Program-made: the position numbers and the translations under genes
Part shown: in pieces, positions 1 through 64,000 of the stretch
How positions within the stretch are numbered: the stretch's first letter is position 1
How the letters are laid out: each line of letters begins with the position of its first letter
NCBI RefSeq assembly: GCF_003925875.1
Contig: NZ_AP019309.1
Span: 1 to 64,000, forward strand
DNA: 64,000 bases
From: Intestinibaculum porci
Lineage (GTDB): Bacteria; Bacillota_I; Bacilli_A; Erysipelotrichales; Coprobacillaceae
Direction: 5' to 3'
The notes under the pieces: model-generated
Told to the model about the DNA's origin: nothing
Seen by the model: the letters and a program-made list of their open reading frames with translations, nothing else
Database searches by the model: none

Positions 1-242
1 AAGCAGTGATTCTGACGGTGCATAAAAGAGGTTACGCACAGTTATGCCCATCTGATAATGTGCACAATTTAAGTTATGCACTTTTCTTTGTTCCATGAAA
101 TTTGTGGATAACTCAAAATTTACCGACATATCAAGCATTTTTATTATGTGCGTAACTATGTGCATAAGTTGTGAATAACTTTTTTTCACTTCTTTTTATG
201 CACAAAATGCCCTATAATTGAGGACGAAAGAGGTGAAATTAT
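1..242. other. oriC: oriC, upstream DnaA-box cluster
   Basis: At least eight 9-mers close to the DnaA box TTATCCACA lie before dnaA. Forward copies are at 32-40 (TTACGCACA), 42-50, 74-82 and 196-204 (TTATGCACA). Reverse copies are at 103-111 (perfect TGTGGATAA), 147-155, 159-167 and 170-178. A TATAAT hexamer at 213-218 is a likely -10 for dnaA, so DnaA binding here could also autoregulate the gene. With the second cluster behind dnaA this gives a split origin like that of Bacillus. The left end of the region is cut by the window. Confidence 0.85.
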
Positions 243-1607
243 ATGTCGCTCGCTGAGAACTGGTCACAATGTCTGGCAGATTTCCGCGATCAGTTTGATG
301 ATAAAGTCATTTTTGACTCCTTCATCGCCGATCTCACTGCCCAGGACATTATTAATGATGAACTGCTGGCCACGACTCCCTATGCTTTTAATGTAGGCAT
401 GATTGAAGATTATGTGCCTTTATTAGAAAAAACATATAATTCACTGTTCGACGCAAACCTCACGATCAAAGTTATGAGTGAGGCTGATTATAAAAAAGGA
501 TATGCTGGAAAAAAGCAGAAAAAAGAGGAAGAAAAGCCTTCTTTAGATGACCATCTGAACCCTGATTTCACATTTGATAATTTTGTAGTCGGGAACTCTA
601 ACAGAATCGCGCAAAATGCCTCTCTGGCCGTGGCGATGAAGCCCGGGGCTGCTTACAGCCCGCTCTTTATCTATAGTAATTCCGGACTTGGTAAAACACA
701 CCTTTTAAATGCCATCGGAAACTTTGTAAAAAAGCGTGATAAAGAGGGTGTAAAACGTATTCTTTATACATCGACGGAGAACTTTGTGAATGATTATGTT
801 TCTTCTATCGCCCATAATATGATTGATGAATTCAATGAAAGATATCGTTCCATCGATGTCCTGCTTATTGATGATATTCAGTTTATTGCGTCTAAAACGC
901 AGAGTTCTGAGATGTTTTTCAACATTTTTAACTCCCTGCAGAACGAAAATAAACAGATCGTCATCACTAGTGATAAGCCGCCAAAGGACTTAAAAGGGAT
1001 CGAAAACCGGTTAATTTCTCGTTTTACCAATGGATTAACAGTATCGATCGATACCCCAGAATTTGAAACATCGAAAGCTATTTTGAAGAAAAAATTAGAA
1101 ATTGAAAAAGTCGATTATCCCATCAAGGAAGATGTACTCGATTTTATGGCTTCCCATTTTAATCGTGATATTCGTGAACTTGAAGGGTCTTTGAAGCGTC
1201 TGCTTTTCTACAAACTTGTTTTTGGGCAAAATATTGAAGTCATTGACTTAGAGTTTGCTTTGCAGGCTTTTGAAGATGATTATAAAGAAGAAAAAGTCCG
1301 AAAAGTTGACCTTTCTGTCGATAAAATTAAGAAAACGGTCGCTGATTACTACAATCTGACTGTCGCGCAGATCAACTCGAAATCTCGTACATCTAATGTC
1401 ATCGTGGCTCGTCATATTGCCATGTATTTAGTTCGTAACCTGCTCAATGATATGTCTTATATCCAGATCGGTAAGGAATTTGGCGGTCGTGATCACTCGA
1501 CGGTCATGAAAGCCTGCGATAAGGTGGAAAAGAATATCAAAAAGGATAAAAACTATAAGCAGGCGGTGGAGGACTTACGCAAGAAACTGAGTAAGTCACA
1601 CTCATAG
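243..1607 (+). CDS. dnaA: Chromosomal replication initiator DnaA
   Basis: DnaA binds the 9-mer boxes on both sides of this gene and melts the origin. The 454-residue length is normal for the family. The N-terminal helicase-loading domain is followed by an AAA+ domain with Walker A (SNSGLGKTH) and Walker B (LLIDDIQF). The C-terminal helix-turn-helix carries the family signature GRDHSTVMKAC, which reads the boxes. The ATG at 243 follows an AAAGAGGTG ribosome site. DnaA boxes resume directly after the stop codon. Confidence 0.98.
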   Translation: MSLAENWSQCLADFRDQFDDKVIFDSFIADLTAQDIINDELLATTPYAFNVGMIEDYVPLLEKTYNSLFDANLTIKVMSEADYKKGYAGKKQKKEEEKPSLDDHLNPDFTFDNFVVGNSNRIAQNASLAVAMKPGAAYSPLFIYSNSGLGKTHLLNAIGNFVKKRDKEGVKRILYTSTENFVNDYVSSIAHNMIDEFNERYRSIDVLLIDDIQFIASKTQSSEMFFNIFNSLQNENKQIVITSDKPPKDLKGIENRLISRFTNGLTVSIDTPEFETSKAILKKKLEIEKVDYPIKEDVLDFMASHFNRDIRELEGSLKRLLFYKLVFGQNIEVIDLEFALQAFEDDYKEEKVRKVDLSVDKIKKTVADYYNLTVAQINSKSRTSNVIVARHIAMYLVRNLLNDMSYIQIGKEFGGRDHSTVMKACDKVEKNIKKDKNYKQAVEDLRKKLSKSHS

Positions 1608-1754
1608 TTATTCACAATTGTGCACAAGTTATACACCGTGAATAATTCAAAAAGTTATCCACAATACGTGCTATTTTGAGTTACGCACAATTGTGCACAA
1701 CGTTATTATTATTAATGATATAAAAAGAAATAAAATAAAAGAAGGAGAACAAAC
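1608..1754. other. oriC: oriC, dnaA-dnaN spacer with DnaA boxes and AT-rich unwinding tract
   Basis: Boxes are at 1608-1616 (TTATTCACA), 1629-1637, 1655-1663 (perfect TTATCCACA) and 1681-1689 (TTACGCACA). The string CACAATTGTGCACAA occurs twice, at 1613-1627 and 1686-1700, adding palindromic half-boxes. From about 1701 to 1745 the sequence is almost pure A/T, which suits a DNA unwinding element. The arrangement matches the dnaA-dnaN half of a bipartite firmicute origin. No gene is present. Confidence 0.85.
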
Positions 1755-2858
1755 ATGAAATTTAAAATCAAAAGATCGATTCTCTTAAATGCCTTAGCGA
1801 ATGTCTCTCGTGCTGTTTCTCAGAAAACACCACTGCCCGCCTTAACCGGGATCAAATTTGAATTAACTGATGAAGCTTTGATCTTAACTGGTAGTGATAG
1901 TGATATTACCATTCAGACAACGATTACGGATCAGTTAGAAATTATTGAACCAGGGGCAATTGTCTTATCCGCCAAATACATTGTCGAAATTATTAAACGT
2001 TTAGATTCCGATGACGTGTCAATCTTTATCTTAGATGGCACCCTAACACGTATTCAGGGCGGCAGTTCTAAATTTGATTTAAATGGGACAGATGCTTTTG
2101 ATTACCCACGTATTGATTTAAGTCAGAACGGTGTGCATTTAACGATTGGCTCACAGTTATTAAAAGGGTTAATTGAAAAAACGGTTTTCGCTACTAGCGA
2201 TAAAGAAAACAGACCAACTTTAACAGGGGTTAACTTTAAAGCAAAAGAGACGACATTAACGGCCGTCGCTACTGATAGTTACCGTTTAGCGCAATGTACA
2301 ACATCATTAGAAGAAAATCAGTCTTTCAATATTGTGGTTCCCAAAAAATCATTATCCGAAATCTCTCGTATGATTGAAAAAGATGAAAATATGGATGTCT
2401 TTGTCTCTGACCATAAGATTTTATTTGTCGTTGGCAACTTCCTGATTCTCTCTCGTCTTATCGATGGTGCTTATCCTGACGTTTCTAAGTTATTAATGAA
2501 TAACTTTAACAGCAGTTTAAGTATTAATGCGAATGATTTATTAAAAGCCATTGATCGTGCCGCTTTATTATCTGATGATGCAAAATACATCATTACGTTA
2601 TCGATGAGTCCTGATCGCGTCCGGATTTCTTCTAATTCTCAGGAAATTGGTTCCGTTGATGAAGAATTACCAGAAGCATTCTATAAAGGAGCACCTTTAG
2701 ATATTTCCTTTAGTGCGAAATATTTAAATGAAGCGATCCGTTCCATTAATACCGAAACTGTAAAGATTCAGTTCACGGAAAATATGCGTCCGTTCATGAT
2801 TACTGATGTCGATCATGATGATAATATTCAGGTTATTTTACCCGTTCGTACGTATTAA
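1755..2858 (+). CDS. dnaN: DNA polymerase III beta sliding clamp DnaN
   Basis: This is the ring-shaped clamp that tethers the replicative polymerase to DNA and binds many repair proteins. Its 367 residues cover three repeated clamp folds. The N-terminal MKFKIKRSILLNALANVSRA and the C-terminal MLPVRTY-like ending (QVILPVRTY) are typical of Gram-positive DnaN. The ATG at 1755 has a strong GAAGGAGAAC ribosome site. The gene lies in the classic order after dnaA, separated by an origin cluster, and is closed by an intrinsic terminator. Confidence 0.98.
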   Translation: MKFKIKRSILLNALANVSRAVSQKTPLPALTGIKFELTDEALILTGSDSDITIQTTITDQLEIIEPGAIVLSAKYIVEIIKRLDSDDVSIFILDGTLTRIQGGSSKFDLNGTDAFDYPRIDLSQNGVHLTIGSQLLKGLIEKTVFATSDKENRPTLTGVNFKAKETTLTAVATDSYRLAQCTTSLEENQSFNIVVPKKSLSEISRMIEKDENMDVFVSDHKILFVVGNFLILSRLIDGAYPDVSKLLMNNFNSSLSINANDLLKAIDRAALLSDDAKYIITLSMSPDRVRISSNSQEIGSVDEELPEAFYKGAPLDISFSAKYLNEAIRSINTETVKIQFTENMRPFMITDVDHDDNIQVILPVRTY

Positions 2859-2867
2859 GAAATAAGG

Positions 2868-2901
2868 GAGAAAGTATCTTTATTAATACTTTCTCTTTTT
2901 T
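2868..2901 (+). terminator. Intrinsic terminator after dnaN
   Basis: A perfect 10-bp stem (GAGAAAGTAT / ATACTTTCTC) with an 8-nt loop is followed by a run of T. It separates dnaA-dnaN from the yaaA operon. The next 170 bases are AT-rich, with only the yaaA promoter recognisable. Confidence 0.85.
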
Positions 2902-3073
2902 ATTATTTGTATATTATTTCATAATGTTTACTTGAGATATCGTTTTCTTCTATTGATAGTGCTAAATCGTCAAATTTTTTGATTTAAGAAGATTTTGTTT
3001 AAAATCATGTTTTTCTATTCCTTTGTTTATTTGTCTTGATATGCCCTCTATCCTACAAATTTCTATTATTTTA

Positions 3074-3115
3074 TGGTATAATAAGACTATATGATAAAAG
3101 GAGAAATAAATATGC
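3074..3115 (+). repeat. yaaA promoter/RBS block, exact 42-bp match to the tet(W) leader start
   Basis: The block contains TATAAT at 3077-3082, an AAAGGAG ribosome site and the yaaA start codon. The identical 42 bases occur at 44310-44351, covering the -10, RBS and start of the tet(W) leader peptide. Flanking bases differ on both sides, so this is a sharply bounded shared segment. Confidence 0.9.
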
Positions 3116-3313
3116 AGGAACTGAAAATTCATACTGAATATATTACTTTAGGCCAGGCCCTGAAGCTTGCAAATTTAACATCTTCCGGCGTCGAATCAAA
3201 AATTGTCATCGCCGAAGGAGAGGTTAAAGTAAATGGTGAAGTAGAAACCCGTCGCGGCAAGAAACTGCGTAATGGGGACAGCTTTAGTTACGATCAGGAA
3301 ACGTTTGTCGTTC

Positions 3314-3333
<20 letters not shown>
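3112..3333 (+). CDS. yaaA: S4-domain protein YaaA
   Basis: This is a small RNA-binding S4-domain protein of 73 residues, conserved between dnaN and recF in Bacillota; its exact role is unclear, with ribosome or RNA binding assumed from the fold. The core (GVESKIVIAEGEVKVNGEVE, then TRRGKKLRNGD) is the S4 fold. I start it at the ATG at 3112 because AAAGGAG lies 8 nt upstream. An in-frame ATG at 3091 lies upstream of that Shine-Dalgarno and would be translated through it. Its 3' end overlaps recF by 20 nt, so the two are coupled. Confidence 0.9.
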
Positions 3334-6365
<3,032 letters not shown>

Positions 6366-6377
6366 TAGGAGGACGTC

Positions 6378-8852
6378 ATGGAAGAACGTGGAATTAAGAA
6401 AATTAATCTGACGGGTGAAATGAAGAAATCCTTCATTGAATATGCGATGTCCGTTATTATGGCGCGTGCCCTGCCGGATGCCCGCGATGGGATGAAACCG
6501 GTCCAGCGCCGTATCATTCATGGGATGAATGAATTAGGCTGTTATAGTGACAAGCCTTATAAGAAATCAGCCAGAATTGTTGGGGAAGTCATGGGAAAAT
6601 ATCACCCTCATGGTGACTCCTCAATTTATGAAGCCTTAGTTCGTATGGCTCAGGATTTCTCTTATCGTTATATGTTAGTTGATGGCCATGGGAACTTTGG
6701 TTCGATCGATGGTGACGGCGCCGCCGCCATGCGATATACCGAATCAAGAATGTCAAAAATCTGTATGGAAATGGTTCGTGATATCAATAAAGATACCGTT
6801 GACTTTATGCCTAACTACGATGGTGAAGAAAAAGAACCAATCGTTTTACCAAGCCGTATTCCTAACCTGTTAATCAATGGATCAACGGGGATTGCGGTCG
6901 GTATGGCAACGAATATTCCACCCCATAACTTAGGGGAAGTTGTTGATGCGATTTTAGCTTTATCAAAGAATCCTGATTTAACCGTTACCGAAATCATGGA
7001 CAACTATTTACCAGGTCCAGATTTTCCAACCGGCGCTTATATCTTAGGGCGTTCAGCGATTAAGAAAGCTTATGAAACAGGCAATGGCTTAATTACTTTA
7101 AGAGCTAAGTCTGAAATTGAAGATATTGGCAACAACAAAAAAGCGATTATCGTGACCGAATTACCTTATATGGTCAATAAAGCGCGTTTAATCGAAAAGA
7201 TTGCCGAACATGTAAAAAATAAAAACATTGAAGGTATTACCGAATTACGTGATGAATCTGACCGTGATGGGATCCGTGTGGTTATTGAATTACGTCGTGA
7301 TGTCCAGCCGGAAGTGATCTTAAATCAGCTCTATAAACTGACTTCATTACAAAATACTTTTGGTGTGAATAACATTGCCTTAATTAATAATGAACCAAAA
7401 ACATTATCATTAAAGGACTTAATTCAGGTTTATTTAGATCATCAGAAAGAAGTCATTCGTCGCCGTGTCACGTTTGATTTGAAAAAAGCTGAAGATCGTG
7501 CCCATATCTTGGATGGTTTAAAAAGAGCCATTGATCAGATCGATGCGATCATTGAACTGATCCGTTCCTCACGTACCACGGAAATCATTCAGCAGCGTTT
7601 AATGGATGAATTCGATATGTCAGAAAGACAGGCGAAAGCGATTCGTGAAATGCAGCTGCAGCGTTTGGCTGGTTTGGAACGTGAAAAGATTGAAAATGAA
7701 TTAAATCAGTTATTAGAAACGATCGCTGATTTAAAAGATATTTTAGCTTCGCCGTCAAGAATCGTCGATATTGTCGATTCTGAATTGTTGGAAATTAAAG
7801 AGAAATATGGTGATAAACGTCGTACTGAAATCATCCAGGGTACCTTCGATATCGAAGATGAAGACCTGATTCCAGTTGAAGATGTTATCATTTCCTTAAC
7901 CTCTAATGGTTATGTCAAACGTATGCCAGTTGATACTTATAAAGCCCAGAACCGTGGCGGTAAAGGGATCAAAGGTATGGCGACGAATAGTGATGATGTC
8001 GTTGACAGTCTCTTAAATATGTCAACGCATGATGATTTATTAATCTTCTCTAATACCGGTCGTGTTTATCGTTTAAAAGGCTACAACATTCCAGAGTTTG
8101 GCCGTACCGCTAAAGGACTGCCAATTGTCAATCTGTTAAACTTAGATAAAGCGGAAACCATCAAAGCCATGATTGCCATTCATCCAGGTGATGTAGAAGA
8201 TGAAGATTACCTCTTCTTTGCGACGAAAAATGGTTTGGTTAAACGAACACCGGTCGATGAATTCAGAAATATTCGTCAGTCTGGTAAGATTGCCATCAGC
8301 TTAAAAAATGATGATGAACTCGTTTCTGTAAAACATACCAATGGTCATGAAGAAGTCATCTTAGCGGCTTCTAATGGAAAAGCGATCCGCTTTAAGGAAG
8401 AAGATGTTCGTTCTATGGGCCGAACTGCCGCCGGCGTGCGCGGGATGAACGTTGATGGCGCTCGGGTCATTGGCATGACGACAAGCAGTGAAGGAGAAAA
8501 CATCTGTGTTGTCACTCAGAAAGGTTATGGCAAGATGACTCATGTCGATGAATATCGTCTCTCTCATCGTGGCGGTAAAGGTGTAAAAACCGTCAATATT
8601 ACGGCTAAAAATGGAGAACTGATTGCGATTCGTGCCGTTAATGGTGATGAAGATCTGATGATTATGACCAATGAAGGCATCATTATCCGTTTACCAATGG
8701 AACAGGTGAAATCCGCTGGTCGTGCCACTCAGGGCGTCAGATTGATTCGCTTAAGTGATGAGGCTTTAGTTTCTTCGATTTCCGTCGTTGATAAATCTGA
8801 GGAAGAGTCAGATACAGCGACAGAGGAGACAAAAGACACAACAGAAGAATAA
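6378..8852 (+). CDS. gyrA: DNA gyrase subunit A
   Basis: This is the breakage-reunion subunit, 824 residues, placed 12 nt after gyrB with a GTAGGAGGA ribosome site. The catalytic tyrosine lies in [10 protein letters not shown] near residue 120. The quinolone-determining stretch reads [11 protein letters not shown]: Ser at the usual first position and Glu at the second, so no classical resistance change is visible. Repeated beta-pinwheel blades fill the C-terminal half (GYVKRMP, GLVKRTP, GGKGVKT). The last 25 residues are an acidic Glu/Asp/Thr tail. Confidence 0.97.
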
Positions 8853-8857
8853 TCGTT

Positions 8858-8886
8858 TAAAAAGCTAGCTTCGGCTAGCTTTTTTC
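8858..8886 (+). terminator. Intrinsic terminator after gyrA
   Basis: An AAAAGCTAGC / GCTAGCTTTT stem around a TTCG loop is followed by T residues. It ends the recF-gyrA operon. Confidence 0.9.
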
Positions 8887-9360
8887 ATGCCGAAAAGGAA
8901 AGTCATCAGTCAAAAGTATAATAATAGTAGATAAAATATTATATATAATATATAAGTATATTAAAAATATCTAATAGTATATAAATAATAATTAATATAA
9001 AATTGATTATCATCTCACATTAAATACAATAAAATAGAGAATATGTCCAATGAAACAATAAAATATCAATCATTAATAAATATATAAAATTATAAAAATA
9101 TATTTAAGATAAATATTATATAAATAAGTCTAAAATTAAAATATCTAAAAATAGAATAAATGGAAAGGGCTGGTGATGACAAAAGATTAGAAAAAGAGAA
9201 AAAAGGCAGGAATAAACGAGAGTGAAGAAATAAGGGAAAGAGGTATAAATATAAGGAAACAGAGAAAACATAGCGTAGAAGCGCTGATATGAAGAAATAG
9301 AAGGATATCAGAAGAGCGGCTAAGAAAACGATTGTCAGCACTTAGAGGACACATGAAAGA
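8887..9360. other. Long non-coding spacer: extreme AT tract then purine-rich tract
   Basis: From about 8920 to 9160 the sequence is almost entirely A/T, with many short TA-rich repeats. From about 9161 to 9310 the plus strand is strongly purine-rich (A/G). ORFs reading across it on the minus strand are low-complexity and unconvincing. No T-box specifier or AGGGTGG antiterminator sequence is visible before serS. I see no gene here. Confidence 0.6.
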
Positions 9361-9361
9361 A

Positions 9362-9390
9362 TTGCAAGAAGAAGGGGATTGTTGTATAAT
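9362..9390 (+). promoter_or_regulatory. serS promoter
   Basis: TTGCAA at 9362-9367 and TATAAT at 9385-9390 are separated by exactly 17 bp. They lie 29 nt before the serS start, so the leader is too short for a T-box. Confidence 0.75.
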
Positions 9391-9418
9391 TTTTGCGTGT
9401 ATAAAAGGAGATAAAATC

Positions 9419-10705
9419 ATGATTGATATTGCAAGATTACGAGAAGATCCTGATTCTGTCAGAGAGAATATTAAAAAGAAATTCCAGGATCACAAGCTTC
9501 CATTAGTAGATGAAGCATTAGAATTAGATCAGAAACAGCGTGCCGCTATTACTAAAGCGAGTGAATTAAGAGCGGAAAAGAACAAGATCTCAAAAAGCAT
9601 TGGCGCTTTAATGAGAGAAGGTAAAAAAGACGAAGCGGAAGCTGCCAAAGCTAAAGTTAAAGACATTAACAATCAGTTACCTGAATTAGAAAAAGAAGAA
9701 AAGGAATACAGCGAAAAGTTAAGAGAAGTCATGATGCAGATTCCTAACTTTATCGATTCCTCTGTCCCAATTGGGAAAGATGATAGCGAAAACGTTGAAG
9801 TCGAAAGATTTGGTGAACCAAAGGTGCCAGATTATGAAATTCCTTATCATGCCGATATTATTGAAAGATGCGGCGGCATGGATAAAGTTTCTGCTGGTCG
9901 TACTTCAGGGGAAGGCTTCTATTACTTATTAGGTGATATTGCGCGTTTACATGAAGCCATGATCGCTTATGCCAGAGATTTTATGATTGATCAGGGATTC
10001 ACTTATGCGATTCCACCATTCATGATCAGAAGTTCAGTCGTTGATGGCGTTATGTCTTTCGAAGAAATGGATGCCATGATGTATAAAATCGAAGGAGAAG
10101 ACTTATTCTTAATCGGTACATCAGAACATTCAATGATCGGTCGTTTCCAGGGCCAGATCATTCCATCAAAAGACTTACCAATCAGAATGACATCATATTC
10201 TCCATGTTTCCGTAAAGAAGGCGGCAGCCATGGTTTGGAAGAACGTGGTTTATATCGTGTACACCAGTTTGAAAAAGAAGAAATGATCGTTTTATGCGAA
10301 CCAGAAAAATCAATGGAAGAATATGAAAAGATGTGGCGTTACACAGTTCAGGTCTTCAGAAATTTTGATGTGCCAGTAAGACAGCTGGAATGCTGCTCAG
10401 GGGACTTAGCAGACTTAAAAGTGAAATCATGCGATGTAGAAGCATGGTCACCACGTCAGCAGAAATATTTCGAAGTAGGTTCATGTTCAACCTTAGGTGA
10501 TGCGCAGGCTAGAAGACTTGGCATCCGTGCTAAGAATGATCAGGGTACTTATTATCTTCATACATTAAACAACACCGTTGTTGCTTCACCACGAGGCCTC
10601 ATCGCGCTCATTGAAAATAACTACAATGAAGATGGTTCGATCAATGTACCAAAAGTCTTACAGCCTTACATGGGCGGTAAAGAAAAAATCTTACCTAAAG
10701 ATTAA
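9419..10705 (+). CDS. serS: Seryl-tRNA synthetase
   Basis: This class II synthetase charges tRNA-Ser. It has 428 residues. The N-terminal antiparallel coiled coil (roughly residues 27-105, rich in Glu/Lys) grips the long variable arm of the tRNA. The catalytic core shows motif 2 (FRKEGGSHGLEERGLYR) and motif 3 (GLIALIENN). I chose ATG 9419, directly after AAAAGGAG and downstream of the promoter; an upstream in-frame ATG at 9332 precedes the promoter itself. The position behind gyrA is common in Bacillota. Confidence 0.97.
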   Translation: MIDIARLREDPDSVRENIKKKFQDHKLPLVDEALELDQKQRAAITKASELRAEKNKISKSIGALMREGKKDEAEAAKAKVKDINNQLPELEKEEKEYSEKLREVMMQIPNFIDSSVPIGKDDSENVEVERFGEPKVPDYEIPYHADIIERCGGMDKVSAGRTSGEGFYYLLGDIARLHEAMIAYARDFMIDQGFTYAIPPFMIRSSVVDGVMSFEEMDAMMYKIEGEDLFLIGTSEHSMIGRFQGQIIPSKDLPIRMTSYSPCFRKEGGSHGLEERGLYRVHQFEKEEMIVLCEPEKSMEEYEKMWRYTVQVFRNFDVPVRQLECCSGDLADLKVKSCDVEAWSPRQQKYFEVGSCSTLGDAQARRLGIRAKNDQGTYYLHTLNNTVVASPRGLIALIENNYNEDGSINVPKVLQPYMGGKEKILPKD

Positions 10706-10712
10706 TTATCTC

Positions 10713-10738
10713 GACTCAGGTTTTCCTGGGTCTTTTTT
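10713..10738 (+). terminator. Intrinsic terminator after serS
   Basis: GACTCAGG / CCTGGGTC stem with a four-T loop, then six T. Confidence 0.85.
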
Positions 10739-12443
<1,705 letters not shown>

Positions 12444-12487
12444 AACAAGTTATCGCCACGAATGGGGAAGAGCTTTAAAATTTCCTA

Positions 12488-12515
12488 TTGAAATCACAAA
12501 AGAATATGTTATAAT
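12488..12515 (+). promoter_or_regulatory. Promoter of the SRP RNA gene
   Basis: TTGAAA at 12488-12493, a 16-bp spacer and TATAAT at 12510-12515, ending about 7 nt before the RNA. Confidence 0.7.
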
Positions 12516-12521
12516 TTTCCT

Positions 12522-12602
12522 TGCCATTACAATAGACATATCCGAACCATGTCAGGACCGGAAGGTAGCAGCATTAAGGATCCCTGTTTATGTGTGATGG
12601 CA
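12522..12602 (+). ncRNA. ffs: Small signal recognition particle RNA (4.5S type)
   Basis: This RNA pairs with Ffh to target nascent membrane proteins. The conserved apical domain is present: GTCAGGACCGGAAGGTAGCA at 12551-12570, including the GGAAG tetraloop and the A-rich asymmetric loop. The ends pair (TGCCAT at 12522-12527 with ATGGCA at 12597-12602) to close one long hairpin. A T-run follows. It is the short bacterial type without an Alu domain, unlike the roughly 270-nt Bacillus RNA. Confidence 0.92.
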
Positions 12603-12632
12603 CTTTTTTTATATTTAAGAGGAGTGATGGTG

Positions 12633-13076
12633 ATGGATGATGCTTATTATATGACATTAGCGATGGAAGAAGCGAAAAAGGCCGCATTAGAAGATGAAGT
12701 CCCAATTGGCTGTGTGATCGTCAAAGATGATCAGATCATCGCACAAACCCATAACTTAAAAGAACATTTGAAGAAGACGACAGCACACGCAGAGATTCTT
12801 GCGATCGAGCAGGCGAACGCTGCCTTAGGTTCCTGGCATTTAGATGACTGCACACTTTATGTCACGTTAGAGCCTTGTATGATGTGTACGGGAGCGATTG
12901 TGCAGTCGCGCATCAAAAGAGTTGTCATTGGCGCGCCTGATTCCCGCTGGCCGGGGATGACGCACTTATTAGAAGCTTTTACATATAACCACACCATTCA
13001 AATTGATTTTTCGACCTTAGGCACCAAGTGTGCTATGCTGTTATCAGCATATTTTAAGAAGAAGCGAAAGCATTAG
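12633..13076 (+). CDS. tadA: tRNA-specific adenosine deaminase TadA
   Basis: TadA deaminates A34 to inosine in the anticodon of tRNA-Arg(ACG). This 147-residue protein has the zinc/catalytic motif HAEILAIEQ, the PCMMC zinc ligands (TLEPCMMCTGAI) and an N-terminal helix typical of the family. ATG 12633 is preferred over ATG 12627 because it sits 8 nt behind AGGAG. It directly follows the SRP RNA, as in many Bacillota where tadA, the SRP RNA and dnaX cluster. Confidence 0.93.
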   Translation: MDDAYYMTLAMEEAKKAALEDEVPIGCVIVKDDQIIAQTHNLKEHLKKTTAHAEILAIEQANAALGSWHLDDCTLYVTLEPCMMCTGAIVQSRIKRVVIGAPDSRWPGMTHLLEAFTYNHTIQIDFSTLGTKCAMLLSAYFKKKRKH

Positions 13077-13107
13077 TTTCTTCTTTTCTTATGTGAGGGA
13101 GGGTACT

Positions 13108-14454
13108 ATGAAGAAATATGATATGACGCAAGGTCCATTATTTTCAAAGATTTTTCTGTTTGCCTTACCGATCGCGATCACGGGCATTCTCCAGCAGCTC
13201 TTTAATTCGGTCGATGTTGCAGTGATTGGTCAGTTTGTTGGTAAAGAAGCGATGGCGGGCGTCGGCACCGATGCCCCGATTGTCGGTATTATCATTTCTT
13301 TGCTTTCGGGTCTATCACTGGGGACAACCGTTACTGTCGCCCAAGCGATAGGGAGGCGATCACGTAAGGATATCAATCGCGCTGTGCATACATCGATCTT
13401 ATTAGCATTGCTTGCCGGTTTGATCATGACCGTGATCTTTGAGGCGATTGTCCCTAGTCTGCTGACGATGATGAATGTGCCAGGCAGCGTCTATGCTTAT
13501 GCGTTAAAGTATTTAAGAATCTACAGCGGCGGTCTGGTGATCTTCGCTCTCTATGATTTTACTGCCGCAATCTTACGTGCTGCCGGTCATACTAAGGAGC
13601 CGATGTATGCTTTGATCATTTCTGGTATCATTAATGTCATCCTGAATTTACTTTTTGTCATTGTCTTCCATTTAGATGCCGTAGGGGTGGCCTTGGCGAC
13701 AGTGATCGCCAATGGCGTCAGCGTGATGCTCCTGATGAGAAAACTGATCACGATCGATGAAGACATTCGCGTTCACCGCTCGGATTTAAAAATTCATCCA
13801 ACGCAGTTATCAGCGATTTTGCATGTCGGCGCACCCGCTGGCATGCAGGGGATGCTCTTTGATATTTCCAACATGATCGTACAGTGGGGGATTAACTCTC
13901 TTGGGACAATCGCAATGGCTGGCTCATCCGCTGCGTTCAATATTGAGATCTTTATCTTTTATGTGGTGATCGCTTTTGCTCAGGCATGTACGACCTTTGT
14001 GGGACAAAATTATGGTGCTGCTCATTTGGATCGCTGTCAAAAGACACTAGCAATTTCTCTTTTCCAGGGCATGAGCATTACCGGCATCTTTTGTATCGGC
14101 TTGCTTGTGTTTAGTCAGCCGCTGCTGCATCTTTTTACACAGGATGATGCTGTTGTGAAAATTGGTCAGATCCAGCTTTTCTATATGGCTGTGATGTATG
14201 TTTTCTCAGCTTTACAGGAAATTGCCTCCGGTTATTTACGTGGCTATGGTGTCTCGATTATTCCAACCCTGATTTCAGTGATGGGCATCTGCGGTCTGCG
14301 TGTTGTCTGGATCATGACCATCTTTAAAAGCATGCCAACATTCCAAAACCTGATGATGCTTTATCCAATCTCACAAGGGGTGACAGGCATTATTATTTTG
14401 CTTGCCGGTTTCCTCTTTACCAGACACTTATTACATAAACAGGCGTATGATTAA
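13108..14454 (+). CDS. MATE family multidrug/cation efflux transporter
   Basis: This is a 448-residue integral membrane antiporter with about 12 hydrophobic segments in two repeated MatE halves. The family start (MTQGPLFSKIFLFALPIA) and the conserved LFNSVDVAVIGQFVG segment are clear. MATE proteins expel drugs or metabolites using Na+ or H+; the substrate cannot be read from sequence. GAGGGAGGGT lies before the start. It interrupts the tadA-dnaX neighbourhood. Its own terminator overlaps the stop codon. Confidence 0.9.
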   Translation: MKKYDMTQGPLFSKIFLFALPIAITGILQQLFNSVDVAVIGQFVGKEAMAGVGTDAPIVGIIISLLSGLSLGTTVTVAQAIGRRSRKDINRAVHTSILLALLAGLIMTVIFEAIVPSLLTMMNVPGSVYAYALKYLRIYSGGLVIFALYDFTAAILRAAGHTKEPMYALIISGIINVILNLLFVIVFHLDAVGVALATVIANGVSVMLLMRKLITIDEDIRVHRSDLKIHPTQLSAILHVGAPAGMQGMLFDISNMIVQWGINSLGTIAMAGSSAAFNIEIFIFYVVIAFAQACTTFVGQNYGAAHLDRCQKTLAISLFQGMSITGIFCIGLLVFSQPLLHLFTQDDAVVKIGQIQLFYMAVMYVFSALQEIASGYLRGYGVSIIPTLISVMGICGLRVVWIMTIFKSMPTFQNLMMLYPISQGVTGIIILLAGFLFTRHLLHKQAYD

Positions 14455-14470
14455 TTCATACGTTTTTTTC
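14444..14470 (+). terminator. Intrinsic terminator after the MATE gene
   Basis: CGTATGA / TCATACG stem with loop TTAAT, followed by a seven-T run. It overlaps the MATE stop codon. Confidence 0.85.
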
Positions 14471-14517
14471 TTTTGCACAAATAGATGAAATGAGCAAATT
14501 AATGTTTTAAAAGAGAA

Positions 14518-14533
14518 TGTTTCACGTGAAACA
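14518..14533. promoter_or_regulatory. parS: parS site 1
   Basis: Perfect 16-bp palindrome TGTTTCACGTGAAACA, the ParB/Spo0J loading sequence known from Bacillus. It lies between the MATE gene and dnaX, 14.5 kb from the origin. Confidence 0.92.
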
Positions 14534-14601
14534 TTCGCAATCAGGAATAAGTGTGCAATAAGAAATGCAATCATGTATAATGGAATACGGTGGTGACATA
14601 A

Positions 14602-16437
14602 ATGGCATATAAATCATTATATCGTGCCTACCGACCACAGACATTTGAAGATGTCTCAGGTCAGCAGGCTATTATTAAAACATTAAGACATGCGGTGGAA
14701 GAAAACAGAATCGCCCATGCCTATCTTTTCTGCGGTCCTCGTGGGACCGGGAAAACAACTATCGCAAAACTGTTTGCGAAAGCTGTCAATTGCACTGGAG
14801 ATCCGAAACCATGCGGACAATGCGAAAACTGTAAAGCTATTGAAAATGGGATGCATCAGGATGTTATTGAAATCGATGCGGCTTCTAATAATGGGGTAGA
14901 GCAGGTTCGTGATCTGATTGAAAAGGTGAAGTATGCACCGGTCATGGGTAAGTATAAAGTCTATATTATCGATGAAGTGCATATGATGTCGACCGGAGCA
15001 TTTAATGCCTTACTGAAGACGCTGGAAGAACCGCCAGAACACGTCATCTTTATTCTGGCCACAACGGAACCACATAAGATTCTGCCAACAATCATTTCCC
15101 GCTGTCAGCGTTTTGACTTCAGTCGTTTAACGGATGAAGAGATGATTGATCGCATGAAGACGGTAATGCAGGAAGAAGGAAAGACATACGAAGAAGGGGC
15201 GTTAGCCTTGATCGCTAAACTGGCTAATGGCGGGATGCGTGATGCCTTATCAATTCTTGAACAGTGCTTAGCTTATAATGATAATCACTTAAGCGAAGAA
15301 GATGTCAACTCGATTTATGGGATCGTCTCACTGCAGGATAAGATCTCACTCATTAAAGTGATTCTTGCAAAAGACATGAACAAAGCCTTGGAACTGATCG
15401 AATCTATGGATGCAGCCGGCATTGATGTGAAGCGTCTGACATATGATCTGATTGATATCTTAAAAGATGTCGTCATCTATAAGAATACCCAGAACTTATC
15501 TATTTTGTCCGTTCTATCTTCTGGCTACGTGGATACGATTGTTCCTTATATTACCAGCGACGATGCGCTGCGCTTTATTGATATCTTAGTGGAAGCAACG
15601 GAAAAGTTTGCCCGTTCCGTAAACCCCGGCATCTATTTTGAACTCGCTATTTTGAAACTGTGTAATCAGGATCACAATGCGCCACAGGAAGTTGTTGAAA
15701 CCAAAACAATCCCAGCGGTAAAACCAGTTCAAAAAGCTGCAATGGCGCAGCCACCAAAGGTGACGCCGGTGCAGCCTCAGCCAAGCAAACCAGTGACACC
15801 AGAGACACCAATTACGGAAGCACCTGATGGGGAACTGATGAATGAAGAACCTGTTCAGGAAGAAGCACCAATGACCAAAGTGCAGCCGGATGCCAAACCG
15901 CAGTTTACACATAAGGCTAAAGTGCCGGTGGAAAATCATGATGATGATATTCAAGTCGATCCGGCTGATATCATGAATATCTTAGTGCAGGCTGATCGTC
16001 ATATTCTTAATAATGCGAAAGAGAAGTGGCCGATCATTAAACGTTACATGGCTAATATGAATATGGCCAAAGCGGCCAGCCTGTTAAGTCATGGTCATCC
16101 CGTTGCCGGTTGTCCGGGAGGGCTTGTTATTGGTTTCAAATTTATGCCTGATGTCAATGCAGTCAATTATTATAAAAACTATAAACAGCTCGCTTCACTG
16201 CTAAAGGAAGTCTTTGGCGAAGAGTATTGCTTTGTGGCGATTCAGGATGATGAATGGCTGAAGATGCGTCAGCACTTCATTGAACTGAAGCGGGCTAATA
16301 AACTGCCACAGCCGGGAGCACTCCATTTAAAACATATTGAAGAACATCATGAAGAACCAAAACTGCGTGATGCCCAGAAATATGCTTTAGATATGTTTGG
16401 CCCGGATCTTGTGGAATTTGTGGAGGATGATAAATAA
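14602..16437 (+). CDS. dnaX: DNA polymerase III subunit tau/gamma
   Basis: This is the clamp-loader ATPase that loads the DnaN ring and links polymerases. It has 611 residues. The AAA+ domain has GPRGTGKTTIAKLFA (Walker A), the zinc module CGQCENCKAI, Walker B (VYIIDEVHMMS) and the SRC motif ISRCQRF. A Pro/Gln/Glu-rich linker (about residues 375-450) leads to the C-terminal polymerase-binding domain. The ybaB/ebfC gene usually found between dnaX and recR is absent; the stop overlaps the recR start directly. Confidence 0.95.
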   Translation: MAYKSLYRAYRPQTFEDVSGQQAIIKTLRHAVEENRIAHAYLFCGPRGTGKTTIAKLFAKAVNCTGDPKPCGQCENCKAIENGMHQDVIEIDAASNNGVEQVRDLIEKVKYAPVMGKYKVYIIDEVHMMSTGAFNALLKTLEEPPEHVIFILATTEPHKILPTIISRCQRFDFSRLTDEEMIDRMKTVMQEEGKTYEEGALALIAKLANGGMRDALSILEQCLAYNDNHLSEEDVNSIYGIVSLQDKISLIKVILAKDMNKALELIESMDAAGIDVKRLTYDLIDILKDVVIYKNTQNLSILSVLSSGYVDTIVPYITSDDALRFIDILVEATEKFARSVNPGIYFELAILKLCNQDHNAPQEVVETKTIPAVKPVQKAAMAQPPKVTPVQPQPSKPVTPETPITEAPDGELMNEEPVQEEAPMTKVQPDAKPQFTHKAKVPVENHDDDIQVDPADIMNILVQADRHILNNAKEKWPIIKRYMANMNMAKAASLLSHGHPVAGCPGGLVIGFKFMPDVNAVNYYKNYKQLASLLKEVFGEEYCFVAIQDDEWLKMRQHFIELKRANKLPQPGALHLKHIEEHHEEPKLRDAQKYALDMFGPDLVEFVEDDK

Positions 16438-17030
16438 TGACCTATCCAAAATCATTTGAAGAACTGATGGAATGCTTTAAGATGTTGCCGGGAATCGGCA
16501 ATAAGGGTGCCGAGCGAATGGCCTATCATATGTTAGATATGGACGCTTTATCGGTGCAGCGTTTCGCCAATGCGATGATTGATTTCAAAAAGAATATTCA
16601 TCACTGCAAGATCTGTGGTCATATTTGCGAAGGGGATACCTGTGAAATCTGTCAGGATCCGGAACGTGATCATTCAATGATCTGTGTGGTCGAATCGCCG
16701 AAGGATGTCTTTGCGATGGAAAAGCTGAAAGAGTATCATGGTCTCTATCATGTCTTGGGCGGAACTATTTCGATCATGGATGGCATCACCGCTGATGATT
16801 TGAATATTGATTCGCTCTTTAAACGCATCAATGAACAAACGAAAGAAGTCATCATAGCGACCAACCCAACGAGAGAAGGGGAGACAACGGCTCTTTACTT
16901 AGCCAAGCTTTTAGATCAGATGGGCGTCAATGTGTCGCGTATTGCTAACGGTCTGCCAGTAGGCAGCTCCTTAGACTATGCCGATGACCTAACTCTCTTA
17001 AGATCATTTGAAGGCCGTCAAAAAATCTGA
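16437..17030 (+). CDS. recR: Recombination protein RecR
   Basis: RecR forms a DNA-clamping ring and works with RecO/RecF to load RecA. The 197 residues carry an N-terminal helix-hairpin-helix (LPGIGNKGAERMAYH), a four-cysteine zinc finger (CKICGHICEGDTCEIC) and a TOPRIM domain. The ATG overlaps the dnaX stop by one base (TAATG), so translation is coupled. A GGAGGATG stretch at the end of dnaX serves as the ribosome site. Confidence 0.96.
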   Translation: MTYPKSFEELMECFKMLPGIGNKGAERMAYHMLDMDALSVQRFANAMIDFKKNIHHCKICGHICEGDTCEICQDPERDHSMICVVESPKDVFAMEKLKEYHGLYHVLGGTISIMDGITADDLNIDSLFKRINEQTKEVIIATNPTREGETTALYLAKLLDQMGVNVSRIANGLPVGSSLDYADDLTLLRSFEGRQKI

Positions 17031-17059
17031 ACTTGATTAAAAATACAATCAAATCAAAA

Positions 17060-17075
17060 TGTTTCACGTGAAACA
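17060..17075. promoter_or_regulatory. parS: parS site 2
   Basis: Second perfect TGTTTCACGTGAAACA palindrome, in the recR-tmk spacer just before the recR terminator. Confidence 0.92.
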
Positions 17076-17082
17076 TTTGTAA

Positions 17083-17116
17083 AAAGAGAAAGTACAAAAA
17101 AGCTTTCTCTTTTTTG
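17083..17116 (+). terminator. Intrinsic terminator after recR
   Basis: AGAGAAAG / CTTTCTCT stem with an A-rich loop and six T. Confidence 0.8.
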
Positions 17117-17192
17117 CAGCTAAGACGCAAAAAGAAAATTGCTTTATATTGAACCGTATTTTCTATATAATACGTATGTGGAGGTATCATTC

Positions 17193-17813
17193 ATGGCAGG
17201 TTTATTTATTACCTTAGAAGGCGGCGACGGCAGCGGTAAAACAACAGCTGCAATCCGCCTCACGAAACAATTAGAAAAAGAAGGGTACACAGTGACATAC
17301 ACCCGTGAACCGGGCGGTGTGAAAATTGCGGAAGAGATTCGCAGCGTTATTGTCGATGTCAATAATAAGGAGATGGATGCGAAAACGGAAGCTTTGCTTT
17401 ATGCGGCGGCCCGTCGGCAGCATCTCGTTGAAAAAGTGCTGCCAACGTTAAAGCAGGGAGGCATCGTTCTCTGTGACCGCTTTATTGATAGCTCACTTGT
17501 TTATCAGGGGATCGGTAGAGGTTTAGGCATTGATGAAGTGTATCAGATGAATCTCTTTGCGACGGAAAACGTGCTGCCTAATCTGACAATCTTTTTTGAT
17601 GTGAAACCAGAGGTGGCAATCAAACGTGTGATGAGTAACGAACGTGAAGTCAATCGCTTAGATTTAGAGTCCCTCGCTTTTCATCAAAGTGTTTATGAAG
17701 GCTATCTGCAAATTTGCACGTTGTTTCCGCAGCGTATTCGTAAGATTGATGCATCACTCTCGCCTGATGAAGTGTATGATCAGGTGTATGCATTAGTGAA
17801 GGAACGCTTATGA
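17193..17813 (+). CDS. tmk: Thymidylate kinase
   Basis: Tmk phosphorylates dTMP to dTDP. This 206-residue protein has the P-loop EGGDGSGKTT, the DR(Y/F)-type motif CDRFIDSSLVYQG and the TREPGG substrate loop. ATG 17193 has GGAGG 10 nt upstream, while the upstream in-frame ATG at 17139 has no ribosome site. It overlaps holB by an ATGA junction and heads an operon with holB, ricT, yabB and rsmI, the usual firmicute order. Confidence 0.96.
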   Translation: MAGLFITLEGGDGSGKTTAAIRLTKQLEKEGYTVTYTREPGGVKIAEEIRSVIVDVNNKEMDAKTEALLYAAARRQHLVEKVLPTLKQGGIVLCDRFIDSSLVYQGIGRGLGIDEVYQMNLFATENVLPNLTIFFDVKPEVAIKRVMSNEREVNRLDLESLAFHQSVYEGYLQICTLFPQRIRKIDASLSPDEVYDQVYALVKERL

Positions 17814-18775
17814 AAAACAGAGAAATCTTAGAAAAGACGCAGAGCGTCTTTTATCGCATTATCAGTCGGTCCTTTGCGGCGCATAAGCCATCGCATGCTT
17901 ATTTGTTAGTGGGGGATCAGACGGAGCGGGCAACGCTCTTTTTAGCCCAGAGTATGATCTGCCAGCAGGATGACTTAGCGTGTGAAGAATGTGAAGACTG
18001 TCGCCGCATTGCGGATGGCAATTTCCCTGATCTGATTACTTATGATGGTTTAGAGAAATCAATTAAAAAAGAGGATATTGAATATATCCAAAATGAGTTT
18101 AATAAATCATCGTTAGAAGGTAAGGGGAAGATCTACATTTTAAAAAATGTCGAGAAGTCATCGGACTCAGCGATGAACAGCTTACTGAAATTCTTAGAGG
18201 AACCGCTTGATGGTGTTTATGCAATTTTGACAACCAAGAACATCACTAAAGTACTGCCAACGATTCAGTCGCGCTGTCAGGTGATTCATCTTTTGCCGGA
18301 ATCAAAAGAAAGCATTCGCATGAATCTGGCAAGTGAAGGAATCACGGATGAGGATGCCCGCATTCTCTCACAGCTGTTTGGCTCGGAAAAGGAATGTCTT
18401 GCTAATCAGGATAGTGAAGTCTATCGTGATGTCAAAGTCTATGCCCTGAACTTCATTGAAGACTTATATACGAATCCATCAAACCTGCTTATTAATTTAG
18501 AAATCTCTCTGATGAAGAAATACAAAGGAGAGAAGGAAACGATCAGAATGTTCTTAAATATGGTCGTTTTGGGATTAAGAGACTTGTTTCACGTGAAACA
18601 TTCGATGTCGATCACTTTTGTGAATCATATTGATTTTTTGAAACGTTTTCAGGATGATCCCCATTTATTAGAAAAAATTGAGTTATTATTAGATACAATT
18701 TATACCATCGATACCAATGCCAATCTGGCATTACTATTGGAAAGTATGGTCTATAAACTGATGAAAGGAGTTTAA
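17810..18775 (+). CDS. holB: DNA polymerase III delta' subunit
   Basis: This is a clamp-loader subunit, 321 residues, partnering DnaX. The DnaX-like fold shows a zinc module (CQQDDLACEECEDCR), the region ENVEKSSDSAMNSLLKFLEEP-like (NVEKSSDSAMNSLLKFLEEP) and an SRC motif (IQSRCQV). No canonical Walker A lysine motif is seen, as expected for delta'. The start lies in an ATGA overlap with tmk. A parS palindrome is embedded in codons for Phe-His-Val-Lys-His near residue 260. Confidence 0.93.
   Translation: MKNREILEKTQSVFYRIISRSFAAHKPSHAYLLVGDQTERATLFLAQSMICQQDDLACEECEDCRRIADGNFPDLITYDGLEKSIKKEDIEYIQNEFNKSSLEGKGKIYILKNVEKSSDSAMNSLLKFLEEPLDGVYAILTTKNITKVLPTIQSRCQVIHLLPESKESIRMNLASEGITDEDARILSQLFGSEKECLANQDSEVYRDVKVYALNFIEDLYTNPSNLLINLEISLMKKYKGEKETIRMFLNMVVLGLRDLFHVKHSMSITFVNHIDFLKRFQDDPHLLEKIELLLDTIYTIDTNANLALLLESMVYKLMKGV
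18585..18600. promoter_or_regulatory. parS: parS site 3, inside holB
   Basis: Third perfect TGTTTCACGTGAAACA, located within the holB reading frame. An intragenic parS implies that codon choice here is constrained by ParB binding. Confidence 0.9.
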
Positions 18776-18776
18776 T

Positions 18777-19832
18777 ATGGAAAGATTAGCAGCCGTAAGA
18801 TTTAATAATGTTGGCAAGTATTATTATTTCTCGACCACCCTTGATCTGCATAAAGGCGACCTTGTTGTTGTCGAAACGATCAGAGGACTGGAAATGGGCG
18901 AGCTGGTTTTTGATCTTAAAGAGATGGAAGAGTTCGAGCTAGAAACTGAACTCAAACCAATTAAAAGATTAGCCAATCGTGCCGATCGAGAAGTCTATGG
19001 CATCAATCAGATCAAAGCGGAAAAATCTTTTAAGATCTGTAAAGAGATCATTGCCGAATCAGGATTGGATATGCGCCTGATCAATTGTGAATATACCTTA
19101 GATGCTTCTAAAGTCATTTTCATGTATACCGCAGATGAACGTGTCGACTTTAGAGAGTTATTAAAGAAATTAGCGAGTGTCTTTAAATGTCGTATTGAAT
19201 TGCGACAGGTGGGACCGCGAGATAAAGCAAAGATTATCGGTGGGTTAGGCGTATGTGGTCTGCCGCTTTGCTGCTCAAGTTTCTTAGGAGAGTTTGATGG
19301 GGTTTCCATCAACATGGCCAAGAATCAGCTGCTTGCGATCAATATTGATAAGATCTCAGGAGCGTGCGGACGACTGCTCTGCTGTTTGAAGTATGAAGAT
19401 GCCGCTTATAGTGAACTGAAAAAGAAGTTCCCTAAGATTGGTACAAGAACGACCCTTAACGGTCATAATGTCAAAGTCATTGGTCTCAATGTCATCAGTG
19501 ATCTGGTGAAGATTGATGAGGATGGTAATATCTCTTTCATTACTTTAGAGGAATACAATCATCCAGAATTACTGTTAGACGGTGAAACGAAGAAGGAAGT
19601 GCGCACGGAAGACAAGCCAAAAGAAGAAAGACCACCGCGTCGCAAACGCCCGGAAAAGGCTAAAGCAGAAGGCGAAAAGAATGAACGACCAAAACGTCGT
19701 CCAGCGAATAAGAAGGCCCACGCCAGCAACCGCAATAACCATGCGCGTAATACCAGCAATACGAATACCAATAACCATAAGCCAAGAAATAACCGACGCA
19801 AAGGAAATCGCCATGAAGAACGAAGTCACTAA
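18777..19832 (+). CDS. ricT: PSP1-domain protein RicT (YaaT)
   Basis: In Bacillus, RicT (YaaT) works with RicA and RicF as an iron-sulfur complex that stimulates RNase Y mRNA processing. This 351-residue copy has the PSP1 domain and the conserved cysteine sets CGLPLCCS and CGRLLCC that bind the cluster. The last about 75 residues are a highly basic, low-complexity tail (Lys/Arg/Asn), plausibly RNA-binding. It sits 1 nt behind holB, its usual place. RicA and RicF genes are not in this window. Confidence 0.88.
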   Translation: MERLAAVRFNNVGKYYYFSTTLDLHKGDLVVVETIRGLEMGELVFDLKEMEEFELETELKPIKRLANRADREVYGINQIKAEKSFKICKEIIAESGLDMRLINCEYTLDASKVIFMYTADERVDFRELLKKLASVFKCRIELRQVGPRDKAKIIGGLGVCGLPLCCSSFLGEFDGVSINMAKNQLLAINIDKISGACGRLLCCLKYEDAAYSELKKKFPKIGTRTTLNGHNVKVIGLNVISDLVKIDEDGNISFITLEEYNHPELLLDGETKKEVRTEDKPKEERPPRRKRPEKAKAEGEKNERPKRRPANKKAHASNRNNHARNTSNTNTNNHKPRNNRRKGNRHEERSH

Positions 19833-20544
19833 TTATTTATTAGCTTATGAACACATGACGATTATCCAGCGAACGGATATGTTTACCTTTTCGCTCGATA
19901 CGGTCTTACTTGCCCATTTTGCCCAGATTACGAAAGGGGTGGACTGCATTGTTGACTTTGGTACCAACAATGCGGCTATTCCGCTGATTCTCTCAACGCG
20001 GACAAAAAAGAAAATTATCGGTGTTGAGATTCAGGAAGAAGCGGTCGAATTGGCTAAAAGAAATATTGCGATTAATCATTTAGAAGATCAGGTGGAAATC
20101 GTTCATGATGATATTAAGCATTTTGCTTATGTTCATAAACCAGTCAAACTGATTGTCTGCAACCCGCCATTTTTTAAATTAGGGGAACGTTCAAATGTCA
20201 ATGAGTCAAAGTATCTGACAATTGCTCGCCATGAGACAATGATTACCCTCGAAGAGATTATTAAATGTGCGTCGCATATGTTAGAAAACAGTGGTCGTCT
20301 AGCGATGGTATATCGTCCGGACCGTTTGATTGAAACGATGAACTTAATGCAAAAGTATGATATTGAACCGAAACGTTTACGTCTCGTCTATCCAAAGATG
20401 GGACGTAACTGCGATACGTTCCTGATTGAAGGTGTCAAGAAAGGAAGAACTGGACTCACCATTGAAGCACCGCTTTATACGCATAAAGAGGATAATCATT
20501 ACACGGATGAAATCCAGAAATATTTTGGAGAGAAAAATGTATAG
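19813..20544 (+). CDS. yabB: tRNA1(Val) (adenine37-N6)-methyltransferase family protein
   Basis: This is a class I SAM-dependent methyltransferase of 243 residues in the YabB/TrmN6 group, modifying A37 of a tRNA. Motif I (VDFGTNNAAIPLIL) and the N6-adenine catalytic motif NPPFF are clear. The N-terminal segment (IQRTDMFTFSLDTVLLAHF) is the family hallmark. The start at 19813 overlaps the ricT tail by 20 nt; longer in-frame readings run inside ricT. rsmI follows with overlap. Confidence 0.9.
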   Translation: MKNEVTNYLLAYEHMTIIQRTDMFTFSLDTVLLAHFAQITKGVDCIVDFGTNNAAIPLILSTRTKKKIIGVEIQEEAVELAKRNIAINHLEDQVEIVHDDIKHFAYVHKPVKLIVCNPPFFKLGERSNVNESKYLTIARHETMITLEEIIKCASHMLENSGRLAMVYRPDRLIETMNLMQKYDIEPKRLRLVYPKMGRNCDTFLIEGVKKGRTGLTIEAPLYTHKEDNHYTDEIQKYFGEKNV

Positions 20545-21385
20545 ACAAAAGAGTTTTGAAAATGATCGGGCAACGTTATATTTAGTGCCTACACCGATCG
20601 GTAACTTATCAGAAATGACATCGCGAGCTTTAGAGGTATTACATCAGGTACACTATATCGCAGCGGAAGATACCCGCAATACTGTCAAGCTCTGTAACCA
20701 CTTTGAAATCAGTGCGAAGCTGATTTCTCATCACGAACATAACCTCAATGTGGCAATCCCAAAAATTCTCTCTTTATTAGAAGAAGGGGAAGATGTAGCC
20801 ATTGTCAGTGATGCTGGTTATCCGGCGATCAGTGATCCGGGCTATGAGATTGTCAAAGAAGCCATTGCCAAGCATTACAATGTCGTACCTATCTCTGGCT
20901 GCAATGCGGCTTTGGATGCCTTAGTAGTATCAGGTATTGCCCCGCAGCCATTCCTGTTTTATGGCTTTTTAGCGCATGACAATAAAACCAAGAAAAAGGA
21001 ATTAGAGAAGCTGAAACACCAGATGGTAACGATCATCTTCTATGAGGCACCTCATCGCATTACTAAGACTTTAAATCTGATGTTAGAGATCTTAGGGGAT
21101 CGTCAAATGTCGTTATGCCGTGAATTAACGAAGCGTCATGAAGAAATCATTCGTGGCCGAATCAGTGAGATCTTAGAGATCGCTGGCGATTTAAAAGGCG
21201 AGATGGTTTTAGTTGTCGAAGGCGCTAAAGAAGAAACGGTTGAGGAAGTCTTTGAGACAACGATCAAAGAGCATGTTCAGCAGTTTGTCGATGAAGGTAT
21301 GTCCGCCAAAGATGCCATTAAAGAAGTTGCTAAGATCAGAAAGATTAACAAGAATAAAGTGTATGAAGAGTATCATAAAGGGTGA
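20537..21385 (+). CDS. rsmI: 16S rRNA (cytidine1402-2'-O)-methyltransferase RsmI
   Basis: RsmI 2'-O-methylates C1402 of 16S rRNA in the decoding centre. The 282 residues begin with the tetrapyrrole-methylase-type motif LYLVPTPIGNLSEMTSRALE, followed by AAEDTRNT and VSDAGYPAISDPG. ATG 20537 is preceded by GGAGAG and overlaps yabB by 8 nt. It ends the tmk-holB-ricT-yabB-rsmI operon, with a terminator overlapping its stop codon. Confidence 0.95.
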   Translation: MYRQKSFENDRATLYLVPTPIGNLSEMTSRALEVLHQVHYIAAEDTRNTVKLCNHFEISAKLISHHEHNLNVAIPKILSLLEEGEDVAIVSDAGYPAISDPGYEIVKEAIAKHYNVVPISGCNAALDALVVSGIAPQPFLFYGFLAHDNKTKKKELEKLKHQMVTIIFYEAPHRITKTLNLMLEILGDRQMSLCRELTKRHEEIIRGRISEILEIAGDLKGEMVLVVEGAKEETVEEVFETTIKEHVQQFVDEGMSAKDAIKEVAKIRKINKNKVYEEYHKG

Positions 21386-21397
21386 TACTCTTTTTTA
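21366..21397 (+). terminator. Intrinsic terminator after rsmI
   Basis: GAGTATCA / TGATACTC stem plus six T, overlapping the stop codon. Confidence 0.85.
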
Positions 21398-21399
21398 TG

Positions 21400-21427
21400 C
21401 AAAAAGTGGAATCCTCAGATTCCACTA
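21400..21427 (-). terminator. Intrinsic terminator of the NlpC/P60 gene
   Basis: Read on the minus strand, a perfect GTGGAATC / GATTCCAC stem with a 4-nt loop is followed by TTTTT. It converges with the rsmI terminator. Confidence 0.8.
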
Positions 21428-22603
21428 ATAGAGACGACGATAGTTGTATACATAGCTGAGCCAGCGTCCTGATAAACTAGAGACTTTAACGCATTGATTT
21501 GGATCCTGACCAACAGTGCCGCTGCCTTTCCCAGAGGCATGGACAAACTTGCCATTACCGAGATAAATACCGACATGACTAACGCCAGATCCATAAGTAA
21601 AGGTGATAATATCACCAGCGGATAAGGACGCAGCGGAGACGGGTAGACCAGCTTTAGAATAGCCGGCGGCCGTCATGCGGGGAACGCTGATGCCAGCTTT
21701 GTTATGAACCCAGTAGACAAAGCCGGAACAGTCAAAATAATCAGGTCCGGTTTTGGTCCACCAGTAACGGGCACCGAGCTTCGTTAAAGCAGTGGAGGCA
21801 ATCTTCTTGCCGGTTTCACTGCCTTCGCCCACTCCGCCAGTGTAATTCACTGTTGAAGTCGTATCACTGCTGATCATTGCTTCTAAGGAAGCGTTGATGG
21901 AAGCCTGGGCAGCGGTGAGTTTGTCTTTGTTGTCTTTAGCTTTGGAAAGAGCAAGCTCCTGTTTGGCTTTGAGCTTAACAGCACGCGCCTGGAGTTTTTT
22001 CGCTTCTGCTTTTTTTAATGTTAAAGCAGCCTGCGTGCTTGTTAGCGAAGCGCGCTGTGTTTTGAGTTCTTTCTGATGTCCCTGAATTTCTTCTTCAAGA
22101 TCTTCCTCATAGCTCGTGAGCTGGGTGAGGGAGGCGACTCTTGAAAAGATGTCAGGCAATGTCTTTGCGGTAAAGACATAAGTGATATAGGAATCAGAAT
22201 TATAGACTGACTGCATCGCATAGAGACGTTTGCCAATTAAAGTGTTCTTATGATTGATTTGGGTCTGCAACTTGGTAATCGAAGATTCAATATAATGAAT
22301 TTCATTTTCCAGTTTGACAATCTTATCTTCTAAGGTGTTGATTTTTTTCGCAATCGATTTTAAATTTGACTTAGTTTTCTTGAGATCACTTTCCTGACTG
22401 CTAATTGACTTGGCCAAGGTCGCATTTTTCTTTTTTAAGTAGTCATTAAATGACTGACATGTTTTTTTGTGTGATAATGTTAAAGATGATGAGCAAAGTT
22501 TAATGTAATGATCTTCTTTTTTCGCAAAGTCTTCGCCATGGCTATCAACTAAGGAGCTGCTAAGCAAGGTGAAGACAAGAATGAGCATCATCCATTTTTT
22601 CAT
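21425..22603 (-). CDS. Secreted coiled-coil NlpC/P60 peptidoglycan hydrolase
   Basis: This is a 392-residue exported cell-wall endopeptidase. A signal peptide (MKKWMMLILVFTLLSSSLVDS) is followed by a long coiled coil (about residues 60-240, heptads of Lys/Leu/Glu). A Thr/Ser/Gly linker leads to the C-terminal NlpC/P60 domain with the catalytic Cys in DCSGFVYW and His in SHVGIYLG. The layout matches PcsB/CwlO-type hydrolases, which are activated by FtsEX through the coiled coil; no ftsEX gene is adjacent. GAAAGGAATG lies before the start. Confidence 0.92.
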   Translation of the reverse strand: MKKWMMLILVFTLLSSSLVDSHGEDFAKKEDHYIKLCSSSLTLSHKKTCQSFNDYLKKKNATLAKSISSQESDLKKTKSNLKSIAKKINTLEDKIVKLENEIHYIESSITKLQTQINHKNTLIGKRLYAMQSVYNSDSYITYVFTAKTLPDIFSRVASLTQLTSYEEDLEEEIQGHQKELKTQRASLTSTQAALTLKKAEAKKLQARAVKLKAKQELALSKAKDNKDKLTAAQASINASLEAMISSDTTSTVNYTGGVGEGSETGKKIASTALTKLGARYWWTKTGPDYFDCSGFVYWVHNKAGISVPRMTAAGYSKAGLPVSAASLSAGDIITFTYGSGVSHVGIYLGNGKFVHASGKGSGTVGQDPNQCVKVSSLSGRWLSYVYNYRRLY

Positions 22604-22620
22604 GATATCATTCCTTTCGA

Positions 22621-23124
22621 CTATAAAATCTTATCGAAAGCAATTCTTGGCGCACCGCTTTGTAAGGTGATGTCCCCACAGTATTGGAAACCGTTTTTCT
22701 GAAGGAAACGCTGCATGGAAAGATTATCCTTATGAGTATCGATACGGATGCTAGAAAGTCCCTGCTGTAATGTTTGATGGCAGGCATAATCCATCATAGC
22801 TTTGGCGTAGCCATGACCTTTGATCGTATTGTCCACGACAATGCGATGAACGACTGCATAAGGGGAAGAAGTGTGCCATGAACCATTGCGGATGTCCTGA
22901 TAGCTTGATTCTTCCTGAATTGCATAATAGAAAGTACCAATAATCTGATCTTGATCGATTAAGACATAACTATGACCTAAGCTGATATCATTGCGGATGA
23001 CATCTTCGTTAGGATAGCCGTCCTGCCACTGATCAATACCATTTTCTTTGAAATAAGCTTTGGCCTGATCGATCAGGCGAACAATACCCTTGATATCTTT
23101 CATTTCTGCTTTTCTGATATTCAT
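22621..23124 (-). CDS. GNAT family N-acetyltransferase
   Basis: A 167-residue GCN5-related acetyltransferase. The acetyl-CoA loop is visible as VVDNTIKGHGYAKAMMDYA, and the C-terminal ENDFQYCG-like end (LQKNGFQYCGDI) is typical. The acceptor is not predictable. AAAGGAGAA precedes the ATG. It lies 17 nt upstream of the NlpC/P60 gene on the same strand, so the two may be cotranscribed. Confidence 0.88.
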   Translation of the reverse strand: MNIRKAEMKDIKGIVRLIDQAKAYFKENGIDQWQDGYPNEDVIRNDISLGHSYVLIDQDQIIGTFYYAIQEESSYQDIRNGSWHTSSPYAVVHRIVVDNTIKGHGYAKAMMDYACHQTLQQGLSSIRIDTHKDNLSMQRFLQKNGFQYCGDITLQSGAPRIAFDKIL

Positions 23125-23207
23125 AAGAGTTCTCCTTTCATGTACTATGATTTTATAGTAATTATATTATAATAGCTAAAGAGAGCTAAGAAAAGGAGTG
23201 TTGTAAA

Positions 23208-23411
23208 ATGATTTATAAAGCCGTCAATATTACTGTATATATTGTCTCAGTGATGCTATCAATGTATGGATTATCATGTTTTCATTTTGATCGATTTATT
23301 CGTAAAGGTCATATGCGGGAGTTTTATGTTTTTTATTTAGTAGCCTCAGTGGGCTTAGCTTATTTGTTTGCATCATTCATTTTAAACTTCGGAACATGGT
23401 CATTTTATTAA
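23208..23411 (+). CDS. DUF1146 (YwzB-like) small membrane protein
   Basis: A 67-residue protein with two hydrophobic segments, separated by the short basic loop HFDRFIRKGH. This topology and the loop match the DUF1146/YwzB family, whose function is unknown. In Bacillus, ywzB lies near cell-wall and mbl genes, and here an Mbl-type actin follows 100 bp downstream. AAAGGAGTG precedes the start. Confidence 0.75.
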   Translation: MIYKAVNITVYIVSVMLSMYGLSCFHFDRFIRKGHMREFYVFYLVASVGLAYLFASFILNFGTWSFY

Positions 23412-23513
23412 AAAAATCTTAAATTTTCCTATTTAGGCTGGGAAGCATAAATATCGCTTGAATAATATAAATAAAAAGCTTACAATATTAAATGCTTAGA
23501 GGAGGAAAATAAT

Positions 23514-24503
23514 ATGAGTTTATCAAAAGAAATTGGCATCGATCTGGGCACTGCCAATATCCTGATCTATTTAAAGGGGACAGGGATCGTTGTCAACGAA
23601 CCTAGTGTTGTCACCATTAATACCGAAACGAATAAACCAGTTGCTGTTGGTGAAGAAGCCCGTGAAATGTTAGGGAAAACCCCTGGTCGTCTAAAGGCGA
23701 TTCGACCCTTGAAAGATGGTGTGATCGCTGACTTTCAGATCACTGAAATATTGATAACTCACTTTATTAATAAATTAAATTTAAAAGGTCTATTCTCACG
23801 ACCAGTCATCCTGATTTGCTGCCCAAGCAATATTACGTCCATTGAAAAAAGTGCCATTCAGGATGTGGCATTACGCTGTGGGGCAAAGCGTGTTTACATT
23901 GAAGAAGAACCTAAAGTGGCAGCCATTGGCGCCGGCTTAGATATTTCTAAACCTTCCGGCAATATGGTTGTCGATATTGGTGGGGGAACCACTGATGTAG
24001 CGGTCTTATCATTAGGAGATATCGTGACCTCGCAGTCATTAAAAATAGCGGGTAACCGGATGGACAGTGAAATCGTCAAATACGTGAAAGATAAATATAA
24101 ACTCCTCATTGGGGATTCAACAGCTGAACATGTAAAGATGCAGATTGGCTGTGCATTTGATGGTGATCCTGATAACAAGGTTGACTGTCGCGGTCGTGAT
24201 ATCGTGACCGGTTTGCCTAAGACAATTCAGATTTCTGAAGCGGAAGTGGAAGAAGCTTTACATGAAGTTTGTGCCGCGATTCTTGCTAGCGCTAAACAGG
24301 TGTTAGAGCAGACACCACCAGAATTATCAGCGGATATCGTTAATAAAGGGGTCTTCTTAACTGGCGGCGGTGCTCTTCTCCATAACTTAGATAAGTTCAT
24401 GGAACAAGGTTTAAAAGTCCCTGTCTTTGTTGCTGATCATCCACTTAACTGCGTCGCTGAAGGCTGCGGTGTCATGTTAGAAAATACCGAATACTTACAG
24501 TAA
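23514..24503 (+). CDS. mbl: MreB/Mbl-type actin-like cell-shape protein
   Basis: This bacterial actin forms membrane filaments that guide elongation synthesis. Its 329 residues carry phosphate motifs (IGIDLGTANILI, VVDIGGGTTDVAVLS) and the adenosine motif (LTGGGALLHNLDKF). The sequence resembles Bacillus Mbl more than MreB in segments such as NKLNLKGLFSRP and ICCPSNITS. mreC and mreD are not adjacent, which also fits an Mbl copy. AGAGGAGG precedes the start. Confidence 0.92.
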   Translation: MSLSKEIGIDLGTANILIYLKGTGIVVNEPSVVTINTETNKPVAVGEEAREMLGKTPGRLKAIRPLKDGVIADFQITEILITHFINKLNLKGLFSRPVILICCPSNITSIEKSAIQDVALRCGAKRVYIEEEPKVAAIGAGLDISKPSGNMVVDIGGGTTDVAVLSLGDIVTSQSLKIAGNRMDSEIVKYVKDKYKLLIGDSTAEHVKMQIGCAFDGDPDNKVDCRGRDIVTGLPKTIQISEAEVEEALHEVCAAILASAKQVLEQTPPELSADIVNKGVFLTGGGALLHNLDKFMEQGLKVPVFVADHPLNCVAEGCGVMLENTEYLQ

Positions 24504-24525
24504 GATCATTCTTACTGTTTTTTTT
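24497..24525 (+). terminator. Intrinsic terminator after mbl
   Basis: ACAGTAAG / CTTACTGT stem plus a run of T, overlapping the stop codon. Confidence 0.85.
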
Positions 24526-24589
24526 CGCAATGAGGAAGACGAAGCTTTTAAAGGATTATTTGTGTTAAGGTAGAGGGAGGAGGAAGATT

Positions 24590-25369
24590 ATGAGTATTCT
24601 ATTTTTTGATATTGATGGCACCATCTTTGATGGCGATCCCCAGGGTATTAGACCCAATGTCATCAAAGCTATTCATGAAATCCAACAAAAGGGACATATT
24701 TGTATGATCTGCAGCGGCCGTCCTTATAGCTTTATTGCAGATAATGTCAAAGCCATTGGCTTTGATGGTTATGTTTTGGCTAATGGGGCTCAGGTTCTTT
24801 ATCATGATCATAATATTGTCACGCATACTTTTGATCAAAAGAAAGTCAAAGCGTTTGCAGCAGACTTTGATGCGCATGATTATGAATATATTATTGCCAC
24901 ATCCAAGCAGGCATATTTGAAAAAATCATATGTCTGGATGGAAGAATTCTACAAGACTTGTAATATTGAAACGGAAAAGTTTATTCGTGATTTTCAGGAA
25001 GAAGATTATCTCAATGATGTGGTGAAAATGGAATTACGATTTAAAAGCCAGAAAGCGATCCCGCATATCACTAAACTTACTGAAGGCTATGATTTTCTCT
25101 ATGAAGATGGCGGCATGGGCTTAGGGGAAATCAGCTGCCAAGGCGTTGATAAGGGAAAAGGTATTTTAGAAACGTTAAAGGCGTTAAATATTCCTTTAAG
25201 TGAGTCTTACTGTTTTGGTGATGGGGCCAATGATCTGGAAATGTTTAAAACGGTTGCTCATCCGATTGCGATGGGCAATGCCATTCCAGCGATCAAAGAC
25301 TTAGCAGAACAGATTTGTGATACGGTCGCCAATGATGGGGTTGCCAGTAAATTAAGAGAGTTATTTTAA
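24590..25369 (+). CDS. Cof-type HAD family phosphatase
   Basis: A 259-residue cytosolic HAD hydrolase of the Cof/IIB type. Motif I is FFDIDGTIFDG (nucleophile Asp), motif II lies in MICSGRP, and motif III/IV in CFGDGANDLEMFKTV. The IIB cap lies between. These enzymes dephosphorylate sugar phosphates or cofactors; the substrate is not predictable. GGGAGGAGGAAG precedes the ATG. Confidence 0.9.
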   Translation: MSILFFDIDGTIFDGDPQGIRPNVIKAIHEIQQKGHICMICSGRPYSFIADNVKAIGFDGYVLANGAQVLYHDHNIVTHTFDQKKVKAFAADFDAHDYEYIIATSKQAYLKKSYVWMEEFYKTCNIETEKFIRDFQEEDYLNDVVKMELRFKSQKAIPHITKLTEGYDFLYEDGGMGLGEISCQGVDKGKGILETLKALNIPLSESYCFGDGANDLEMFKTVAHPIAMGNAIPAIKDLAEQICDTVANDGVASKLRELF

Positions 25370-25401
25370 AAGGTCAGGACGCTTAATCCTGACCTTTCGA
25401 T
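25367..25401. terminator. Bidirectional terminator between convergent genes
   Basis: AAAGGTCAGGA / TCCTGACCTTT, an 11-bp perfect stem between the HAD gene and the padR-like gene, with A/T at both sides. Confidence 0.75.
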
Positions 25402-25910
25402 TCTTCTTGAATATAGTCTAAACATTCATTTAACCAGTTCACATAGAAATCTTCTCGCTCTATAGAGCCTTTGAGAAGGAGATAATAACCTCGCTCTTCA
25501 TGAGAGGGATGACCTGATTTATATTTTTGACGAAGAATAACCTGCAAGAACTTCTGCTTTGCTTCATGCTGGATCTTCTGACTCTGCAAAAGCTCACAGA
25601 TTCTTTCATCATCCATGCGATGACTAAAGTACATTCGTAGTGAGAAGATATCTTTGGCAGTATTATCCAAGGCTTGATCCTTGACGAGCCATTGATCTAG
25701 TTCTGCACTGCCTTTATGAGTAATGTTATAGCCATCTGGATTTTTGGTGATCAGTCCTTCTTTGGTTAAACGATTGATTTCAGGAATGACCTGAATATGC
25801 TTTGTAGACCAGAAACAGCCAATATCCTGTGAGATGGTTTGACCAATTTCTTCTTCATTCATAGGTTTAAGACTTAGAATGCCTAAAACGGCAAATTTTA
25901 GTGTACGCAT
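25383..25910 (-). CDS. PadR family transcriptional regulator
   Basis: A 175-residue winged-helix repressor. The N-terminal PadR domain (MRTLKFAVLGILSLKPM) is followed by a C-terminal dimerising helix bundle (Vir_act_alpha_C-like). I prefer the ATG at 25910 to the in-frame GTG at 25919 because AGAAGGTG then lies about 8 nt upstream. It follows mupG on the same strand and could be cotranscribed; its ligand is unknown. Confidence 0.85.
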   Translation of the reverse strand: MRTLKFAVLGILSLKPMNEEEIGQTISQDIGCFWSTKHIQVIPEINRLTKEGLITKNPDGYNITHKGSAELDQWLVKDQALDNTAKDIFSLRMYFSHRMDDERICELLQSQKIQHEAKQKFLQVILRQKYKSGHPSHEERGYYLLLKGSIEREDFYVNWLNECLDYIQEESKGQD

Positions 25911-25946
25911 TTCTATCACCTTCTAAGCCTTATTCTAACACACTTT

Positions 25947-27044
25947 TTACTGTTCTTTTAAGATTTTGAAATGATAACCTGGATGAATATAGTCTAATAA
26001 GCCAAGTTCTTCTTCTTTGATATGACCAACACAGTTGCGTTCGCCATCATTGGGAATATCACGTAAAGCTATTTCCAATTCCCCGCGGTAGTGGGCTAGG
26101 TTATCATTGACAATAAGGACATCGCCTTTCGAGAAATGATCTTTCTCATAAGGCACATAAGGAATGGACTGATCCTTATAGAGCAGGCGAACCATCGAAC
26201 TTCTTAAGAAGTAGCTAGAAGCATCAAAGCGGGTCCAGTGAGGGGTATAATCATAGACAATTGCTTTTTCAATATCAGTGATCGTCTTCTCTTCATCCAT
26301 CTTTAACGTGACTTGATCGCGTGCAATGGAAGCTAAAGCTTTTAATTCTTCTTCACTCGCAAAGGCATTGCCAATAATGACATCGTCCACTAAACCGGTC
26401 GCAAAATAATAGCGCCCCTGTAAATCAATCGGCAAATTACGCATATCTTCACAGGTTGGCAGACCGCAGAAGACATTCCAAGGGCCATGGGTATCTTTCT
26501 CCTGACTAGAGACAAAGGCAGCCGTATGTAAGTTTAATGACTTCCAGAAGGTATTCATCTGATTAAAGAACTGCCAGTCTAAACCGGAATAACGTTCCGG
26601 AAAGAAGTTATGACAGACAGTCATCTGATTGACATTGGCACCGCCTTTAATAAGGACATCGACACCAGGATTCATGGAGGCATTGAATTCAATCATAATA
26701 TGCTCTGGGTTATGAGTGATAGTGACATCACCATCAAAACCAAAAGATTCATCCAGGCGAATGATATCGACGCCCATTTCTTTAAATGGCGAGAGATCAT
26801 CATAATTAGCTCCTAAATGTTTAAAGACGCGCTGGTTGGTATCAACCGCAACTTTGAAGCCGAGTTCATGAGCTTTGTCCATGAATGCTTTAAAGTCTTT
26901 CATAATCTTTTCTTTGGATTCATCAACGGATAACAGGCAGGTAAAGATACGGGTATAGCCGTAGTGAGCAGCTAATGCCATATAGTGGTAAGTTTCTTCT
27001 AAATTTTCTTTCTCTGGGTAGACAGAAATTCCTAATTCATGCAT
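25947..27044 (-). CDS. mupG: DUF871 family 6-phospho-N-acetylmuramidase (MupG-like)
   Basis: This 365-residue cytosolic protein has an N-terminal TIM barrel and a C-terminal cyclophilin-like domain, the DUF871 architecture. Characterised MupG enzymes cleave MurNAc-6-phosphate-GlcNAc during recycling of peptidoglycan fragments. Family segments include ELGISVYPE near the N-terminus, RLDESFGFDG, and MIEFNASMNPG. GAAAGGAGTC precedes the start. No PTS (MurP) or MurQ gene is adjacent, so the recycling role rests on family membership. Confidence 0.85.
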   Translation of the reverse strand: MHELGISVYPEKENLEETYHYMALAAHYGYTRIFTCLLSVDESKEKIMKDFKAFMDKAHELGFKVAVDTNQRVFKHLGANYDDLSPFKEMGVDIIRLDESFGFDGDVTITHNPEHIMIEFNASMNPGVDVLIKGGANVNQMTVCHNFFPERYSGLDWQFFNQMNTFWKSLNLHTAAFVSSQEKDTHGPWNVFCGLPTCEDMRNLPIDLQGRYYFATGLVDDVIIGNAFASEEELKALASIARDQVTLKMDEEKTITDIEKAIVYDYTPHWTRFDASSYFLRSSMVRLLYKDQSIPYVPYEKDHFSKGDVLIVNDNLAHYRGELEIALRDIPNDGERNCVGHIKEEELGLLDYIHPGYHFKILKEQ

Positions 27045-27167
27045 AAATAGACTCCTTTCGTTTTCGAAAATTATAACATGAGTCTTTATTCTGGTTAGGT
27101 TATTTTCATATTATGTGTTATTTTCGCATTAATTACGTTATAATGACTCCATAAAGGAGAGAATGCC

Positions 27168-28877
27168 ATGAATTTCACTTTCATTCTTTCTTTTGGTGTT
27201 GCTTTTTTAATCTCATTGATTCTTGTCCCCATCGTCGGGAAAGCGACCAAACAGCTAGGCATTATCGCTCATACAAATAAAAGAACGATTCACCATGGAA
27301 TTATTCCAAGAACTGGTGGTTATGCTATTTATGTATCTTTTATTTTAACGGCAGCGTTTTTCCTGAAGACCGATAATCAGATTAACTCCATGCTTATTGG
27401 AGGACTGATTATCTTTCTGACTGGTTTTTATGATGATATTCATGATTTACCGCCCAAGCTTAAACTGCTAGGACAGATTGCGGCTGCCTGTGTCGTCATC
27501 TTTTATGGCGGCATCTCGCTAAAGGATTTTACGATTCCGTATATTCCTACAAACCTGTCTTACGCCATTGCCATTGTCATTACAATCTTATGGATTGTTG
27601 GTATTACCAATGCCATCAATCTGATTGATGGCTTAGATGGTTTATGTGCTGGTATATCGATCATTGTCTTATTAACGATTACGATGTCATCAATCCGTTC
27701 AGGACGCTTTGATATTGCCTCATTATCAATGATTTTAGCAGGCGCCATTGGCGGCTTTCTGGTTTATAACTTTCACCCCGCTAAGATCTTTATGGGGGAC
27801 TGCGGTGCTTTATTTATCGGTTATATGATTTCTGTTATATCCTTACTCGGGTATGGCTATAAGACCTCAACATTCTTTACATTGTCAGCACCCATTGTCG
27901 TTTTAACGGTGCCTATGGCGGATACGATTATTGCCATTGTCCGTCGTAAGGTGAATCATAAACACTTTGATGAAGCCGATCGTGGTCATTTACATCATCA
28001 GCTGATGATTCGTTTAAACCTTGGTCAGACAAAGAGTGTCCTGATTCTTTATGGGGTTACTATTTTATTCTCACTGATCTCATATATGTCTCAGCGTCAT
28101 CCGTTAAGAGCCTTAGGTCTTTTCCTGTTATTCCTGTTTATCTTTGAGTTATTCATTGAAATAACGGATATGATTTCAAGAAAATATAAACCGGTATTAA
28201 CGATTATCAATATCTTTGTGAAGAGTGATAAACTGCCAAAGATCAAGGAGTCAGAGCCATATCGACGTTTTATAAAAAAACATACCAAAAGAATTCTTGC
28301 AATCCTTTGCTTATGCTTAGTAGTTGGCGGGGGAACAAGCTATTACTATTATCAGAAACAGGCCAAAGAGGCGCCTAAACATCCTGAGATTATTTATAAA
28401 CTGAATTCTGATCCAACCAAACTGGAAAAGACAATTTATAAAGACATTACCAAAAATCAAAATAATGTCACCTTAGAGTTAGGCAAGTATATTGCGGCTT
28501 ACTTCGCGGCGGATTACTACACTTTATCCAATAAGGATAAGAATGTCATTGGCGGAACTGATTTCTTCTATAAATCCCGTCTCACAGCATTTAAAAACTA
28601 TGCGAAACAAGAGTATTATAAAAATGCGAATACTTTAATCGCTAATCAGCAAAATGATATTGAAGTGACCTCTTATACGATTGATCAGGCTGACCGTTCA
28701 GACTTTGAATTAAGCGGTCTGGAAGATTATAAGTATTATGATGTTACCTTAACCTTAAAGTTTAATCGTCATAATCCGATTATTAATAGTAATGGGATTA
28801 CGGTCATGATTACCTTAATTAATAAAGATAACCGCATCAGTGTCGTGGCGACCGATACGATGCAGGTAATTGAGTAG
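27168..28877 (+). CDS. TagO/WecA-type phosphoglycosyltransferase with extra C-terminal extracytoplasmic domain
   Basis: The first about 330 residues are a polytopic MraY-family enzyme that moves a sugar-1-phosphate onto undecaprenyl phosphate. The motifs FYDDIHDLP, NAINLIDGLDGL, FMGDCGALFIGY and the His-rich loop DRGHLHHQL are intact. Normal TagO proteins end there. This one (569 residues) continues with a basic cytoplasmic stretch, a further membrane span (about residues 376-396, ILAILCLCLVVGGG), and about 170 residues rich in Lys/Asn/Tyr outside the membrane. I do not recognise that domain. GGAGAGAATG precedes the start, and a terminator follows. Confidence 0.88.
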   Translation: MNFTFILSFGVAFLISLILVPIVGKATKQLGIIAHTNKRTIHHGIIPRTGGYAIYVSFILTAAFFLKTDNQINSMLIGGLIIFLTGFYDDIHDLPPKLKLLGQIAAACVVIFYGGISLKDFTIPYIPTNLSYAIAIVITILWIVGITNAINLIDGLDGLCAGISIIVLLTITMSSIRSGRFDIASLSMILAGAIGGFLVYNFHPAKIFMGDCGALFIGYMISVISLLGYGYKTSTFFTLSAPIVVLTVPMADTIIAIVRRKVNHKHFDEADRGHLHHQLMIRLNLGQTKSVLILYGVTILFSLISYMSQRHPLRALGLFLLFLFIFELFIEITDMISRKYKPVLTIINIFVKSDKLPKIKESEPYRRFIKKHTKRILAILCLCLVVGGGTSYYYYQKQAKEAPKHPEIIYKLNSDPTKLEKTIYKDITKNQNNVTLELGKYIAAYFAADYYTLSNKDKNVIGGTDFFYKSRLTAFKNYAKQEYYKNANTLIANQQNDIEVTSYTIDQADRSDFELSGLEDYKYYDVTLTLKFNRHNPIINSNGITVMITLINKDNRISVVATDTMQVIE

Positions 28878-28902
28878 GAAGTGTTCTTCCTGCTTTTTTG
28901 TA
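28874..28902 (+). terminator. Intrinsic terminator after the TagO-like gene
   Basis: AGGAAG / CTTCCT stem with a short loop and six T, overlapping the stop codon. Confidence 0.75.
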
Positions 28903-28936
28903 TCTTAACATCCCTTTACATTCATTTCACATTTTT

Positions 28937-28947
28937 GGTGGTATAAT
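28937..28947 (+). promoter_or_regulatory. Extended -10 promoter upstream of secG
   Basis: TGG-TATAAT (TATAAT at 28942-28947) is an extended -10. No good -35 is seen at 17 bp. It leaves a leader of about 100 nt before secG. Confidence 0.5.
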
Positions 28948-29052
28948 ATGAGTAGAAGCCCCCTAATAGCGAAATAAGTTGTAATTACCAGGTCATTATG
29001 ATATTATACTAACGCTTGTGTATAAAATATTCTAAAAAAGGAGGCTTGTCAG

Positions 29053-29274
29053 ATGTTAAAAATTTTATTAATAATCGTATCAGTAGCCCTCATTATTGTT
29101 TGCTTATTACAGACAGGTAAGACGGAAGATATCGTAAGTGCCTTAACTGGTCAAAGCTCTAACCTCTTTGCTCAGCAAAAGGAACGTGGCATTGATTTAG
29201 TGCTCACGAGAATTACAATCGGCTTAGGCATCGCATTCTTCGTACTTGCAATACTGATTAGAATGGGTAGTTAA
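29053..29274 (+). CDS. secG: Preprotein translocase subunit SecG
   Basis: A 73-residue protein with two membrane spans, residues about 2-19 and 53-70, joined by the conserved cytoplasmic loop (LLQTGKTEDIVSALTGQSSN). SecG assists the SecYE channel. AAGGAGG lies before the start. The order secG-rnr-smpB-ssrA is standard in Bacillota. A terminator separates it from rnr. Confidence 0.93.
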   Translation: MLKILLIIVSVALIIVCLLQTGKTEDIVSALTGQSSNLFAQQKERGIDLVLTRITIGLGIAFFVLAILIRMGS

Positions 29275-29301
29275 TAGGGCACACAGTGCTCTATTTTTTT
29301 T
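29274..29301 (+). terminator. Intrinsic terminator after secG
   Basis: TAGGGCAC / GTGCTCTA stem with a 3-nt loop, then eight T. Confidence 0.8.
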
Positions 29302-29319
29302 GGAAAGGAAGTGAGAAGT

Positions 29320-31557
29320 ATGCAGGAAGAAGTATTAAAACTATTAGCTGATCGGAAGTATCAGGCCCGTTCCATCAACGAAATCGCCCATGCTTTACAT
29401 CAGGATGAAAACACCGATGATTTTGTGAACTTCGTCAAACTGATGAATGCCATGGAAGATGAGAGTCTGATCATCAGAGATCGCAATAACCGATATTATT
29501 TATTAGATCAGCTGAACTTCTTTAAAGGCGTATTAAGTGTCAACCGTAAAGGTTTCGGTTTTGTGAAAATTGATGAGAAACGTGAATTCTATATCAATGA
29601 AAAGAATATTAAAGATGCGTTTAATGGTGATACAGTTTTAATTCAGAAACTGAATAAACAAAAAGGTGATAAAGAAGAAGCCTTAATCGTCAGAGTCTTA
29701 GAAAGAGGCTCTAATAAATATGTCGGAGAAGTGAAATCCGGCCGTAAAGATTTATATGTCGAAACCGATGATCCACGATTCCATAAGAAGATCTTCGTGG
29801 ATGCCGCCCATGCCCATGGGGCGATGCCAGGACATAAAGTCGTTGTGGAAATCAAAACATACAAGCCTCAGTTAAAAGGGGATATCATTGAAATCTTAGG
29901 CCATAAAAATGATCCTGGAGTCGATATTCTCTCAATTATTAAAGCCCATGACATTACCATTGATTTCCCTGATGAAGTCTATGAATATATCGAAAAGAAT
30001 ATTCCTGATGAAATCGATCCAAATGATTTAAAGAATCGAGTGGATTTAAGAGATACCTTTATTGTGACGATCGATGGTGATGATGCCAAAGACTTAGATG
30101 ATGCCATCTCATTAAGAAAGTTAGATAATGGGCATTATGAATTAGGTGTTCATATCGCTGATGTCTCTTATTATGTCAGAGAAAATACCCCGTTAGATAA
30201 AGAAGCAGTCAAAAGAGGGACTTCGATCTATTTAGTCGATCGCGTCATTCCAATGCTGCCACATAAATTATCCAATGGGATCTGTTCCTTAAATGAAGGC
30301 GTGGATCGTTATACTATTTCATGTATTATGGAATTAGATGAAAAGGGAAAAGTAGTGGATCATAAGATCTTACCAACCGTTATTCATTCTAATCACCGCA
30401 TGACATACAATAATGTCAATCGTATTATTAATGGTGAAGATTTACCAGAATATCGTGATGCTAAAGACTTATTCTTCTTAATGAAAGAAGTTGCCGGCAT
30501 CTTACATGAAAAACGTAAGAAACGCGGGGCTATTGACTTTGATACCAATGAAGCCAAGATCTTAGTTGATGAAAATGGTCATGTTGAAGACATCACTTTA
30601 AGACAGCGCGGTGAATCAGAACACTTCATTGAAGAGTTCATGCTTTGTGCGAACGAAACCGTTGCCGAACATTTTAAATGGATGGACTTACCGTTTATTT
30701 ACCGTGTTCATGAATATCCAAAGGAAAAGAAATTAAGACAGTTTATTTCTATTGCCAGACCATTAGGTTATACCATTCATGGCTCCTTAGATCATGTTAC
30801 ACCACATGAATTAGCACGCGTCGTTGATGAATCGATTGGTCGTCCAGAACATACTGTCATCGCAACATTATTGTTAAGATGTATGCAGAAAGCACGTTAT
30901 GATGCTCAGTGTTTAGGACACTTTGGTTTAGCAGATGAATTCTATACCCACTTTACCTCACCAATTCGTCGTTACCCGGATTTATTAGTCCATCGTTTGA
31001 TTAGAACCTTCCTTTTTGATAAAAAAATGGATCGCATCAAACACTTTGATGAATTAATTCCATACTTAGCGGAGCAGTCATCAATGCGTGAACGTGTAGC
31101 GGTCGATACGGAATATGATGTTGATGATATGAAGAAAGCAGAATACATGGAAGAACATATTGGTGAAACCTTTGAAGGGGTGATCTCTTCAGTTACCAGC
31201 TTTGGCTTCTTTGTAGAACTGCCTAATACCATTGAAGGACTTGTTCATATGAACAACATGGCCGATGATTACTATAACTTCATTGAAGATCAGATGATGT
31301 TAGTTGGTGAAAGAACCGCTAAACAGTATCGTTTAGGTGATAAGGTTAAAGTTACGGTTTTAGATGTTGATAAGATGGAAAAACGTGTTGATTTCAGTGT
31401 CATTTCTACAACGAAAATCAAACGTAAAAAATTAACCACACAGGAAGATCATAGAAGCCATTTCCATAAGAAAAAAATATATGGAAATGAGAAAAAATAT
31501 GGTCATAACAGTAGAGAAAGAAAAAATAAGAAGTATAATAAGAAAAGAAGGAGATAA
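29320..31557 (+). CDS. rnr: Ribonuclease R
   Basis: RNase R is a processive 3'-5' exoribonuclease for structured RNA and for trans-translation quality control. The 745 residues show an N-terminal winged helix, cold-shock domains (GFGFVKID), the RNB catalytic domain (TIDGDDAKDLDDAI, HIADVSYYV) and an S1 domain (GVISSVTSFGFFVEL). A very basic Lys/Arg tail follows. The ATG at 29320 is preferred over the GTG at 29311 because GGAAAGGAAG then lies 8-9 nt upstream. Next are smpB and ssrA. Confidence 0.95.
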   Translation: MQEEVLKLLADRKYQARSINEIAHALHQDENTDDFVNFVKLMNAMEDESLIIRDRNNRYYLLDQLNFFKGVLSVNRKGFGFVKIDEKREFYINEKNIKDAFNGDTVLIQKLNKQKGDKEEALIVRVLERGSNKYVGEVKSGRKDLYVETDDPRFHKKIFVDAAHAHGAMPGHKVVVEIKTYKPQLKGDIIEILGHKNDPGVDILSIIKAHDITIDFPDEVYEYIEKNIPDEIDPNDLKNRVDLRDTFIVTIDGDDAKDLDDAISLRKLDNGHYELGVHIADVSYYVRENTPLDKEAVKRGTSIYLVDRVIPMLPHKLSNGICSLNEGVDRYTISCIMELDEKGKVVDHKILPTVIHSNHRMTYNNVNRIINGEDLPEYRDAKDLFFLMKEVAGILHEKRKKRGAIDFDTNEAKILVDENGHVEDITLRQRGESEHFIEEFMLCANETVAEHFKWMDLPFIYRVHEYPKEKKLRQFISIARPLGYTIHGSLDHVTPHELARVVDESIGRPEHTVIATLLLRCMQKARYDAQCLGHFGLADEFYTHFTSPIRRYPDLLVHRLIRTFLFDKKMDRIKHFDELIPYLAEQSSMRERVAVDTEYDVDDMKKAEYMEEHIGETFEGVISSVTSFGFFVELPNTIEGLVHMNNMADDYYNFIEDQMMLVGERTAKQYRLGDKVKVTVLDVDKMEKRVDFSVISTTKIKRKKLTTQEDHRSHFHKKKIYGNEKKYGHNSRERKNKKYNKKRRR

Positions 31558-31562
31558 GCGTT

Positions 31563-32009
31563 ATGAACATTGTAGCTCAAAATAAGAAAGCCAGACATGA
31601 TTACTTTATTTTAGAAACCTATGAAGCTGGCATTGAACTCAAAGGAACAGAAATTAAATCTATTCGCCGCGGTTCATGTAACTTAAAGGATTCTTTTATA
31701 AGAATCAAAGATGGTGAAGCTTATATTGAGAACATGTACGTTGCTCCTTACAAAGAGGGAAACATCTTTAATGTGGATCCTCGCAGAATAAGAAAGCTCC
31801 TCCTGCATAAAAAAGAAATTCGTAAATTACAAAAAGAAATTATGCAGGAGGGTTTGACAATTGTCCCTCTTAAGGTATACTTTAATACGTCGAAGGCAAA
31901 ATTAGAAATTGCCCTCGCCAAAGGGAAAAAGAATTATGACAAACGCCAGTCTTTAAAAGAAAAAGACATGAAGCGAGATATCGATAAAGCATTGAAAAAT
32001 GCTTATTAA
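31563..32009 (+). CDS. smpB: SsrA-binding protein SmpB
   Basis: SmpB binds tmRNA and places it in stalled ribosomes. The 148 residues have the OB-fold core (GIELKGTEIKSIRRG, the DSFIRIKDGEAYI region) and a basic C-terminal tail (KREQSLKEKD-like, KRQSLKEKDMKRDIDKAL). The gene is 5 nt behind rnr with a GGAGATAAG ribosome site. The tmRNA gene begins at the next base after the stop codon, so the partners are adjacent. Confidence 0.96.
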   Translation: MNIVAQNKKARHDYFILETYEAGIELKGTEIKSIRRGSCNLKDSFIRIKDGEAYIENMYVAPYKEGNIFNVDPRRIRKLLLHKKEIRKLQKEIMQEGLTIVPLKVYFNTSKAKLEIALAKGKKNYDKRQSLKEKDMKRDIDKALKNAY

Positions 32010-32010
32010 C

Positions 32011-32363
32011 GGGGATGTCTTGGATTCGACAGGGGTCAGTTTGAATTAAGTCGCAGTCGTAGGAGTACGTTAAACTCACCAACAAATATCTGGAAACAGA
32101 ACAAATTACGCTTTCGCTTAGTAGTCGACATAGACTCGCGAATGCAGGCCTTTGAGATCTCATACTCGAAGATCCCTGTACTATAACCTAGTGAGATAAG
32201 GTGCGTGCGTTGTCTCGCGTACGTACTCGAAAATCTTGAGAATCGGTAAGTGAAAGACTGCCTGTGGATCGTAGCTTACTTAAATCTATTCGACAGGATA
32301 AACTGTAGAAGCTTAATATGGGACGGCTTTTGGACAGGGGTTCGATTCCCCTCATCTCCACCA
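32011..32363 (+). ncRNA. ssrA: Transfer-messenger RNA (tmRNA)
   Basis: The 5' GGGGATGTCTTGGATTCGAC and the 3' GGTTCGATTCCCCTCATCTC plus ACCA form the tRNA-like part, with an encoded CCA. By alignment with the Bacillus layout, the resume codon is GGA at 32092-32094. The tag then reads (A)GNRTNYAFA and ends with two TAG codons at 32119-32124. Pseudoknot-forming repeats fill the rest. The tag start is my inference; the YAFA end and tandem stops are seen directly. Confidence 0.95.
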
Positions 32364-32374
32364 TATGCCTATTC

Positions 32375-32401
32375 AATCTCGGATTTTCCGAGATTTTTTT
32401 G
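32375..32401 (+). terminator. Intrinsic terminator after ssrA
   Basis: AATCTCGGA / TCCGAGATT perfect stem with a three-T loop, followed by a T-run. The next 150 bases hold nothing I can name. Confidence 0.9.
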
Positions 32402-32555
32402 TTTATCATAAATATTTGTCTGATTTTTTTCTATCAATAACAAATTTGTTGTATTCTTGGCGAGAATGACACAATTTGACACAAAAATAGTGTGTCATCG
32501 ATGGGAAAAAAGAGGAAGTGTGGATATTTAATCTAACGCTTACGAATATCACAGC

Positions 32556-32789
32556 CTATTCATTATATTGATCTATTTTCATTCTTACCTTCTCGTTAGA
32601 AATATATGTATCATCAATTATTGTCCCGTTTTCAGGAAAAGAACATACATCTTCAATAGTATTATACAAATGATCTACAAACTTAGAAGCTGCTTGGGGA
32701 TTTGATAAATTTATTGCAATAAACGGTGCGATATGGTCTAAATCTGCTTTAGCTTTTCATGTCAACCGATATTGAAAGCTAGATTCCAT
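32556..32789 (-). pseudogene. Decayed ParE/RelE-family toxin
   Basis: On the minus strand an ATG at 32789 overlaps the antitoxin end. It reads ten codons (MESSFQYRLT), then an in-frame TGA at 32757-32759. The same frame continues with a recognisable ParE core (KAKADLDHIAPFIAINL, then SNPQAASKFVDHLYNTIEDV, then CSFPENG) to a TAG at 32556-32558. The usual C-terminal catalytic/beta-strand end is missing. The toxin is therefore broken twice: a nonsense codon early and loss of the end. The overlap with the antitoxin gene is typical of an intact parent module. Confidence 0.75.
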
Positions 32790-33036
32790 ACTTACTCTTT
32801 AAATCACTGATTGCTTTATTTCCATCCACCGTGCGCCCTAATTTGATATCCTCAAGTCCATCGAGAATTTCTTTAGCTTCAATCATTTTTCGCATAGTTC
32901 TCTCATAATAATCAATGTCCATAACAACTAAACGTCGATATCCGTTTTTAGTTACAAAAACAGGGCCGTTTTCTTCAGTACAAAGGCGTTCTAGTTCAAC
33001 TGTATTTTTTAAGTCACGCATAGGAATAATCTGCAT
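32779..33036 (-). CDS. Phd/YefM family antitoxin
   Basis: An 85-residue antitoxin with the PhdYefM N-terminal DNA-binding domain (MQIIPMRDLKNTVELERLC) and the LVVMDIDYYERT strand. Antitoxins of this family repress their operon and neutralise ParE/RelE toxins with the C-terminal helix. Its partner, downstream and overlapping, is a pseudogene, so the antitoxin is orphaned. GAAGCTGATATT precedes the start; the ribosome site is weak. The location right after ssrA fits an integration hotspot. Confidence 0.85.
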   Translation of the reverse strand: MQIIPMRDLKNTVELERLCTEENGPVFVTKNGYRRLVVMDIDYYERTMRKMIEAKEILDGLEDIKLGRTVDGNKAISDLKSKYGI

Positions 33037-33238
33037 AATATCAGCTTCTTTCTTGTGTCTTAATTATGTACTAAATTTAGCGCGAAGCAATGATGATTAA
33101 GTTATTTGCTTTGATTCTAAATTAAAAGCATTTTTTTGACCGTTCATACTTATTATCTTGCATTCGTGATGAAATAAAGGCATTCTATTATATAGAAATA
33201 GCTATTTATAGTAACCCAATATTGAAAGGATAATTGAT

Positions 33239-33451
33239 ATGAAAAAAATTTGGAATATGATATGTCATCGTCAAGTACATGATCGCGCTCTTAAATCACT
33301 TATGATGTTGATTACAGTCGTTTTTTACTTTTATTTGATGAGCTTCACGAAACATACTATAATAGTAGCAACGATTACCCTTATTATTTGTATCATACAA
33401 ATATACTTAATCGATTATGTTTTTTATCTTCTTGACGAACATTACCACTAA
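33239..33451 (+). CDS. Small hydrophobic protein of unknown function
   Basis: A 70-residue reading frame with GAAAGGATAATTGAT before the ATG. The N-terminus is basic (MKKIWNMICHRQVHDRAL), and two hydrophobic spans follow (about residues 20-36 and 43-63). No family is recognised. The ribosome site and the terminator directly downstream support it as a real gene. Confidence 0.5.
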   Translation: MKKIWNMICHRQVHDRALKSLMMLITVVFYFYLMSFTKHTIIVATITLIICIIQIYLIDYVFYLLDEHYH

Positions 33452-33466
33452 TTAAATATGACTGAA

Positions 33467-33496
33467 GAGCGTTAAAAATTATTTAACGCTTTTTTA
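33467..33496 (+). terminator. Intrinsic terminator after the small membrane protein
   Basis: AGCGTTAAA / TTTAACGCT stem followed by five to six T. Confidence 0.8.
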
Positions 33497-33823
33497 GCGT
33501 GGGAGAACTCTTGTCGATCACAACTTTCATTTATAATTGCTCCAAGTGCATGATCTGCCACAAGACATTCTTACCTTCTTCAAAGATTTTACTCACCATA
33601 AAGCGTCAGAATGAATGGATCAATTATCTTTTGTTAAAAAAAGGGCTGAATATTTCCTGCAAAGCGTGATCACGACAAAGCATCAGACCATTTTTATTTC
33701 TATTCATGCATTATACAATCTATTGTACGTTTTAGGGTGTCGGCTAGTCCGACATTTTTACTTTACTTTGTTAGATCTAAAAATATTTTTATGTAAAGGT
33801 TTACAAAAAATTATGTGTAAATA
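33497..33823. other. Non-coding spacer upstream of the MFS gene
   Basis: About 330 bases. A 70-codon frame at 33615-33827 has no ribosome site and low-quality composition, so I do not call it. A short inverted repeat (GGTGTCGGCTAGTCCGACATTT region, 33736-33758) resembles a small hairpin. Nothing else is recognisable. Confidence 0.4.
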
Positions 33824-33852
33824 TTGACATGTCTTTAATTATATAGTATTAT
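33824..33852 (+). promoter_or_regulatory. Promoter of the MFS-reductase operon
   Basis: TTGACA at 33824-33829, a 17-bp spacer and TATTAT at 33847-33852, about 37 nt before the start codon. Confidence 0.75.
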
Positions 33853-33888
33853 CATCACGTTCAATTTATCACAACAAGGAGAAATATT

Positions 33889-35130
33889 ATGAATCTGACA
33901 AAGAAAAGATGGATTTATTTGGTATTGTGCTGCCTTATAAACCTATGCTTAGGCTCCATTTATGCCTGGAGTGTCTTTGCCACACCAATGGCAGAGCATT
34001 TAACAAAATTTGCACATCATACGCTTACCACTGGGGATCTGGCGATCGTTTATACGATTGCCAATGCAGTAGGACCAATCACAATGATCAGTGGTGGGTT
34101 CTTTAATGATAAGTTTGGTCCTAAGGCCGTCATTTTTACTGGCGGGCTGATGTTCGGTTTAGGCTTAATAGCATCAGGCTTTGTGCATTCAGTTGGTATG
34201 CTGGTTTTAACGTATGGTATTATTAGCGGCCTTGGCTTAGGCATGGCTTATGGCAGTACCATTTCTACTGCTGTTAAGTTTTTTCAGGATAAACGTGGGC
34301 TTATTGGTGGGATCACAACAGGGATTTATGGTTTAAGCTCAGTCATTCTGCCACCAGTTGTTACTGCAATCGTGGCAGCAACTGATGTCACGATGGCTTT
34401 TAAAATTATTGGGATCGTATTCTTAGTGATTGTTTGTGGTTCAGCATTATTCTTAAAGCCATGTCCTAATGACTTCGTTCCTGAAGGATGGACACCACCT
34501 GTAAACGTCAAAAGTAGTGCTCATGATAAAAACTGGAAAGAAATGTTAAAAACACCAATCTTCTATATCATGATTCTGACCTTAACTTGTGGGGCTTTCT
34601 CAGGCATGATGATCATCTCACAGGCCAGTGGCGTCGCGATGAATATGATTGGGATGGTTCCAGCCAGCGCTGCTTTAGCTGTTTCTGTTTTAGCTTTATT
34701 CAACGTTTTAGGAAGAATTGCAGCCGGTTTTATTTCCGATCGTATTGGTCGCATTAATACGTTAGCGGGAGCCTTGGTTCTTTCAATGTTTGGTTTGGGA
34801 GCGCTTTATTTATGCCATCAAGGCACCGTTGCTTTATTTTATCTTGGAATTGCGGTCGTTGGCATTTGCTTTGGTTCATTTATGGGCGTTTTCCCAGGCT
34901 TTACAGTTGACCGTTTTGGCGCTAAAAATAACTCAGTAAACTACGGTATTATGTTTATCGGCTTTGCTTTAGCAGGATATTTTGGTCCTTCGGTTATGCG
35001 TAGTATCTTTGCGGCAGATGGGGCTTATCAGCGCGCTTTCTTAATTGCTCTCGTTTTTGATATTGCTGGTATTATTCTGACATTCTTATATCGAGTTGTG
35101 CTTAATAAAACTGAAGGAGGAAATCACTAA
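33889..35130 (+). CDS. OFA-type MFS transporter (oxalate/formate antiporter family)
   Basis: A 413-residue, 12-span major facilitator protein. The N-terminus (CLGSIYAWSVFATPMAEHL) and the GGFFNDKFGPK loop are hallmarks of the OFA/oxalate-formate group, which exchange small carboxylates. AAGGAGAAA precedes the ATG. Its stop overlaps the start of an old-yellow-enzyme-type reductase by one base. The pair probably imports a substrate and reduces it, or exchanges product for substrate. The actual acid is not readable from sequence. Confidence 0.85.
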   Translation: MNLTKKRWIYLVLCCLINLCLGSIYAWSVFATPMAEHLTKFAHHTLTTGDLAIVYTIANAVGPITMISGGFFNDKFGPKAVIFTGGLMFGLGLIASGFVHSVGMLVLTYGIISGLGLGMAYGSTISTAVKFFQDKRGLIGGITTGIYGLSSVILPPVVTAIVAATDVTMAFKIIGIVFLVIVCGSALFLKPCPNDFVPEGWTPPVNVKSSAHDKNWKEMLKTPIFYIMILTLTCGAFSGMMIISQASGVAMNMIGMVPASAALAVSVLALFNVLGRIAAGFISDRIGRINTLAGALVLSMFGLGALYLCHQGTVALFYLGIAVVGICFGSFMGVFPGFTVDRFGAKNNSVNYGIMFIGFALAGYFGPSVMRSIFAADGAYQRAFLIALVFDIAGIILTFLYRVVLNKTEGGNH

Positions 35131-37073
35131 TGGAAAGACAATATAAACATCTCACAAGTCCTATTACGATAGGACGAACAACATTTAGAAATCGTATGTT
35201 CTCAGCGCCAATGGGCGGTACGGATATTACCAATGATGGCTGTATCGGTCCTAAATCAACAGCTTTCTATGAATTACGTGCGAAAGGCGGAGCTGCGGCC
35301 GTTACTGTTTCTGAATGTATGGTGCATAAAACAGATGGCTCTCATGCTTACCGTCTTGATGAATCTATTTTAAACTCTTTAGCAGGGGCTACATATACAG
35401 CTGATGCCATCAGAAGACATGGCGCGATCCCTTCATTAGAACTTTCTCATTCAGGCATGTTTGCCGGGACATACATGACAGATAAAACAAGACAACATGA
35501 ACTTGTTCAGTATGGACCATGTGATACTACAAGAGCTGATGGGGTTAAAGTAAAAGCTTTAGATGAAGAGATGATTACTGAAATCGTTAAAGCTTATGGT
35601 CATGTGGCAGGCTTAGCGAAACGTGCTGGCTTTGAAATGATCATGATTCATGGTGGTCACGGCTGGCTGATTAACCAGTTCTTTTCACCATTATTTAACC
35701 ATCGTGAAGATGAATATGGCGGATCACTAGAAAATCGCTGTCGTTTTGCGATTCGTGTTTTAAAATCCGTACGTGAAGCAGTTGGTCCTTATTTTCCCAT
35801 TGAATTCCGCATGAGCGGCAGTGAATTTGTCGAAGGGGGATATGGCTTAGAAGATGGTGTAGAAATCGCCAAAATGATTGAACCTTATGTTGATATCATT
35901 CATGTTTCTGCAGGAACGTATCAGAAGACTTTTGGGATTACCCATCCTTCAATGTTCGAAGAACATGGCCGTAACGTCTTCTTAGCAGCGGAAATCAAGA
36001 AACATGTTTCAAAACCCGTTGCCACAATTGGTGGGTTAAATGATCCCGCCCAGTTAGAAGAAATCATTGCCAGTGGGAAGGCTGATATTGTTTATATGGC
36101 GAGAGCACTATTAGCGGATCCATTCTTACCACGTAAAGTCGTTGAAAATCGTCCAGAAGAAATCGTCAAATGTTTACGCTGCTTTACCTGTATGGCAGAA
36201 AGAGCCGCGACATCAACACGTCGCTGCACAGTGAACCCATTGATTGGCCGTGAACTTGAAGGTGACGAAATCACCCTGGCACCAGTCAAACGTAAAGTTG
36301 TTGTTGTCGGTGGAGGTCCTGGCGGATTATACGCAGCTTATACAGCGGCCCGTCGCGGTCATGATGTCGTCCTTTTTGAAAAAGAAAAGGAAGTCGGCGG
36401 CATCTTAAGAAGTGAACAGGCTCTTCCATTCAAACATGAAATGTATGAACTTTCAGGTACATATGAACTGTTAGCTAAGAAAGCCGGCGTTACCTTTAAG
36501 ATGAATACCTTAGCGACGAAAGAAGTCGTTGAAAAAGAAAATCCTTATGCACTTATTATTGCTTCTGGATCAACGCCATTAGTTCCGCCAATCCCTGGTC
36601 TTGACGGAGACAATGTGGTTATTGTCAATAACTACTATAAGGAAAAAGAAAAGGTGACTGATCAGGTTGTTGTCTTTGGCGGTGGTCTTGCCGGCTGTGA
36701 ATGTGCGATTCATTTAGGAATGGAAGGCAAAAACGTCGAATTAGTAGAAATGAGAGACGAATTAGCTCCTGATGCGAACGTCCGTCATCGTCTATTATTA
36801 TTGGCTCAAGTCAATAAATATGTGCATGTTCATACGGGATTAAAAGGTGTTAAGGTCACTTCTGAAGGCATTGAATGTGTCGGCTCAGAAGGAAAGAATG
36901 TTCTTGTCAAAGGCACATCCGTCATTTGCGCTTTAGGCCAGCGTTCGACAACAAAAACCGTTGAAGAGCTGATGAATAGTGCCCCTTATGTCCGGGTTGT
37001 GGGGGATGCTGCTAAAGTATCCACAATTACTAATGCTGTTTACTGGGGCTATCATGCAGCTTTAGATATTTAA
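35130..37073 (+). CDS. NADH:flavin oxidoreductase / 2-enoate-reductase-like enzyme
   Basis: A 647-residue, three-part enzyme. The N-terminal FMN-binding old-yellow-enzyme barrel (residues 1-335) contains HGGHGWLINQFFSP and NRCRFAIRVL. A cysteine cluster for [4Fe-4S] (CLRCFTC, then C at +12) follows near residues 349-367. The C-terminal FAD/NAD domains show GGGPGGLYAAYTA and a second GGGLAGCE. This is the 2,4-dienoyl-CoA reductase/BaiCD architecture, which reduces activated C=C bonds of enoates or steroids using NADH. Coupling with the MFS gene (TAATG overlap) suggests anaerobic reduction of an imported unsaturated acid. Confidence 0.88.
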   Translation: MERQYKHLTSPITIGRTTFRNRMFSAPMGGTDITNDGCIGPKSTAFYELRAKGGAAAVTVSECMVHKTDGSHAYRLDESILNSLAGATYTADAIRRHGAIPSLELSHSGMFAGTYMTDKTRQHELVQYGPCDTTRADGVKVKALDEEMITEIVKAYGHVAGLAKRAGFEMIMIHGGHGWLINQFFSPLFNHREDEYGGSLENRCRFAIRVLKSVREAVGPYFPIEFRMSGSEFVEGGYGLEDGVEIAKMIEPYVDIIHVSAGTYQKTFGITHPSMFEEHGRNVFLAAEIKKHVSKPVATIGGLNDPAQLEEIIASGKADIVYMARALLADPFLPRKVVENRPEEIVKCLRCFTCMAERAATSTRRCTVNPLIGRELEGDEITLAPVKRKVVVVGGGPGGLYAAYTAARRGHDVVLFEKEKEVGGILRSEQALPFKHEMYELSGTYELLAKKAGVTFKMNTLATKEVVEKENPYALIIASGSTPLVPPIPGLDGDNVVIVNNYYKEKEKVTDQVVVFGGGLAGCECAIHLGMEGKNVELVEMRDELAPDANVRHRLLLLAQVNKYVHVHTGLKGVKVTSEGIECVGSEGKNVLVKGTSVICALGQRSTTKTVEELMNSAPYVRVVGDAAKVSTITNAVYWGYHAALDI

Positions 37074-37120
37074 CACATATATCATAACAACAGGATACAT
37101 GTTTGAACAAATCTATAATG

Positions 37121-37155
37121 AGGCGAAGGAATAGTGATATTCTTTCGCTTTTTCA
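37121..37155 (+). terminator. Intrinsic terminator after the reductase gene
   Basis: GCGAAGGAATA / TATTCTTTCGC stem (one G-U pair) with a GTGA loop, then TTTTT. Confidence 0.85.
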
Positions 37156-37212
37156 TTTGTTAATTGAATTTATAATATTTCATTGATTTAATCAAAGCAA
37201 AGAATAGGGCTA

Positions 37213-37221
37213 TGTTATAAT
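37213..37221 (+). promoter_or_regulatory. Extended -10 promoter of the GGDEF gene
   Basis: TG-T-TATAAT, with TATAAT at 37216-37221, about 60 nt before the start. Confidence 0.5.
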
Positions 37222-37282
37222 ATATTTACATACATATTCGGGGAAGGAATATGTTGATCAATAGAATTGAGAGGGATGTTTT

Positions 37283-39862
37283 ATGGGAGTTCATTTCTTG
37301 TTCAGATATGGAAGTAAGAAGTTTATTTGCTATTTACTGATTGTCATTGTCATACAGATGATTATAGCTGTCATTTCTCCTCTTCATGGAGAAACAAAAG
37401 ATCACTTAAAGACAGTGAAAATTGGCTATTTCTATTTTAAAGGCTATCAGGATGGAAAAAACAGCAAGGAACCAAAAAGTGGTTTAGGTTATGAGTATAT
37501 CCAGCAGGTGGCTAATTATGCTGGCTGGAAATGTCAGTATGTTTATGGTTCATGGCAGAGCATTTATCAGAAGCTGCTTAAAGGGGATGTGGATGTCATG
37601 ACTGATATTTCCTACAGTAAAGAAAGAAGTCAGCACATGCTTTTTTCCACGATTCCTTTTGATCGGGAAAGCTATTATCTTTTTGTGCCTAAAAAGAAGG
37701 CGGATGATTATGGCCAGTTAAAATCCTTAAAAGGAAAAACTGTTGGGGTGACAAAAGGTGTGATCCAGACAGGACAATTGGAGGCATGGAATAAGAAAAA
37801 CAAAGCTGGACTGATTCTCAAATATTATAAAAATTCCATGCAAAGAGTTAAGGCCTATGAACAGGGAAAGACGGATATGACTTTAGGCTTTAGCTTAGGG
37901 ACATCAATCAAAAAAAACAATGTACCCTTTAAATATATTGGTTCATCTAGTTCTTTTATTGTGACGTCTAAAAAAAGACCTGATTTAGTAGAAGATGTGA
38001 ATCAGGCCATGGCAAGATTGACATCAACAGTACCGCGGATTGACAGTTCACTTGCCGAAAAGTATTTTTCTCATTCAGTTATCATGTCAGAACTCTCTGT
38101 AAGAGAACTCAACTGGTTCAAAAAGCATCATACGATCGATATCGGCTATCTGACGGATATGGCCCCATTTTCTTATACTGATGATCAAGGACAAGCTGCA
38201 GGGACGTATATAGATTTATTAAAGCATACATTTCACTATTTTCATCTGAATAATAAGCTACGTTATCATGCCTATAAGAAAGTGAATGAAATGATTAAAG
38301 ATCTGCAACACGAAAAGATTGATCTCTTTGTACCTTGTCTCGGCAATGCCTGGCGATCAGAACAGATCGGCATTTTACAGAGCATTAATATGAATTCTAC
38401 GACCGTCAGTTTGATGACGAAAAAGGGCCATACCAACGGACATCTTCTTGCCGTAACGGAACAGAGTCCAATGAAAGAGGCTTATCACAATTTTGCTTAT
38501 AAAAATTACAAAACTGTTTATTATAATAGTATTTCAGATTGCATAAAGGCAGTACGTTCAGGTGAGGCTGATGCGACACTTCTCAATTCTTATCAGATTT
38601 CTATTTATCTCCATGGTAGTGAAGATCTCTCTGAAAAAAGAGTCAATCCACCTCTCGAGATGACATTAGCCATCGGCTCTTCAAACAGATATCTTCTCGA
38701 TATTATCAATCGTGGTATTGTCAGCTGGAAACAAGAAAATATTAGTGAATCTTTAATGGATCACACGGTCGCAAAGCAGGAAATCACATTGGGTGATTTC
38801 ATTAAAAAACATTTTATCGGGGCCTTAGGCTTAGCCGCTTTATTAGCGATGATTATTACGATCCCGATCACCGGATGGATTTATACAAAACGGCGACGTA
38901 TACTTGCAGAAAAAGCGGCTAATGATGATTTGCTGACAGGATTATATAGCCGTAGAGCTTATGATGAAGATTTAGATCAAAACTTATGGCATAGTCCAAA
39001 GGACTATGCGATTGTGGCAATGGATGCGAATGGACTAAAAAAAGTGAATGATCACTTAGGACATAGAGCAGGGGATGAAATGTTAAAGGGAGTCGCTTCC
39101 TGCATACAAGAAACGATGCATCATTTCAATATGCCAGGCAAAGCCTATCGCATTGGCGGTGATGAATTTGTAATTATTCTTGAAACGCAAAAGAAAGATT
39201 TTGAAACGTTTTATCAAAACCTTTTATCACGTATTGCCTCATGGCATGGTCAGCTGGTCGATCATATCACTGTTTCATCAGGCTATGCCTTTTCATCTGA
39301 TGATCCGACTTTATCAGTGCGGGAGCTGATCGCCAAAGCGGATGAACTCATGTATCATGAAAAACAGGAACTCATAAGAGATGAAGATCCTTTGCTTAAT
39401 CGGGAAGACTCTGAAGTCTATAAACGCTTAGTACAAATATATAAAACCCATTTGGATCCCAAGACCCAGTTACCTGGAGCTATATATTTCTATCATATCG
39501 AAGATGAGATTCGTAAAGAAGTGGAGGCAGGAGGTGCTCAATTGGCTATTCTGGCTATTAAGATCGCCCCTGTGTCTGATGATATCACATACTGTTTTAT
39601 TCGCATGTTTGGCAAAGAAAATTTGAGCCGTTTTGAGGACTGCTATTATGTTATGACCTCTGATGTTCAGCTCAAAGTGCGAATCAAAGAGTTATATAAA
39701 AATCTCTCTTCACTTGAAAAAAATACACCGCTTGATATGTCAGCTGGTGTGTATGTGATAGATCATAATGATCATAAACCGATCGAAGAGATCTGTCAGG
39801 ACATAAGAAAACGCACCAAGATATGTCATGATCATCAGCTTCATATTTATGATCAGTATTAA
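37283..39862 (+). CDS. Membrane sensor diguanylate cyclase with two solute-binding domains
   Basis: An 859-residue sensor. A first membrane segment (about residues 13-33) is followed by two tandem extracytoplasmic SBP_bac_3-like domains (about 45-265 and 275-500). The second span is about residues 511-533. A GGDEF domain follows with RIGGDEFVIILE near residue 625, DDLLTGLYSRRAYDED at its start and an intact catalytic signature. The last about 180 residues (from LDPKTQLPGA) look like a degenerate second GGDEF domain lacking the signature. It would make cyclic di-GMP in response to a bound ligand, perhaps an amino acid. The L,D-transpeptidase gene follows by 9 nt. Confidence 0.88.
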   Translation: MGVHFLFRYGSKKFICYLLIVIVIQMIIAVISPLHGETKDHLKTVKIGYFYFKGYQDGKNSKEPKSGLGYEYIQQVANYAGWKCQYVYGSWQSIYQKLLKGDVDVMTDISYSKERSQHMLFSTIPFDRESYYLFVPKKKADDYGQLKSLKGKTVGVTKGVIQTGQLEAWNKKNKAGLILKYYKNSMQRVKAYEQGKTDMTLGFSLGTSIKKNNVPFKYIGSSSSFIVTSKKRPDLVEDVNQAMARLTSTVPRIDSSLAEKYFSHSVIMSELSVRELNWFKKHHTIDIGYLTDMAPFSYTDDQGQAAGTYIDLLKHTFHYFHLNNKLRYHAYKKVNEMIKDLQHEKIDLFVPCLGNAWRSEQIGILQSINMNSTTVSLMTKKGHTNGHLLAVTEQSPMKEAYHNFAYKNYKTVYYNSISDCIKAVRSGEADATLLNSYQISIYLHGSEDLSEKRVNPPLEMTLAIGSSNRYLLDIINRGIVSWKQENISESLMDHTVAKQEITLGDFIKKHFIGALGLAALLAMIITIPITGWIYTKRRRILAEKAANDDLLTGLYSRRAYDEDLDQNLWHSPKDYAIVAMDANGLKKVNDHLGHRAGDEMLKGVASCIQETMHHFNMPGKAYRIGGDEFVIILETQKKDFETFYQNLLSRIASWHGQLVDHITVSSGYAFSSDDPTLSVRELIAKADELMYHEKQELIRDEDPLLNREDSEVYKRLVQIYKTHLDPKTQLPGAIYFYHIEDEIRKEVEAGGAQLAILAIKIAPVSDDITYCFIRMFGKENLSRFEDCYYVMTSDVQLKVRIKELYKNLSSLEKNTPLDMSAGVYVIDHNDHKPIEEICQDIRKRTKICHDHQLHIYDQY

Positions 39863-39871
39863 GGAGAGTTT

Positions 39872-40705
39872 ATGCATTCTATTTTATCGTGTTTGTTATG
39901 TTTATCACTCATTTCACCAATATATGTTCAAAAATATGTCCCTGGTCTTTACCAGGTTAAAAGTGCGCAGAAGGTTTATTTAAAACCTTCTGCTTCATCA
40001 AAGATTGTAAAAACACTGAAGAAAGGAAACATTCTAGCCATTGATGCCATCAATGGCCAATATGGCTTAAGCAGTGATGCCCATGGCTATATTTCTTTAA
40101 AAGACTGTCAGCTGCAAAGATCAGTCTCTTCGTTAATCGAAGAGACAAAAGTGTCTCGCGAAACCAGGCAATTAGTGATTGTTAATGGCCCATTGCAAAA
40201 GGGCCGATATAAAGTCAGTTTATGGACTAAGAAAGCAAGCTGGCAGGAAAGTTTAAGGACAACAAAAGCTTATATTGGTAAAAACGGGATGAAACGGCAT
40301 CGACATCGTGGTGATTATACGACACCGATTGGCTGTTTTCGTTTTACCTATGCTTTTGGCACCCATAATAATCCTGGTACACCATTCACGTATAAAAAAC
40401 TTAATAACCGTTCTTACTGGTATTACGGCAATAATACCTACAGAGAAAGTGATCATGTAATACCTGGTGAATACCTGGCAAAAAGCCGGCAGGCTTATGA
40501 ATATGCCTTATTTATTAACTTCAATGAATATGCAAAAGTTAAGCAGGCTGGTGGTGCCATCTTCCTGCATTGTTACTCAGGACATCAATACACCGCAGGC
40601 TGCGTGGCTATTGACCGTAAACTGATGAAACGGTATATGAAAACCATTCAACCTGCAGCTAGGATTATAATTACACCACATATGCAGGATATAAAAAACT
40701 ATTAG
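39872..40705 (+). CDS. Secreted L,D-transpeptidase (YkuD-type) with SH3-like domain
   Basis: A 277-residue exported protein. A hydrophobic N-terminus (MHSILSCLLCLSLISPIYV) is followed by an SH3b-like domain (about residues 25-78). The YkuD domain has GGAIFLHCYSGHQYTAGCVA near its end: His, then the catalytic Cys in TAGCVAI (usually S/T-HGC; the second residue here is Ala). Such enzymes form 3-3 peptidoglycan cross-links or anchor proteins. TAAGGAGAG at the end of the GGDEF gene is its ribosome site, so the two genes are probably one operon. Confidence 0.82.
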   Translation: MHSILSCLLCLSLISPIYVQKYVPGLYQVKSAQKVYLKPSASSKIVKTLKKGNILAIDAINGQYGLSSDAHGYISLKDCQLQRSVSSLIEETKVSRETRQLVIVNGPLQKGRYKVSLWTKKASWQESLRTTKAYIGKNGMKRHRHRGDYTTPIGCFRFTYAFGTHNNPGTPFTYKKLNNRSYWYYGNNTYRESDHVIPGEYLAKSRQAYEYALFINFNEYAKVKQAGGAIFLHCYSGHQYTAGCVAIDRKLMKRYMKTIQPAARIIITPHMQDIKNY

Positions 40706-40707
40706 TA

Positions 40708-40741
40708 TCTCATAGAAAAAGATTTCTATGAGATTTTTTCT
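40708..40741 (+). terminator. Intrinsic terminator after the L,D-transpeptidase gene
   Basis: CTCATAGAAA / TTCTATGAG stem with an A/T loop, then a T-run. Confidence 0.85.
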
Positions 40742-40770
40742 GTTTGTGCATATTATATGGTTTTATACAC

Positions 40771-40890
40771 TATTATTTCGCATCAAAGAGACAAAAGCCT
40801 TCCATGGTGATAGGTAAGCCACCGATGGATTCTTCACTTTTATAGATTTTGGTGTGGACCGGCAGAGTATGTAAACGACTTGAAAGCTAT
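40771..40890 (-). pseudogene. C-terminal fragment of an unidentified protein
   Basis: On the minus strand one frame opens after a TAG near 40888. It reads LSSRLHTLPVHTKIYKSEES, then IGGLPITMEGFCLFDAK, to a TAA near 40771. The composition looks like genuine protein and ends in a proper stop, but there is no start codon or upstream coding. I read it as the surviving tail of a deleted gene. The family is not recognised. Confidence 0.45.
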
Positions 40891-40925
40891 AAACCACACA
40901 ACGTGAATGTGGTTTGCCCAAAAAT

Positions 40926-41036
40926 GAAAAGCCACCGGCTAAGTCCGATGGCTATTTTTTATCCTAAAAAAAATGCCCAGAGGGCAGTGTACACAAAGCA
41001 CACTTAGCATTTAGCTGCCGGTTCTGGGTCTTACTT
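40926..41036 (-). terminator. Two tandem hairpin terminators behind the DUF3800 gene
   Basis: Minus-strand reading: first a long structured hairpin, CCCAGA...GGCAG / CTGCCC...TCTGGG (about 40975-41033), enclosing a smaller AGTGTGCT / AGTGTACACT-type arm, then T8. Second, an AGCCATCGG...CCGGTGGCT hairpin (40931-40953) with T on the minus side and AT-rich flanks on both sides. The 350-bp gap to the previous plus-strand gene holds only these and a gene fragment. Confidence 0.65.
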
Positions 41037-41058
41037 TAATGCAATGGTACCATTGTCA

Positions 41059-41766
41059 TCAAGGCTTGTCAATGAAGTTGATTTTCTTTGTCCTACCTTT
41101 TCGAATATGACCAGGAAAGATATTCAATCTAAATCTTGTGGGATCTAAAATCTTTAAGACAGGATAGATTAAAGGATAGTTTTTAGAGCAGAGATAGAAC
41201 GTATTGACAATTAAATCGGCTAGCTGGATACCATAATGGTATCGAGAATCATAATAGGTAATCTGAAAGCTATAATCGCAGTAACAGAATTCAGTATTTA
41301 AAAACTTCTCTAAGTCTTTTAAATCACCAACACTCACATTACGATTATCAATACTTAAAATGAATTCATAAGACTGATGGGGTGGTAAAAGCGGTAATAT
41401 ACAGTCATGGAAAAGTAATTTCACACCATAGTTAAAGAAGATATTACAACGATCAATTTTCTTCATCATATGGCTTTTATCAAAGAGAATGGCACAGCCA
41501 TAAAAGCCATCAATCTTTTGAATACGTGAGAGTAATGCAATCTTTTCATCATCATGCATCATTCTTGATTTCAGCTCCTGATCAAGTGGTAACTGTCGTT
41601 TCTTTTTTTGTTTCTTATTAATCTTTTTATAACGTTGAATAATTTTATCTTTATGATGTGCCTCATCAATGACAAAGTAACCGCCAATGGCAAATAAAGG
41701 TGTGGGGCTATTCTGATGGATATTGCCAGATTCATCGAGATATACATAAATCTTGATTATAATCAC
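41059..41766 (-). CDS. DUF3800 domain protein
   Basis: A 235-residue protein with the DUF3800 signature: N-terminal YVYLDESGNIH, a central IDNRN, and C-terminal YHYGIQLADLIVNTFY. The acidic residues fit an RNase H-like fold; members often sit in mobile or defence regions but the function is unproven. The start is unclear. The only standard start, GTG at 41766, overlaps the AAGGAG ribosome site, so an unusual codon (ATC or ATA a few codons later) may be used. It stands alone, with strong terminators behind. Confidence 0.75.
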   Translation of the reverse strand: MIIIKIYVYLDESGNIHQNSPTPLFAIGGYFVIDEAHHKDKIIQRYKKINKKQKKKRQLPLDQELKSRMMHDDEKIALLSRIQKIDGFYGCAILFDKSHMMKKIDRCNIFFNYGVKLLFHDCILPLLPPHQSYEFILSIDNRNVSVGDLKDLEKFLNTEFCYCDYSFQITYYDSRYHYGIQLADLIVNTFYLCSKNYPLIYPVLKILDPTRFRLNIFPGHIRKGRTKKINFIDKP

Positions 41767-41866
41767 TCCTTTTTTTTAATTATATAATAATGAAATAGAA
41801 TCCTGTAGAGAAAAATATTATAATGGGAGGGAAAGGGAGTCTTCAAGAAGACCAAGGGAAATTGAT

Positions 41867-42331
41867 ATGAATGATTCAGATATGAATGTCATTATTGGTA
41901 CCTTAATGAGTATTTGGGTTTTCGCTTTAATATTTATCATCTTACAGCTCATTGGGACCTGGAAGATGTATAAGAAAGCAGGAATACCTGGCTGGCATTC
42001 CATTATTCCTATTTTGAATGTTTATGACTGGTATAAGATGGCTGGCTTTGGTATGGCAGGGCGCTTACTAGCCACCATTGGTATGTCCGTAGTGATGGTT
42101 ATTACTATTGGGGCAGCCGCTAGCGGTAATGAAAATGCCATCGCCGGCAGTGCGATGGTCATGGTATTAGTTGGGATTATTGTGGCTATCTTACAGATTA
42201 TGTCTTACTTTAAAGTCGCCTCACGCTTTGGTAAAGGAACCGGAGCAGGGATCTTGTTCCTATTATTTACGCCGATTATGTGTATGATTGCTGGCTTAAG
42301 TTCAAGCTGGAAATATCGTAGAGAACATTAA
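41867..42331 (+). CDS. DUF5684-type small membrane protein
   Basis: A 154-residue protein with four hydrophobic spans. The conserved loop GTWKMYKKAGIPGWHSIIPI, followed by LNVYDWYKMAG, identifies the DUF5684 family, of unknown function, often annotated near signal peptidases. A second ATG at 41882 is possible; the ribosome site (AAGGGAAA) is modest. It is the last backbone gene before the mobile island. Confidence 0.75.
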   Translation: MNDSDMNVIIGTLMSIWVFALIFIILQLIGTWKMYKKAGIPGWHSIIPILNVYDWYKMAGFGMAGRLLATIGMSVVMVITIGAAASGNENAIAGSAMVMVLVGIIVAILQIMSYFKVASRFGKGTGAGILFLLFTPIMCMIAGLSSSWKYRREH

Positions 42332-42685
42332 TGGATGTAATGATTATCTCTTGATTACAATACAATCAATTAATGCTCATGTACGGTAAAGAAGCAAGCA
42401 ACCGAAAACAATAGATAGACCGCCAGCACTACACTATTCCGAACCAAAGACCAAAAGATAAGCATTTTGAGAAAATCTAAACTTTTGGATTTTCCTACAA
42501 TGCCGACTACGGCGGAATCCCTCCCACTCCTTATATATTTCTTTCTGTATACATTGAATTTGTATTTAGTAAAATGCAGACAACACCACGGATCGGCTTT
42601 TGGCTGGACAATTCCAACCAAACACCGCAGCAGACAGTAGAAACCATTCTGAACGTTAGGAAGCCGGTATGATTGTTACATATAA
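42332..42685. other. Island left border with a C-terminal gene fragment
   Basis: Mostly non-coding. At about 42572-42670 the plus strand reads MQTTPRIGFWLDNSNQTP, then QQTVETILNVRKPV, and stops at TGA. This resembles the end of a P-loop kinase-like protein of mobile elements, but I cannot name it with certainty. Nothing else is supported. Confidence 0.4.
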
Positions 42686-44145
42686 GGGGAAGAAAAATTT
42701 CTTTTAGATACTGTCAAGCGATTTTGAAAATGTCCTGATTTTTTTAAATTATTAGCACCATATAAATGGGCTCTGATTGAAGAAGAGTATAACTTCCAGC
42801 TATTCTGTCTCCAAGGATGGTCAATTGGTGGTATATACTTCTTCTTTTCTTTTTTCAGCTCTGGTCTTACGTCAAAGTTTTTTGAATATTCTTCCCAGTT
42901 TTCAATTTCACGAATATTGTAAAGCTTATCATTTATATTGGCATAAATTTTGCCATCTAAACACTTAATCACCATGACTTCGGTCCCTTCCTTAAAATAC
43001 ACATCTGCTCCAGTACTAGTCACAATCATATAGTGAAGGTTATGATACTGAAAGCTATGTCCCTTATCAATTTTTCGATTTTCAATAATGGTTAATGCTT
43101 TATTGATTTGTGCTGGCGTCAATTGCTTTTCATACACATTTTTGGTACTATTGAGACGTAGAGCAAACTGATCATTGAACTTCTTAATATAGCTGTGAAG
43201 AAAATGATTAGCCTGTTCTATCGTTGTAATACGAGCGCGTCTTAATTCTACTGGCAACCGTGATTGAAGTGTTTGGTTAACTCGTTCCACGCGGCCTTTA
43301 GCTTGAGCGACGCTCGTTGTTTTTATTTCTATACCAAGCTGATGCGCTGCGTAGGCAAACTGGGTGAAAGTATCCTCGTTGTCTAAAGGCGCATTTTTTC
43401 GTTTATATTCAAATACAGTACGTCTGTCTGTATAAAATAGGGCTGGTATACCTTTGTTCAGAAGGATCTGTGAAACAACGCCATAATAGCCTTTAAGTGT
43501 CTCCTGGTGGTCAAAATAAGCACCAACGATTTCTCCTGTGGCATCGTCGATTGCGACATGCAGATGCCATATATCAGAGCCGTTCCATTTGTAGGAGCTA
43601 GCGTCCATCTGAATCATTTCACCGGCATATTTGCATCTTGGACGTCTTGGGTGAGCTTCAGACTTTTCCACTTTGTAAATCATTTCCTTGATTTTATTCT
43701 TTTCTTTTTCACTTTTTACGCTTTTAAGCTTCATTTTCATCAGCTTCTTATGCTGCTTCTTTGTTTTTTTGCGAGCTTTTGGCGAAAGAATATTTTCCTC
43801 TCTAAGCCACTTATTCACAGTCGTATCACTAATCTTCACACCAAGTTCCTCAAAAACAATCTCAGTATAATGTCTAAAGTTGGTATCGCTGTATTTGTCT
43901 TTATATAAACCAATAATCTGTTTTTTCATTTCGGGAGAAAAAGCAATAGCAGGCTTACGATCTTTGTTCTTGTGCTGGAAAGCAGCCTTTCCTTCTTGCT
44001 TGTACCTAACGATTAATCTGTTCACATTTCTGACAGTGCAATGAAGCTTTAATGCCGCTCTCTTTTTGTTCCCGTTTGTTTCTACTAGCTTTTTAATAAC
44101 TTTGTATTTGTATTCTTCCATATTATTTAACTCAACCTTTCTCAT
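42676..44145 (-). CDS. IS1202-like (ISNCY) transposase, reading through the IS end
   Basis: A 489-residue transposase. The N-terminal helix-turn-helix (KRAALKLHCTVRNVNRLIVR) is followed by a DDE integrase core: QMDASSYKWNG with the first Asp, a second Asp in FYTDRRTVFEY, and the catalytic Glu in AKGRVERVNQTLQ. AGGAGGTATTGC precedes the ATG at 44145. The stop codon lies at 42676-42678, outside the element. The last about 12 residues (SKRNFSSPYM) are encoded by the target repeat and flanking DNA. The IS itself supplies no stop in this frame. Confidence 0.85.
   Translation of the reverse strand: MRKVELNNMEEYKYKVIKKLVETNGNKKRAALKLHCTVRNVNRLIVRYKQEGKAAFQHKNKDRKPAIAFSPEMKKQIIGLYKDKYSDTNFRHYTEIVFEELGVKISDTTVNKWLREENILSPKARKKTKKQHKKLMKMKLKSVKSEKEKNKIKEMIYKVEKSEAHPRRPRCKYAGEMIQMDASSYKWNGSDIWHLHVAIDDATGEIVGAYFDHQETLKGYYGVVSQILLNKGIPALFYTDRRTVFEYKRKNAPLDNEDTFTQFAYAAHQLGIEIKTTSVAQAKGRVERVNQTLQSRLPVELRRARITTIEQANHFLHSYIKKFNDQFALRLNSTKNVYEKQLTPAQINKALTIIENRKIDKGHSFQYHNLHYMIVTSTGADVYFKEGTEVMVIKCLDGKIYANINDKLYNIREIENWEEYSKNFDVRPELKKEKKKYIPPIDHPWRQNSWKLYSSSIRAHLYGANNLKKSGHFQNRLTVSKRNFSSPYM
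42686..42712 (+). repeat. Target-site duplication, left copy
   Basis: The 27 bases from GGGGAAGAAAAATTTCTTTT to AGATACT are identical to 44264-44290 and directly flank the IS. The last T is shared with the first base of the element, giving 26 or 27 bp. Confidence 0.88.
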
Positions 44146-44263
44146 GCAATACCTCCTCGTCTAATAGTAAAGTTAGGAGGATATTTTAACATACTTATTT
44201 GAATCTATCATTCAGGACACTTTCTTTCTTGGTACATAAAGACAATATCATGTTTGACTCACA
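42712..44263 (-). mobile_element. IS1202-like (ISNCY family) insertion sequence
   Basis: About 1.55 kb with ends 5'-TGTCAAGCG and GACTCACA-3' (TGT...ACA). The motif TGTCCTGA occurs inverted near both ends. It holds one transposase gene on the minus strand and is flanked by 26-27 bp direct repeats. IS1202-group elements are known for long target duplications of about this size, which supports the boundaries. It landed immediately upstream of the tet(W) -35 hexamer without disrupting the promoter. Confidence 0.82.
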
Positions 44264-44290
44264 GGGGAAGAAAAATTTCTTTTAGATACT
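44264..44290 (+). repeat. Target-site duplication, right copy
   Basis: Exact copy of 42686-42712. It abuts the right IS end; its last base is the first T of the tet(W) -35 hexamer. Confidence 0.88.
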
Positions 44291-44318
44291 TGTTTTCCTA
44301 AAACTGATGTGGTATAAT
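44290..44318 (+). promoter_or_regulatory. tet(W) promoter
   Basis: TTGTTT at 44290-44295, a 17-bp spacer and TATAAT at 44313-44318. The -10 lies inside the 42-bp block shared with yaaA (44310-44351). Confidence 0.75.
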
Positions 44319-44351
44319 AAGACTATATGATAAAAGGAGAAATAAATATGC
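44310..44351 (+). repeat. Exact 42-bp copy of the yaaA promoter/RBS block
   Basis: Identical to 3074-3115, covering the -10, ribosome site and ATG. Here the ATG starts the tet(W) leader peptide instead of YaaA. Confidence 0.9.
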
Positions 44352-44371
44352 GGCAAGGTATTCTTAAATAA
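44348..44371 (+). CDS. tet(W) leader peptide
   Basis: ATG at 44348 follows AAAGGAG and reads MRQGILK then TAA. The same short peptide start precedes the tet(M) family of ribosome-protection genes, where translation or stalling on the leader sets transcription attenuation. Confidence 0.65.
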   Translation: MRQGILK

Positions 44372-44585
44372 AACTATAATCAAATAGTGGGAACAAAGGA
44401 TTATGATAGTCCCTTTTGTAGGGGCTTAGTTTTTTGTACCCAATTTAAGAATACTTTTGCCTTATCAATTTTGACATATCCCCAAAAACAGCACTCACAA
44501 ACAGGTGTATGCTGTATATGTGTATGTCCGCAAATTATCATCCCCAGTGGTAAAAGTATTTTACTGCTGGGGATTTTTATGCCCT
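44352..44585 (+). promoter_or_regulatory. tet(W) transcription attenuator
   Basis: GGTATTCTTAAAT in the leader (about 44356-44368) can pair with ATTTAAGAATACT at about 44443-44455. Further down, ATCCCCAGTGGTAAAA / TTTTACTGCTGGGGAT (44540-44573) is a strong terminator stem followed by TTTTT. The arrangement matches the tet(M)-type attenuator, in which tetracycline-slowed translation allows read-through into the resistance gene. Confidence 0.75.
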
Positions 44586-44604
44586 TCGGGGCAGTAAAGG
44601 GAGG

Positions 44605-44652
44605 ACAATCACATGAAAATAATCAATAACAATCACATGAAAATAATCAATA
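44605..44652 (+). repeat. 24-bp exact tandem duplication over the tet(W) start codon
   Basis: The unit ACAATCACATGAAAATAATC followed by AATA occurs twice, at 44605-44628 and 44629-44652. It duplicates the start codon and the first codons. Only the first copy has the GGGAGG ribosome site at the right distance. Confidence 0.95.
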
Positions 44653-46556
44653 TTGGAATTCTTGCCCATGTAGACGCTGGAAAGACGACCTTGACGGAGA
44701 GCCTGCTATATGCCAGCGGAGCCATTTCAGAACCGGGGAGCGTCGAAAAAGGGACAACGAGGACGGACAGCATGTTTTTGGAGCGGCAGCGTGGGATTAC
44801 CATTCAAGCGGCAGTCACTTCCTTCCAGTGGCACAGATGTAAAGTCAACATTGTGGATACGCCCGGCCACATGGATTTTTTGGCGGAGGTGTACCGCTCT
44901 TTGGCTGTTTTAGATGGGGCCATCTTGGTGATCTCCGCTAAAGATGGCGTGCAGGCCCAGACCCGTATTCTGTTCCATGCCCTGCGGAAAATGAGCATTC
45001 CCACCGTTATCTTTATCAACAAGATCGACCAGGCTGGCGTTGATTTGCAGAGCGTGGTTCAGTCTGTTCGGGATAAGCTCTCCGCCGATATTATCATCAA
45101 GCAGACGGTGTCGCTGTCCCCGGAAATAGTCCTGGAGGAAAATACCGACATAGAAGCATGGGATGCGGTCATCGAAAATAACGATAAATTATTGGAAAAG
45201 TATATCGCAGGAGAACCAATCAGCCGGGAAAAACTTGTGCGGGAGGAACAGCGGCGGGTTCAAGACGCCTCCCTGTTCCCGGTCTATTATGGCAGCGCCA
45301 AAAAGGGCCTTGGCATTCAACCGTTGATGGATGCGGTGACAGGGCTGTTCCAACCGATTGGGGAACAGGGGAGCGCCGCCCTATGCGGCAGCGTTTTCAA
45401 GGTGGAGTATACAGATTGCGGCCAGCGGCGTGTCTATCTACGGCTATACAGCGGAACGCTGCGCCTGCGGGATACGGTGGCCCTGGCCGGGAGAGAAAAG
45501 CTGAAAATCACAGAGATGCGTATTCCATCCAAAGGGGAAATTGTTCGGACAGACACCGCTTATCCGGGTGAAATTGTTATCCTTCCCAGCGACAGCGTGA
45601 GGTTAAACGATGTATTAGGGGACCCAACCCGGCTCCCTCGTAAAAGGTGGCGTGAGGACCCCCTCCCCATGCTGCGGACGTCGATTGCGCCGAAAACGGC
45701 AGCGCAAAGAGAACGGCTGCTGGACGCTCTTACGCAACTTGCGGATACTGACCCGCTTTTGCGCTGCGAGGTGGATTCCATCACCCATGAGATCATTCTT
45801 TCTTTTTTGGGCCGGGTGCAGTTGGAGGTTGTTTCCGCTTTGCTGTCGGAAAAATACAAGCTTGAAACAGTGGTAAAGGAACCCACCGTCATTTATATGG
45901 AGCGGCCGCTCAAAGCAGCCAGCCACACCATCCATATCGAGGTGCCGCCCAACCCGTTTTGGGCATCCATCGGACTGTCTGTTACACCACTCCCGCTTGG
46001 CTCCGGTGTACAATACGAGAGCCGGGTTTCGCTGGGATACTTGAACCAGAGTTTTCAAAACGCTGTCAGGGATGGTATCCGTTACGGGCTGGAGCAGGGC
46101 TTGTTCGGCTGGAACGTAACGGACTGTAAGATTTGCTTTGAATACGGGCTTTATTACAGTCCGGTCAGCACGCCGGCGGACTTCCGCTCATTGGCCCCGA
46201 TTGTATTGGAACAGGCATTGAAGGAATCAGGGACGCAACTGCTGGAACCTTATCTCTCCTTCACCCTCTATGCGCCCCAGGAATATCTTTCCAGGGCTTA
46301 TCATGATGCACCGAAATACTGTGCCACCATCGAAACGGTCCAGGTAAAAAAGGATGAAGTTGTCTTTACTGGCGAGATTCCCGCCCGCTGTATACAGGCA
46401 TACCGTACTGATCTGGCCTTTTACACCAACGGGCAGAGCGTATGCCTTACAGAACTGAAAGGGTATCAGGCCGCTGTCGGCAAGCCAGTCATCCAGCCCC
46501 GCCGTCCAAACAGCCGCCTGGACAAGGTGCGCTATATGTTTCAGAAGATAATGTAA
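44613..46556 (+). CDS. tet(W): Tetracycline resistance ribosomal protection protein Tet(W)
   Basis: An EF-G-like GTPase that dislodges tetracycline from the ribosome. The G domain is intact: [10 protein letters not shown] (G1), RGIT (G2), DTPGH (G3), NKID (G4). The sequence matches Tet(W) closely as I recall it ([34 protein letters not shown]). Tet(W) normally has 639 residues and starts [13 protein letters not shown]. This copy has 647, with eight extra (MKIINNNH) from a 24-bp tandem duplication. The second ATG at 44637 lacks a spaced ribosome site, so the longer protein is probably made. GC content is clearly above the backbone. Confidence 0.95.
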
Positions 46557-46583
46557 CGTCTTGCGCAATGCAAGCGTGTATTG

Positions 46584-46678
46584 CGTCACTTTATAGTAAT
46601 ATGGTTTTTAAATAATAACGCACTTTATAATAGGTTGGTCAGACCAGAATTCCTGAACAATTTTTTTATAAAGTGCGG
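46584..46678. repeat. Transposon left-end motif copies (L1-L3)
   Basis: Three copies of the 12-bp motif (consensus near WATAAWDTGMBG). L1 is at 46584-46595 and L2 at 46618-46629, both on the minus strand. L3 is at 46667-46678 on the plus strand (TATAAAGTGCGG). L1 is identical, inverted, to right copy R2 (TATAAAGTGACG). The opposite orientation to the right-end array fits paired transposon ends. Confidence 0.75.
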
Positions 46679-46745
46679 TTTTGATTCAAATTATTTTATG
46701 TATATGAGATTATGATGGTGATGATGTACCATATTTAAGAAAGGA

Positions 46746-46787
46746 AAAGAGAGAACCCACAACCTCTACATCATCAGTTCTCTCTTT
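46746..46787 (+). promoter_or_regulatory. Perfect hairpin before the DUF6431 gene
   Basis: AAAGAGAGAAC / GTTCTCTCTTT, an 11-bp perfect stem with a 20-nt loop, ends 12 nt before the ATG at 46800. No ribosome site is visible before that ATG, so the hairpin occupies the place where translation control would act. Confidence 0.6.
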
Positions 46788-46799
46788 CACTACAATTTC

Positions 46800-47591
46800 A
46801 TGACAATTCACTTAGTATCCGAAATCAAGAAAAACTCGAATGTTTCCAAAAAAATTAATGATGATATTAACTTTATTGCGATCTCTGATAATGAATTTTA
46901 CTGGTATCTGGATTCTATGCGAAACATGAATATTGATGACTATGAAATCACTCAAGATTCCTACTTTGAAATGGTTGAGGAGATTGATATCAATTTAGTG
47001 CAGTGCCCATATTGCGAACATATTGGTGTCCTCGAACATACTGAAATGACATATGAACGTTCAGTTATTAATACGGTTGAAGAACTGGATAATCCGTTAA
47101 ATATTGAACTTGTTGTGGTGTATTGCCAAAACTGTAATACTTATCACGCTATTATTCCTTGGGGCTTTATTCCTTTTACATCCTTTACTTACCGTTTTGT
47201 GCTTGATGCCCTCTACAGCTACTATTTCAAAAATGACGAAAACAAGAAAAGAACAGCTGAAGAAATGTGCATTGCCAGATCAACCCTCCATAACTGGATT
47301 AAAAGATTTGAATCCGAGTCCGGCTCTGTTGCCTCGCTGCATGATATGAAGAAAAGAATTTCTGATGTTTTTAACGAAACCGCTAATGCCCTTTCTGGGA
47401 CTGATCCTGATCAAATAAGAAGACAGCTATTAGAACGCCTTGCTAAATACAGGGCGTTTTTATCTGCTTTTCTGGGATGCAAGCTGGCGGCTGAGGACAA
47501 GCCGTTTCTGATCCCAGCTAGAACAAAGGCTGACAAAAATAATTTACATGTCAAAAAGTTCACATTTGGAAAGCTGCTCACCCTTATGTAA
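46800..47591 (+). CDS. DUF6431 zinc-ribbon/HTH protein of the transposon
   Basis: A 263-residue protein with two cysteine pairs (CPYCEH near residue 74, CQNCNTYH near residue 109) forming a zinc ribbon. A helix-turn-helix (RTAEEMCIARSTLHNWIKRF) near residue 150 follows. This matches the DUF6431 family, which I know only from such contexts. The ATG has no clear Shine-Dalgarno and lies directly after a perfect hairpin. A role in binding the end repeats or regulating transposition is inference from position. Confidence 0.7.
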   Translation: MTIHLVSEIKKNSNVSKKINDDINFIAISDNEFYWYLDSMRNMNIDDYEITQDSYFEMVEEIDINLVQCPYCEHIGVLEHTEMTYERSVINTVEELDNPLNIELVVVYCQNCNTYHAIIPWGFIPFTSFTYRFVLDALYSYYFKNDENKKRTAEEMCIARSTLHNWIKRFESESGSVASLHDMKKRISDVFNETANALSGTDPDQIRRQLLERLAKYRAFLSAFLGCKLAAEDKPFLIPARTKADKNNLHVKKFTFGKLLTLM

Positions 47592-47675
47592 AAATAATAT
47601 TGACATTTAAGGTCCCTGGCGTCGATGGTATCATGAAGATGAAAAGAAGAATAAGGAGAAAGGAGCAGAAAAAAA

Positions 47676-48938
47676 GTGAAATACGAAGACAGAGAAAAGA
47701 TTGCTCTCTGGAAATTTGGGTATATTGCACCGGCTTATAATAATACTCACAGTTTCAGCTCCAATGCGGCCTATTTTAAGTCGCTGGAGGGCAAGAGCTT
47801 AAGAAACCCTGTCACTAATTCCGTACGAACGTACCACAAAGGAACCTTTGAAAACTGGCTCTCCCTTTACCGCAGATTTGGAATTGAGGGCCTGATGCCC
47901 GGGCAGCGGTCTGATGCAGGTACTTTCAGAGTGCTGAGTGATGATGCACAGCGGTTTATTATTGAACAGATTGAAAAATATCCCCGTATTCTTAACACAA
48001 TTGTCAGAAAAAGACTGATTGAAAACAAACTGATTGATGATTTAACATCGCAGTCCACTATTGATCGCTTTGTGAAAGGCTATCATGAGAAATGCCCTAA
48101 GAAGGATGAATATCATGACGGCAAGGACAGAAAGGCTTTTGAGTTCGAATTCGCTAATCAGATGTGGCAGGCTGATACCACTTATCTTAGTAAGATTGAC
48201 GGGCGTCAGACTTATCTGATGATGATTATCGATGATGCCTCTAGAATGCCTGTTGGCTTTGAGGTATTCTTCGCGGATAGTGGCGTTAATTTCCAGAAGG
48301 TGCTTAAAAATGCCGTAAAGACCTATGGCATTCCGTCCATGCTTCTTGTTGATAATGGAACACCATATTCTAATCATCAGCTTCAGATGATTTGCGCGAG
48401 ACTTGGCATTCAGCTTATTCATGCGCCTGTCCGTGACGGTGCAGCCAAGGGTAAAATTGAAAAATCATTTAGCACGCTGAAGAATTCCATCTATTACTGC
48501 GAGGACTGGAGTCAGTACAAGAGTCTGGAAGATATCAATTTAAGAGTCAACGAGTATATCTATACCGATTATAACACAAAATCCCATGGAACCACTGAAA
48601 CAGATAATGAAGGAAATCTTCTTAATGCGCGTGAAAGATATTTGAGGGATGCAGATCGCTTCATTTATAAGGACGAGGATGAAATTGATCAGATCTTCCT
48701 TCATCGGTATAAAAGAAAGGTGCGCACTGATGCAACTATCCGATACGATAATATCTTTTACGAAGTGCCTATGGAATATATTGGTGAATCAGTAACGCTT
48801 ATCATTGATCCTATTGATTTATCTAAGGCATGGATTAAGAGCGCAGAAGGAGCAGCGCTGCTTCCCGTCAGCGTTCTTGACCGCAAGGCCAACCGCAAAG
48901 TAAAGCGTCGTCAGCACATTAAGATTGGAGGTGAATAG
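47676..48938 (+). CDS. DDE (rve) transposase, TniA/Tn552/Mu-like
   Basis: A 420-residue transposase. The integrase core carries the DDE triad: Asp in WQADTTYLSK, Asp in LLVDNGTPYSN and Glu in KGKIEKSFSTLK, with 35 residues between the second Asp and the Glu. N-terminal winged/HTH domains and a C-terminal beta-barrel (Mu_transpos_C-like) complete it. It starts with GTG after AAGGAG. It overlaps the AAA ATPase gene by 14 nt, the TniA-TniB arrangement. Confidence 0.85.
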   Translation: MKYEDREKIALWKFGYIAPAYNNTHSFSSNAAYFKSLEGKSLRNPVTNSVRTYHKGTFENWLSLYRRFGIEGLMPGQRSDAGTFRVLSDDAQRFIIEQIEKYPRILNTIVRKRLIENKLIDDLTSQSTIDRFVKGYHEKCPKKDEYHDGKDRKAFEFEFANQMWQADTTYLSKIDGRQTYLMMIIDDASRMPVGFEVFFADSGVNFQKVLKNAVKTYGIPSMLLVDNGTPYSNHQLQMICARLGIQLIHAPVRDGAAKGKIEKSFSTLKNSIYYCEDWSQYKSLEDINLRVNEYIYTDYNTKSHGTTETDNEGNLLNARERYLRDADRFIYKDEDEIDQIFLHRYKRKVRTDATIRYDNIFYEVPMEYIGESVTLIIDPIDLSKAWIKSAEGAALLPVSVLDRKANRKVKRRQHIKIGGE

Positions 48939-49749
48939 TGCTATGGATGTGAAGACTTTCTACGGATTTAGTAAAATGCCTTTTCGGAAGGAGACAACAT
49001 ACACTAAACCATTTGAATCCGAGGATGTTGCGAATATGACAGACAGGCTCAAATATCTGAAAACAATTAAAGGAATTGGCGTCTTCACTGGTCCGCCCGG
49101 TTCCGGAAAAACATCAATTGTAAGGGATTATGTAAACAAGCTTAACCGATCGCTGTACCATGTTATCTATATTGCCATGACGACAGTAACGGCTACTGAA
49201 TTTCTTAGACAGGTTGCCTATGGGCTGGGGCTGGAGCCAAAAAACCGCAAGTGTGATCTTTTTAAGCAGATTCACGAGACTATTGAGAGCCTTTCAGTTG
49301 ACCGCAAAGTAACACCTGTATTGATTCTGGATGAAGCACAGTATTTACACAATGCGATTCTTCATGACATTAAGATGCTTCTGAATTTTGACTTTGACTC
49401 CAAGAACAGAATGATTCTTATTTTCGTTGGAGAATCAGGTTTTAACGGTATTCTTGGCAAGAGAGTGCATGATGCCCTCAGACAGCGCGTTGTGATTAAT
49501 TATGATATGCAGGGGCTTCAGAAAAAGGAGGCCGAAGCCTATGTAAAGCACTGTCTCAAGGAATGCGGCTGCCGCGAGCCAGTCTTTTCTCCTGAAGCTA
49601 TTAACGCCGCCTGGGAGATCGGAAACGGCTCCGTAAGACGAATGAACAATATTCTTGAAAAGGCCCTTATTGAGGGCGCAAATCGCAAAGAAAAGCCTAT
49701 TGGAACAGATACGATTCTGATGGCACAGCAGGAGGTTGAACTGGGATGA
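48925..49749 (+). CDS. AAA ATPase, TniB/ExeA-like transposition partner
   Basis: A 274-residue AAA+ protein. Walker A is GPPGSGKTS near residue 53 and Walker B is VLILDEAQYL near residue 135. A GVFTGPPGSGKT context and FLRQVAYGLG match the ExeA/TniB/MuB family, which binds target DNA and activates the DDE transposase. An ATG a few codons downstream (48943) gives the usual MDVKTFYGFSKMPF start. It is translationally coupled to genes on both sides. Confidence 0.82.
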   Translation: MEVNSAMDVKTFYGFSKMPFRKETTYTKPFESEDVANMTDRLKYLKTIKGIGVFTGPPGSGKTSIVRDYVNKLNRSLYHVIYIAMTTVTATEFLRQVAYGLGLEPKNRKCDLFKQIHETIESLSVDRKVTPVLILDEAQYLHNAILHDIKMLLNFDFDSKNRMILIFVGESGFNGILGKRVHDALRQRVVINYDMQGLQKKEAEAYVKHCLKECGCREPVFSPEAINAAWEIGNGSVRRMNNILEKALIEGANRKEKPIGTDTILMAQQEVELG

Positions 49750-50024
49750 TTAAAACACTTGATGAAATTATCTATTACCCTTCAACCAGGAAAGTAATTA
49801 CTGAGGAGCTTCGTTCAGCGATTGGCCTTTATCAGAAGCACGGCATGACTAATGATCAGTTCTACTTTCTGATTGATCATTATGTTCAGAATTTCTCCTA
49901 TCTGCTGTTCAGTGACGATTATGAAATTCATAATACGATCAAGTCACATCTTGGAAGCAGAAATGTCAGAATGCTGGAAGCTGTTATTTCTGAGATTAAA
50001 AAAACAAGAGAGGAGAAAGCATAG
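49746..50024 (+). CDS. Small helical protein of the transposon (92 residues)
   Basis: It starts in an ATGA overlap with the ATPase gene. The sequence (MIKTLDEIIYYPSTRKVITE onward) is predicted helical, with a Lys/Arg/Glu-rich end. No domain is recognised. In related transposons the third position often holds a target-site-selection protein (TniQ), but this is far shorter and has no zinc motif, so that role is not claimed. The coupling argues it belongs to the transposition operon. Confidence 0.6.
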   Translation: MIKTLDEIIYYPSTRKVITEELRSAIGLYQKHGMTNDQFYFLIDHYVQNFSYLLFSDDYEIHNTIKSHLGSRNVRMLEAVISEIKKTREEKA

Positions 50025-50025
50025 C

Positions 50026-50325
50026 ATGAGTAATAAAATTAAAGAAATCAATAAAAAGATGAGATCTCTTCAGCAGAGTGTTGATCAGATTAGCAGTCTT
50101 GTCAAAGATACTAAGAGTATGACATATGCTGTTCATGATGAAGTATGCTATATTGATGAGCTTTGCGTCGTGCTTCGGGATATGCAGATCCAGATTGAAA
50201 GACTCGAAGGAAAGGTTGACTACCTTTATAAATCCGAAAGAGCCAAGAACACCATCATGTCATCTCTCGATGATATTGATGAGGAAATGGTAGAAAACAT
50301 GTTCAATGAGGACTGCTGGTTCTAA
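50026..50325 (+). CDS. Small coiled-coil protein of the transposon (99 residues)
   Basis: ATG 50026 follows AGAGGAGAAAGC, one base after the previous stop. The protein is a near-continuous helix with heptads (IKEINKKMRSLQQSVDQI and LRDMQIQIERLEGKVDYLY) and an acidic end (DDIDEEMVENMF). No family is recognised. It is the last gene before the repeat-rich right end. Confidence 0.6.
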   Translation: MSNKIKEINKKMRSLQQSVDQISSLVKDTKSMTYAVHDEVCYIDELCVVLRDMQIQIERLEGKVDYLYKSERAKNTIMSSLDDIDEEMVENMFNEDCWF

Positions 50326-50353
50326 ATAAAGCTTAATCTATTCCAGCATAGGA

Positions 50354-50781
50354 AATAATGTGCATCTGCTGAATGATATAAAGTGACGCCCATATCTATA
50401 ATAAAATGCGTTTGAATACGCAAAATAATGTGACTTCAGTGCTTAAAATAAAATGATGGCTAAGCATAAAATAATTTGCGGTTGCCGTCATTTTTAATTT
50501 GCGTCAACATGATTATTATAATTTGACGTTTCTGATGATTATAATGTGCTCTTGTCTATCATTATAAAATGATGCATGAATTACTTATAATTTGATGCCG
50601 TCAAACGAGGACGCTAAGTGCCATATTACGGAAATGCTTTAGTTATTCATTATTAATACAATGTACTAAAATAAAGTGCGGAAGTATTAGAAATAAAGTG
50701 ATGCCACCGGAAAAAGCAGCCTTTTTTGTATATATCACTTGCCTAAAATAAAAAGATTTTAGAGCCTATGATAATTTGACG
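50354..50781 (+). repeat. Transposon right-end array, 14 copies of a 12-bp motif
   Basis: Copies start at 50354, 50377, 50400, 50424, 50447, 50470, 50493, 50517, 50540, 50563, 50586, 50670, 50692 and 50770, all on the plus strand. Examples are TATAAAGTGACG, AATAAAATGATG, AATAATTTGCGG and TATAATTTGACG; consensus near WATAAWDTGMBG. The first eleven are spaced almost exactly 23 bp apart, about two helical turns, so all face one side of the DNA. This is what an array of protein-binding sites would look like. Confidence 0.85.
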
Positions 50782-50791
50782 AACTACAACA

Positions 50792-51028
50792 CACAAGGAC
50801 GATTTTTTCAGCGTCCCAGAGGATAACCCGCTAAAAGAAATGCTGGAAACTGCTGGTGAAATCGTCAGCCAGGACAGCGACACGGAACAAGCGTACTTGG
50901 CGTTTATCTGCAAACGGCTCAAGCTGAATTTTAGGAAGCTGTCAGTAGAAGAACGGAAGTGGCTGAAAAAGATTGCGGAAAAATCCGACTTGCTGAAGAA
51001 TCCAAAACCGCAGAGAGGACGAAGATAA
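50792..51028 (+). pseudogene. C-terminal fragment of a mobilisation/relaxase-type protein
   Basis: An open frame runs from the transposon right end to TAA at 51026-51028. It reads DDFFSVPEDNPLKEMLETAG, then a Lys/Arg-rich end (RKLSVEERKWLKKIAEKSDL to PQRGRR). This resembles the end of relaxase or mobilisation proteins of Tn1549-like elements; the assignment is from memory of such tails. Its N-terminal part is gone and is not found on the other side of the transposon. Confidence 0.5.
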
Positions 51029-51030
51029 AA

Positions 51031-51080
51031 AATGCCTGAACGGCGGTTCTGGTTTTTCAGAACCACCATCCAGGCATTTT
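51031..51080. terminator. Terminator between the mobilisation fragment and the efflux gene
   Basis: A long inverted repeat: AATGCCTG ... GGTTCTG / CAGAACC ... CAGGCATT with A/T runs on both sides. It can stop transcription from either direction. Confidence 0.75.
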
Positions 51081-51108
51081 GTTTAGTAATAGAAAAAGGT
51101 GCAGTTGA

Positions 51109-52329
51109 TTATTGCGTATTGTCAATCTCTCTCAAACCGGGTAGTAAAAATACGGCAAGCGCAACGATGATAATGCCAATTCCGCAAATGACAAACCATT
51201 TCTCAACTCCCAGCCGCTCCGCCAGAGGCCCGGAAATGACAAGGCCAAACGGCATGGCGAGGGAAGCGGCGCTTGTCAGTAGAGAAAAAACTCTCCCCAG
51301 ATATTCTGGTTTGACCGTTTCTTGAAAAATCGCATTTTGCACACCGTAAAATGGAGCGGAAATTCCCATAACAGTACAGCACACAACAAAGACAAGAAAT
51401 GCGTCTGGCGGCAAAAGCCCGGAGAGCATATTGCTAACGCCCATCAGGAGAACGGAAAGACCGATGGTGTACCGCCGTTTCTTAAAACCGCCCCAAATGC
51501 TCAGAATGACTCCGCCAAGCAGCATACCAACCGCAAAAGCAATTTCAGCGGCAGAGGCATGGGCCGGTGTTCCTTTGAAGTATGACATACAGATGAGAGG
51601 AAAAAGCGTACTGATTGGCATATAAAAGAACATATAAATTACACCAATCCAGAGCAGAGCAAAGAGGCCCCTGTTTTGCTTTAATACCACATACCCCTCT
51701 TTCATATCCTGTAAAAACTGTTGTCTTTTCGTTTCTGGACATAGTTCAGGCGTTGGTATGGACGAAATCGCAACAGTCACACAGGCAAGGATTGCACCCA
51801 CAATATCTAACAATATAATTGCATTAAGAGGCCAAACAGCATATAAAAACGCTGCGGCAGCTGGACTGATAATCGCACTTACTGCTTGCATGGTCTGCGT
51901 GTAACCAGCGCATTTTGTAAGTTCCTCTTTTGGCACAATCATAGGTGTTGCTGCGCTGAATGCTGGAGAATGAAAAGCAGTTCCCGCACTTCGGATTAAC
52001 AGGACAACCATAATAGACCATACGGGCAATTCCATGTAAAACGCCACCAGCGCCAGAATACCGCCAGCGGCGGCAATTATCAAATCCGCACCAATCATTA
52101 CGCTTTTACGGCTGTGCCGGTCAACAAAAGCACCTGCAAACGGGCCTAAACAGGCTTGCGGCAAAAATCCAATCAGTGTTGCCGCCGTCAATATGATTGC
52201 AGAATTAGTTTTCGCAACCAAATAAAAGATAATGGCCATTTGCAAAATACCGCTGCTAATAAAGGATATTGCTTGTCCGGCAAGAAGTGTAAAATAAGTT
52301 TTTCTCCATGAATTGTTGTTTTGGGTCAT
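51109..52329 (-). CDS. MFS drug efflux pump, Tet(40)/Mef type
   Basis: A 406-residue, 12-span major facilitator exporter. Segments such as GQAISFISSGILQMAIIFYL, VDRHSRKSVMIGADLIIAAA and PEYLGRVFSLLTSAASLAMP show close kinship to the macrolide pump MefA. The length and cargo context also fit the tetracycline pump Tet(40), which I consider the likelier name. Start ATG 52329 follows AAAAAAGGAG; longer in-frame reading goes through the leader. It is GC-richer than the chromosome. Confidence 0.8.
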   Translation of the reverse strand: MTQNNNSWRKTYFTLLAGQAISFISSGILQMAIIFYLVAKTNSAIILTAATLIGFLPQACLGPFAGAFVDRHSRKSVMIGADLIIAAAGGILALVAFYMELPVWSIMVVLLIRSAGTAFHSPAFSAATPMIVPKEELTKCAGYTQTMQAVSAIISPAAAAFLYAVWPLNAIILLDIVGAILACVTVAISSIPTPELCPETKRQQFLQDMKEGYVVLKQNRGLFALLWIGVIYMFFYMPISTLFPLICMSYFKGTPAHASAAEIAFAVGMLLGGVILSIWGGFKKRRYTIGLSVLLMGVSNMLSGLLPPDAFLVFVVCCTVMGISAPFYGVQNAIFQETVKPEYLGRVFSLLTSAASLAMPFGLVISGPLAERLGVEKWFVICGIGIIIVALAVFLLPGLREIDNTQ

Positions 52330-52373
52330 AATGCGAATCTCCTTTTTTATTGCATTGTTCCTTTGTTTCTGCA

Positions 52374-52415
52374 ATAAAAAGCAGGCGTTGTCCCACAGAG
52401 AGGGCAGACGCCTGC
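52374..52415 (-). terminator. Leader attenuator of the efflux gene
   Basis: Minus-strand GCAGGCG ... CGCCTGC stem (52381-52415) with a GGGA-containing loop, followed by TTTTTATTGC. It sits between promoter and gene, 45 nt before the start codon, and can switch expression as in other ribosome-antibiotic resistance leaders. Short candidate leader peptides start near 52501-52492. Confidence 0.7.
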
Positions 52416-52604
52416 ATAACAACAAAGCACGAAAAAACACCACGATACAGTTCAAAGACTGCTCGTGTCAAACCTACGTGTTCCTTTGCATACGCACGCA
52501 AAAAAAGCCCACCATCATGTGGAAAGGTACTTCTACTTTTTATTGCTTATTAGCGTACACAAATTAACACACGTAAGCCTCCTTCCAATCTCAAACTGTC
52601 ACAC

Positions 52605-52634
52605 ATTATAACACACATCCGATAGACTTGTCAA
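52605..52634 (-). promoter_or_regulatory. Promoter of the efflux gene
   Basis: Minus-strand TTGACA (52629-52634), an 18-bp spacer and TATAAT (52605-52610), both perfect consensus hexamers. The leader is about 270 nt. Sequence from 52635 to 52865 holds nothing else I can support. Confidence 0.8.
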
Positions 52635-52865
52635 CCATTTTTAACCTTGTTTTCCATCTTGTGTTACTATTCACGGTTAGATATAGTTGATATATAAAGT
52701 TGTACCTAAAAAGAGCACGGAACGGTGCCCGTGATACGGCCTTGTTTTAATTGTAGTAAAGAGGTATGTAAAATGTATACACAGCGAAATGAAGCATGAT
52801 GTTAAATCTGATTTCAGGTAATGGCTATGATACCTTATTCCACCATTATAACGGTTTGTCGATTC

Positions 52866-54446
52866 TCAGGAGAGATCTTCCCCTGAGAATATTTCTTTTA
52901 CCGTTATTGGATCACCTTCATAAAGTCGTATCATTGCATAGATCTCATTTATTCCGTTTTTCCTGCAGGTTTCTATATACGTTTTGGCATCTGCGTAATA
53001 CTGAGCGTTTTGAATATTTTGGAACTGTCCTGATGATCGCATATGGCTTTTTACGACTCTAAGTCCGCGTTCTGCGCAATTATTGGTTGTCGGAAGAGTG
53101 AAATCATTTACCCAAGCAAAGTAATTATCATAATAATCACGTATACGCTTAATTAGCGTCTTCTCGGATCTTCCAAAGTATGCATCATAATCTTTTTTGT
53201 TTCTCTTTTCCGCTCGGTTGAGTATATCATTAACTTTTTTGTTAAAGTTTTCAATAAATTCATCACTAAAGCGAGTCTCTCCCTTGTTTATGGCTTCTTT
53301 GCGTTTGTGGATGGTATCGGAAATAAGATCTTTCAGTTCCATAAGCTCATCATGTTTTGTATCAATAGCGATTTTTTTGAGGTCACGCTGAAGGTGCTGA
53401 TTGCATTCAAGGTTGCCAAACTTGAATTTAGCGTTATAGTTCACTTTATTGTGATCATGCATCGTTTTTTGCTCTTCAGTGAGTAGTGTTAGGACTTTGT
53501 CTTCTTCAATCCCTTCAAGATCTTTCTTCTCATGAGCCGTATAATATGAGAGTGTTTCATCTCCGTAAAAGCGCAGGCAGCCTTTCTTTGTATTAATATT
53601 GATAACAGTGTCATCCCAATATACGAGAGTTCTTTGGAGCATTAGATTCTTTAAAACTATACGGAACTCAGATAACTTTTTTGATGCAATCATAGGAAGT
53701 TTTGCAAGGTAGCCTTCTGACGGACTTATTTCTCCGTTTGTGATCCCCTCAAAAAAGGTTTTAACCTTGTTAATAGGAACATTGCAGGTATTCATTAGCG
53801 ATAAGCCAACGGCCTGTACTGCCGTCCCATAGTGACAGGCTGATCTTTCATTAGGCTTCAGGCCAAGAAAAAATGTAGTCCCGCAGCTTCCGCATTTGTA
53901 TTGATAGAAAACCTTTTTGAGGTTTATAGGCTTGATGCTAATAGTTTTCTCATATACAGCTTTAGTTTTGCCGGTGAAAACAAGTTCATGAGAACCACAT
54001 TTCGGACACTCAGTTGCATCATCTGCCACATATTCAATTTCTTCGTCAATATCATCAGGAATACCGAGTTCACTTTTAGAATGTCCTGGCTGACCTCCAA
54101 TTTTTCTGTCAGTAGGCTCTCTGGAATTGATGCTTGAGTTATATTTTGCTTTTCCTATAGGAGTAGACGCAGTAGGAATACCAACGGTAGTTGAGTCATG
54201 ATTGCTTATGGCATTAAGATATTCAATCTTGTCTTTCAGTCTGTTAATTTCATCATTAAGATTTCTAATCATTTCATCTTTTTCAAGACAAAGCTGCTTT
54301 AATTTTGCGATTCTGTTATCCCTGTATTCAAGCTTCTGTTTTTTGGATTTCAGTTCTTCATTACAATCGTAAAGTCTTGTTTTAAGGTCACCAATCTTTT
54401 TGCATGCTTTATCATATTTTACTGATAGTGTTCCTAAAGAATCCAT
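52866..54446 (-). CDS. IS66-like transposase
   Basis: A 526-residue IS66-family transposase. A long N-terminal coiled coil (residues 1-95) is followed by the IS66 linker (KYNSSINSREPTDRKIGGQPGHSK), a zinc-finger region (CPKCGSHELVF ... YKCGSCGTTFF) and the DDE core with VYWDDTVININ and the C-terminal TTNNCAERGLRVVKSHMRSS. AACAAGGAG precedes the ATG. The usual TnpA and TnpB helpers are absent; instead a 120-residue protein precedes it by 14 nt. Confidence 0.85.
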   Translation of the reverse strand: MDSLGTLSVKYDKACKKIGDLKTRLYDCNEELKSKKQKLEYRDNRIAKLKQLCLEKDEMIRNLNDEINRLKDKIEYLNAISNHDSTTVGIPTASTPIGKAKYNSSINSREPTDRKIGGQPGHSKSELGIPDDIDEEIEYVADDATECPKCGSHELVFTGKTKAVYEKTISIKPINLKKVFYQYKCGSCGTTFFLGLKPNERSACHYGTAVQAVGLSLMNTCNVPINKVKTFFEGITNGEISPSEGYLAKLPMIASKKLSEFRIVLKNLMLQRTLVYWDDTVININTKKGCLRFYGDETLSYYTAHEKKDLEGIEEDKVLTLLTEEQKTMHDHNKVNYNAKFKFGNLECNQHLQRDLKKIAIDTKHDELMELKDLISDTIHKRKEAINKGETRFSDEFIENFNKKVNDILNRAEKRNKKDYDAYFGRSEKTLIKRIRDYYDNYFAWVNDFTLPTTNNCAERGLRVVKSHMRSSGQFQNIQNAQYYADAKTYIETCRKNGINEIYAMIRLYEGDPITVKEIFSGEDLS

Positions 54447-54460
54447 TGATTTACTCCTTG

Positions 54461-54823
54461 TTAATCATCATTATTAAGAATTGATTCAATTCTATTGATC
54501 TTGCTGGTAAGCTTTCTATTAGCCGCCTTAAGCTGTTTGATCTCATCATCTCTGCTTGCAATAATTTTTTGCATATCCTCAACCATCTTTTTATAGGTTC
54601 TTCTGCCGCTTGCTTTTTCTTCATTTTCAGCTGTATTTTTATCAGGATTAGGCTTTCTCCCTCGCTTTTTGCTTGAAGGAATAATTTCTCCAGTTTCCTC
54701 GTCTACAACGCCAAGGTATTTGCGTTTTGCTCTAGGCTGTTTGAGCTCAGGATTCCAAACTGAAACAGATTCATAAGCATATTTCTTGCCAGTTTTCTTG
54801 TTTGTCACATAAACAATTGCCAT
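54461..54823 (-). CDS. Small accessory protein of the IS66-like element
   Basis: A 120-residue basic protein. The N-terminal half (YAYESVSVWNPELKQPRAKR, then KYLGVVDEETGEIIP) resembles the first domain of other transposase families (IS1634/IS4-type). The second half is a coiled coil (MQKIIASRDDEIKQLKAANR). It is on the same strand and 14 nt ahead of the IS66 transposase, so it is probably part of the same two-gene element. Its role is unknown. Confidence 0.65.
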   Translation of the reverse strand: MAIVYVTNKKTGKKYAYESVSVWNPELKQPRAKRKYLGVVDEETGEIIPSSKKRGRKPNPDKNTAENEEKASGRRTYKKMVEDMQKIIASRDDEIKQLKAANRKLTSKINRIESILNNDD

Positions 54824-55834
54824 CTTTTCTCACCCCCTTGTTACTATATACAGTATATCATATAACTAGCTTAAAATAAATAGTAATTTACATATAATTT
54901 AAATTTATTAGAGACTATGTTTGCTGAAATTATCAAGAAAAAGAGAATACTTTTTTGGTTGTCAGGAATAAGACACTTGAATTGTTAATACATGACTATA
55001 AATCACTTTAAAAGTTATAATAAAAGGGTATCCCATATATGGATATACCCCTAAATAAAGACATTATTCAATTTTTAATCTTTCAGCACTGTGAATAGTA
55101 ACCATCTTGTTTTTCCATCTCTTACGGGCAGTAGCAAAGCCAGGCGAGCCAGTCAACGGTCAAGATGAACGGCGCTTTCAGCGCCGCCGTTGACAGTCTC
55201 GCCCGTCTTTGCTAATGGGTAATCAAGGCGGGAAAGCCATTTTAGGGCTTTCCCGCCCATTTCAATTTTGGGAGAAGAAAGGCCCCAAAATGAACGAGTG
55301 CGGCCAAACACTTTTAGGGATTGGCCACCTTGTCCACCCATCCAGCGGGGCGGCGGGGAACGGTCAAGGCCGGGCGTCAGCCCATTCATTTCAGCCTTGA
55401 CGGTTTCCTGCCGTCCTGCTACTTTTCCCGGAGTGTGGCCACACATCTGGTCACGGTGTCCAGAGCTTTGGGACTTTTTGTCCCATAGGCCGGGGGCGGA
55501 GGACGAGGGACGGGGGCTTTCATAATACGCCCTGTCTGCTGCTGAAATCAGCCCTTTGTTTCCGGCTTACCAGCCCCAAACAAAGCCCTGCTTTCCTGCC
55601 GCGTCAAATGCCCTTGCCCTCCCCGGCGGCAACGGTATTTTCAGGGCAACGCCGACAGAGCGTATAACACACTACACTTTGCTCCGCAAAGTCGTGTGCC
55701 AAATGGGGCGCTGCCCCCTTTGGAAACCCCCGCAACAAACAGGTGCTATGCACCCAGCCGGGAGCATAGCGCCGTTTGTTGTCAGCAGCCCGTTTCACGG
55801 TCTGCGTGTAGTTCCTTGTAAACTGACCTAAGAA
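54824..55834. other. Non-coding IS end and GC-rich remnant of an integrative element
   Basis: 54824-55084 is AT-rich. 55085-55834 is GC-rich with strong hairpins: GGCGCTTTCAGCGCC near 55170 and a GCGGGAAAGCC / GGCTTTCCCGC pair at about 55227-55257. Reading frames here are short, overlap on both strands and have no ribosome sites, so I call no gene. The texture matches non-coding DNA of Tn1549-like elements. Confidence 0.5.
55660..55705. other. oriT-like inverted repeat
   Basis: GTATAACACACTACACTTTG precedes a perfect ACTTTGC-TCC-GCAAAGT hairpin (about 55675-55691), followed by CGTGTGCC. A short perfect hairpin next to a conserved single-strand nick region is the usual oriT layout. I associate this string with mobilisable elements of gut Clostridia but cannot verify it. 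No intact relaxase is nearby. Confidence 0.35.
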
Positions 55835-56638
55835 TAAGTTATAGACTCTATTTTATTTTTGCGACTTTTTTCGTTTGAAATTCGGTGATAGGATAAGCGG
55901 CGGAGGAAAAATGTGAAAAAAATCCTCACAGGGCAAACACATGAGAAAAATAGGTGATGAATGAGGTATAACCAATTAGAAACAATTTCTCTATTGGATA
56001 ATCTTATTTTCAATAACCTATCATAAAATGAGAGATTATAGAATGAATTTTTAGGCTCATCCGCCATATTAATGTTTTATCCTGGAAAAGAGCCTAAAAA
56101 AATTTATATTAGCGGTCATATATAAACAGTATTCGAACATTTATGGTTAAGAAATGTGACCTCTGCTTCTATGATCTTCTGATTATTAAAGAATATAAAA
56201 AAGACTTACTCACGGCAATGAATAAGTCTCAAAAGAATAACCTACGGGAAAAGTTATTCTTAATCGGCTAACGATCTTTATATTCATTAATAATCTTTCA
56301 GCGTTTGTATTGGTACGAAACAGAAAGGAGGCATCTCAATATTCCACGTTCTTGAATACGAGAATAAAAGATAGAACCTGGAAAATGAAACAGCCAGTTT
56401 ATATTACTGAACATAAGTTCTCTAGCTACTTCATATTATAGTATTTTCGAATTAGAAGTCAATAAGAAACCCGTTTCATTCGTCAGTAATTATAGAAGTA
56501 CGCATTGAGAAATATGTACAGGAAATCACTTATTTTTTACGCAGACAAAGTGCTTAAGAGATTAAGCATAATCAACTATCATTATATTTTTTATCTAATT
56601 GATAAGAAATGTTATTGTGAGAAAAGGGAGGACGAATT
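55835..56638. other. Non-coding spacer upstream of the pilus operon
   Basis: About 800 bases of AT-rich sequence, chromosomal in texture. It contains two hairpins at 56203-56261 described separately and an inverted repeat GCTTAA / TTAAGC at about 56552-56567. No convincing -35/-10 pair was found for the pilus genes. No gene is supported. Confidence 0.4.
56196..56261 (-). ncRNA. Candidate structured RNA or minus-strand terminator
   Basis: Two adjacent hairpins: AAGAATAAC / GTTATTCTT (56233-56241 with 56253-56261) and GACTTACTCA / TGAATAAGTC (56203-56212 with 56219-56228). On the minus strand the second is followed directly by T6, so it would terminate a small minus-strand transcript. No known RNA family was recognised. 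Confidence 0.35.
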
Positions 56639-57160
56639 ATGACTTCTGTACAAAAGGAGAACATGAGACCTACACTCTTTCAGGAAATTATGTATCTGCT
56701 CATTAAAATTGGTTTTGTCTTACTTGTATTTGCATTAGCGCTGACATTTATCTTTGGTGCAATGCGTTACAACGCAGACAATATGAATCCCGCCATTTAT
56801 GAAGGAGATTTATTATTATTCTATCGACTCGACCACAACTATGCGCAAAAAGATGTCGTTGTTTTACGTCATCAGCATGTCCTTCAGGTGCAGCGAATCG
56901 TCGCTGTAGCGGGAGATGAAGTGAACATAACCAAAGAAGGGTTAATGGTTAACGGTTCTTACCAGCAGGAAGATCATATTTATTACAAAACGAAGCGCTA
57001 TGTCTCAAAAGTGAAATTTCCTATAAGATTAGGAGAAAATCAGGTCTTCGTCTTAAGCGATCAGCGCACGCAAGCAACTGATAGCCGTATCTATGGACCG
57101 GTATCTACCAAAGAGATATTAGGCAAAGTCATTTGTGATATTCGTCGTCGAAACATTTAG
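56639..57160 (+). CDS. SipA-like inactive signal peptidase I, pilus chaperone
   Basis: A 173-residue signal-peptidase-I fold protein with an N-terminal membrane span (about residues 20-40). The catalytic serine motif SMxP reads NMNP (Asn48), and the catalytic lysine before R-I-V reads Gln85 (QRIVAVAGDEV). Both catalytic residues are therefore missing. In streptococcal FCT pilus loci the homologous SipA is also catalytically dead and is needed for pilus polymerisation. AGGGAGGACG precedes the ATG. It heads the pilus operon, 25 nt before the major pilin. Confidence 0.85.
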   Translation: MTSVQKENMRPTLFQEIMYLLIKIGFVLLVFALALTFIFGAMRYNADNMNPAIYEGDLLLFYRLDHNYAQKDVVVLRHQHVLQVQRIVAVAGDEVNITKEGLMVNGSYQQEDHIYYKTKRYVSKVKFPIRLGENQVFVLSDQRTQATDSRIYGPVSTKEILGKVICDIRRRNI

Positions 57161-57185
57161 AAAACTAATATGAGGTGAAAAATTT

Positions 57186-58496
57186 ATGAATAAGAAATAC
57201 TTAAAAGGACTTTTATCCTTAAGTTTATCAGGTTTAATGGCAGCATCTTTAGCAGCACCAGTTTTTGCGGCTACAGATACCAATGTGGAAGCTTACATTA
57301 CTAAGGAATTTGATATGCCTGTTGGCACTGAATTTACAAGTAAAACATTTAATTTCAGTCTAGGTGAATTACAAAAAGATGGTACAAAAATGACCGGAAA
57401 AAACGAAACACTAGAATCGAAGGAAATTACCATCAAGAAGGAAGACAATCACTTCGTAAGAAACAGTGATAGCAACAATGAAAAGAGATACAACAGCTAT
57501 TTACATTATACGGATCTTTTGAGTGATAGTGATAAAGAAGTTTTAACGAAAGACCCTGGTCAATACAGCTTTCTTATTACTGAAACTGCAGATCAACAGG
57601 TTCCTCCAACTACAGAAAATGGTGTTAAGCATACTACGAATTTGACATATTCAAAAGCTGTATATAAAGCTGAGCTTTATGTAAAAACAAAAACTGATGG
57701 TACTAACTATATTTCAAGTATTAAGGTCACTAAAGAAAAAGATGATACAGGCACGGAAATTACTTCAGTCAATGAAAAGAAGGTTGACCCATCAAAACCA
57801 GATGGTACTGATGATGGCAAAGGTGGATTAAGATTTGTCAATACTTTTACAGATAAGATTGAAACCACAGGAGATCCAGGTGAAATTCCAGATCCTGATC
57901 CAAAAAATCCAACAAACACAGATAATAGAGATAAAGTTTTATCAGTAGGTAAAATCGTAAATGGCGATTTAGCAGATAAAAATAAATACTTTGAATTCTC
58001 TGTTAAAGTAACCCAGCCTTCATTAGTCACTACAACAAATGAAACTTATAAAGCTAAGATCTTTAAAGCAGCTAATGGTGGACAGGATACTGATAAGACG
58101 AAAAACCCAAATATGGATGATAAAGGTGAATTTTCATTTACTAGCGGTAGTGATCCAGTAAAGGTTTATTTAGCACATGGTGAAAAATTAGTATTTGAAA
58201 ATTTATATGTAGGTACAGCATTTGAAGCACAGGAAACTGAAGCCAACAACCTTTATACACCATTAACGTATGTAAAATTCAATAGTGGTAATCCTGAAAC
58301 AAAATCACAGGGAAATGCAAATGTTACGGGTAATGTATCAGAAGGTACAGATACAGTTGTTGTAGTCAACACACGTAATTCAACTTCTCCAACAGGGATC
58401 GTTGTAAATAACTTACCTTACATCTTATTAGTATTAGGTGTTGTAGCTGGTTTTGCTGGTTATATCGCTTCTAAGAGAAGAAGAGAAGTAAGATAA
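57186..58496 (+). CDS. Major pilin, FctA/Spy0128-like, with two isopeptide domains
   Basis: A 436-residue surface protein. The signal peptide ends near residue 28 (APVFA). Domain 1 (about 33-225) pairs Lys40 (AYITKEF) with Asn219 (LRFVNTF). Domain 2 (about 252-398) pairs Lys256 (SVGKIVNG) with Asn395 (VVVNTRN). These positions fit intramolecular Lys-Asn isopeptide bonds. The sorting signal is SPTG (residues 401-404), a membrane span and a basic tail, close to the VPTG of streptococcal FctA and unlike LPXTG. GAGGTGAAAA precedes the start. Confidence 0.87.
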   Translation: MNKKYLKGLLSLSLSGLMAASLAAPVFAATDTNVEAYITKEFDMPVGTEFTSKTFNFSLGELQKDGTKMTGKNETLESKEITIKKEDNHFVRNSDSNNEKRYNSYLHYTDLLSDSDKEVLTKDPGQYSFLITETADQQVPPTTENGVKHTTNLTYSKAVYKAELYVKTKTDGTNYISSIKVTKEKDDTGTEITSVNEKKVDPSKPDGTDDGKGGLRFVNTFTDKIETTGDPGEIPDPDPKNPTNTDNRDKVLSVGKIVNGDLADKNKYFEFSVKVTQPSLVTTTNETYKAKIFKAANGGQDTDKTKNPNMDDKGEFSFTSGSDPVKVYLAHGEKLVFENLYVGTAFEAQETEANNLYTPLTYVKFNSGNPETKSQGNANVTGNVSEGTDTVVVVNTRNSTSPTGIVVNNLPYILLVLGVVAGFAGYIASKRRREVR

Positions 58497-58531
58497 AAAC
58501 TTTAATGAATAAATAAGAAGGTGGCAAATGT

Positions 58532-59443
58532 ATGAGAGAAGAGCGAAGTATTAAAGCAGTACAGGGTATTTCATCCGCCTTTAACTTTACCCTTCTCATC
58601 ATACTGCTGTTACTTGGTTTATTAGGTATCTATGCTTTATGGGATAGTGCTTCACTCTATAGCAATGCGAGTCACAATCACTATAAAGACTATAAACCAC
58701 GCATCAGAGATAGCCGTAGTTTCGAGGATTATCAAAGAGCTAATCCTGATGTGATCGGTTGGCTGGACCTGTATGGAACGGGAGTCGATTATCCGATCGT
58801 TCATGGTCGGGATAATATGAAATACTTAAGTCATGCACCTGATGGCAAGTATAGTGCTTCAGGAAGTTTATACCTCGATTATCGCAATAACCCCAACTTT
58901 CTAGACTTTAATAACATCATTTTTGGTCATCACATGGACCAGCATATGATGTTTGGTGATCTCAGCAATTTCCTTACCCAACCCTATTTTGCGAAGCACC
59001 AGTATGGAAAGATCTATGCCAATCATCATTGGCAGGGACTTGATATTTATGCGGTGATTGAAGCGAATGCTTATGATACAAGCATTTATAATCCTGGGAT
59101 CGACGGTGATCAAAAACGGGAGTTTTATATACAGAATATTCAATCAAAAGCGAAATATCATCGATTAGAAAATGTCCAGCCCGCCGATCACATCATTTTA
59201 ATGAGTACCTGTCAGGGGGACTTAACCAATGGACGAATTGTTTTGGTGGCTAAAATCACGAAGAACATTCATAAAGATCCCTTTGCGCAAAAACAAGGAA
59301 TCTTTAATCTCTTTGATCATTATGGTTTATTAGATGAATTAAAACGTTGTCCATTATTAGTCTGGGCTATCCTAAACCTATTATGCTTATATCTTATTTT
59401 ATTTATCTATAACAAAGTTCATGAAAAGAGGAGAAGCACATGA
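58532..59443 (+). CDS. Class B sortase (pilus polymerase)
   Basis: A 303-residue membrane transpeptidase. It has an N-terminal span (about residues 18-36) and, unusually, a second one near the C-terminus (about 277-297). The active site is intact: His133/134 (FGHHMDQHM), Cys227 (MSTCQGD) and Arg235 (NGRIVLVAK). Class B membership follows from the VDYPIVHG and FGHHMD segments. In FCT-type loci the class B sortase joins FctA subunits, which fits its place right after the pilin. It overlaps the next gene by 4 nt (ATGA). Confidence 0.9.
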   Translation: MREERSIKAVQGISSAFNFTLLIILLLLGLLGIYALWDSASLYSNASHNHYKDYKPRIRDSRSFEDYQRANPDVIGWLDLYGTGVDYPIVHGRDNMKYLSHAPDGKYSASGSLYLDYRNNPNFLDFNNIIFGHHMDQHMMFGDLSNFLTQPYFAKHQYGKIYANHHWQGLDIYAVIEANAYDTSIYNPGIDGDQKREFYIQNIQSKAKYHRLENVQPADHIILMSTCQGDLTNGRIVLVAKITKNIHKDPFAQKQGIFNLFDHYGLLDELKRCPLLVWAILNLLCLYLILFIYNKVHEKRRST

Positions 59444-60213
59444 AATATCGTATCTTATCAGGATTCATCGTCTTCTCAATATTGATGGGAAGCAGCTGCG
59501 TCGTTCACGCGAAAGGGGGAACAAGTACGCAGCTTGTTATTTATCAGCAGTCTTCCTGGAAAGGCTGTAAGAAGCCAAGGATGGTGATGGTGTATCGTTT
59601 AAAAACATCATCGCAGTCATCATATTATCATGATTACAAAATGAAATTCAGTGATCGTAAGATGGGCATTACGATGTATTACAATAAGCCAGGTCTTTAT
59701 TCCTATTATGTATCACAAAATTGTCATTCACATTATAAAGGGATGAAATATGATCGTAATAGATATCATGTGCGGGTAATGGTACGTTATGCCAATGGAC
59801 AGCTCTTGGCTGAATCAGAATTACCAGTTAATAAAAGAGGTTTTAAGGAAGAATCCATGACTTTCCATAATTCTTATCACAAGAAGAAGCCTAAGAATCC
59901 AAGTAAACAGGTACTTCATAAAAAAGAGAATCCTATTCCTAAAAAGCTTCAGGAATATCCGCCTAATAAGGAAAAACAAAAACATAAACATAAAAATAGC
60001 ATACCTAATCACCAAAAAGAATATCCACCAGAAAAGGGTCATCATAGTCAGAATAACCCTTTGACTACCCATAAGGTGAAAACTGGTGATAACACAGATA
60101 TTAAGCTCTATGTTATTGGTATGATGTCTTCATTCATTATTTTATTGTTGTGTATTGCTTTGGAAAAGAGGAAGAAGGAAAAAGACGATGAAAATCAAAA
60201 AGTTAAGTCATAA
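59440..60213 (+). CDS. Minor pilin, FctB-like (putative pilus base)
   Basis: A 257-residue exported protein. The signal peptide ends near VVHA (residue 24). One Ig-like domain follows (about 30-145), closing with MTFHNSYHKKK, the Asn-containing strand of isopeptide domains. A Lys/Pro-rich stalk (PKNPSKQVLH, EYPP repeated twice) leads to the sorting signal VKTGD, a membrane span and a basic tail. A Pro-rich stem before an atypical sorting motif matches cell-wall-anchoring FctB proteins. The 3' end overlaps the adhesin start by 26 nt. Confidence 0.75.
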   Translation: MKYRILSGFIVFSILMGSSCVVHAKGGTSTQLVIYQQSSWKGCKKPRMVMVYRLKTSSQSSYYHDYKMKFSDRKMGITMYYNKPGLYSYYVSQNCHSHYKGMKYDRNRYHVRVMVRYANGQLLAESELPVNKRGFKEESMTFHNSYHKKKPKNPSKQVLHKKENPIPKKLQEYPPNKEKQKHKHKNSIPNHQKEYPPEKGHHSQNNPLTTHKVKTGDNTDIKLYVIGMMSSFIILLLCIALEKRKKEKDDENQKVKS

Positions 60214-63200
60214 AAAATATGTCTGTATCTTTATTCTTGCCGTCAGTATGCTTTTTTGCATAGGTGCTTTTCACGGCCGTCAGATTGCTCATGCGACAGA
60301 TAATCAGCCAGTCCAAAGTGATAGTGCCGATCAGTTAGATAGTGCTGATCAGTTAGATAGTGCAGATCAAAAGACTTCTTCATTTACTTTTCAAAAGAAA
60401 ATGTCTTTTAAAGTCTTAAGAGCCGCTGTTACAAATGGTCAGATTGATACTGAAAAGAAAGTTCCTGTGACCACATATATTGGCGATACAAAGCAAGAAG
60501 AACCAAAAAACATACCAGTCGGTGTCATTAATGAAAATACGGTACCAAAAATAACAGGTGCCCGTTTTGTTGGGGCTTATGTAGAATTTCCGGACACTGG
60601 TAAAGAAACACAAATCTACTATACGAACGTTTATACAGAAAAATCAGATACTGGTGATCAAAGTAAAACTTATACATACTATGCGTATTCACCAACACCT
60701 GAAACAGGTGTACTGCTTGAGGGAGATGCATATATAAAGCTGAAATATGAAGCAGCCTATGATATCTCTTATCGCGTTGAAAATAAGTTAGGAAAAGAAT
60801 TGTCTGATGGACTACAGGAAGGAGATACTGGTGGCTATTTTGTTACACCAACAACCAAACTTGAAACGGGCAATCAATTGAATATTCATTTTGTTGAGGG
60901 AAAAATCCGTGGAAATACGGGTTCTTATCATTTGCGAAAACTATATAAATCACCAACATCTGATCTAACTAAAAAGACGCCTATTTCTTTTGATAGTGAT
61001 GATTCAGGGAAAACTGATATCACTCAGGCGACAACAATTGTTGCAGTGGTGGATCAAGATCAAACATATCGTATGCACGTAGTGAATCCGTTTGCGGATC
61101 ATCATGGCCATATTTGCTGGAAAGGATACTCTGGCTGGACATATAACAGCACGACTGGGAAGTTTGAAGGAAATTGGACAGATGGGCCAACTGATGGAGA
61201 CACAGATATGCCTATTTACGCCCTTCCTCAAATATGCAATCCAGATGATCCTAAGGCGGTTACGGTTGTAAAAGAGGCCAATGGTAAGGAACATGGCGTT
61301 TGTTATGCTGATGTGGGAAACAAGAATCAGACTTCTTACAATACAGAAGTCGATGCGAATGGGTTCCAGGATATCTTATATAATAATCAAGATAAATTTG
61401 ACTCTTATACGACACATGAGTTAAAGGATGAATCAGGCAATGTTGTAACCGCAGATAATCATCCTGCAACAACTACTGCAGCACCAGGTGGTACCTTTTA
61501 TTTTGTGATGTACTCACAGCGCGGAACAGAGTGGGAATTTTCACGTTTATCAATTAACGGAACAAATTTAAAGGCAGTCTATGATGGACAAGTTCATGAT
61601 ACGCCAATAGGGAATGGTATGATTGCTCATTTTAAGTACGATTCTTCTGAAAATGATGCTGATTCATATAGGGACTTACATCTAGAAAAAGATAGAAATG
61701 AAAGACATGCAAATTGGAGAAGCAAACAAAGATTGAAATTTGAGTGTTGGGTTTCTCATGCAAGCAGTGATATATATGTTGATTTTGACTGTGTAGAAAA
61801 AGAAACAGAATCGTTAACATTAACCAAAGCACAAGGTATTAAGAGAATTGTGGCAAGTTCCTATGATGAAGATCATCACGGTAGATTGTGGTGGGATAGT
61901 TTGTATAATGGACAGCCTTATTATCGTCAAGATGCACTTGGTAAGTGGATAGAAAAGAATAAAGAAGGAACAGATTCTCCAAATTATGAATATACTGCAA
62001 GTCAAGATGAAGAAACGAATAACCTGCCAAAAGTATTGTTTACCGAAAAAGATCAAGATTCATGGCAGACCTCAGGTGGTACCCATTCAAAAATGGAGGA
62101 TGTAAACGATTATGAGGGTAAGCATAGATATTTGTATTATGATGCTTTGCCCGGATATGATGAACGAACGATAAATGTTAGTATAACGGGTGCACAAAAT
62201 GATGATGTTACAAATGGTCCAATTGGGCGAATGCAGCAAGGCTATTATAATGGGGATTCGGATAATCCGGTTAATAAAGCTTTAGACGAAGCTATTTCAA
62301 ATGATTATACAAATTATATTGATTATAAAAGTAGGAACATGCGCCATCGAAATATTGCAATTTCTATGGATCCTTATAAATACAAGGCAACTTATGATTT
62401 AGATGGCGGAACATTAAATGGTCAAGACAAGTATATAGATTCTCAAGAGTATACGATTGAAGAGGGTTCTAATCATATTTTGATGCCAACAGCGACACCC
62501 GTTAAAAAGGGTTATGCTTTCGTGGGATGGGAGTATGAGCCGCTTAATATCAAATATATAGACCAAAAAGATCAGTTAAGACAAGTGTTATCGCCAAATG
62601 ACAAATTTGAAATAAACGGTACAACCTATGATTATGGACTTGATAGGGTTGAAAAGACAATTTATTATTTTAAATATGTTTCTAATGGTCGCCTGATAGA
62701 GTCGTATACAAAACAACTAGCGTCGAAACCGGTTTATGTGGATAAAGATGGTGCTGATAACCATTTTGCTTTTAAAGCTTTATGGGTCAATAGAGATAAC
62801 CTTCCTGCTGGTAAAGATATTTATACAATTAAGACTTATAAACAAGTTACTTCTAAAGATTATGAATCTTTAAACAAGGATGAGAAATATCAGGATGAAA
62901 CTACTAAGAAATTATATAGGATTGTATCTTCTAATGATTATTTAGGAACAATTGATCAGACAATTATTGGGATCCCGCCTCAAGCGGATGATGGATACGT
63001 ATTTAATAAACAAGCAAGTACTGTGAAACTGACACATTTCAAAAAGACAGGAGCAAATCCTGAACCGGATACACTAAAATATTTCTATGATTTTGATGGT
63101 AGTCAGAATTTAACAATTAAACATGTTACAAGCGGTAATATGGGAGATCAAAATCAATCATTTGATGTCTATGTTACTTTGAAAGACAGTAAGGGCAATC

Positions 63201-63685
63201 CTTTTAATGGAGAGAAGGCTGTCGAAGGAACCAATGCCACAATATGGGGTGGAGCCAATACAACCGGTGCTAGTACAACTGGATCATTAAAGTTTGATAA
63301 TGGGATAGCTAAAATTAGTCTAAAAGGTAATCAAAAGTTGACTATTAAGAATGTTGATATTGGTTCTTATGATATTAAAGAATATTCTTCAGGTTTATAT
63401 ACAACCCAGTATGAGATTGATCAGCAAGGTAAGTCAAATAATGCTATTTCTAATGCATCTATTGTGAAGAACGGTAATCCTATTGTCACAATCTATAATG
63501 TACGTGATGTACCTGAAACAGGCATTTATATGCCAAATGATCATCCAGGACAAATGTTTGCTTTGTTACTGTTAGGAGCTGGAGCTTTCTATCTTGTCTA
63601 TAAGAAGAATGAACGACGAATTAAACGTATGATCTTAGTGTCAACGTTGAAAATTGAAGATATGATTAAAGTGCATCATAAATAA
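60188..63685 (+). CDS. Large pilus tip adhesin / ancillary pilin
   Basis: A 1165-residue surface protein. The signal peptide (MKIKKLSHKKYVCIFILAVS) is followed by a six-residue repeat region (SADQLD repeated near residues 45-62), a long unrecognised adhesin region (about 80-730), an InlB/Flg_new-type repeat (YDLDGGTLNGQ ... KKGYAFVGWEYEP, about 735-790), and a final Ig-like pilin domain ending in TIYNVRD. The sorting signal is VPETGIY with a membrane span and a basic tail. Two upstream frames start earlier at 60155, but ATG 60188 gives a proper signal peptide. It closes the pilus operon. Confidence 0.85.
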   Translation: MKIKKLSHKKYVCIFILAVSMLFCIGAFHGRQIAHATDNQPVQSDSADQLDSADQLDSADQKTSSFTFQKKMSFKVLRAAVTNGQIDTEKKVPVTTYIGDTKQEEPKNIPVGVINENTVPKITGARFVGAYVEFPDTGKETQIYYTNVYTEKSDTGDQSKTYTYYAYSPTPETGVLLEGDAYIKLKYEAAYDISYRVENKLGKELSDGLQEGDTGGYFVTPTTKLETGNQLNIHFVEGKIRGNTGSYHLRKLYKSPTSDLTKKTPISFDSDDSGKTDITQATTIVAVVDQDQTYRMHVVNPFADHHGHICWKGYSGWTYNSTTGKFEGNWTDGPTDGDTDMPIYALPQICNPDDPKAVTVVKEANGKEHGVCYADVGNKNQTSYNTEVDANGFQDILYNNQDKFDSYTTHELKDESGNVVTADNHPATTTAAPGGTFYFVMYSQRGTEWEFSRLSINGTNLKAVYDGQVHDTPIGNGMIAHFKYDSSENDADSYRDLHLEKDRNERHANWRSKQRLKFECWVSHASSDIYVDFDCVEKETESLTLTKAQGIKRIVASSYDEDHHGRLWWDSLYNGQPYYRQDALGKWIEKNKEGTDSPNYEYTASQDEETNNLPKVLFTEKDQDSWQTSGGTHSKMEDVNDYEGKHRYLYYDALPGYDERTINVSITGAQNDDVTNGPIGRMQQGYYNGDSDNPVNKALDEAISNDYTNYIDYKSRNMRHRNIAISMDPYKYKATYDLDGGTLNGQDKYIDSQEYTIEEGSNHILMPTATPVKKGYAFVGWEYEPLNIKYIDQKDQLRQVLSPNDKFEINGTTYDYGLDRVEKTIYYFKYVSNGRLIESYTKQLASKPVYVDKDGADNHFAFKALWVNRDNLPAGKDIYTIKTYKQVTSKDYESLNKDEKYQDETTKKLYRIVSSNDYLGTIDQTIIGIPPQADDGYVFNKQASTVKLTHFKKTGANPEPDTLKYFYDFDGSQNLTIKHVTSGNMGDQNQSFDVYVTLKDSKGNPFNGEKAVEGTNATIWGGANTTGASTTGSLKFDNGIAKISLKGNQKLTIKNVDIGSYDIKEYSSGLYTTQYEIDQQGKSNNAISNASIVKNGNPIVTIYNVRDVPETGIYMPNDHPGQMFALLLLGAGAFYLVYKKNERRIKRMILVSTLKIEDMIKVHHK
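60320..60370 (+). repeat. 18-bp tandem repeat in the adhesin gene
   Basis: GATAGTGCCGATCAGTTA occurs nearly three times (60320-60337, 60338-60355, 60356-60370 partial), with single-base changes at the sixth codon position. It encodes the DSADQL repeats just after the signal peptide. Copy number could vary by slippage. Confidence 0.85.
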
Positions 63686-63702
63686 AGATGCACTTTTTAA
63701 TA
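63668..63702 (+). terminator. Intrinsic terminator after the pilus operon
   Basis: AAAGTGCATC / GATGCACTTT stem with an A/T loop, followed by T. It overlaps the adhesin stop. The remaining 300 bases to the window end are AT-rich; an inverted repeat ATAGATT / AATCTAT at about 63910-63945 is the only structure seen. Confidence 0.8.
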
Positions 63703-64000
63703 GAAAATATTTATACTGTTGGACGCTGAAATAGCTAAAAAGTTTACTTTTGAGTGCTTAATTTTGTCTCAATTATTACTACCATAAATCCAAAAATTTA
63801 ATTGATTGAAACTTAGCAAATAAGAAAATAAATGAAAGGTATTGTAAAGATTATGATTAAAAGGAATACTCTTTGATCAGAATTTCTTTTCCAAATATAA
63901 GAAAAAACTATAGATTCATATTTCATTAGATTATAAATCTATAGTAAATTATTATGGATAATCTTTATATAATCATAAATCTTTCTTAGATTGATTAACC

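What the first reader, a model, noticed from the sequence alone, without database searches (positions are those of the whole stretch)
56639..57160. Pilus-linked signal peptidase with both catalytic residues lost (Asn48, Gln85)
Ser of SMxP is Asn, and Lys is Gln. Streptococcal SipA lost the same two positions with different substitutions and acts as an assembly factor. Independent or inherited loss here supports a conserved non-enzymatic role beyond streptococci.
Basis: partly seen in the sequence, partly recalled or inferred. Interest (0 to 1): 0.5.

Follow-up and report, generated by a model that had tools for sequence, protein, structure and literature searches.

The report
Dead signal peptidase in pilus operon
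This gut-bacterium gene makes a signal-peptidase look-alike that has lost its cutting residues and, like the SipA protein of streptococci, most likely helps a class B sortase build pili; the same pairing turns up in other gut bacteria, once with the two proteins fused into one.

Summary
Confirmed: window ORF 56639-57160(+) is a peptidase-S26 protein with Asn48 and Gln85 where active signal peptidases have Ser and Lys. It is a SipA-family pilus assembly factor: best solved match S. pyogenes SipA (sequence E 1e-24; fold E 3e-11), in an operon with pilins and a class B sortase.

The loss is mostly inherited. On a 93-row tree the class-B-sortase-linked S26 proteins and streptococcal SipA lie on one side of a 100/99 branch. 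Of 62 linked proteins none has an intact dyad and 61 lack Lys, but 28 keep Ser: Lys loss marks the family, Ser loss recurs. A separate loss exists in class C loci, one in this genome.

New here: a natural sortase-SipA fusion in a related genome, with a second, cut-off one beside it; and, at equal diversity, the catalytic cleft is relaxed while constraint is gained in the membrane helix and adjoining strands. This favours a membrane-side sortase scaffold over a peptide-gripping cleft. Function was not tested.

The parts
56639..57160 (+). SipA-like pseudo-signal peptidase, 173 aa; N-terminal membrane helix (model 13-38), S26 domain, N48 and Q85 at the dyad positions; carries the SipA-clade residues K23, G40, L58, Y62, R63, T118, P128
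56626..56631 (+). ribosome-binding-site-like GGGAGG, 7 bases before the ATG
   Evidence: read; not tested
57186..58496 (+). backbone (major) pilin, 436 aa, DUF7601 domain, sorting signal SPTGI plus hydrophobic tail; weak PDB matches to FctA-domain and PitB pilins (best E 9e-6)
   Evidence: 'backbone' is inference
58532..59443 (+). class B sortase (TIGR03064 164.4 bits, cut-off 153.75; best PDB 4y4q, then 3psq), catalytic His, Cys and Arg present, hydrophobic helices at both ends
59440..60213 (+). minor, probably basal, pilin, 257 aa, FctA / streptococcal pilin isopeptide linkage domain, KTGDNT sorting-signal-like tail
   Evidence: 'basal' is inference
60155..63685 (+). large surface protein, probable tip adhesin, up to 1176 aa (an ATG at 60188 is the likelier start), DUF7601 domain, VPETGI sorting signal
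   Evidence: 'tip' is inference

Best explanation
It is a SipA-family pilus assembly factor: a type I signal peptidase homologue, anchored by one N-terminal membrane helix, whose family lost catalysis in a common ancestor shared with streptococcal SipA and now works with the class B sortase of its operon to polymerise the backbone pilin. Shown here: the dyad loss, the operon, the common clade, SipA and sortase inherited together, and one natural fusion of the two. Inferred from streptococcal experiments: it is needed for polymerisation and does not cut. Most likely mechanism (inference): it is a membrane-side scaffold for the sortase. Its membrane helix and membrane-proximal strands, the parts that gained constraint, hold the sortase and the membrane-anchored tail of the pilin in position, making up for the lid that class B sortases lack. 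Signal-peptide removal is left to the genome's intact signal peptidases.
For: Closest solved sequence and fold are SipA. Operon content and class B sortase. Of 62 S26 proteins beside a class B sortase with both positions readable, 0 have Ser/Lys and 61 lack Lys. From the sortase side, 64 class B sortase places in 60 related genomes: 14 have an S26 gene beside them, all dyad-broken; of the other 50, 40 were inspected and none has an S26 gene in the stretch. One clade with 4n31, 100/99. Natural fusion: L212 5775-7169 is one 464-aa frame with a class B sortase (E 5e-78) and then a SipA-clade S26 domain (E 3e-42, dyad Ser/Arg), joined by two hydrophobic helices with a basic loop between them; the next frame, cut by the contig end, is a second sortase that runs on into a SipA-like helix, 50-53% identical to the first over residues 29-340. 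SipA and sortase distances correlate (Mantel rho 0.644; highest of 2000 permutations 0.195; same nearest neighbour in 40 of 56). S26-linked sortases need only 2 label changes on a class B tree (55 versus 39 rows). No residue replaces the nucleophile: position 48 holds S, D, G, T, A, N, E, M, Y, F or H, position 85 mostly G or R. Cleft positions other than the dyad are relaxed (11 against 134 columns, p 4e-6); helix and strand 18-43 and 58-64 gained constraint (33 against 112 columns, p 5e-4, set chosen after seeing the result). Literature: SipA is essential, and D61A, D61S, D61A/K98A and V99R keep polymerisation (PMC4049620).
Against: No experiment on this protein or, to my knowledge, on any non-streptococcal member. 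Young et al. found no binding of SipA to pilin, sortase or their peptides in vitro (PMC4049620), which tells against a simple scaffold, though that SipA lacked its membrane helix. They read the cleft as almost entirely conserved. T118 and P128, two of the strongest gains, lie outside the membrane-proximal strands, in or next to a part the model gets poorly (pLDDT under 50 at 114-122). Gains at K23 and G40 may reflect a different helix boundary rather than a partner. The fusion is known from one unnamed, 75% complete genome, and none of the 7 other genomes of its family searched has it. Only one streptococcal sequence was in the tree.
Confidence: 0.89

Rival explanations
1. SipA-like, but acting by peptide holding: the old signal-peptidase cleft still binds a pilin peptide (signal peptide or, in reverse, the sorting motif) without cutting it, as Young et al. 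proposed.
For: The crystal structure shows an open groove with a peptide bound (PMC4049620); the fold is kept; R86, R143, D148, S149 and R150 are invariant in 71 of 71 SipA-clade rows.
Against: Cleft positions 44, 53, 84, 140, 142 and 146 are among the ten most relaxed of 147 columns at matched diversity (test without the dyad columns p 4e-6). V99R, meant to block the cleft in FCT-2 SipA, had no effect (PMC4049620). No peptide binding was seen in vitro.
Confidence: 0.28
2. A cryptic peptidase: another residue supplies the nucleophile, so the protein still cuts pilin precursors.
For: T118 is Thr in 93% of the SipA clade against 32% of Ser/Lys proteins, and S149 and D148 are invariant in the clade; 28 of 62 linked proteins keep Ser48.
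Against: S149 and D148 are nearly as conserved in Ser/Lys proteins (147 of 149 each), so they are not new. No residue is fixed at 48 or 85. K23, at the membrane helix, is the only Lys or His among the SipA-specific conserved columns listed. T118 lies in a low-confidence loop and its distance from the cleft was not measured. Streptococcal SipA shows no cleavage (PMC4049620).
Confidence: 0.04
3. A decaying pseudogene or a neutral passenger of the operon.
For: Both catalytic residues are gone.
Against: Open frame; purifying selection (dN/dS about 0.12 for the L041/L058 pair within the genus; the window pair has dN 0.32 with dS saturated); four SipA genes kept, each beside its own class B sortase, in one genome; 71 clade rows including the window and 4n31; a fusion to the sortase in a relative.
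Confidence: 0.02

Closest known systems
Streptococcus pyogenes SipA/LepA (FCT-2, -3, -4 pili; PDB 4n31, 4k8w)
   Same: S26 fold, Ser and Lys lost at the same positions, pilus operon with class B sortase, order sipA - backbone - sortase, one side of a 100/99 branch (PMC4049620)
   Different: Asn/Gln instead of Asp/Gly; 39-40% identity; Lys83 of SipA is Gln83 here; the large adhesin gene lies last instead of first
Streptococcus pneumoniae / mitis-group PI-2 SipA with PitB and SrtG1
   Same: PI-2 carries pitA, pitB, sipA and two sortases (PMC3178606 passages); the window pilin's weak PDB matches include PitB. That 4y4q is a PI-2 sortase and that 3psq is Spy0129 is recalled, not from a call
   Different: PI-2 SipA sequence was not compared here
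Clostridium perfringens VR-10B (NE pilus) signal peptidase
   Same: signal peptidase gene with a class B sortase and three pilins (PMC8088525 passages)
   Different: its dyad state is not stated in the passages read and was not examined here
S. agalactiae / S. suis homologue with apparently intact dyad
   Same: SipA homologue with an apparently intact dyad reported for both species (PMC4049620); a signal peptidase homologue in S. agalactiae PI-2b is reported as required for its pilus (PMC7900414 passages). Whether these are the same S. agalactiae gene I did not check
   Different: PI-2b uses SrtC1 and Srt2 (PMC5249243 passages); may resemble the class-C-linked S26 group here, which includes Ser/Lys members, rather than the SipA clade; not compared
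Active type I signal peptidases (own L043-L045; SpsB, LepB)
   Same: fold, box E, R86, membrane anchor
   Different: Ser and Lys present; no class B sortase seen beside them

Membership tests
SipA pilus assembly factor | Homology to type I signal peptidases (S26 fold) | tested here: met
   PF10502 83.5 bits; model (mean pLDDT 79.8) best matches 4n31, E 3e-11, TM 0.83 by target length
SipA pilus assembly factor | Catalytic Ser-Lys dyad lost | tested here: met
   N48/Q85
SipA pilus assembly factor | Encoded with pilins and a class B sortase | tested here: met
SipA pilus assembly factor | Groups with streptococcal SipA apart from active peptidases | tested here: met
   100/99 branch, 93 rows, both dyad columns left out; only one streptococcal sequence included
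SipA pilus assembly factor | Required for pilus polymerisation | not testable with these tools
   needs a deletion experiment
SipA pilus assembly factor | No peptidase activity | not testable with these tools
   inferred from residues only
Active type I signal peptidase (S26A) | Ser nucleophile in SMxP | tested here: not met
   Asn48
Active type I signal peptidase (S26A) | Lys general base before the invariant Arg | tested here: not met
   Gln85
Active type I signal peptidase (S26A) | Scores over the NCBIfam 'signal peptidase I' equivalog cut-off | tested here: met
   TIGR02227 99.4 bits against 47; the four other dyad-broken S26 proteins of this genome also pass, so annotation by that model would name all five active enzymes

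The most novel reading that the evidence does not exclude
Dyad-less signal peptidase homologues are the general partner of pilin-polymerising class B sortases in both Bacillota and Actinomycetota, descend from one loss of the catalytic Lys, and act as a physical subunit of the sortase (fused to it in one relative) through a membrane-side face (helix with K23 and G40, strand 58-64 with Y62 and R63), not through the inherited peptide cleft; a second, class-C-type lineage has begun the same conversion separately.
Probability: 0.45. Interest if true: 0.65.

Novelty: new member of a known kind. Interest (0 to 1): 0.5.

Why it matters
Why some Gram-positive pili need a dead signal peptidase together with a class B sortase is still called open in a 2021 review (PMC7900414, passages), and the experiments rest on streptococci. 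Here the pair appears as an inherited module in gut Bacillota and Coriobacteriia, and a natural sortase-SipA fusion says the two act as one unit; a fused protein also gives a tractable object for structure work. The comparison points away from the peptide cleft and names residues to test. It also shows that annotation by the NCBIfam model would call these proteins signal peptidase I, so counts of active peptidases in such genomes are too high (eight S26 genes here, three with a dyad).

Tried and rejected
Rejected: active signal peptidase (dyad absent); pseudogene (open, constrained); 'both residues lost' as the family mark (28 of 62 keep Ser); fully convergent loss (one clade with SipA); fully shared loss (class C group separate; AU p 0.018, borderline because the group was named after the tree was seen). 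Led nowhere: viral contigs held no relative; plasmids gave two lepB-annotated hits at 24-30%; 392 genomes of the phylum sample searched with 4n31 gave matches in 8 genomes, all of them genomes already met, so streptococcal diversity rests on one sequence; promoter-like sites no more than in shuffles (32, mean 37.7); YN00 dN/dS failed for three of four gene pairs; looking for further fusions in the family of the fused genome gave none in 7 other genomes. A first pattern for the sortase Cys was wrong (3 of 56); by alignment Cys is present in 55 of 56.

The sortases of the second group, first labelled class C by likeness only, were confirmed in four loci. The check also brought out the fusion, for which I raised the confidence from 0.87 to 0.89, the novel case from 0.40 to 0.45 (interest if true 0.60 to 0.65) and the interest from 0.42 to 0.5.

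Rows dropped or uncertain: of 64 linked entries, 4n31 (linkage known from the literature only) and the split L066 entry were left out to give 62; a few of the 62 are cut at a contig end, and L212 is the fusion itself. Of 24 contig-end entries, 16 are Ser/Lys and 8 broken. Of 136 entries with no sortase seen, many lie in stretches of only about 1.5 kb flank; the 6 that are not Ser/Lys are 2 misaligned, 2 SipA-clade (L190, L265), L209 and L218. The tree used 79 dyad-broken or class-C rows plus a random 30 Ser/Lys rows, less 16 near-copies or long branches. Ten of 64 class B sortase places were not inspected. Loci were mostly fetched by likeness to SipA-type proteins, so the linked set leans to SipA; the sortase-side search is the less biased test. 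In one search the sortase paired with L212 is the neighbouring frame, not the fused one. E. coli pocket positions are recalled and placed by numbering offsets. In one search some class C entries are duplicates (L390/L042, L392/L057, L420/L315).

Full report
1. The observation. The ORF at 56639-57160(+) codes for 173 aa and is a peptidase-S26 protein (PF10502, 83.5 bits). The comparison with S. pyogenes SipA (Asp48, Gly85) is also right (PMC4049620: I read part 1 of 8 of the text, passages, and part 1 of 2 of the Discussion).

2. Surroundings. Downstream on the same strand lie a backbone pilin (57186-58496, SPTGI signal), a class B sortase (58532-59443; TIGR03064 164.4 bits against 153.75; PDB best 4y4q, then 3psq), an FctA-domain minor pilin (59440-60213) and a large VPETG surface protein (60155-63685). 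This is the kind of content described for streptococcal FCT-2/3/4 operons. Named relatives with an S26 gene followed at 1.1-1.3 kb by a class B sortase include Faecalibacillus intestinalis (Coprobacillaceae, Bacillota), Catenisphaera (Erysipelotrichaceae), an uncultured Lachnospiraceae, Olsenella and Tractidigestivibacter (Coriobacteriia, Actinomycetota).

3. One genome, eight S26 genes. The 3.21 Mb genome has eight. Three are Ser/Lys (L043, L044, L045). Five are broken: the window (N/Q), L039 (N/G), L040 (S/G) and L041 (S/G), each beside its own class B sortase, and L042 (A/R) beside a class C sortase in an LPxTG locus. All five pass the NCBIfam cut-off for 'signal peptidase I', so a name alone hides the loss.

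4. The pattern at large. From the loci fetched, distinct S26 proteins were sorted by neighbours. Beside a class B sortase: 62 proteins with both positions readable (the window included), 0 with Ser/Lys; 61 lack Lys; 33 lack both; 28 keep Ser; one (Catenisphaera) keeps Lys with Met for Ser. With no sortase seen: 130 of 136 are Ser/Lys. These are not independent events, since the tree shows one origin; the point is that no intact dyad is seen among them. Because loci were fetched mainly by likeness to SipA, I also searched from the sortase side: 64 class B sortase places in 60 related genomes, 14 with an S26 neighbour, all broken; 40 of the other 50 inspected, none with an S26 gene; 10 not inspected.

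5. Shared or convergent. A 93-row tree built without the two dyad columns puts the class-B-linked rows and 4n31 on one side of a branch with 100/99 support, with no Ser/Lys row among them (the quick 109-row tree agrees). Within that clade (60 rows) the Ser column changes between Ser and not-Ser at least 11 times and takes at least 21 changes over all letters; the Lys column takes at least 11. So the broken dyad, marked by Lys loss, is inherited, and Ser has drifted repeatedly. The window's Asn/Gln pair was seen only in it and its sister in G018. The class-C-type broken proteins L042, L057 and L218 sit elsewhere, beside Ser/Lys proteins of LPxTG loci; holding them together with the SipA clade is rejected at AU p 0.018, borderline for a group named after seeing the tree. 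L218 itself has LPxTG proteins beside it but no class C sortase in the stretch. A further search found this second group mixed: of 50 S26 rows, duplicates included, 39 are Ser/Lys and 11 are not (A/R, D/R, S/R, T/R, A/K).

6. A natural fusion. In genome G135, L212 5775-7169 is a single 464-aa frame that matches the class B sortase model (E 5e-78) and then the S26 model (E 3e-42); its S26 part lies in the SipA clade with Ser/Arg at the dyad. By hydropathy the order is helix 6-30, sortase, helix 252-285, a basic loop, helix 301-336, S26 domain, which would put both domains outside the membrane; the window sortase likewise has a helix near its end (271-297). Upstream lie a pilin (4403-5689) and a large surface protein. 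The next frame (7182-8290, cut by the contig end) is a second sortase that runs through a helix and a basic loop into a SipA-like helix and stops at the start of the S26 block, 50-53% identical to the first over residues 29-340. Two diverged copies with the same join argue against an assembly or reading error, but only one genome shows it, and the second copy is incomplete. Two literature searches for such a fusion listed no paper evidently about one (listings only).

7. Partnership with the sortase. SipA and sortase distances correlate over 56 pairs (Spearman 0.644; highest of 2000 permutations 0.195), and the nearest neighbour is the same in 40 of 56. Part of this is common species history; that four diverged pairs in one genome show matching identities (0.34/0.32, 0.30/0.25, 0.31/0.33, 0.23/0.23, 0.30/0.32, 0.44/0.43) is not explained by that. 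The sortases keep His in 56, Cys in 55 and Arg in 55 of 56. On a tree of class B sortases the S26-linked ones need only 2 label changes. Gene order varies: sipA within 60 bases of the sortase in 11 of 56, over 400 bases apart in 45.

8. Where the constraint went. After thinning at 70% identity, 46 SipA-clade and 111 Ser/Lys proteins have nearly the same mean pairwise identity (0.384 and 0.379). The ten columns most relaxed in the SipA clade are 48, 113, 146, 44, 142, 85, 140, 84, 52 and 53, eight of them dyad or cleft positions. The dyad columns differ by construction; without them, 11 cleft columns still differ from 134 others at p 4e-6. The cleft set was chosen by E. coli numbering offsets, partly from memory. 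Gained constraint is largest at K23, T118, P128, R63, G40, L58 and F39; columns 18-43 and 58-64 together differ from the rest at p 5e-4, or 0.003 with the cleft set left out of the comparison, a set chosen after seeing the ranking. In the model 13-38 is the membrane helix and 39-43 and 58-62 are strands; by order these would be strands 1 and 2 of SipA, part of its membrane-associated sheet (PMC4049620 Figure 1 legend; the matching is inference). No new conserved nucleophile or base replaces the dyad. This fits the streptococcal mutants D61A, D61S, D61A/K98A and V99R, which still polymerised pili, and differs from the published reading that the cleft is almost entirely conserved.

9. Mechanism. 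Shown: family, operon, loss, co-inheritance, one natural fusion. From the literature: SipA is essential for polymerisation and shows no cleavage, and class B pilin sortases lack the class C lid (PMC4049620, PMC3019223 passages, PMC7900414 passages). Inferred: the protein is a membrane-side scaffold for the sortase and its pilin. The published failure to detect binding in vitro used SipA without its membrane helix, which is expected if the helix and the membrane-side sheet are the working part, but is also what no interaction would look like.

10. What is known and what is new. Known: SipA, its lost dyad, its need, and its coincidence with class B sortases in streptococci; a signal peptidase gene with a class B sortase in C. 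perfringens VR-10B (PMC8088525 passages). My literature searches (open-licence PMC papers only) listed no survey of the dyad state outside streptococci; most subscription papers are not held, so this is weak evidence of novelty. New here as far as I can tell: the extent in Bacillota and Coriobacteriia, Lys loss rather than double loss as the common mark, the sortase-SipA fusion, the relaxed cleft with gained membrane-side constraint, and the second, class-C-type loss. The window protein itself is an ordinary new member of a known family.

Noticed in passing
L212 (G135:C28) 5775-7169 and 7182-8290 (+): Natural fusion of a class B sortase with a SipA-like domain in one 464-aa frame, followed by a second, contig-cut frame of the same build; used as evidence in the report.
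   Followed up: partly
L042 (own genome 489.8 kb), L057, L218, L391, L394: A second, separate change of the catalytic Lys (to Arg) in S26 proteins of LPxTG-type pilus loci, most beside a class C sortase; relatives in the order of the Lachnospiraceae genome G552 are mostly Ser/Lys, with sporadic S/R, T/R and A/K (L419, L424, L413).
   Followed up: partly
L061 (Catenisphaera adipataccumulans) 8001-8516: The only class-B-linked S26 protein seen with Lys at position 85, but with Met for Ser, nested among proteins with Arg there: may be a return to Lys without regained catalysis.
   Followed up: partly
window 52866-54823 (-): IS66-type transposase (DDE_Tnp_IS66) and a small partner ORF just upstream of the pilus operon.
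   Followed up: no
window 55000-55999: About 1 kb of higher G+C (0.49-0.50 against 0.30-0.40 around it) without a convincing gene, between the transposase and the pilus operon.
   Followed up: no
window 47676-50325 (+): ORFs that look like a transposase of the integrase type, an AAA-type ATPase and small ORFs: probably another mobile element (named from reading the translation, no search made).
   Followed up: no
L372 4417-9330 (-): A class B sortase match inside a 1637-aa open frame in a related genome: possible fusion of a sortase to a large protein of another kind.
   Followed up: no
window 32011-32363 (+) and 12519-12608 (+): tmRNA and bacterial small SRP RNA, both over Rfam gathering scores.
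   Followed up: no
window 56639-57160, residue 140 (E. coli Gly272): Gly in 148 of 149 Ser/Lys proteins but not Gly in 25 of 71 SipA-clade rows, consistent with the published idea that the catalytic Lys forbids a side chain there.
   Followed up: partly
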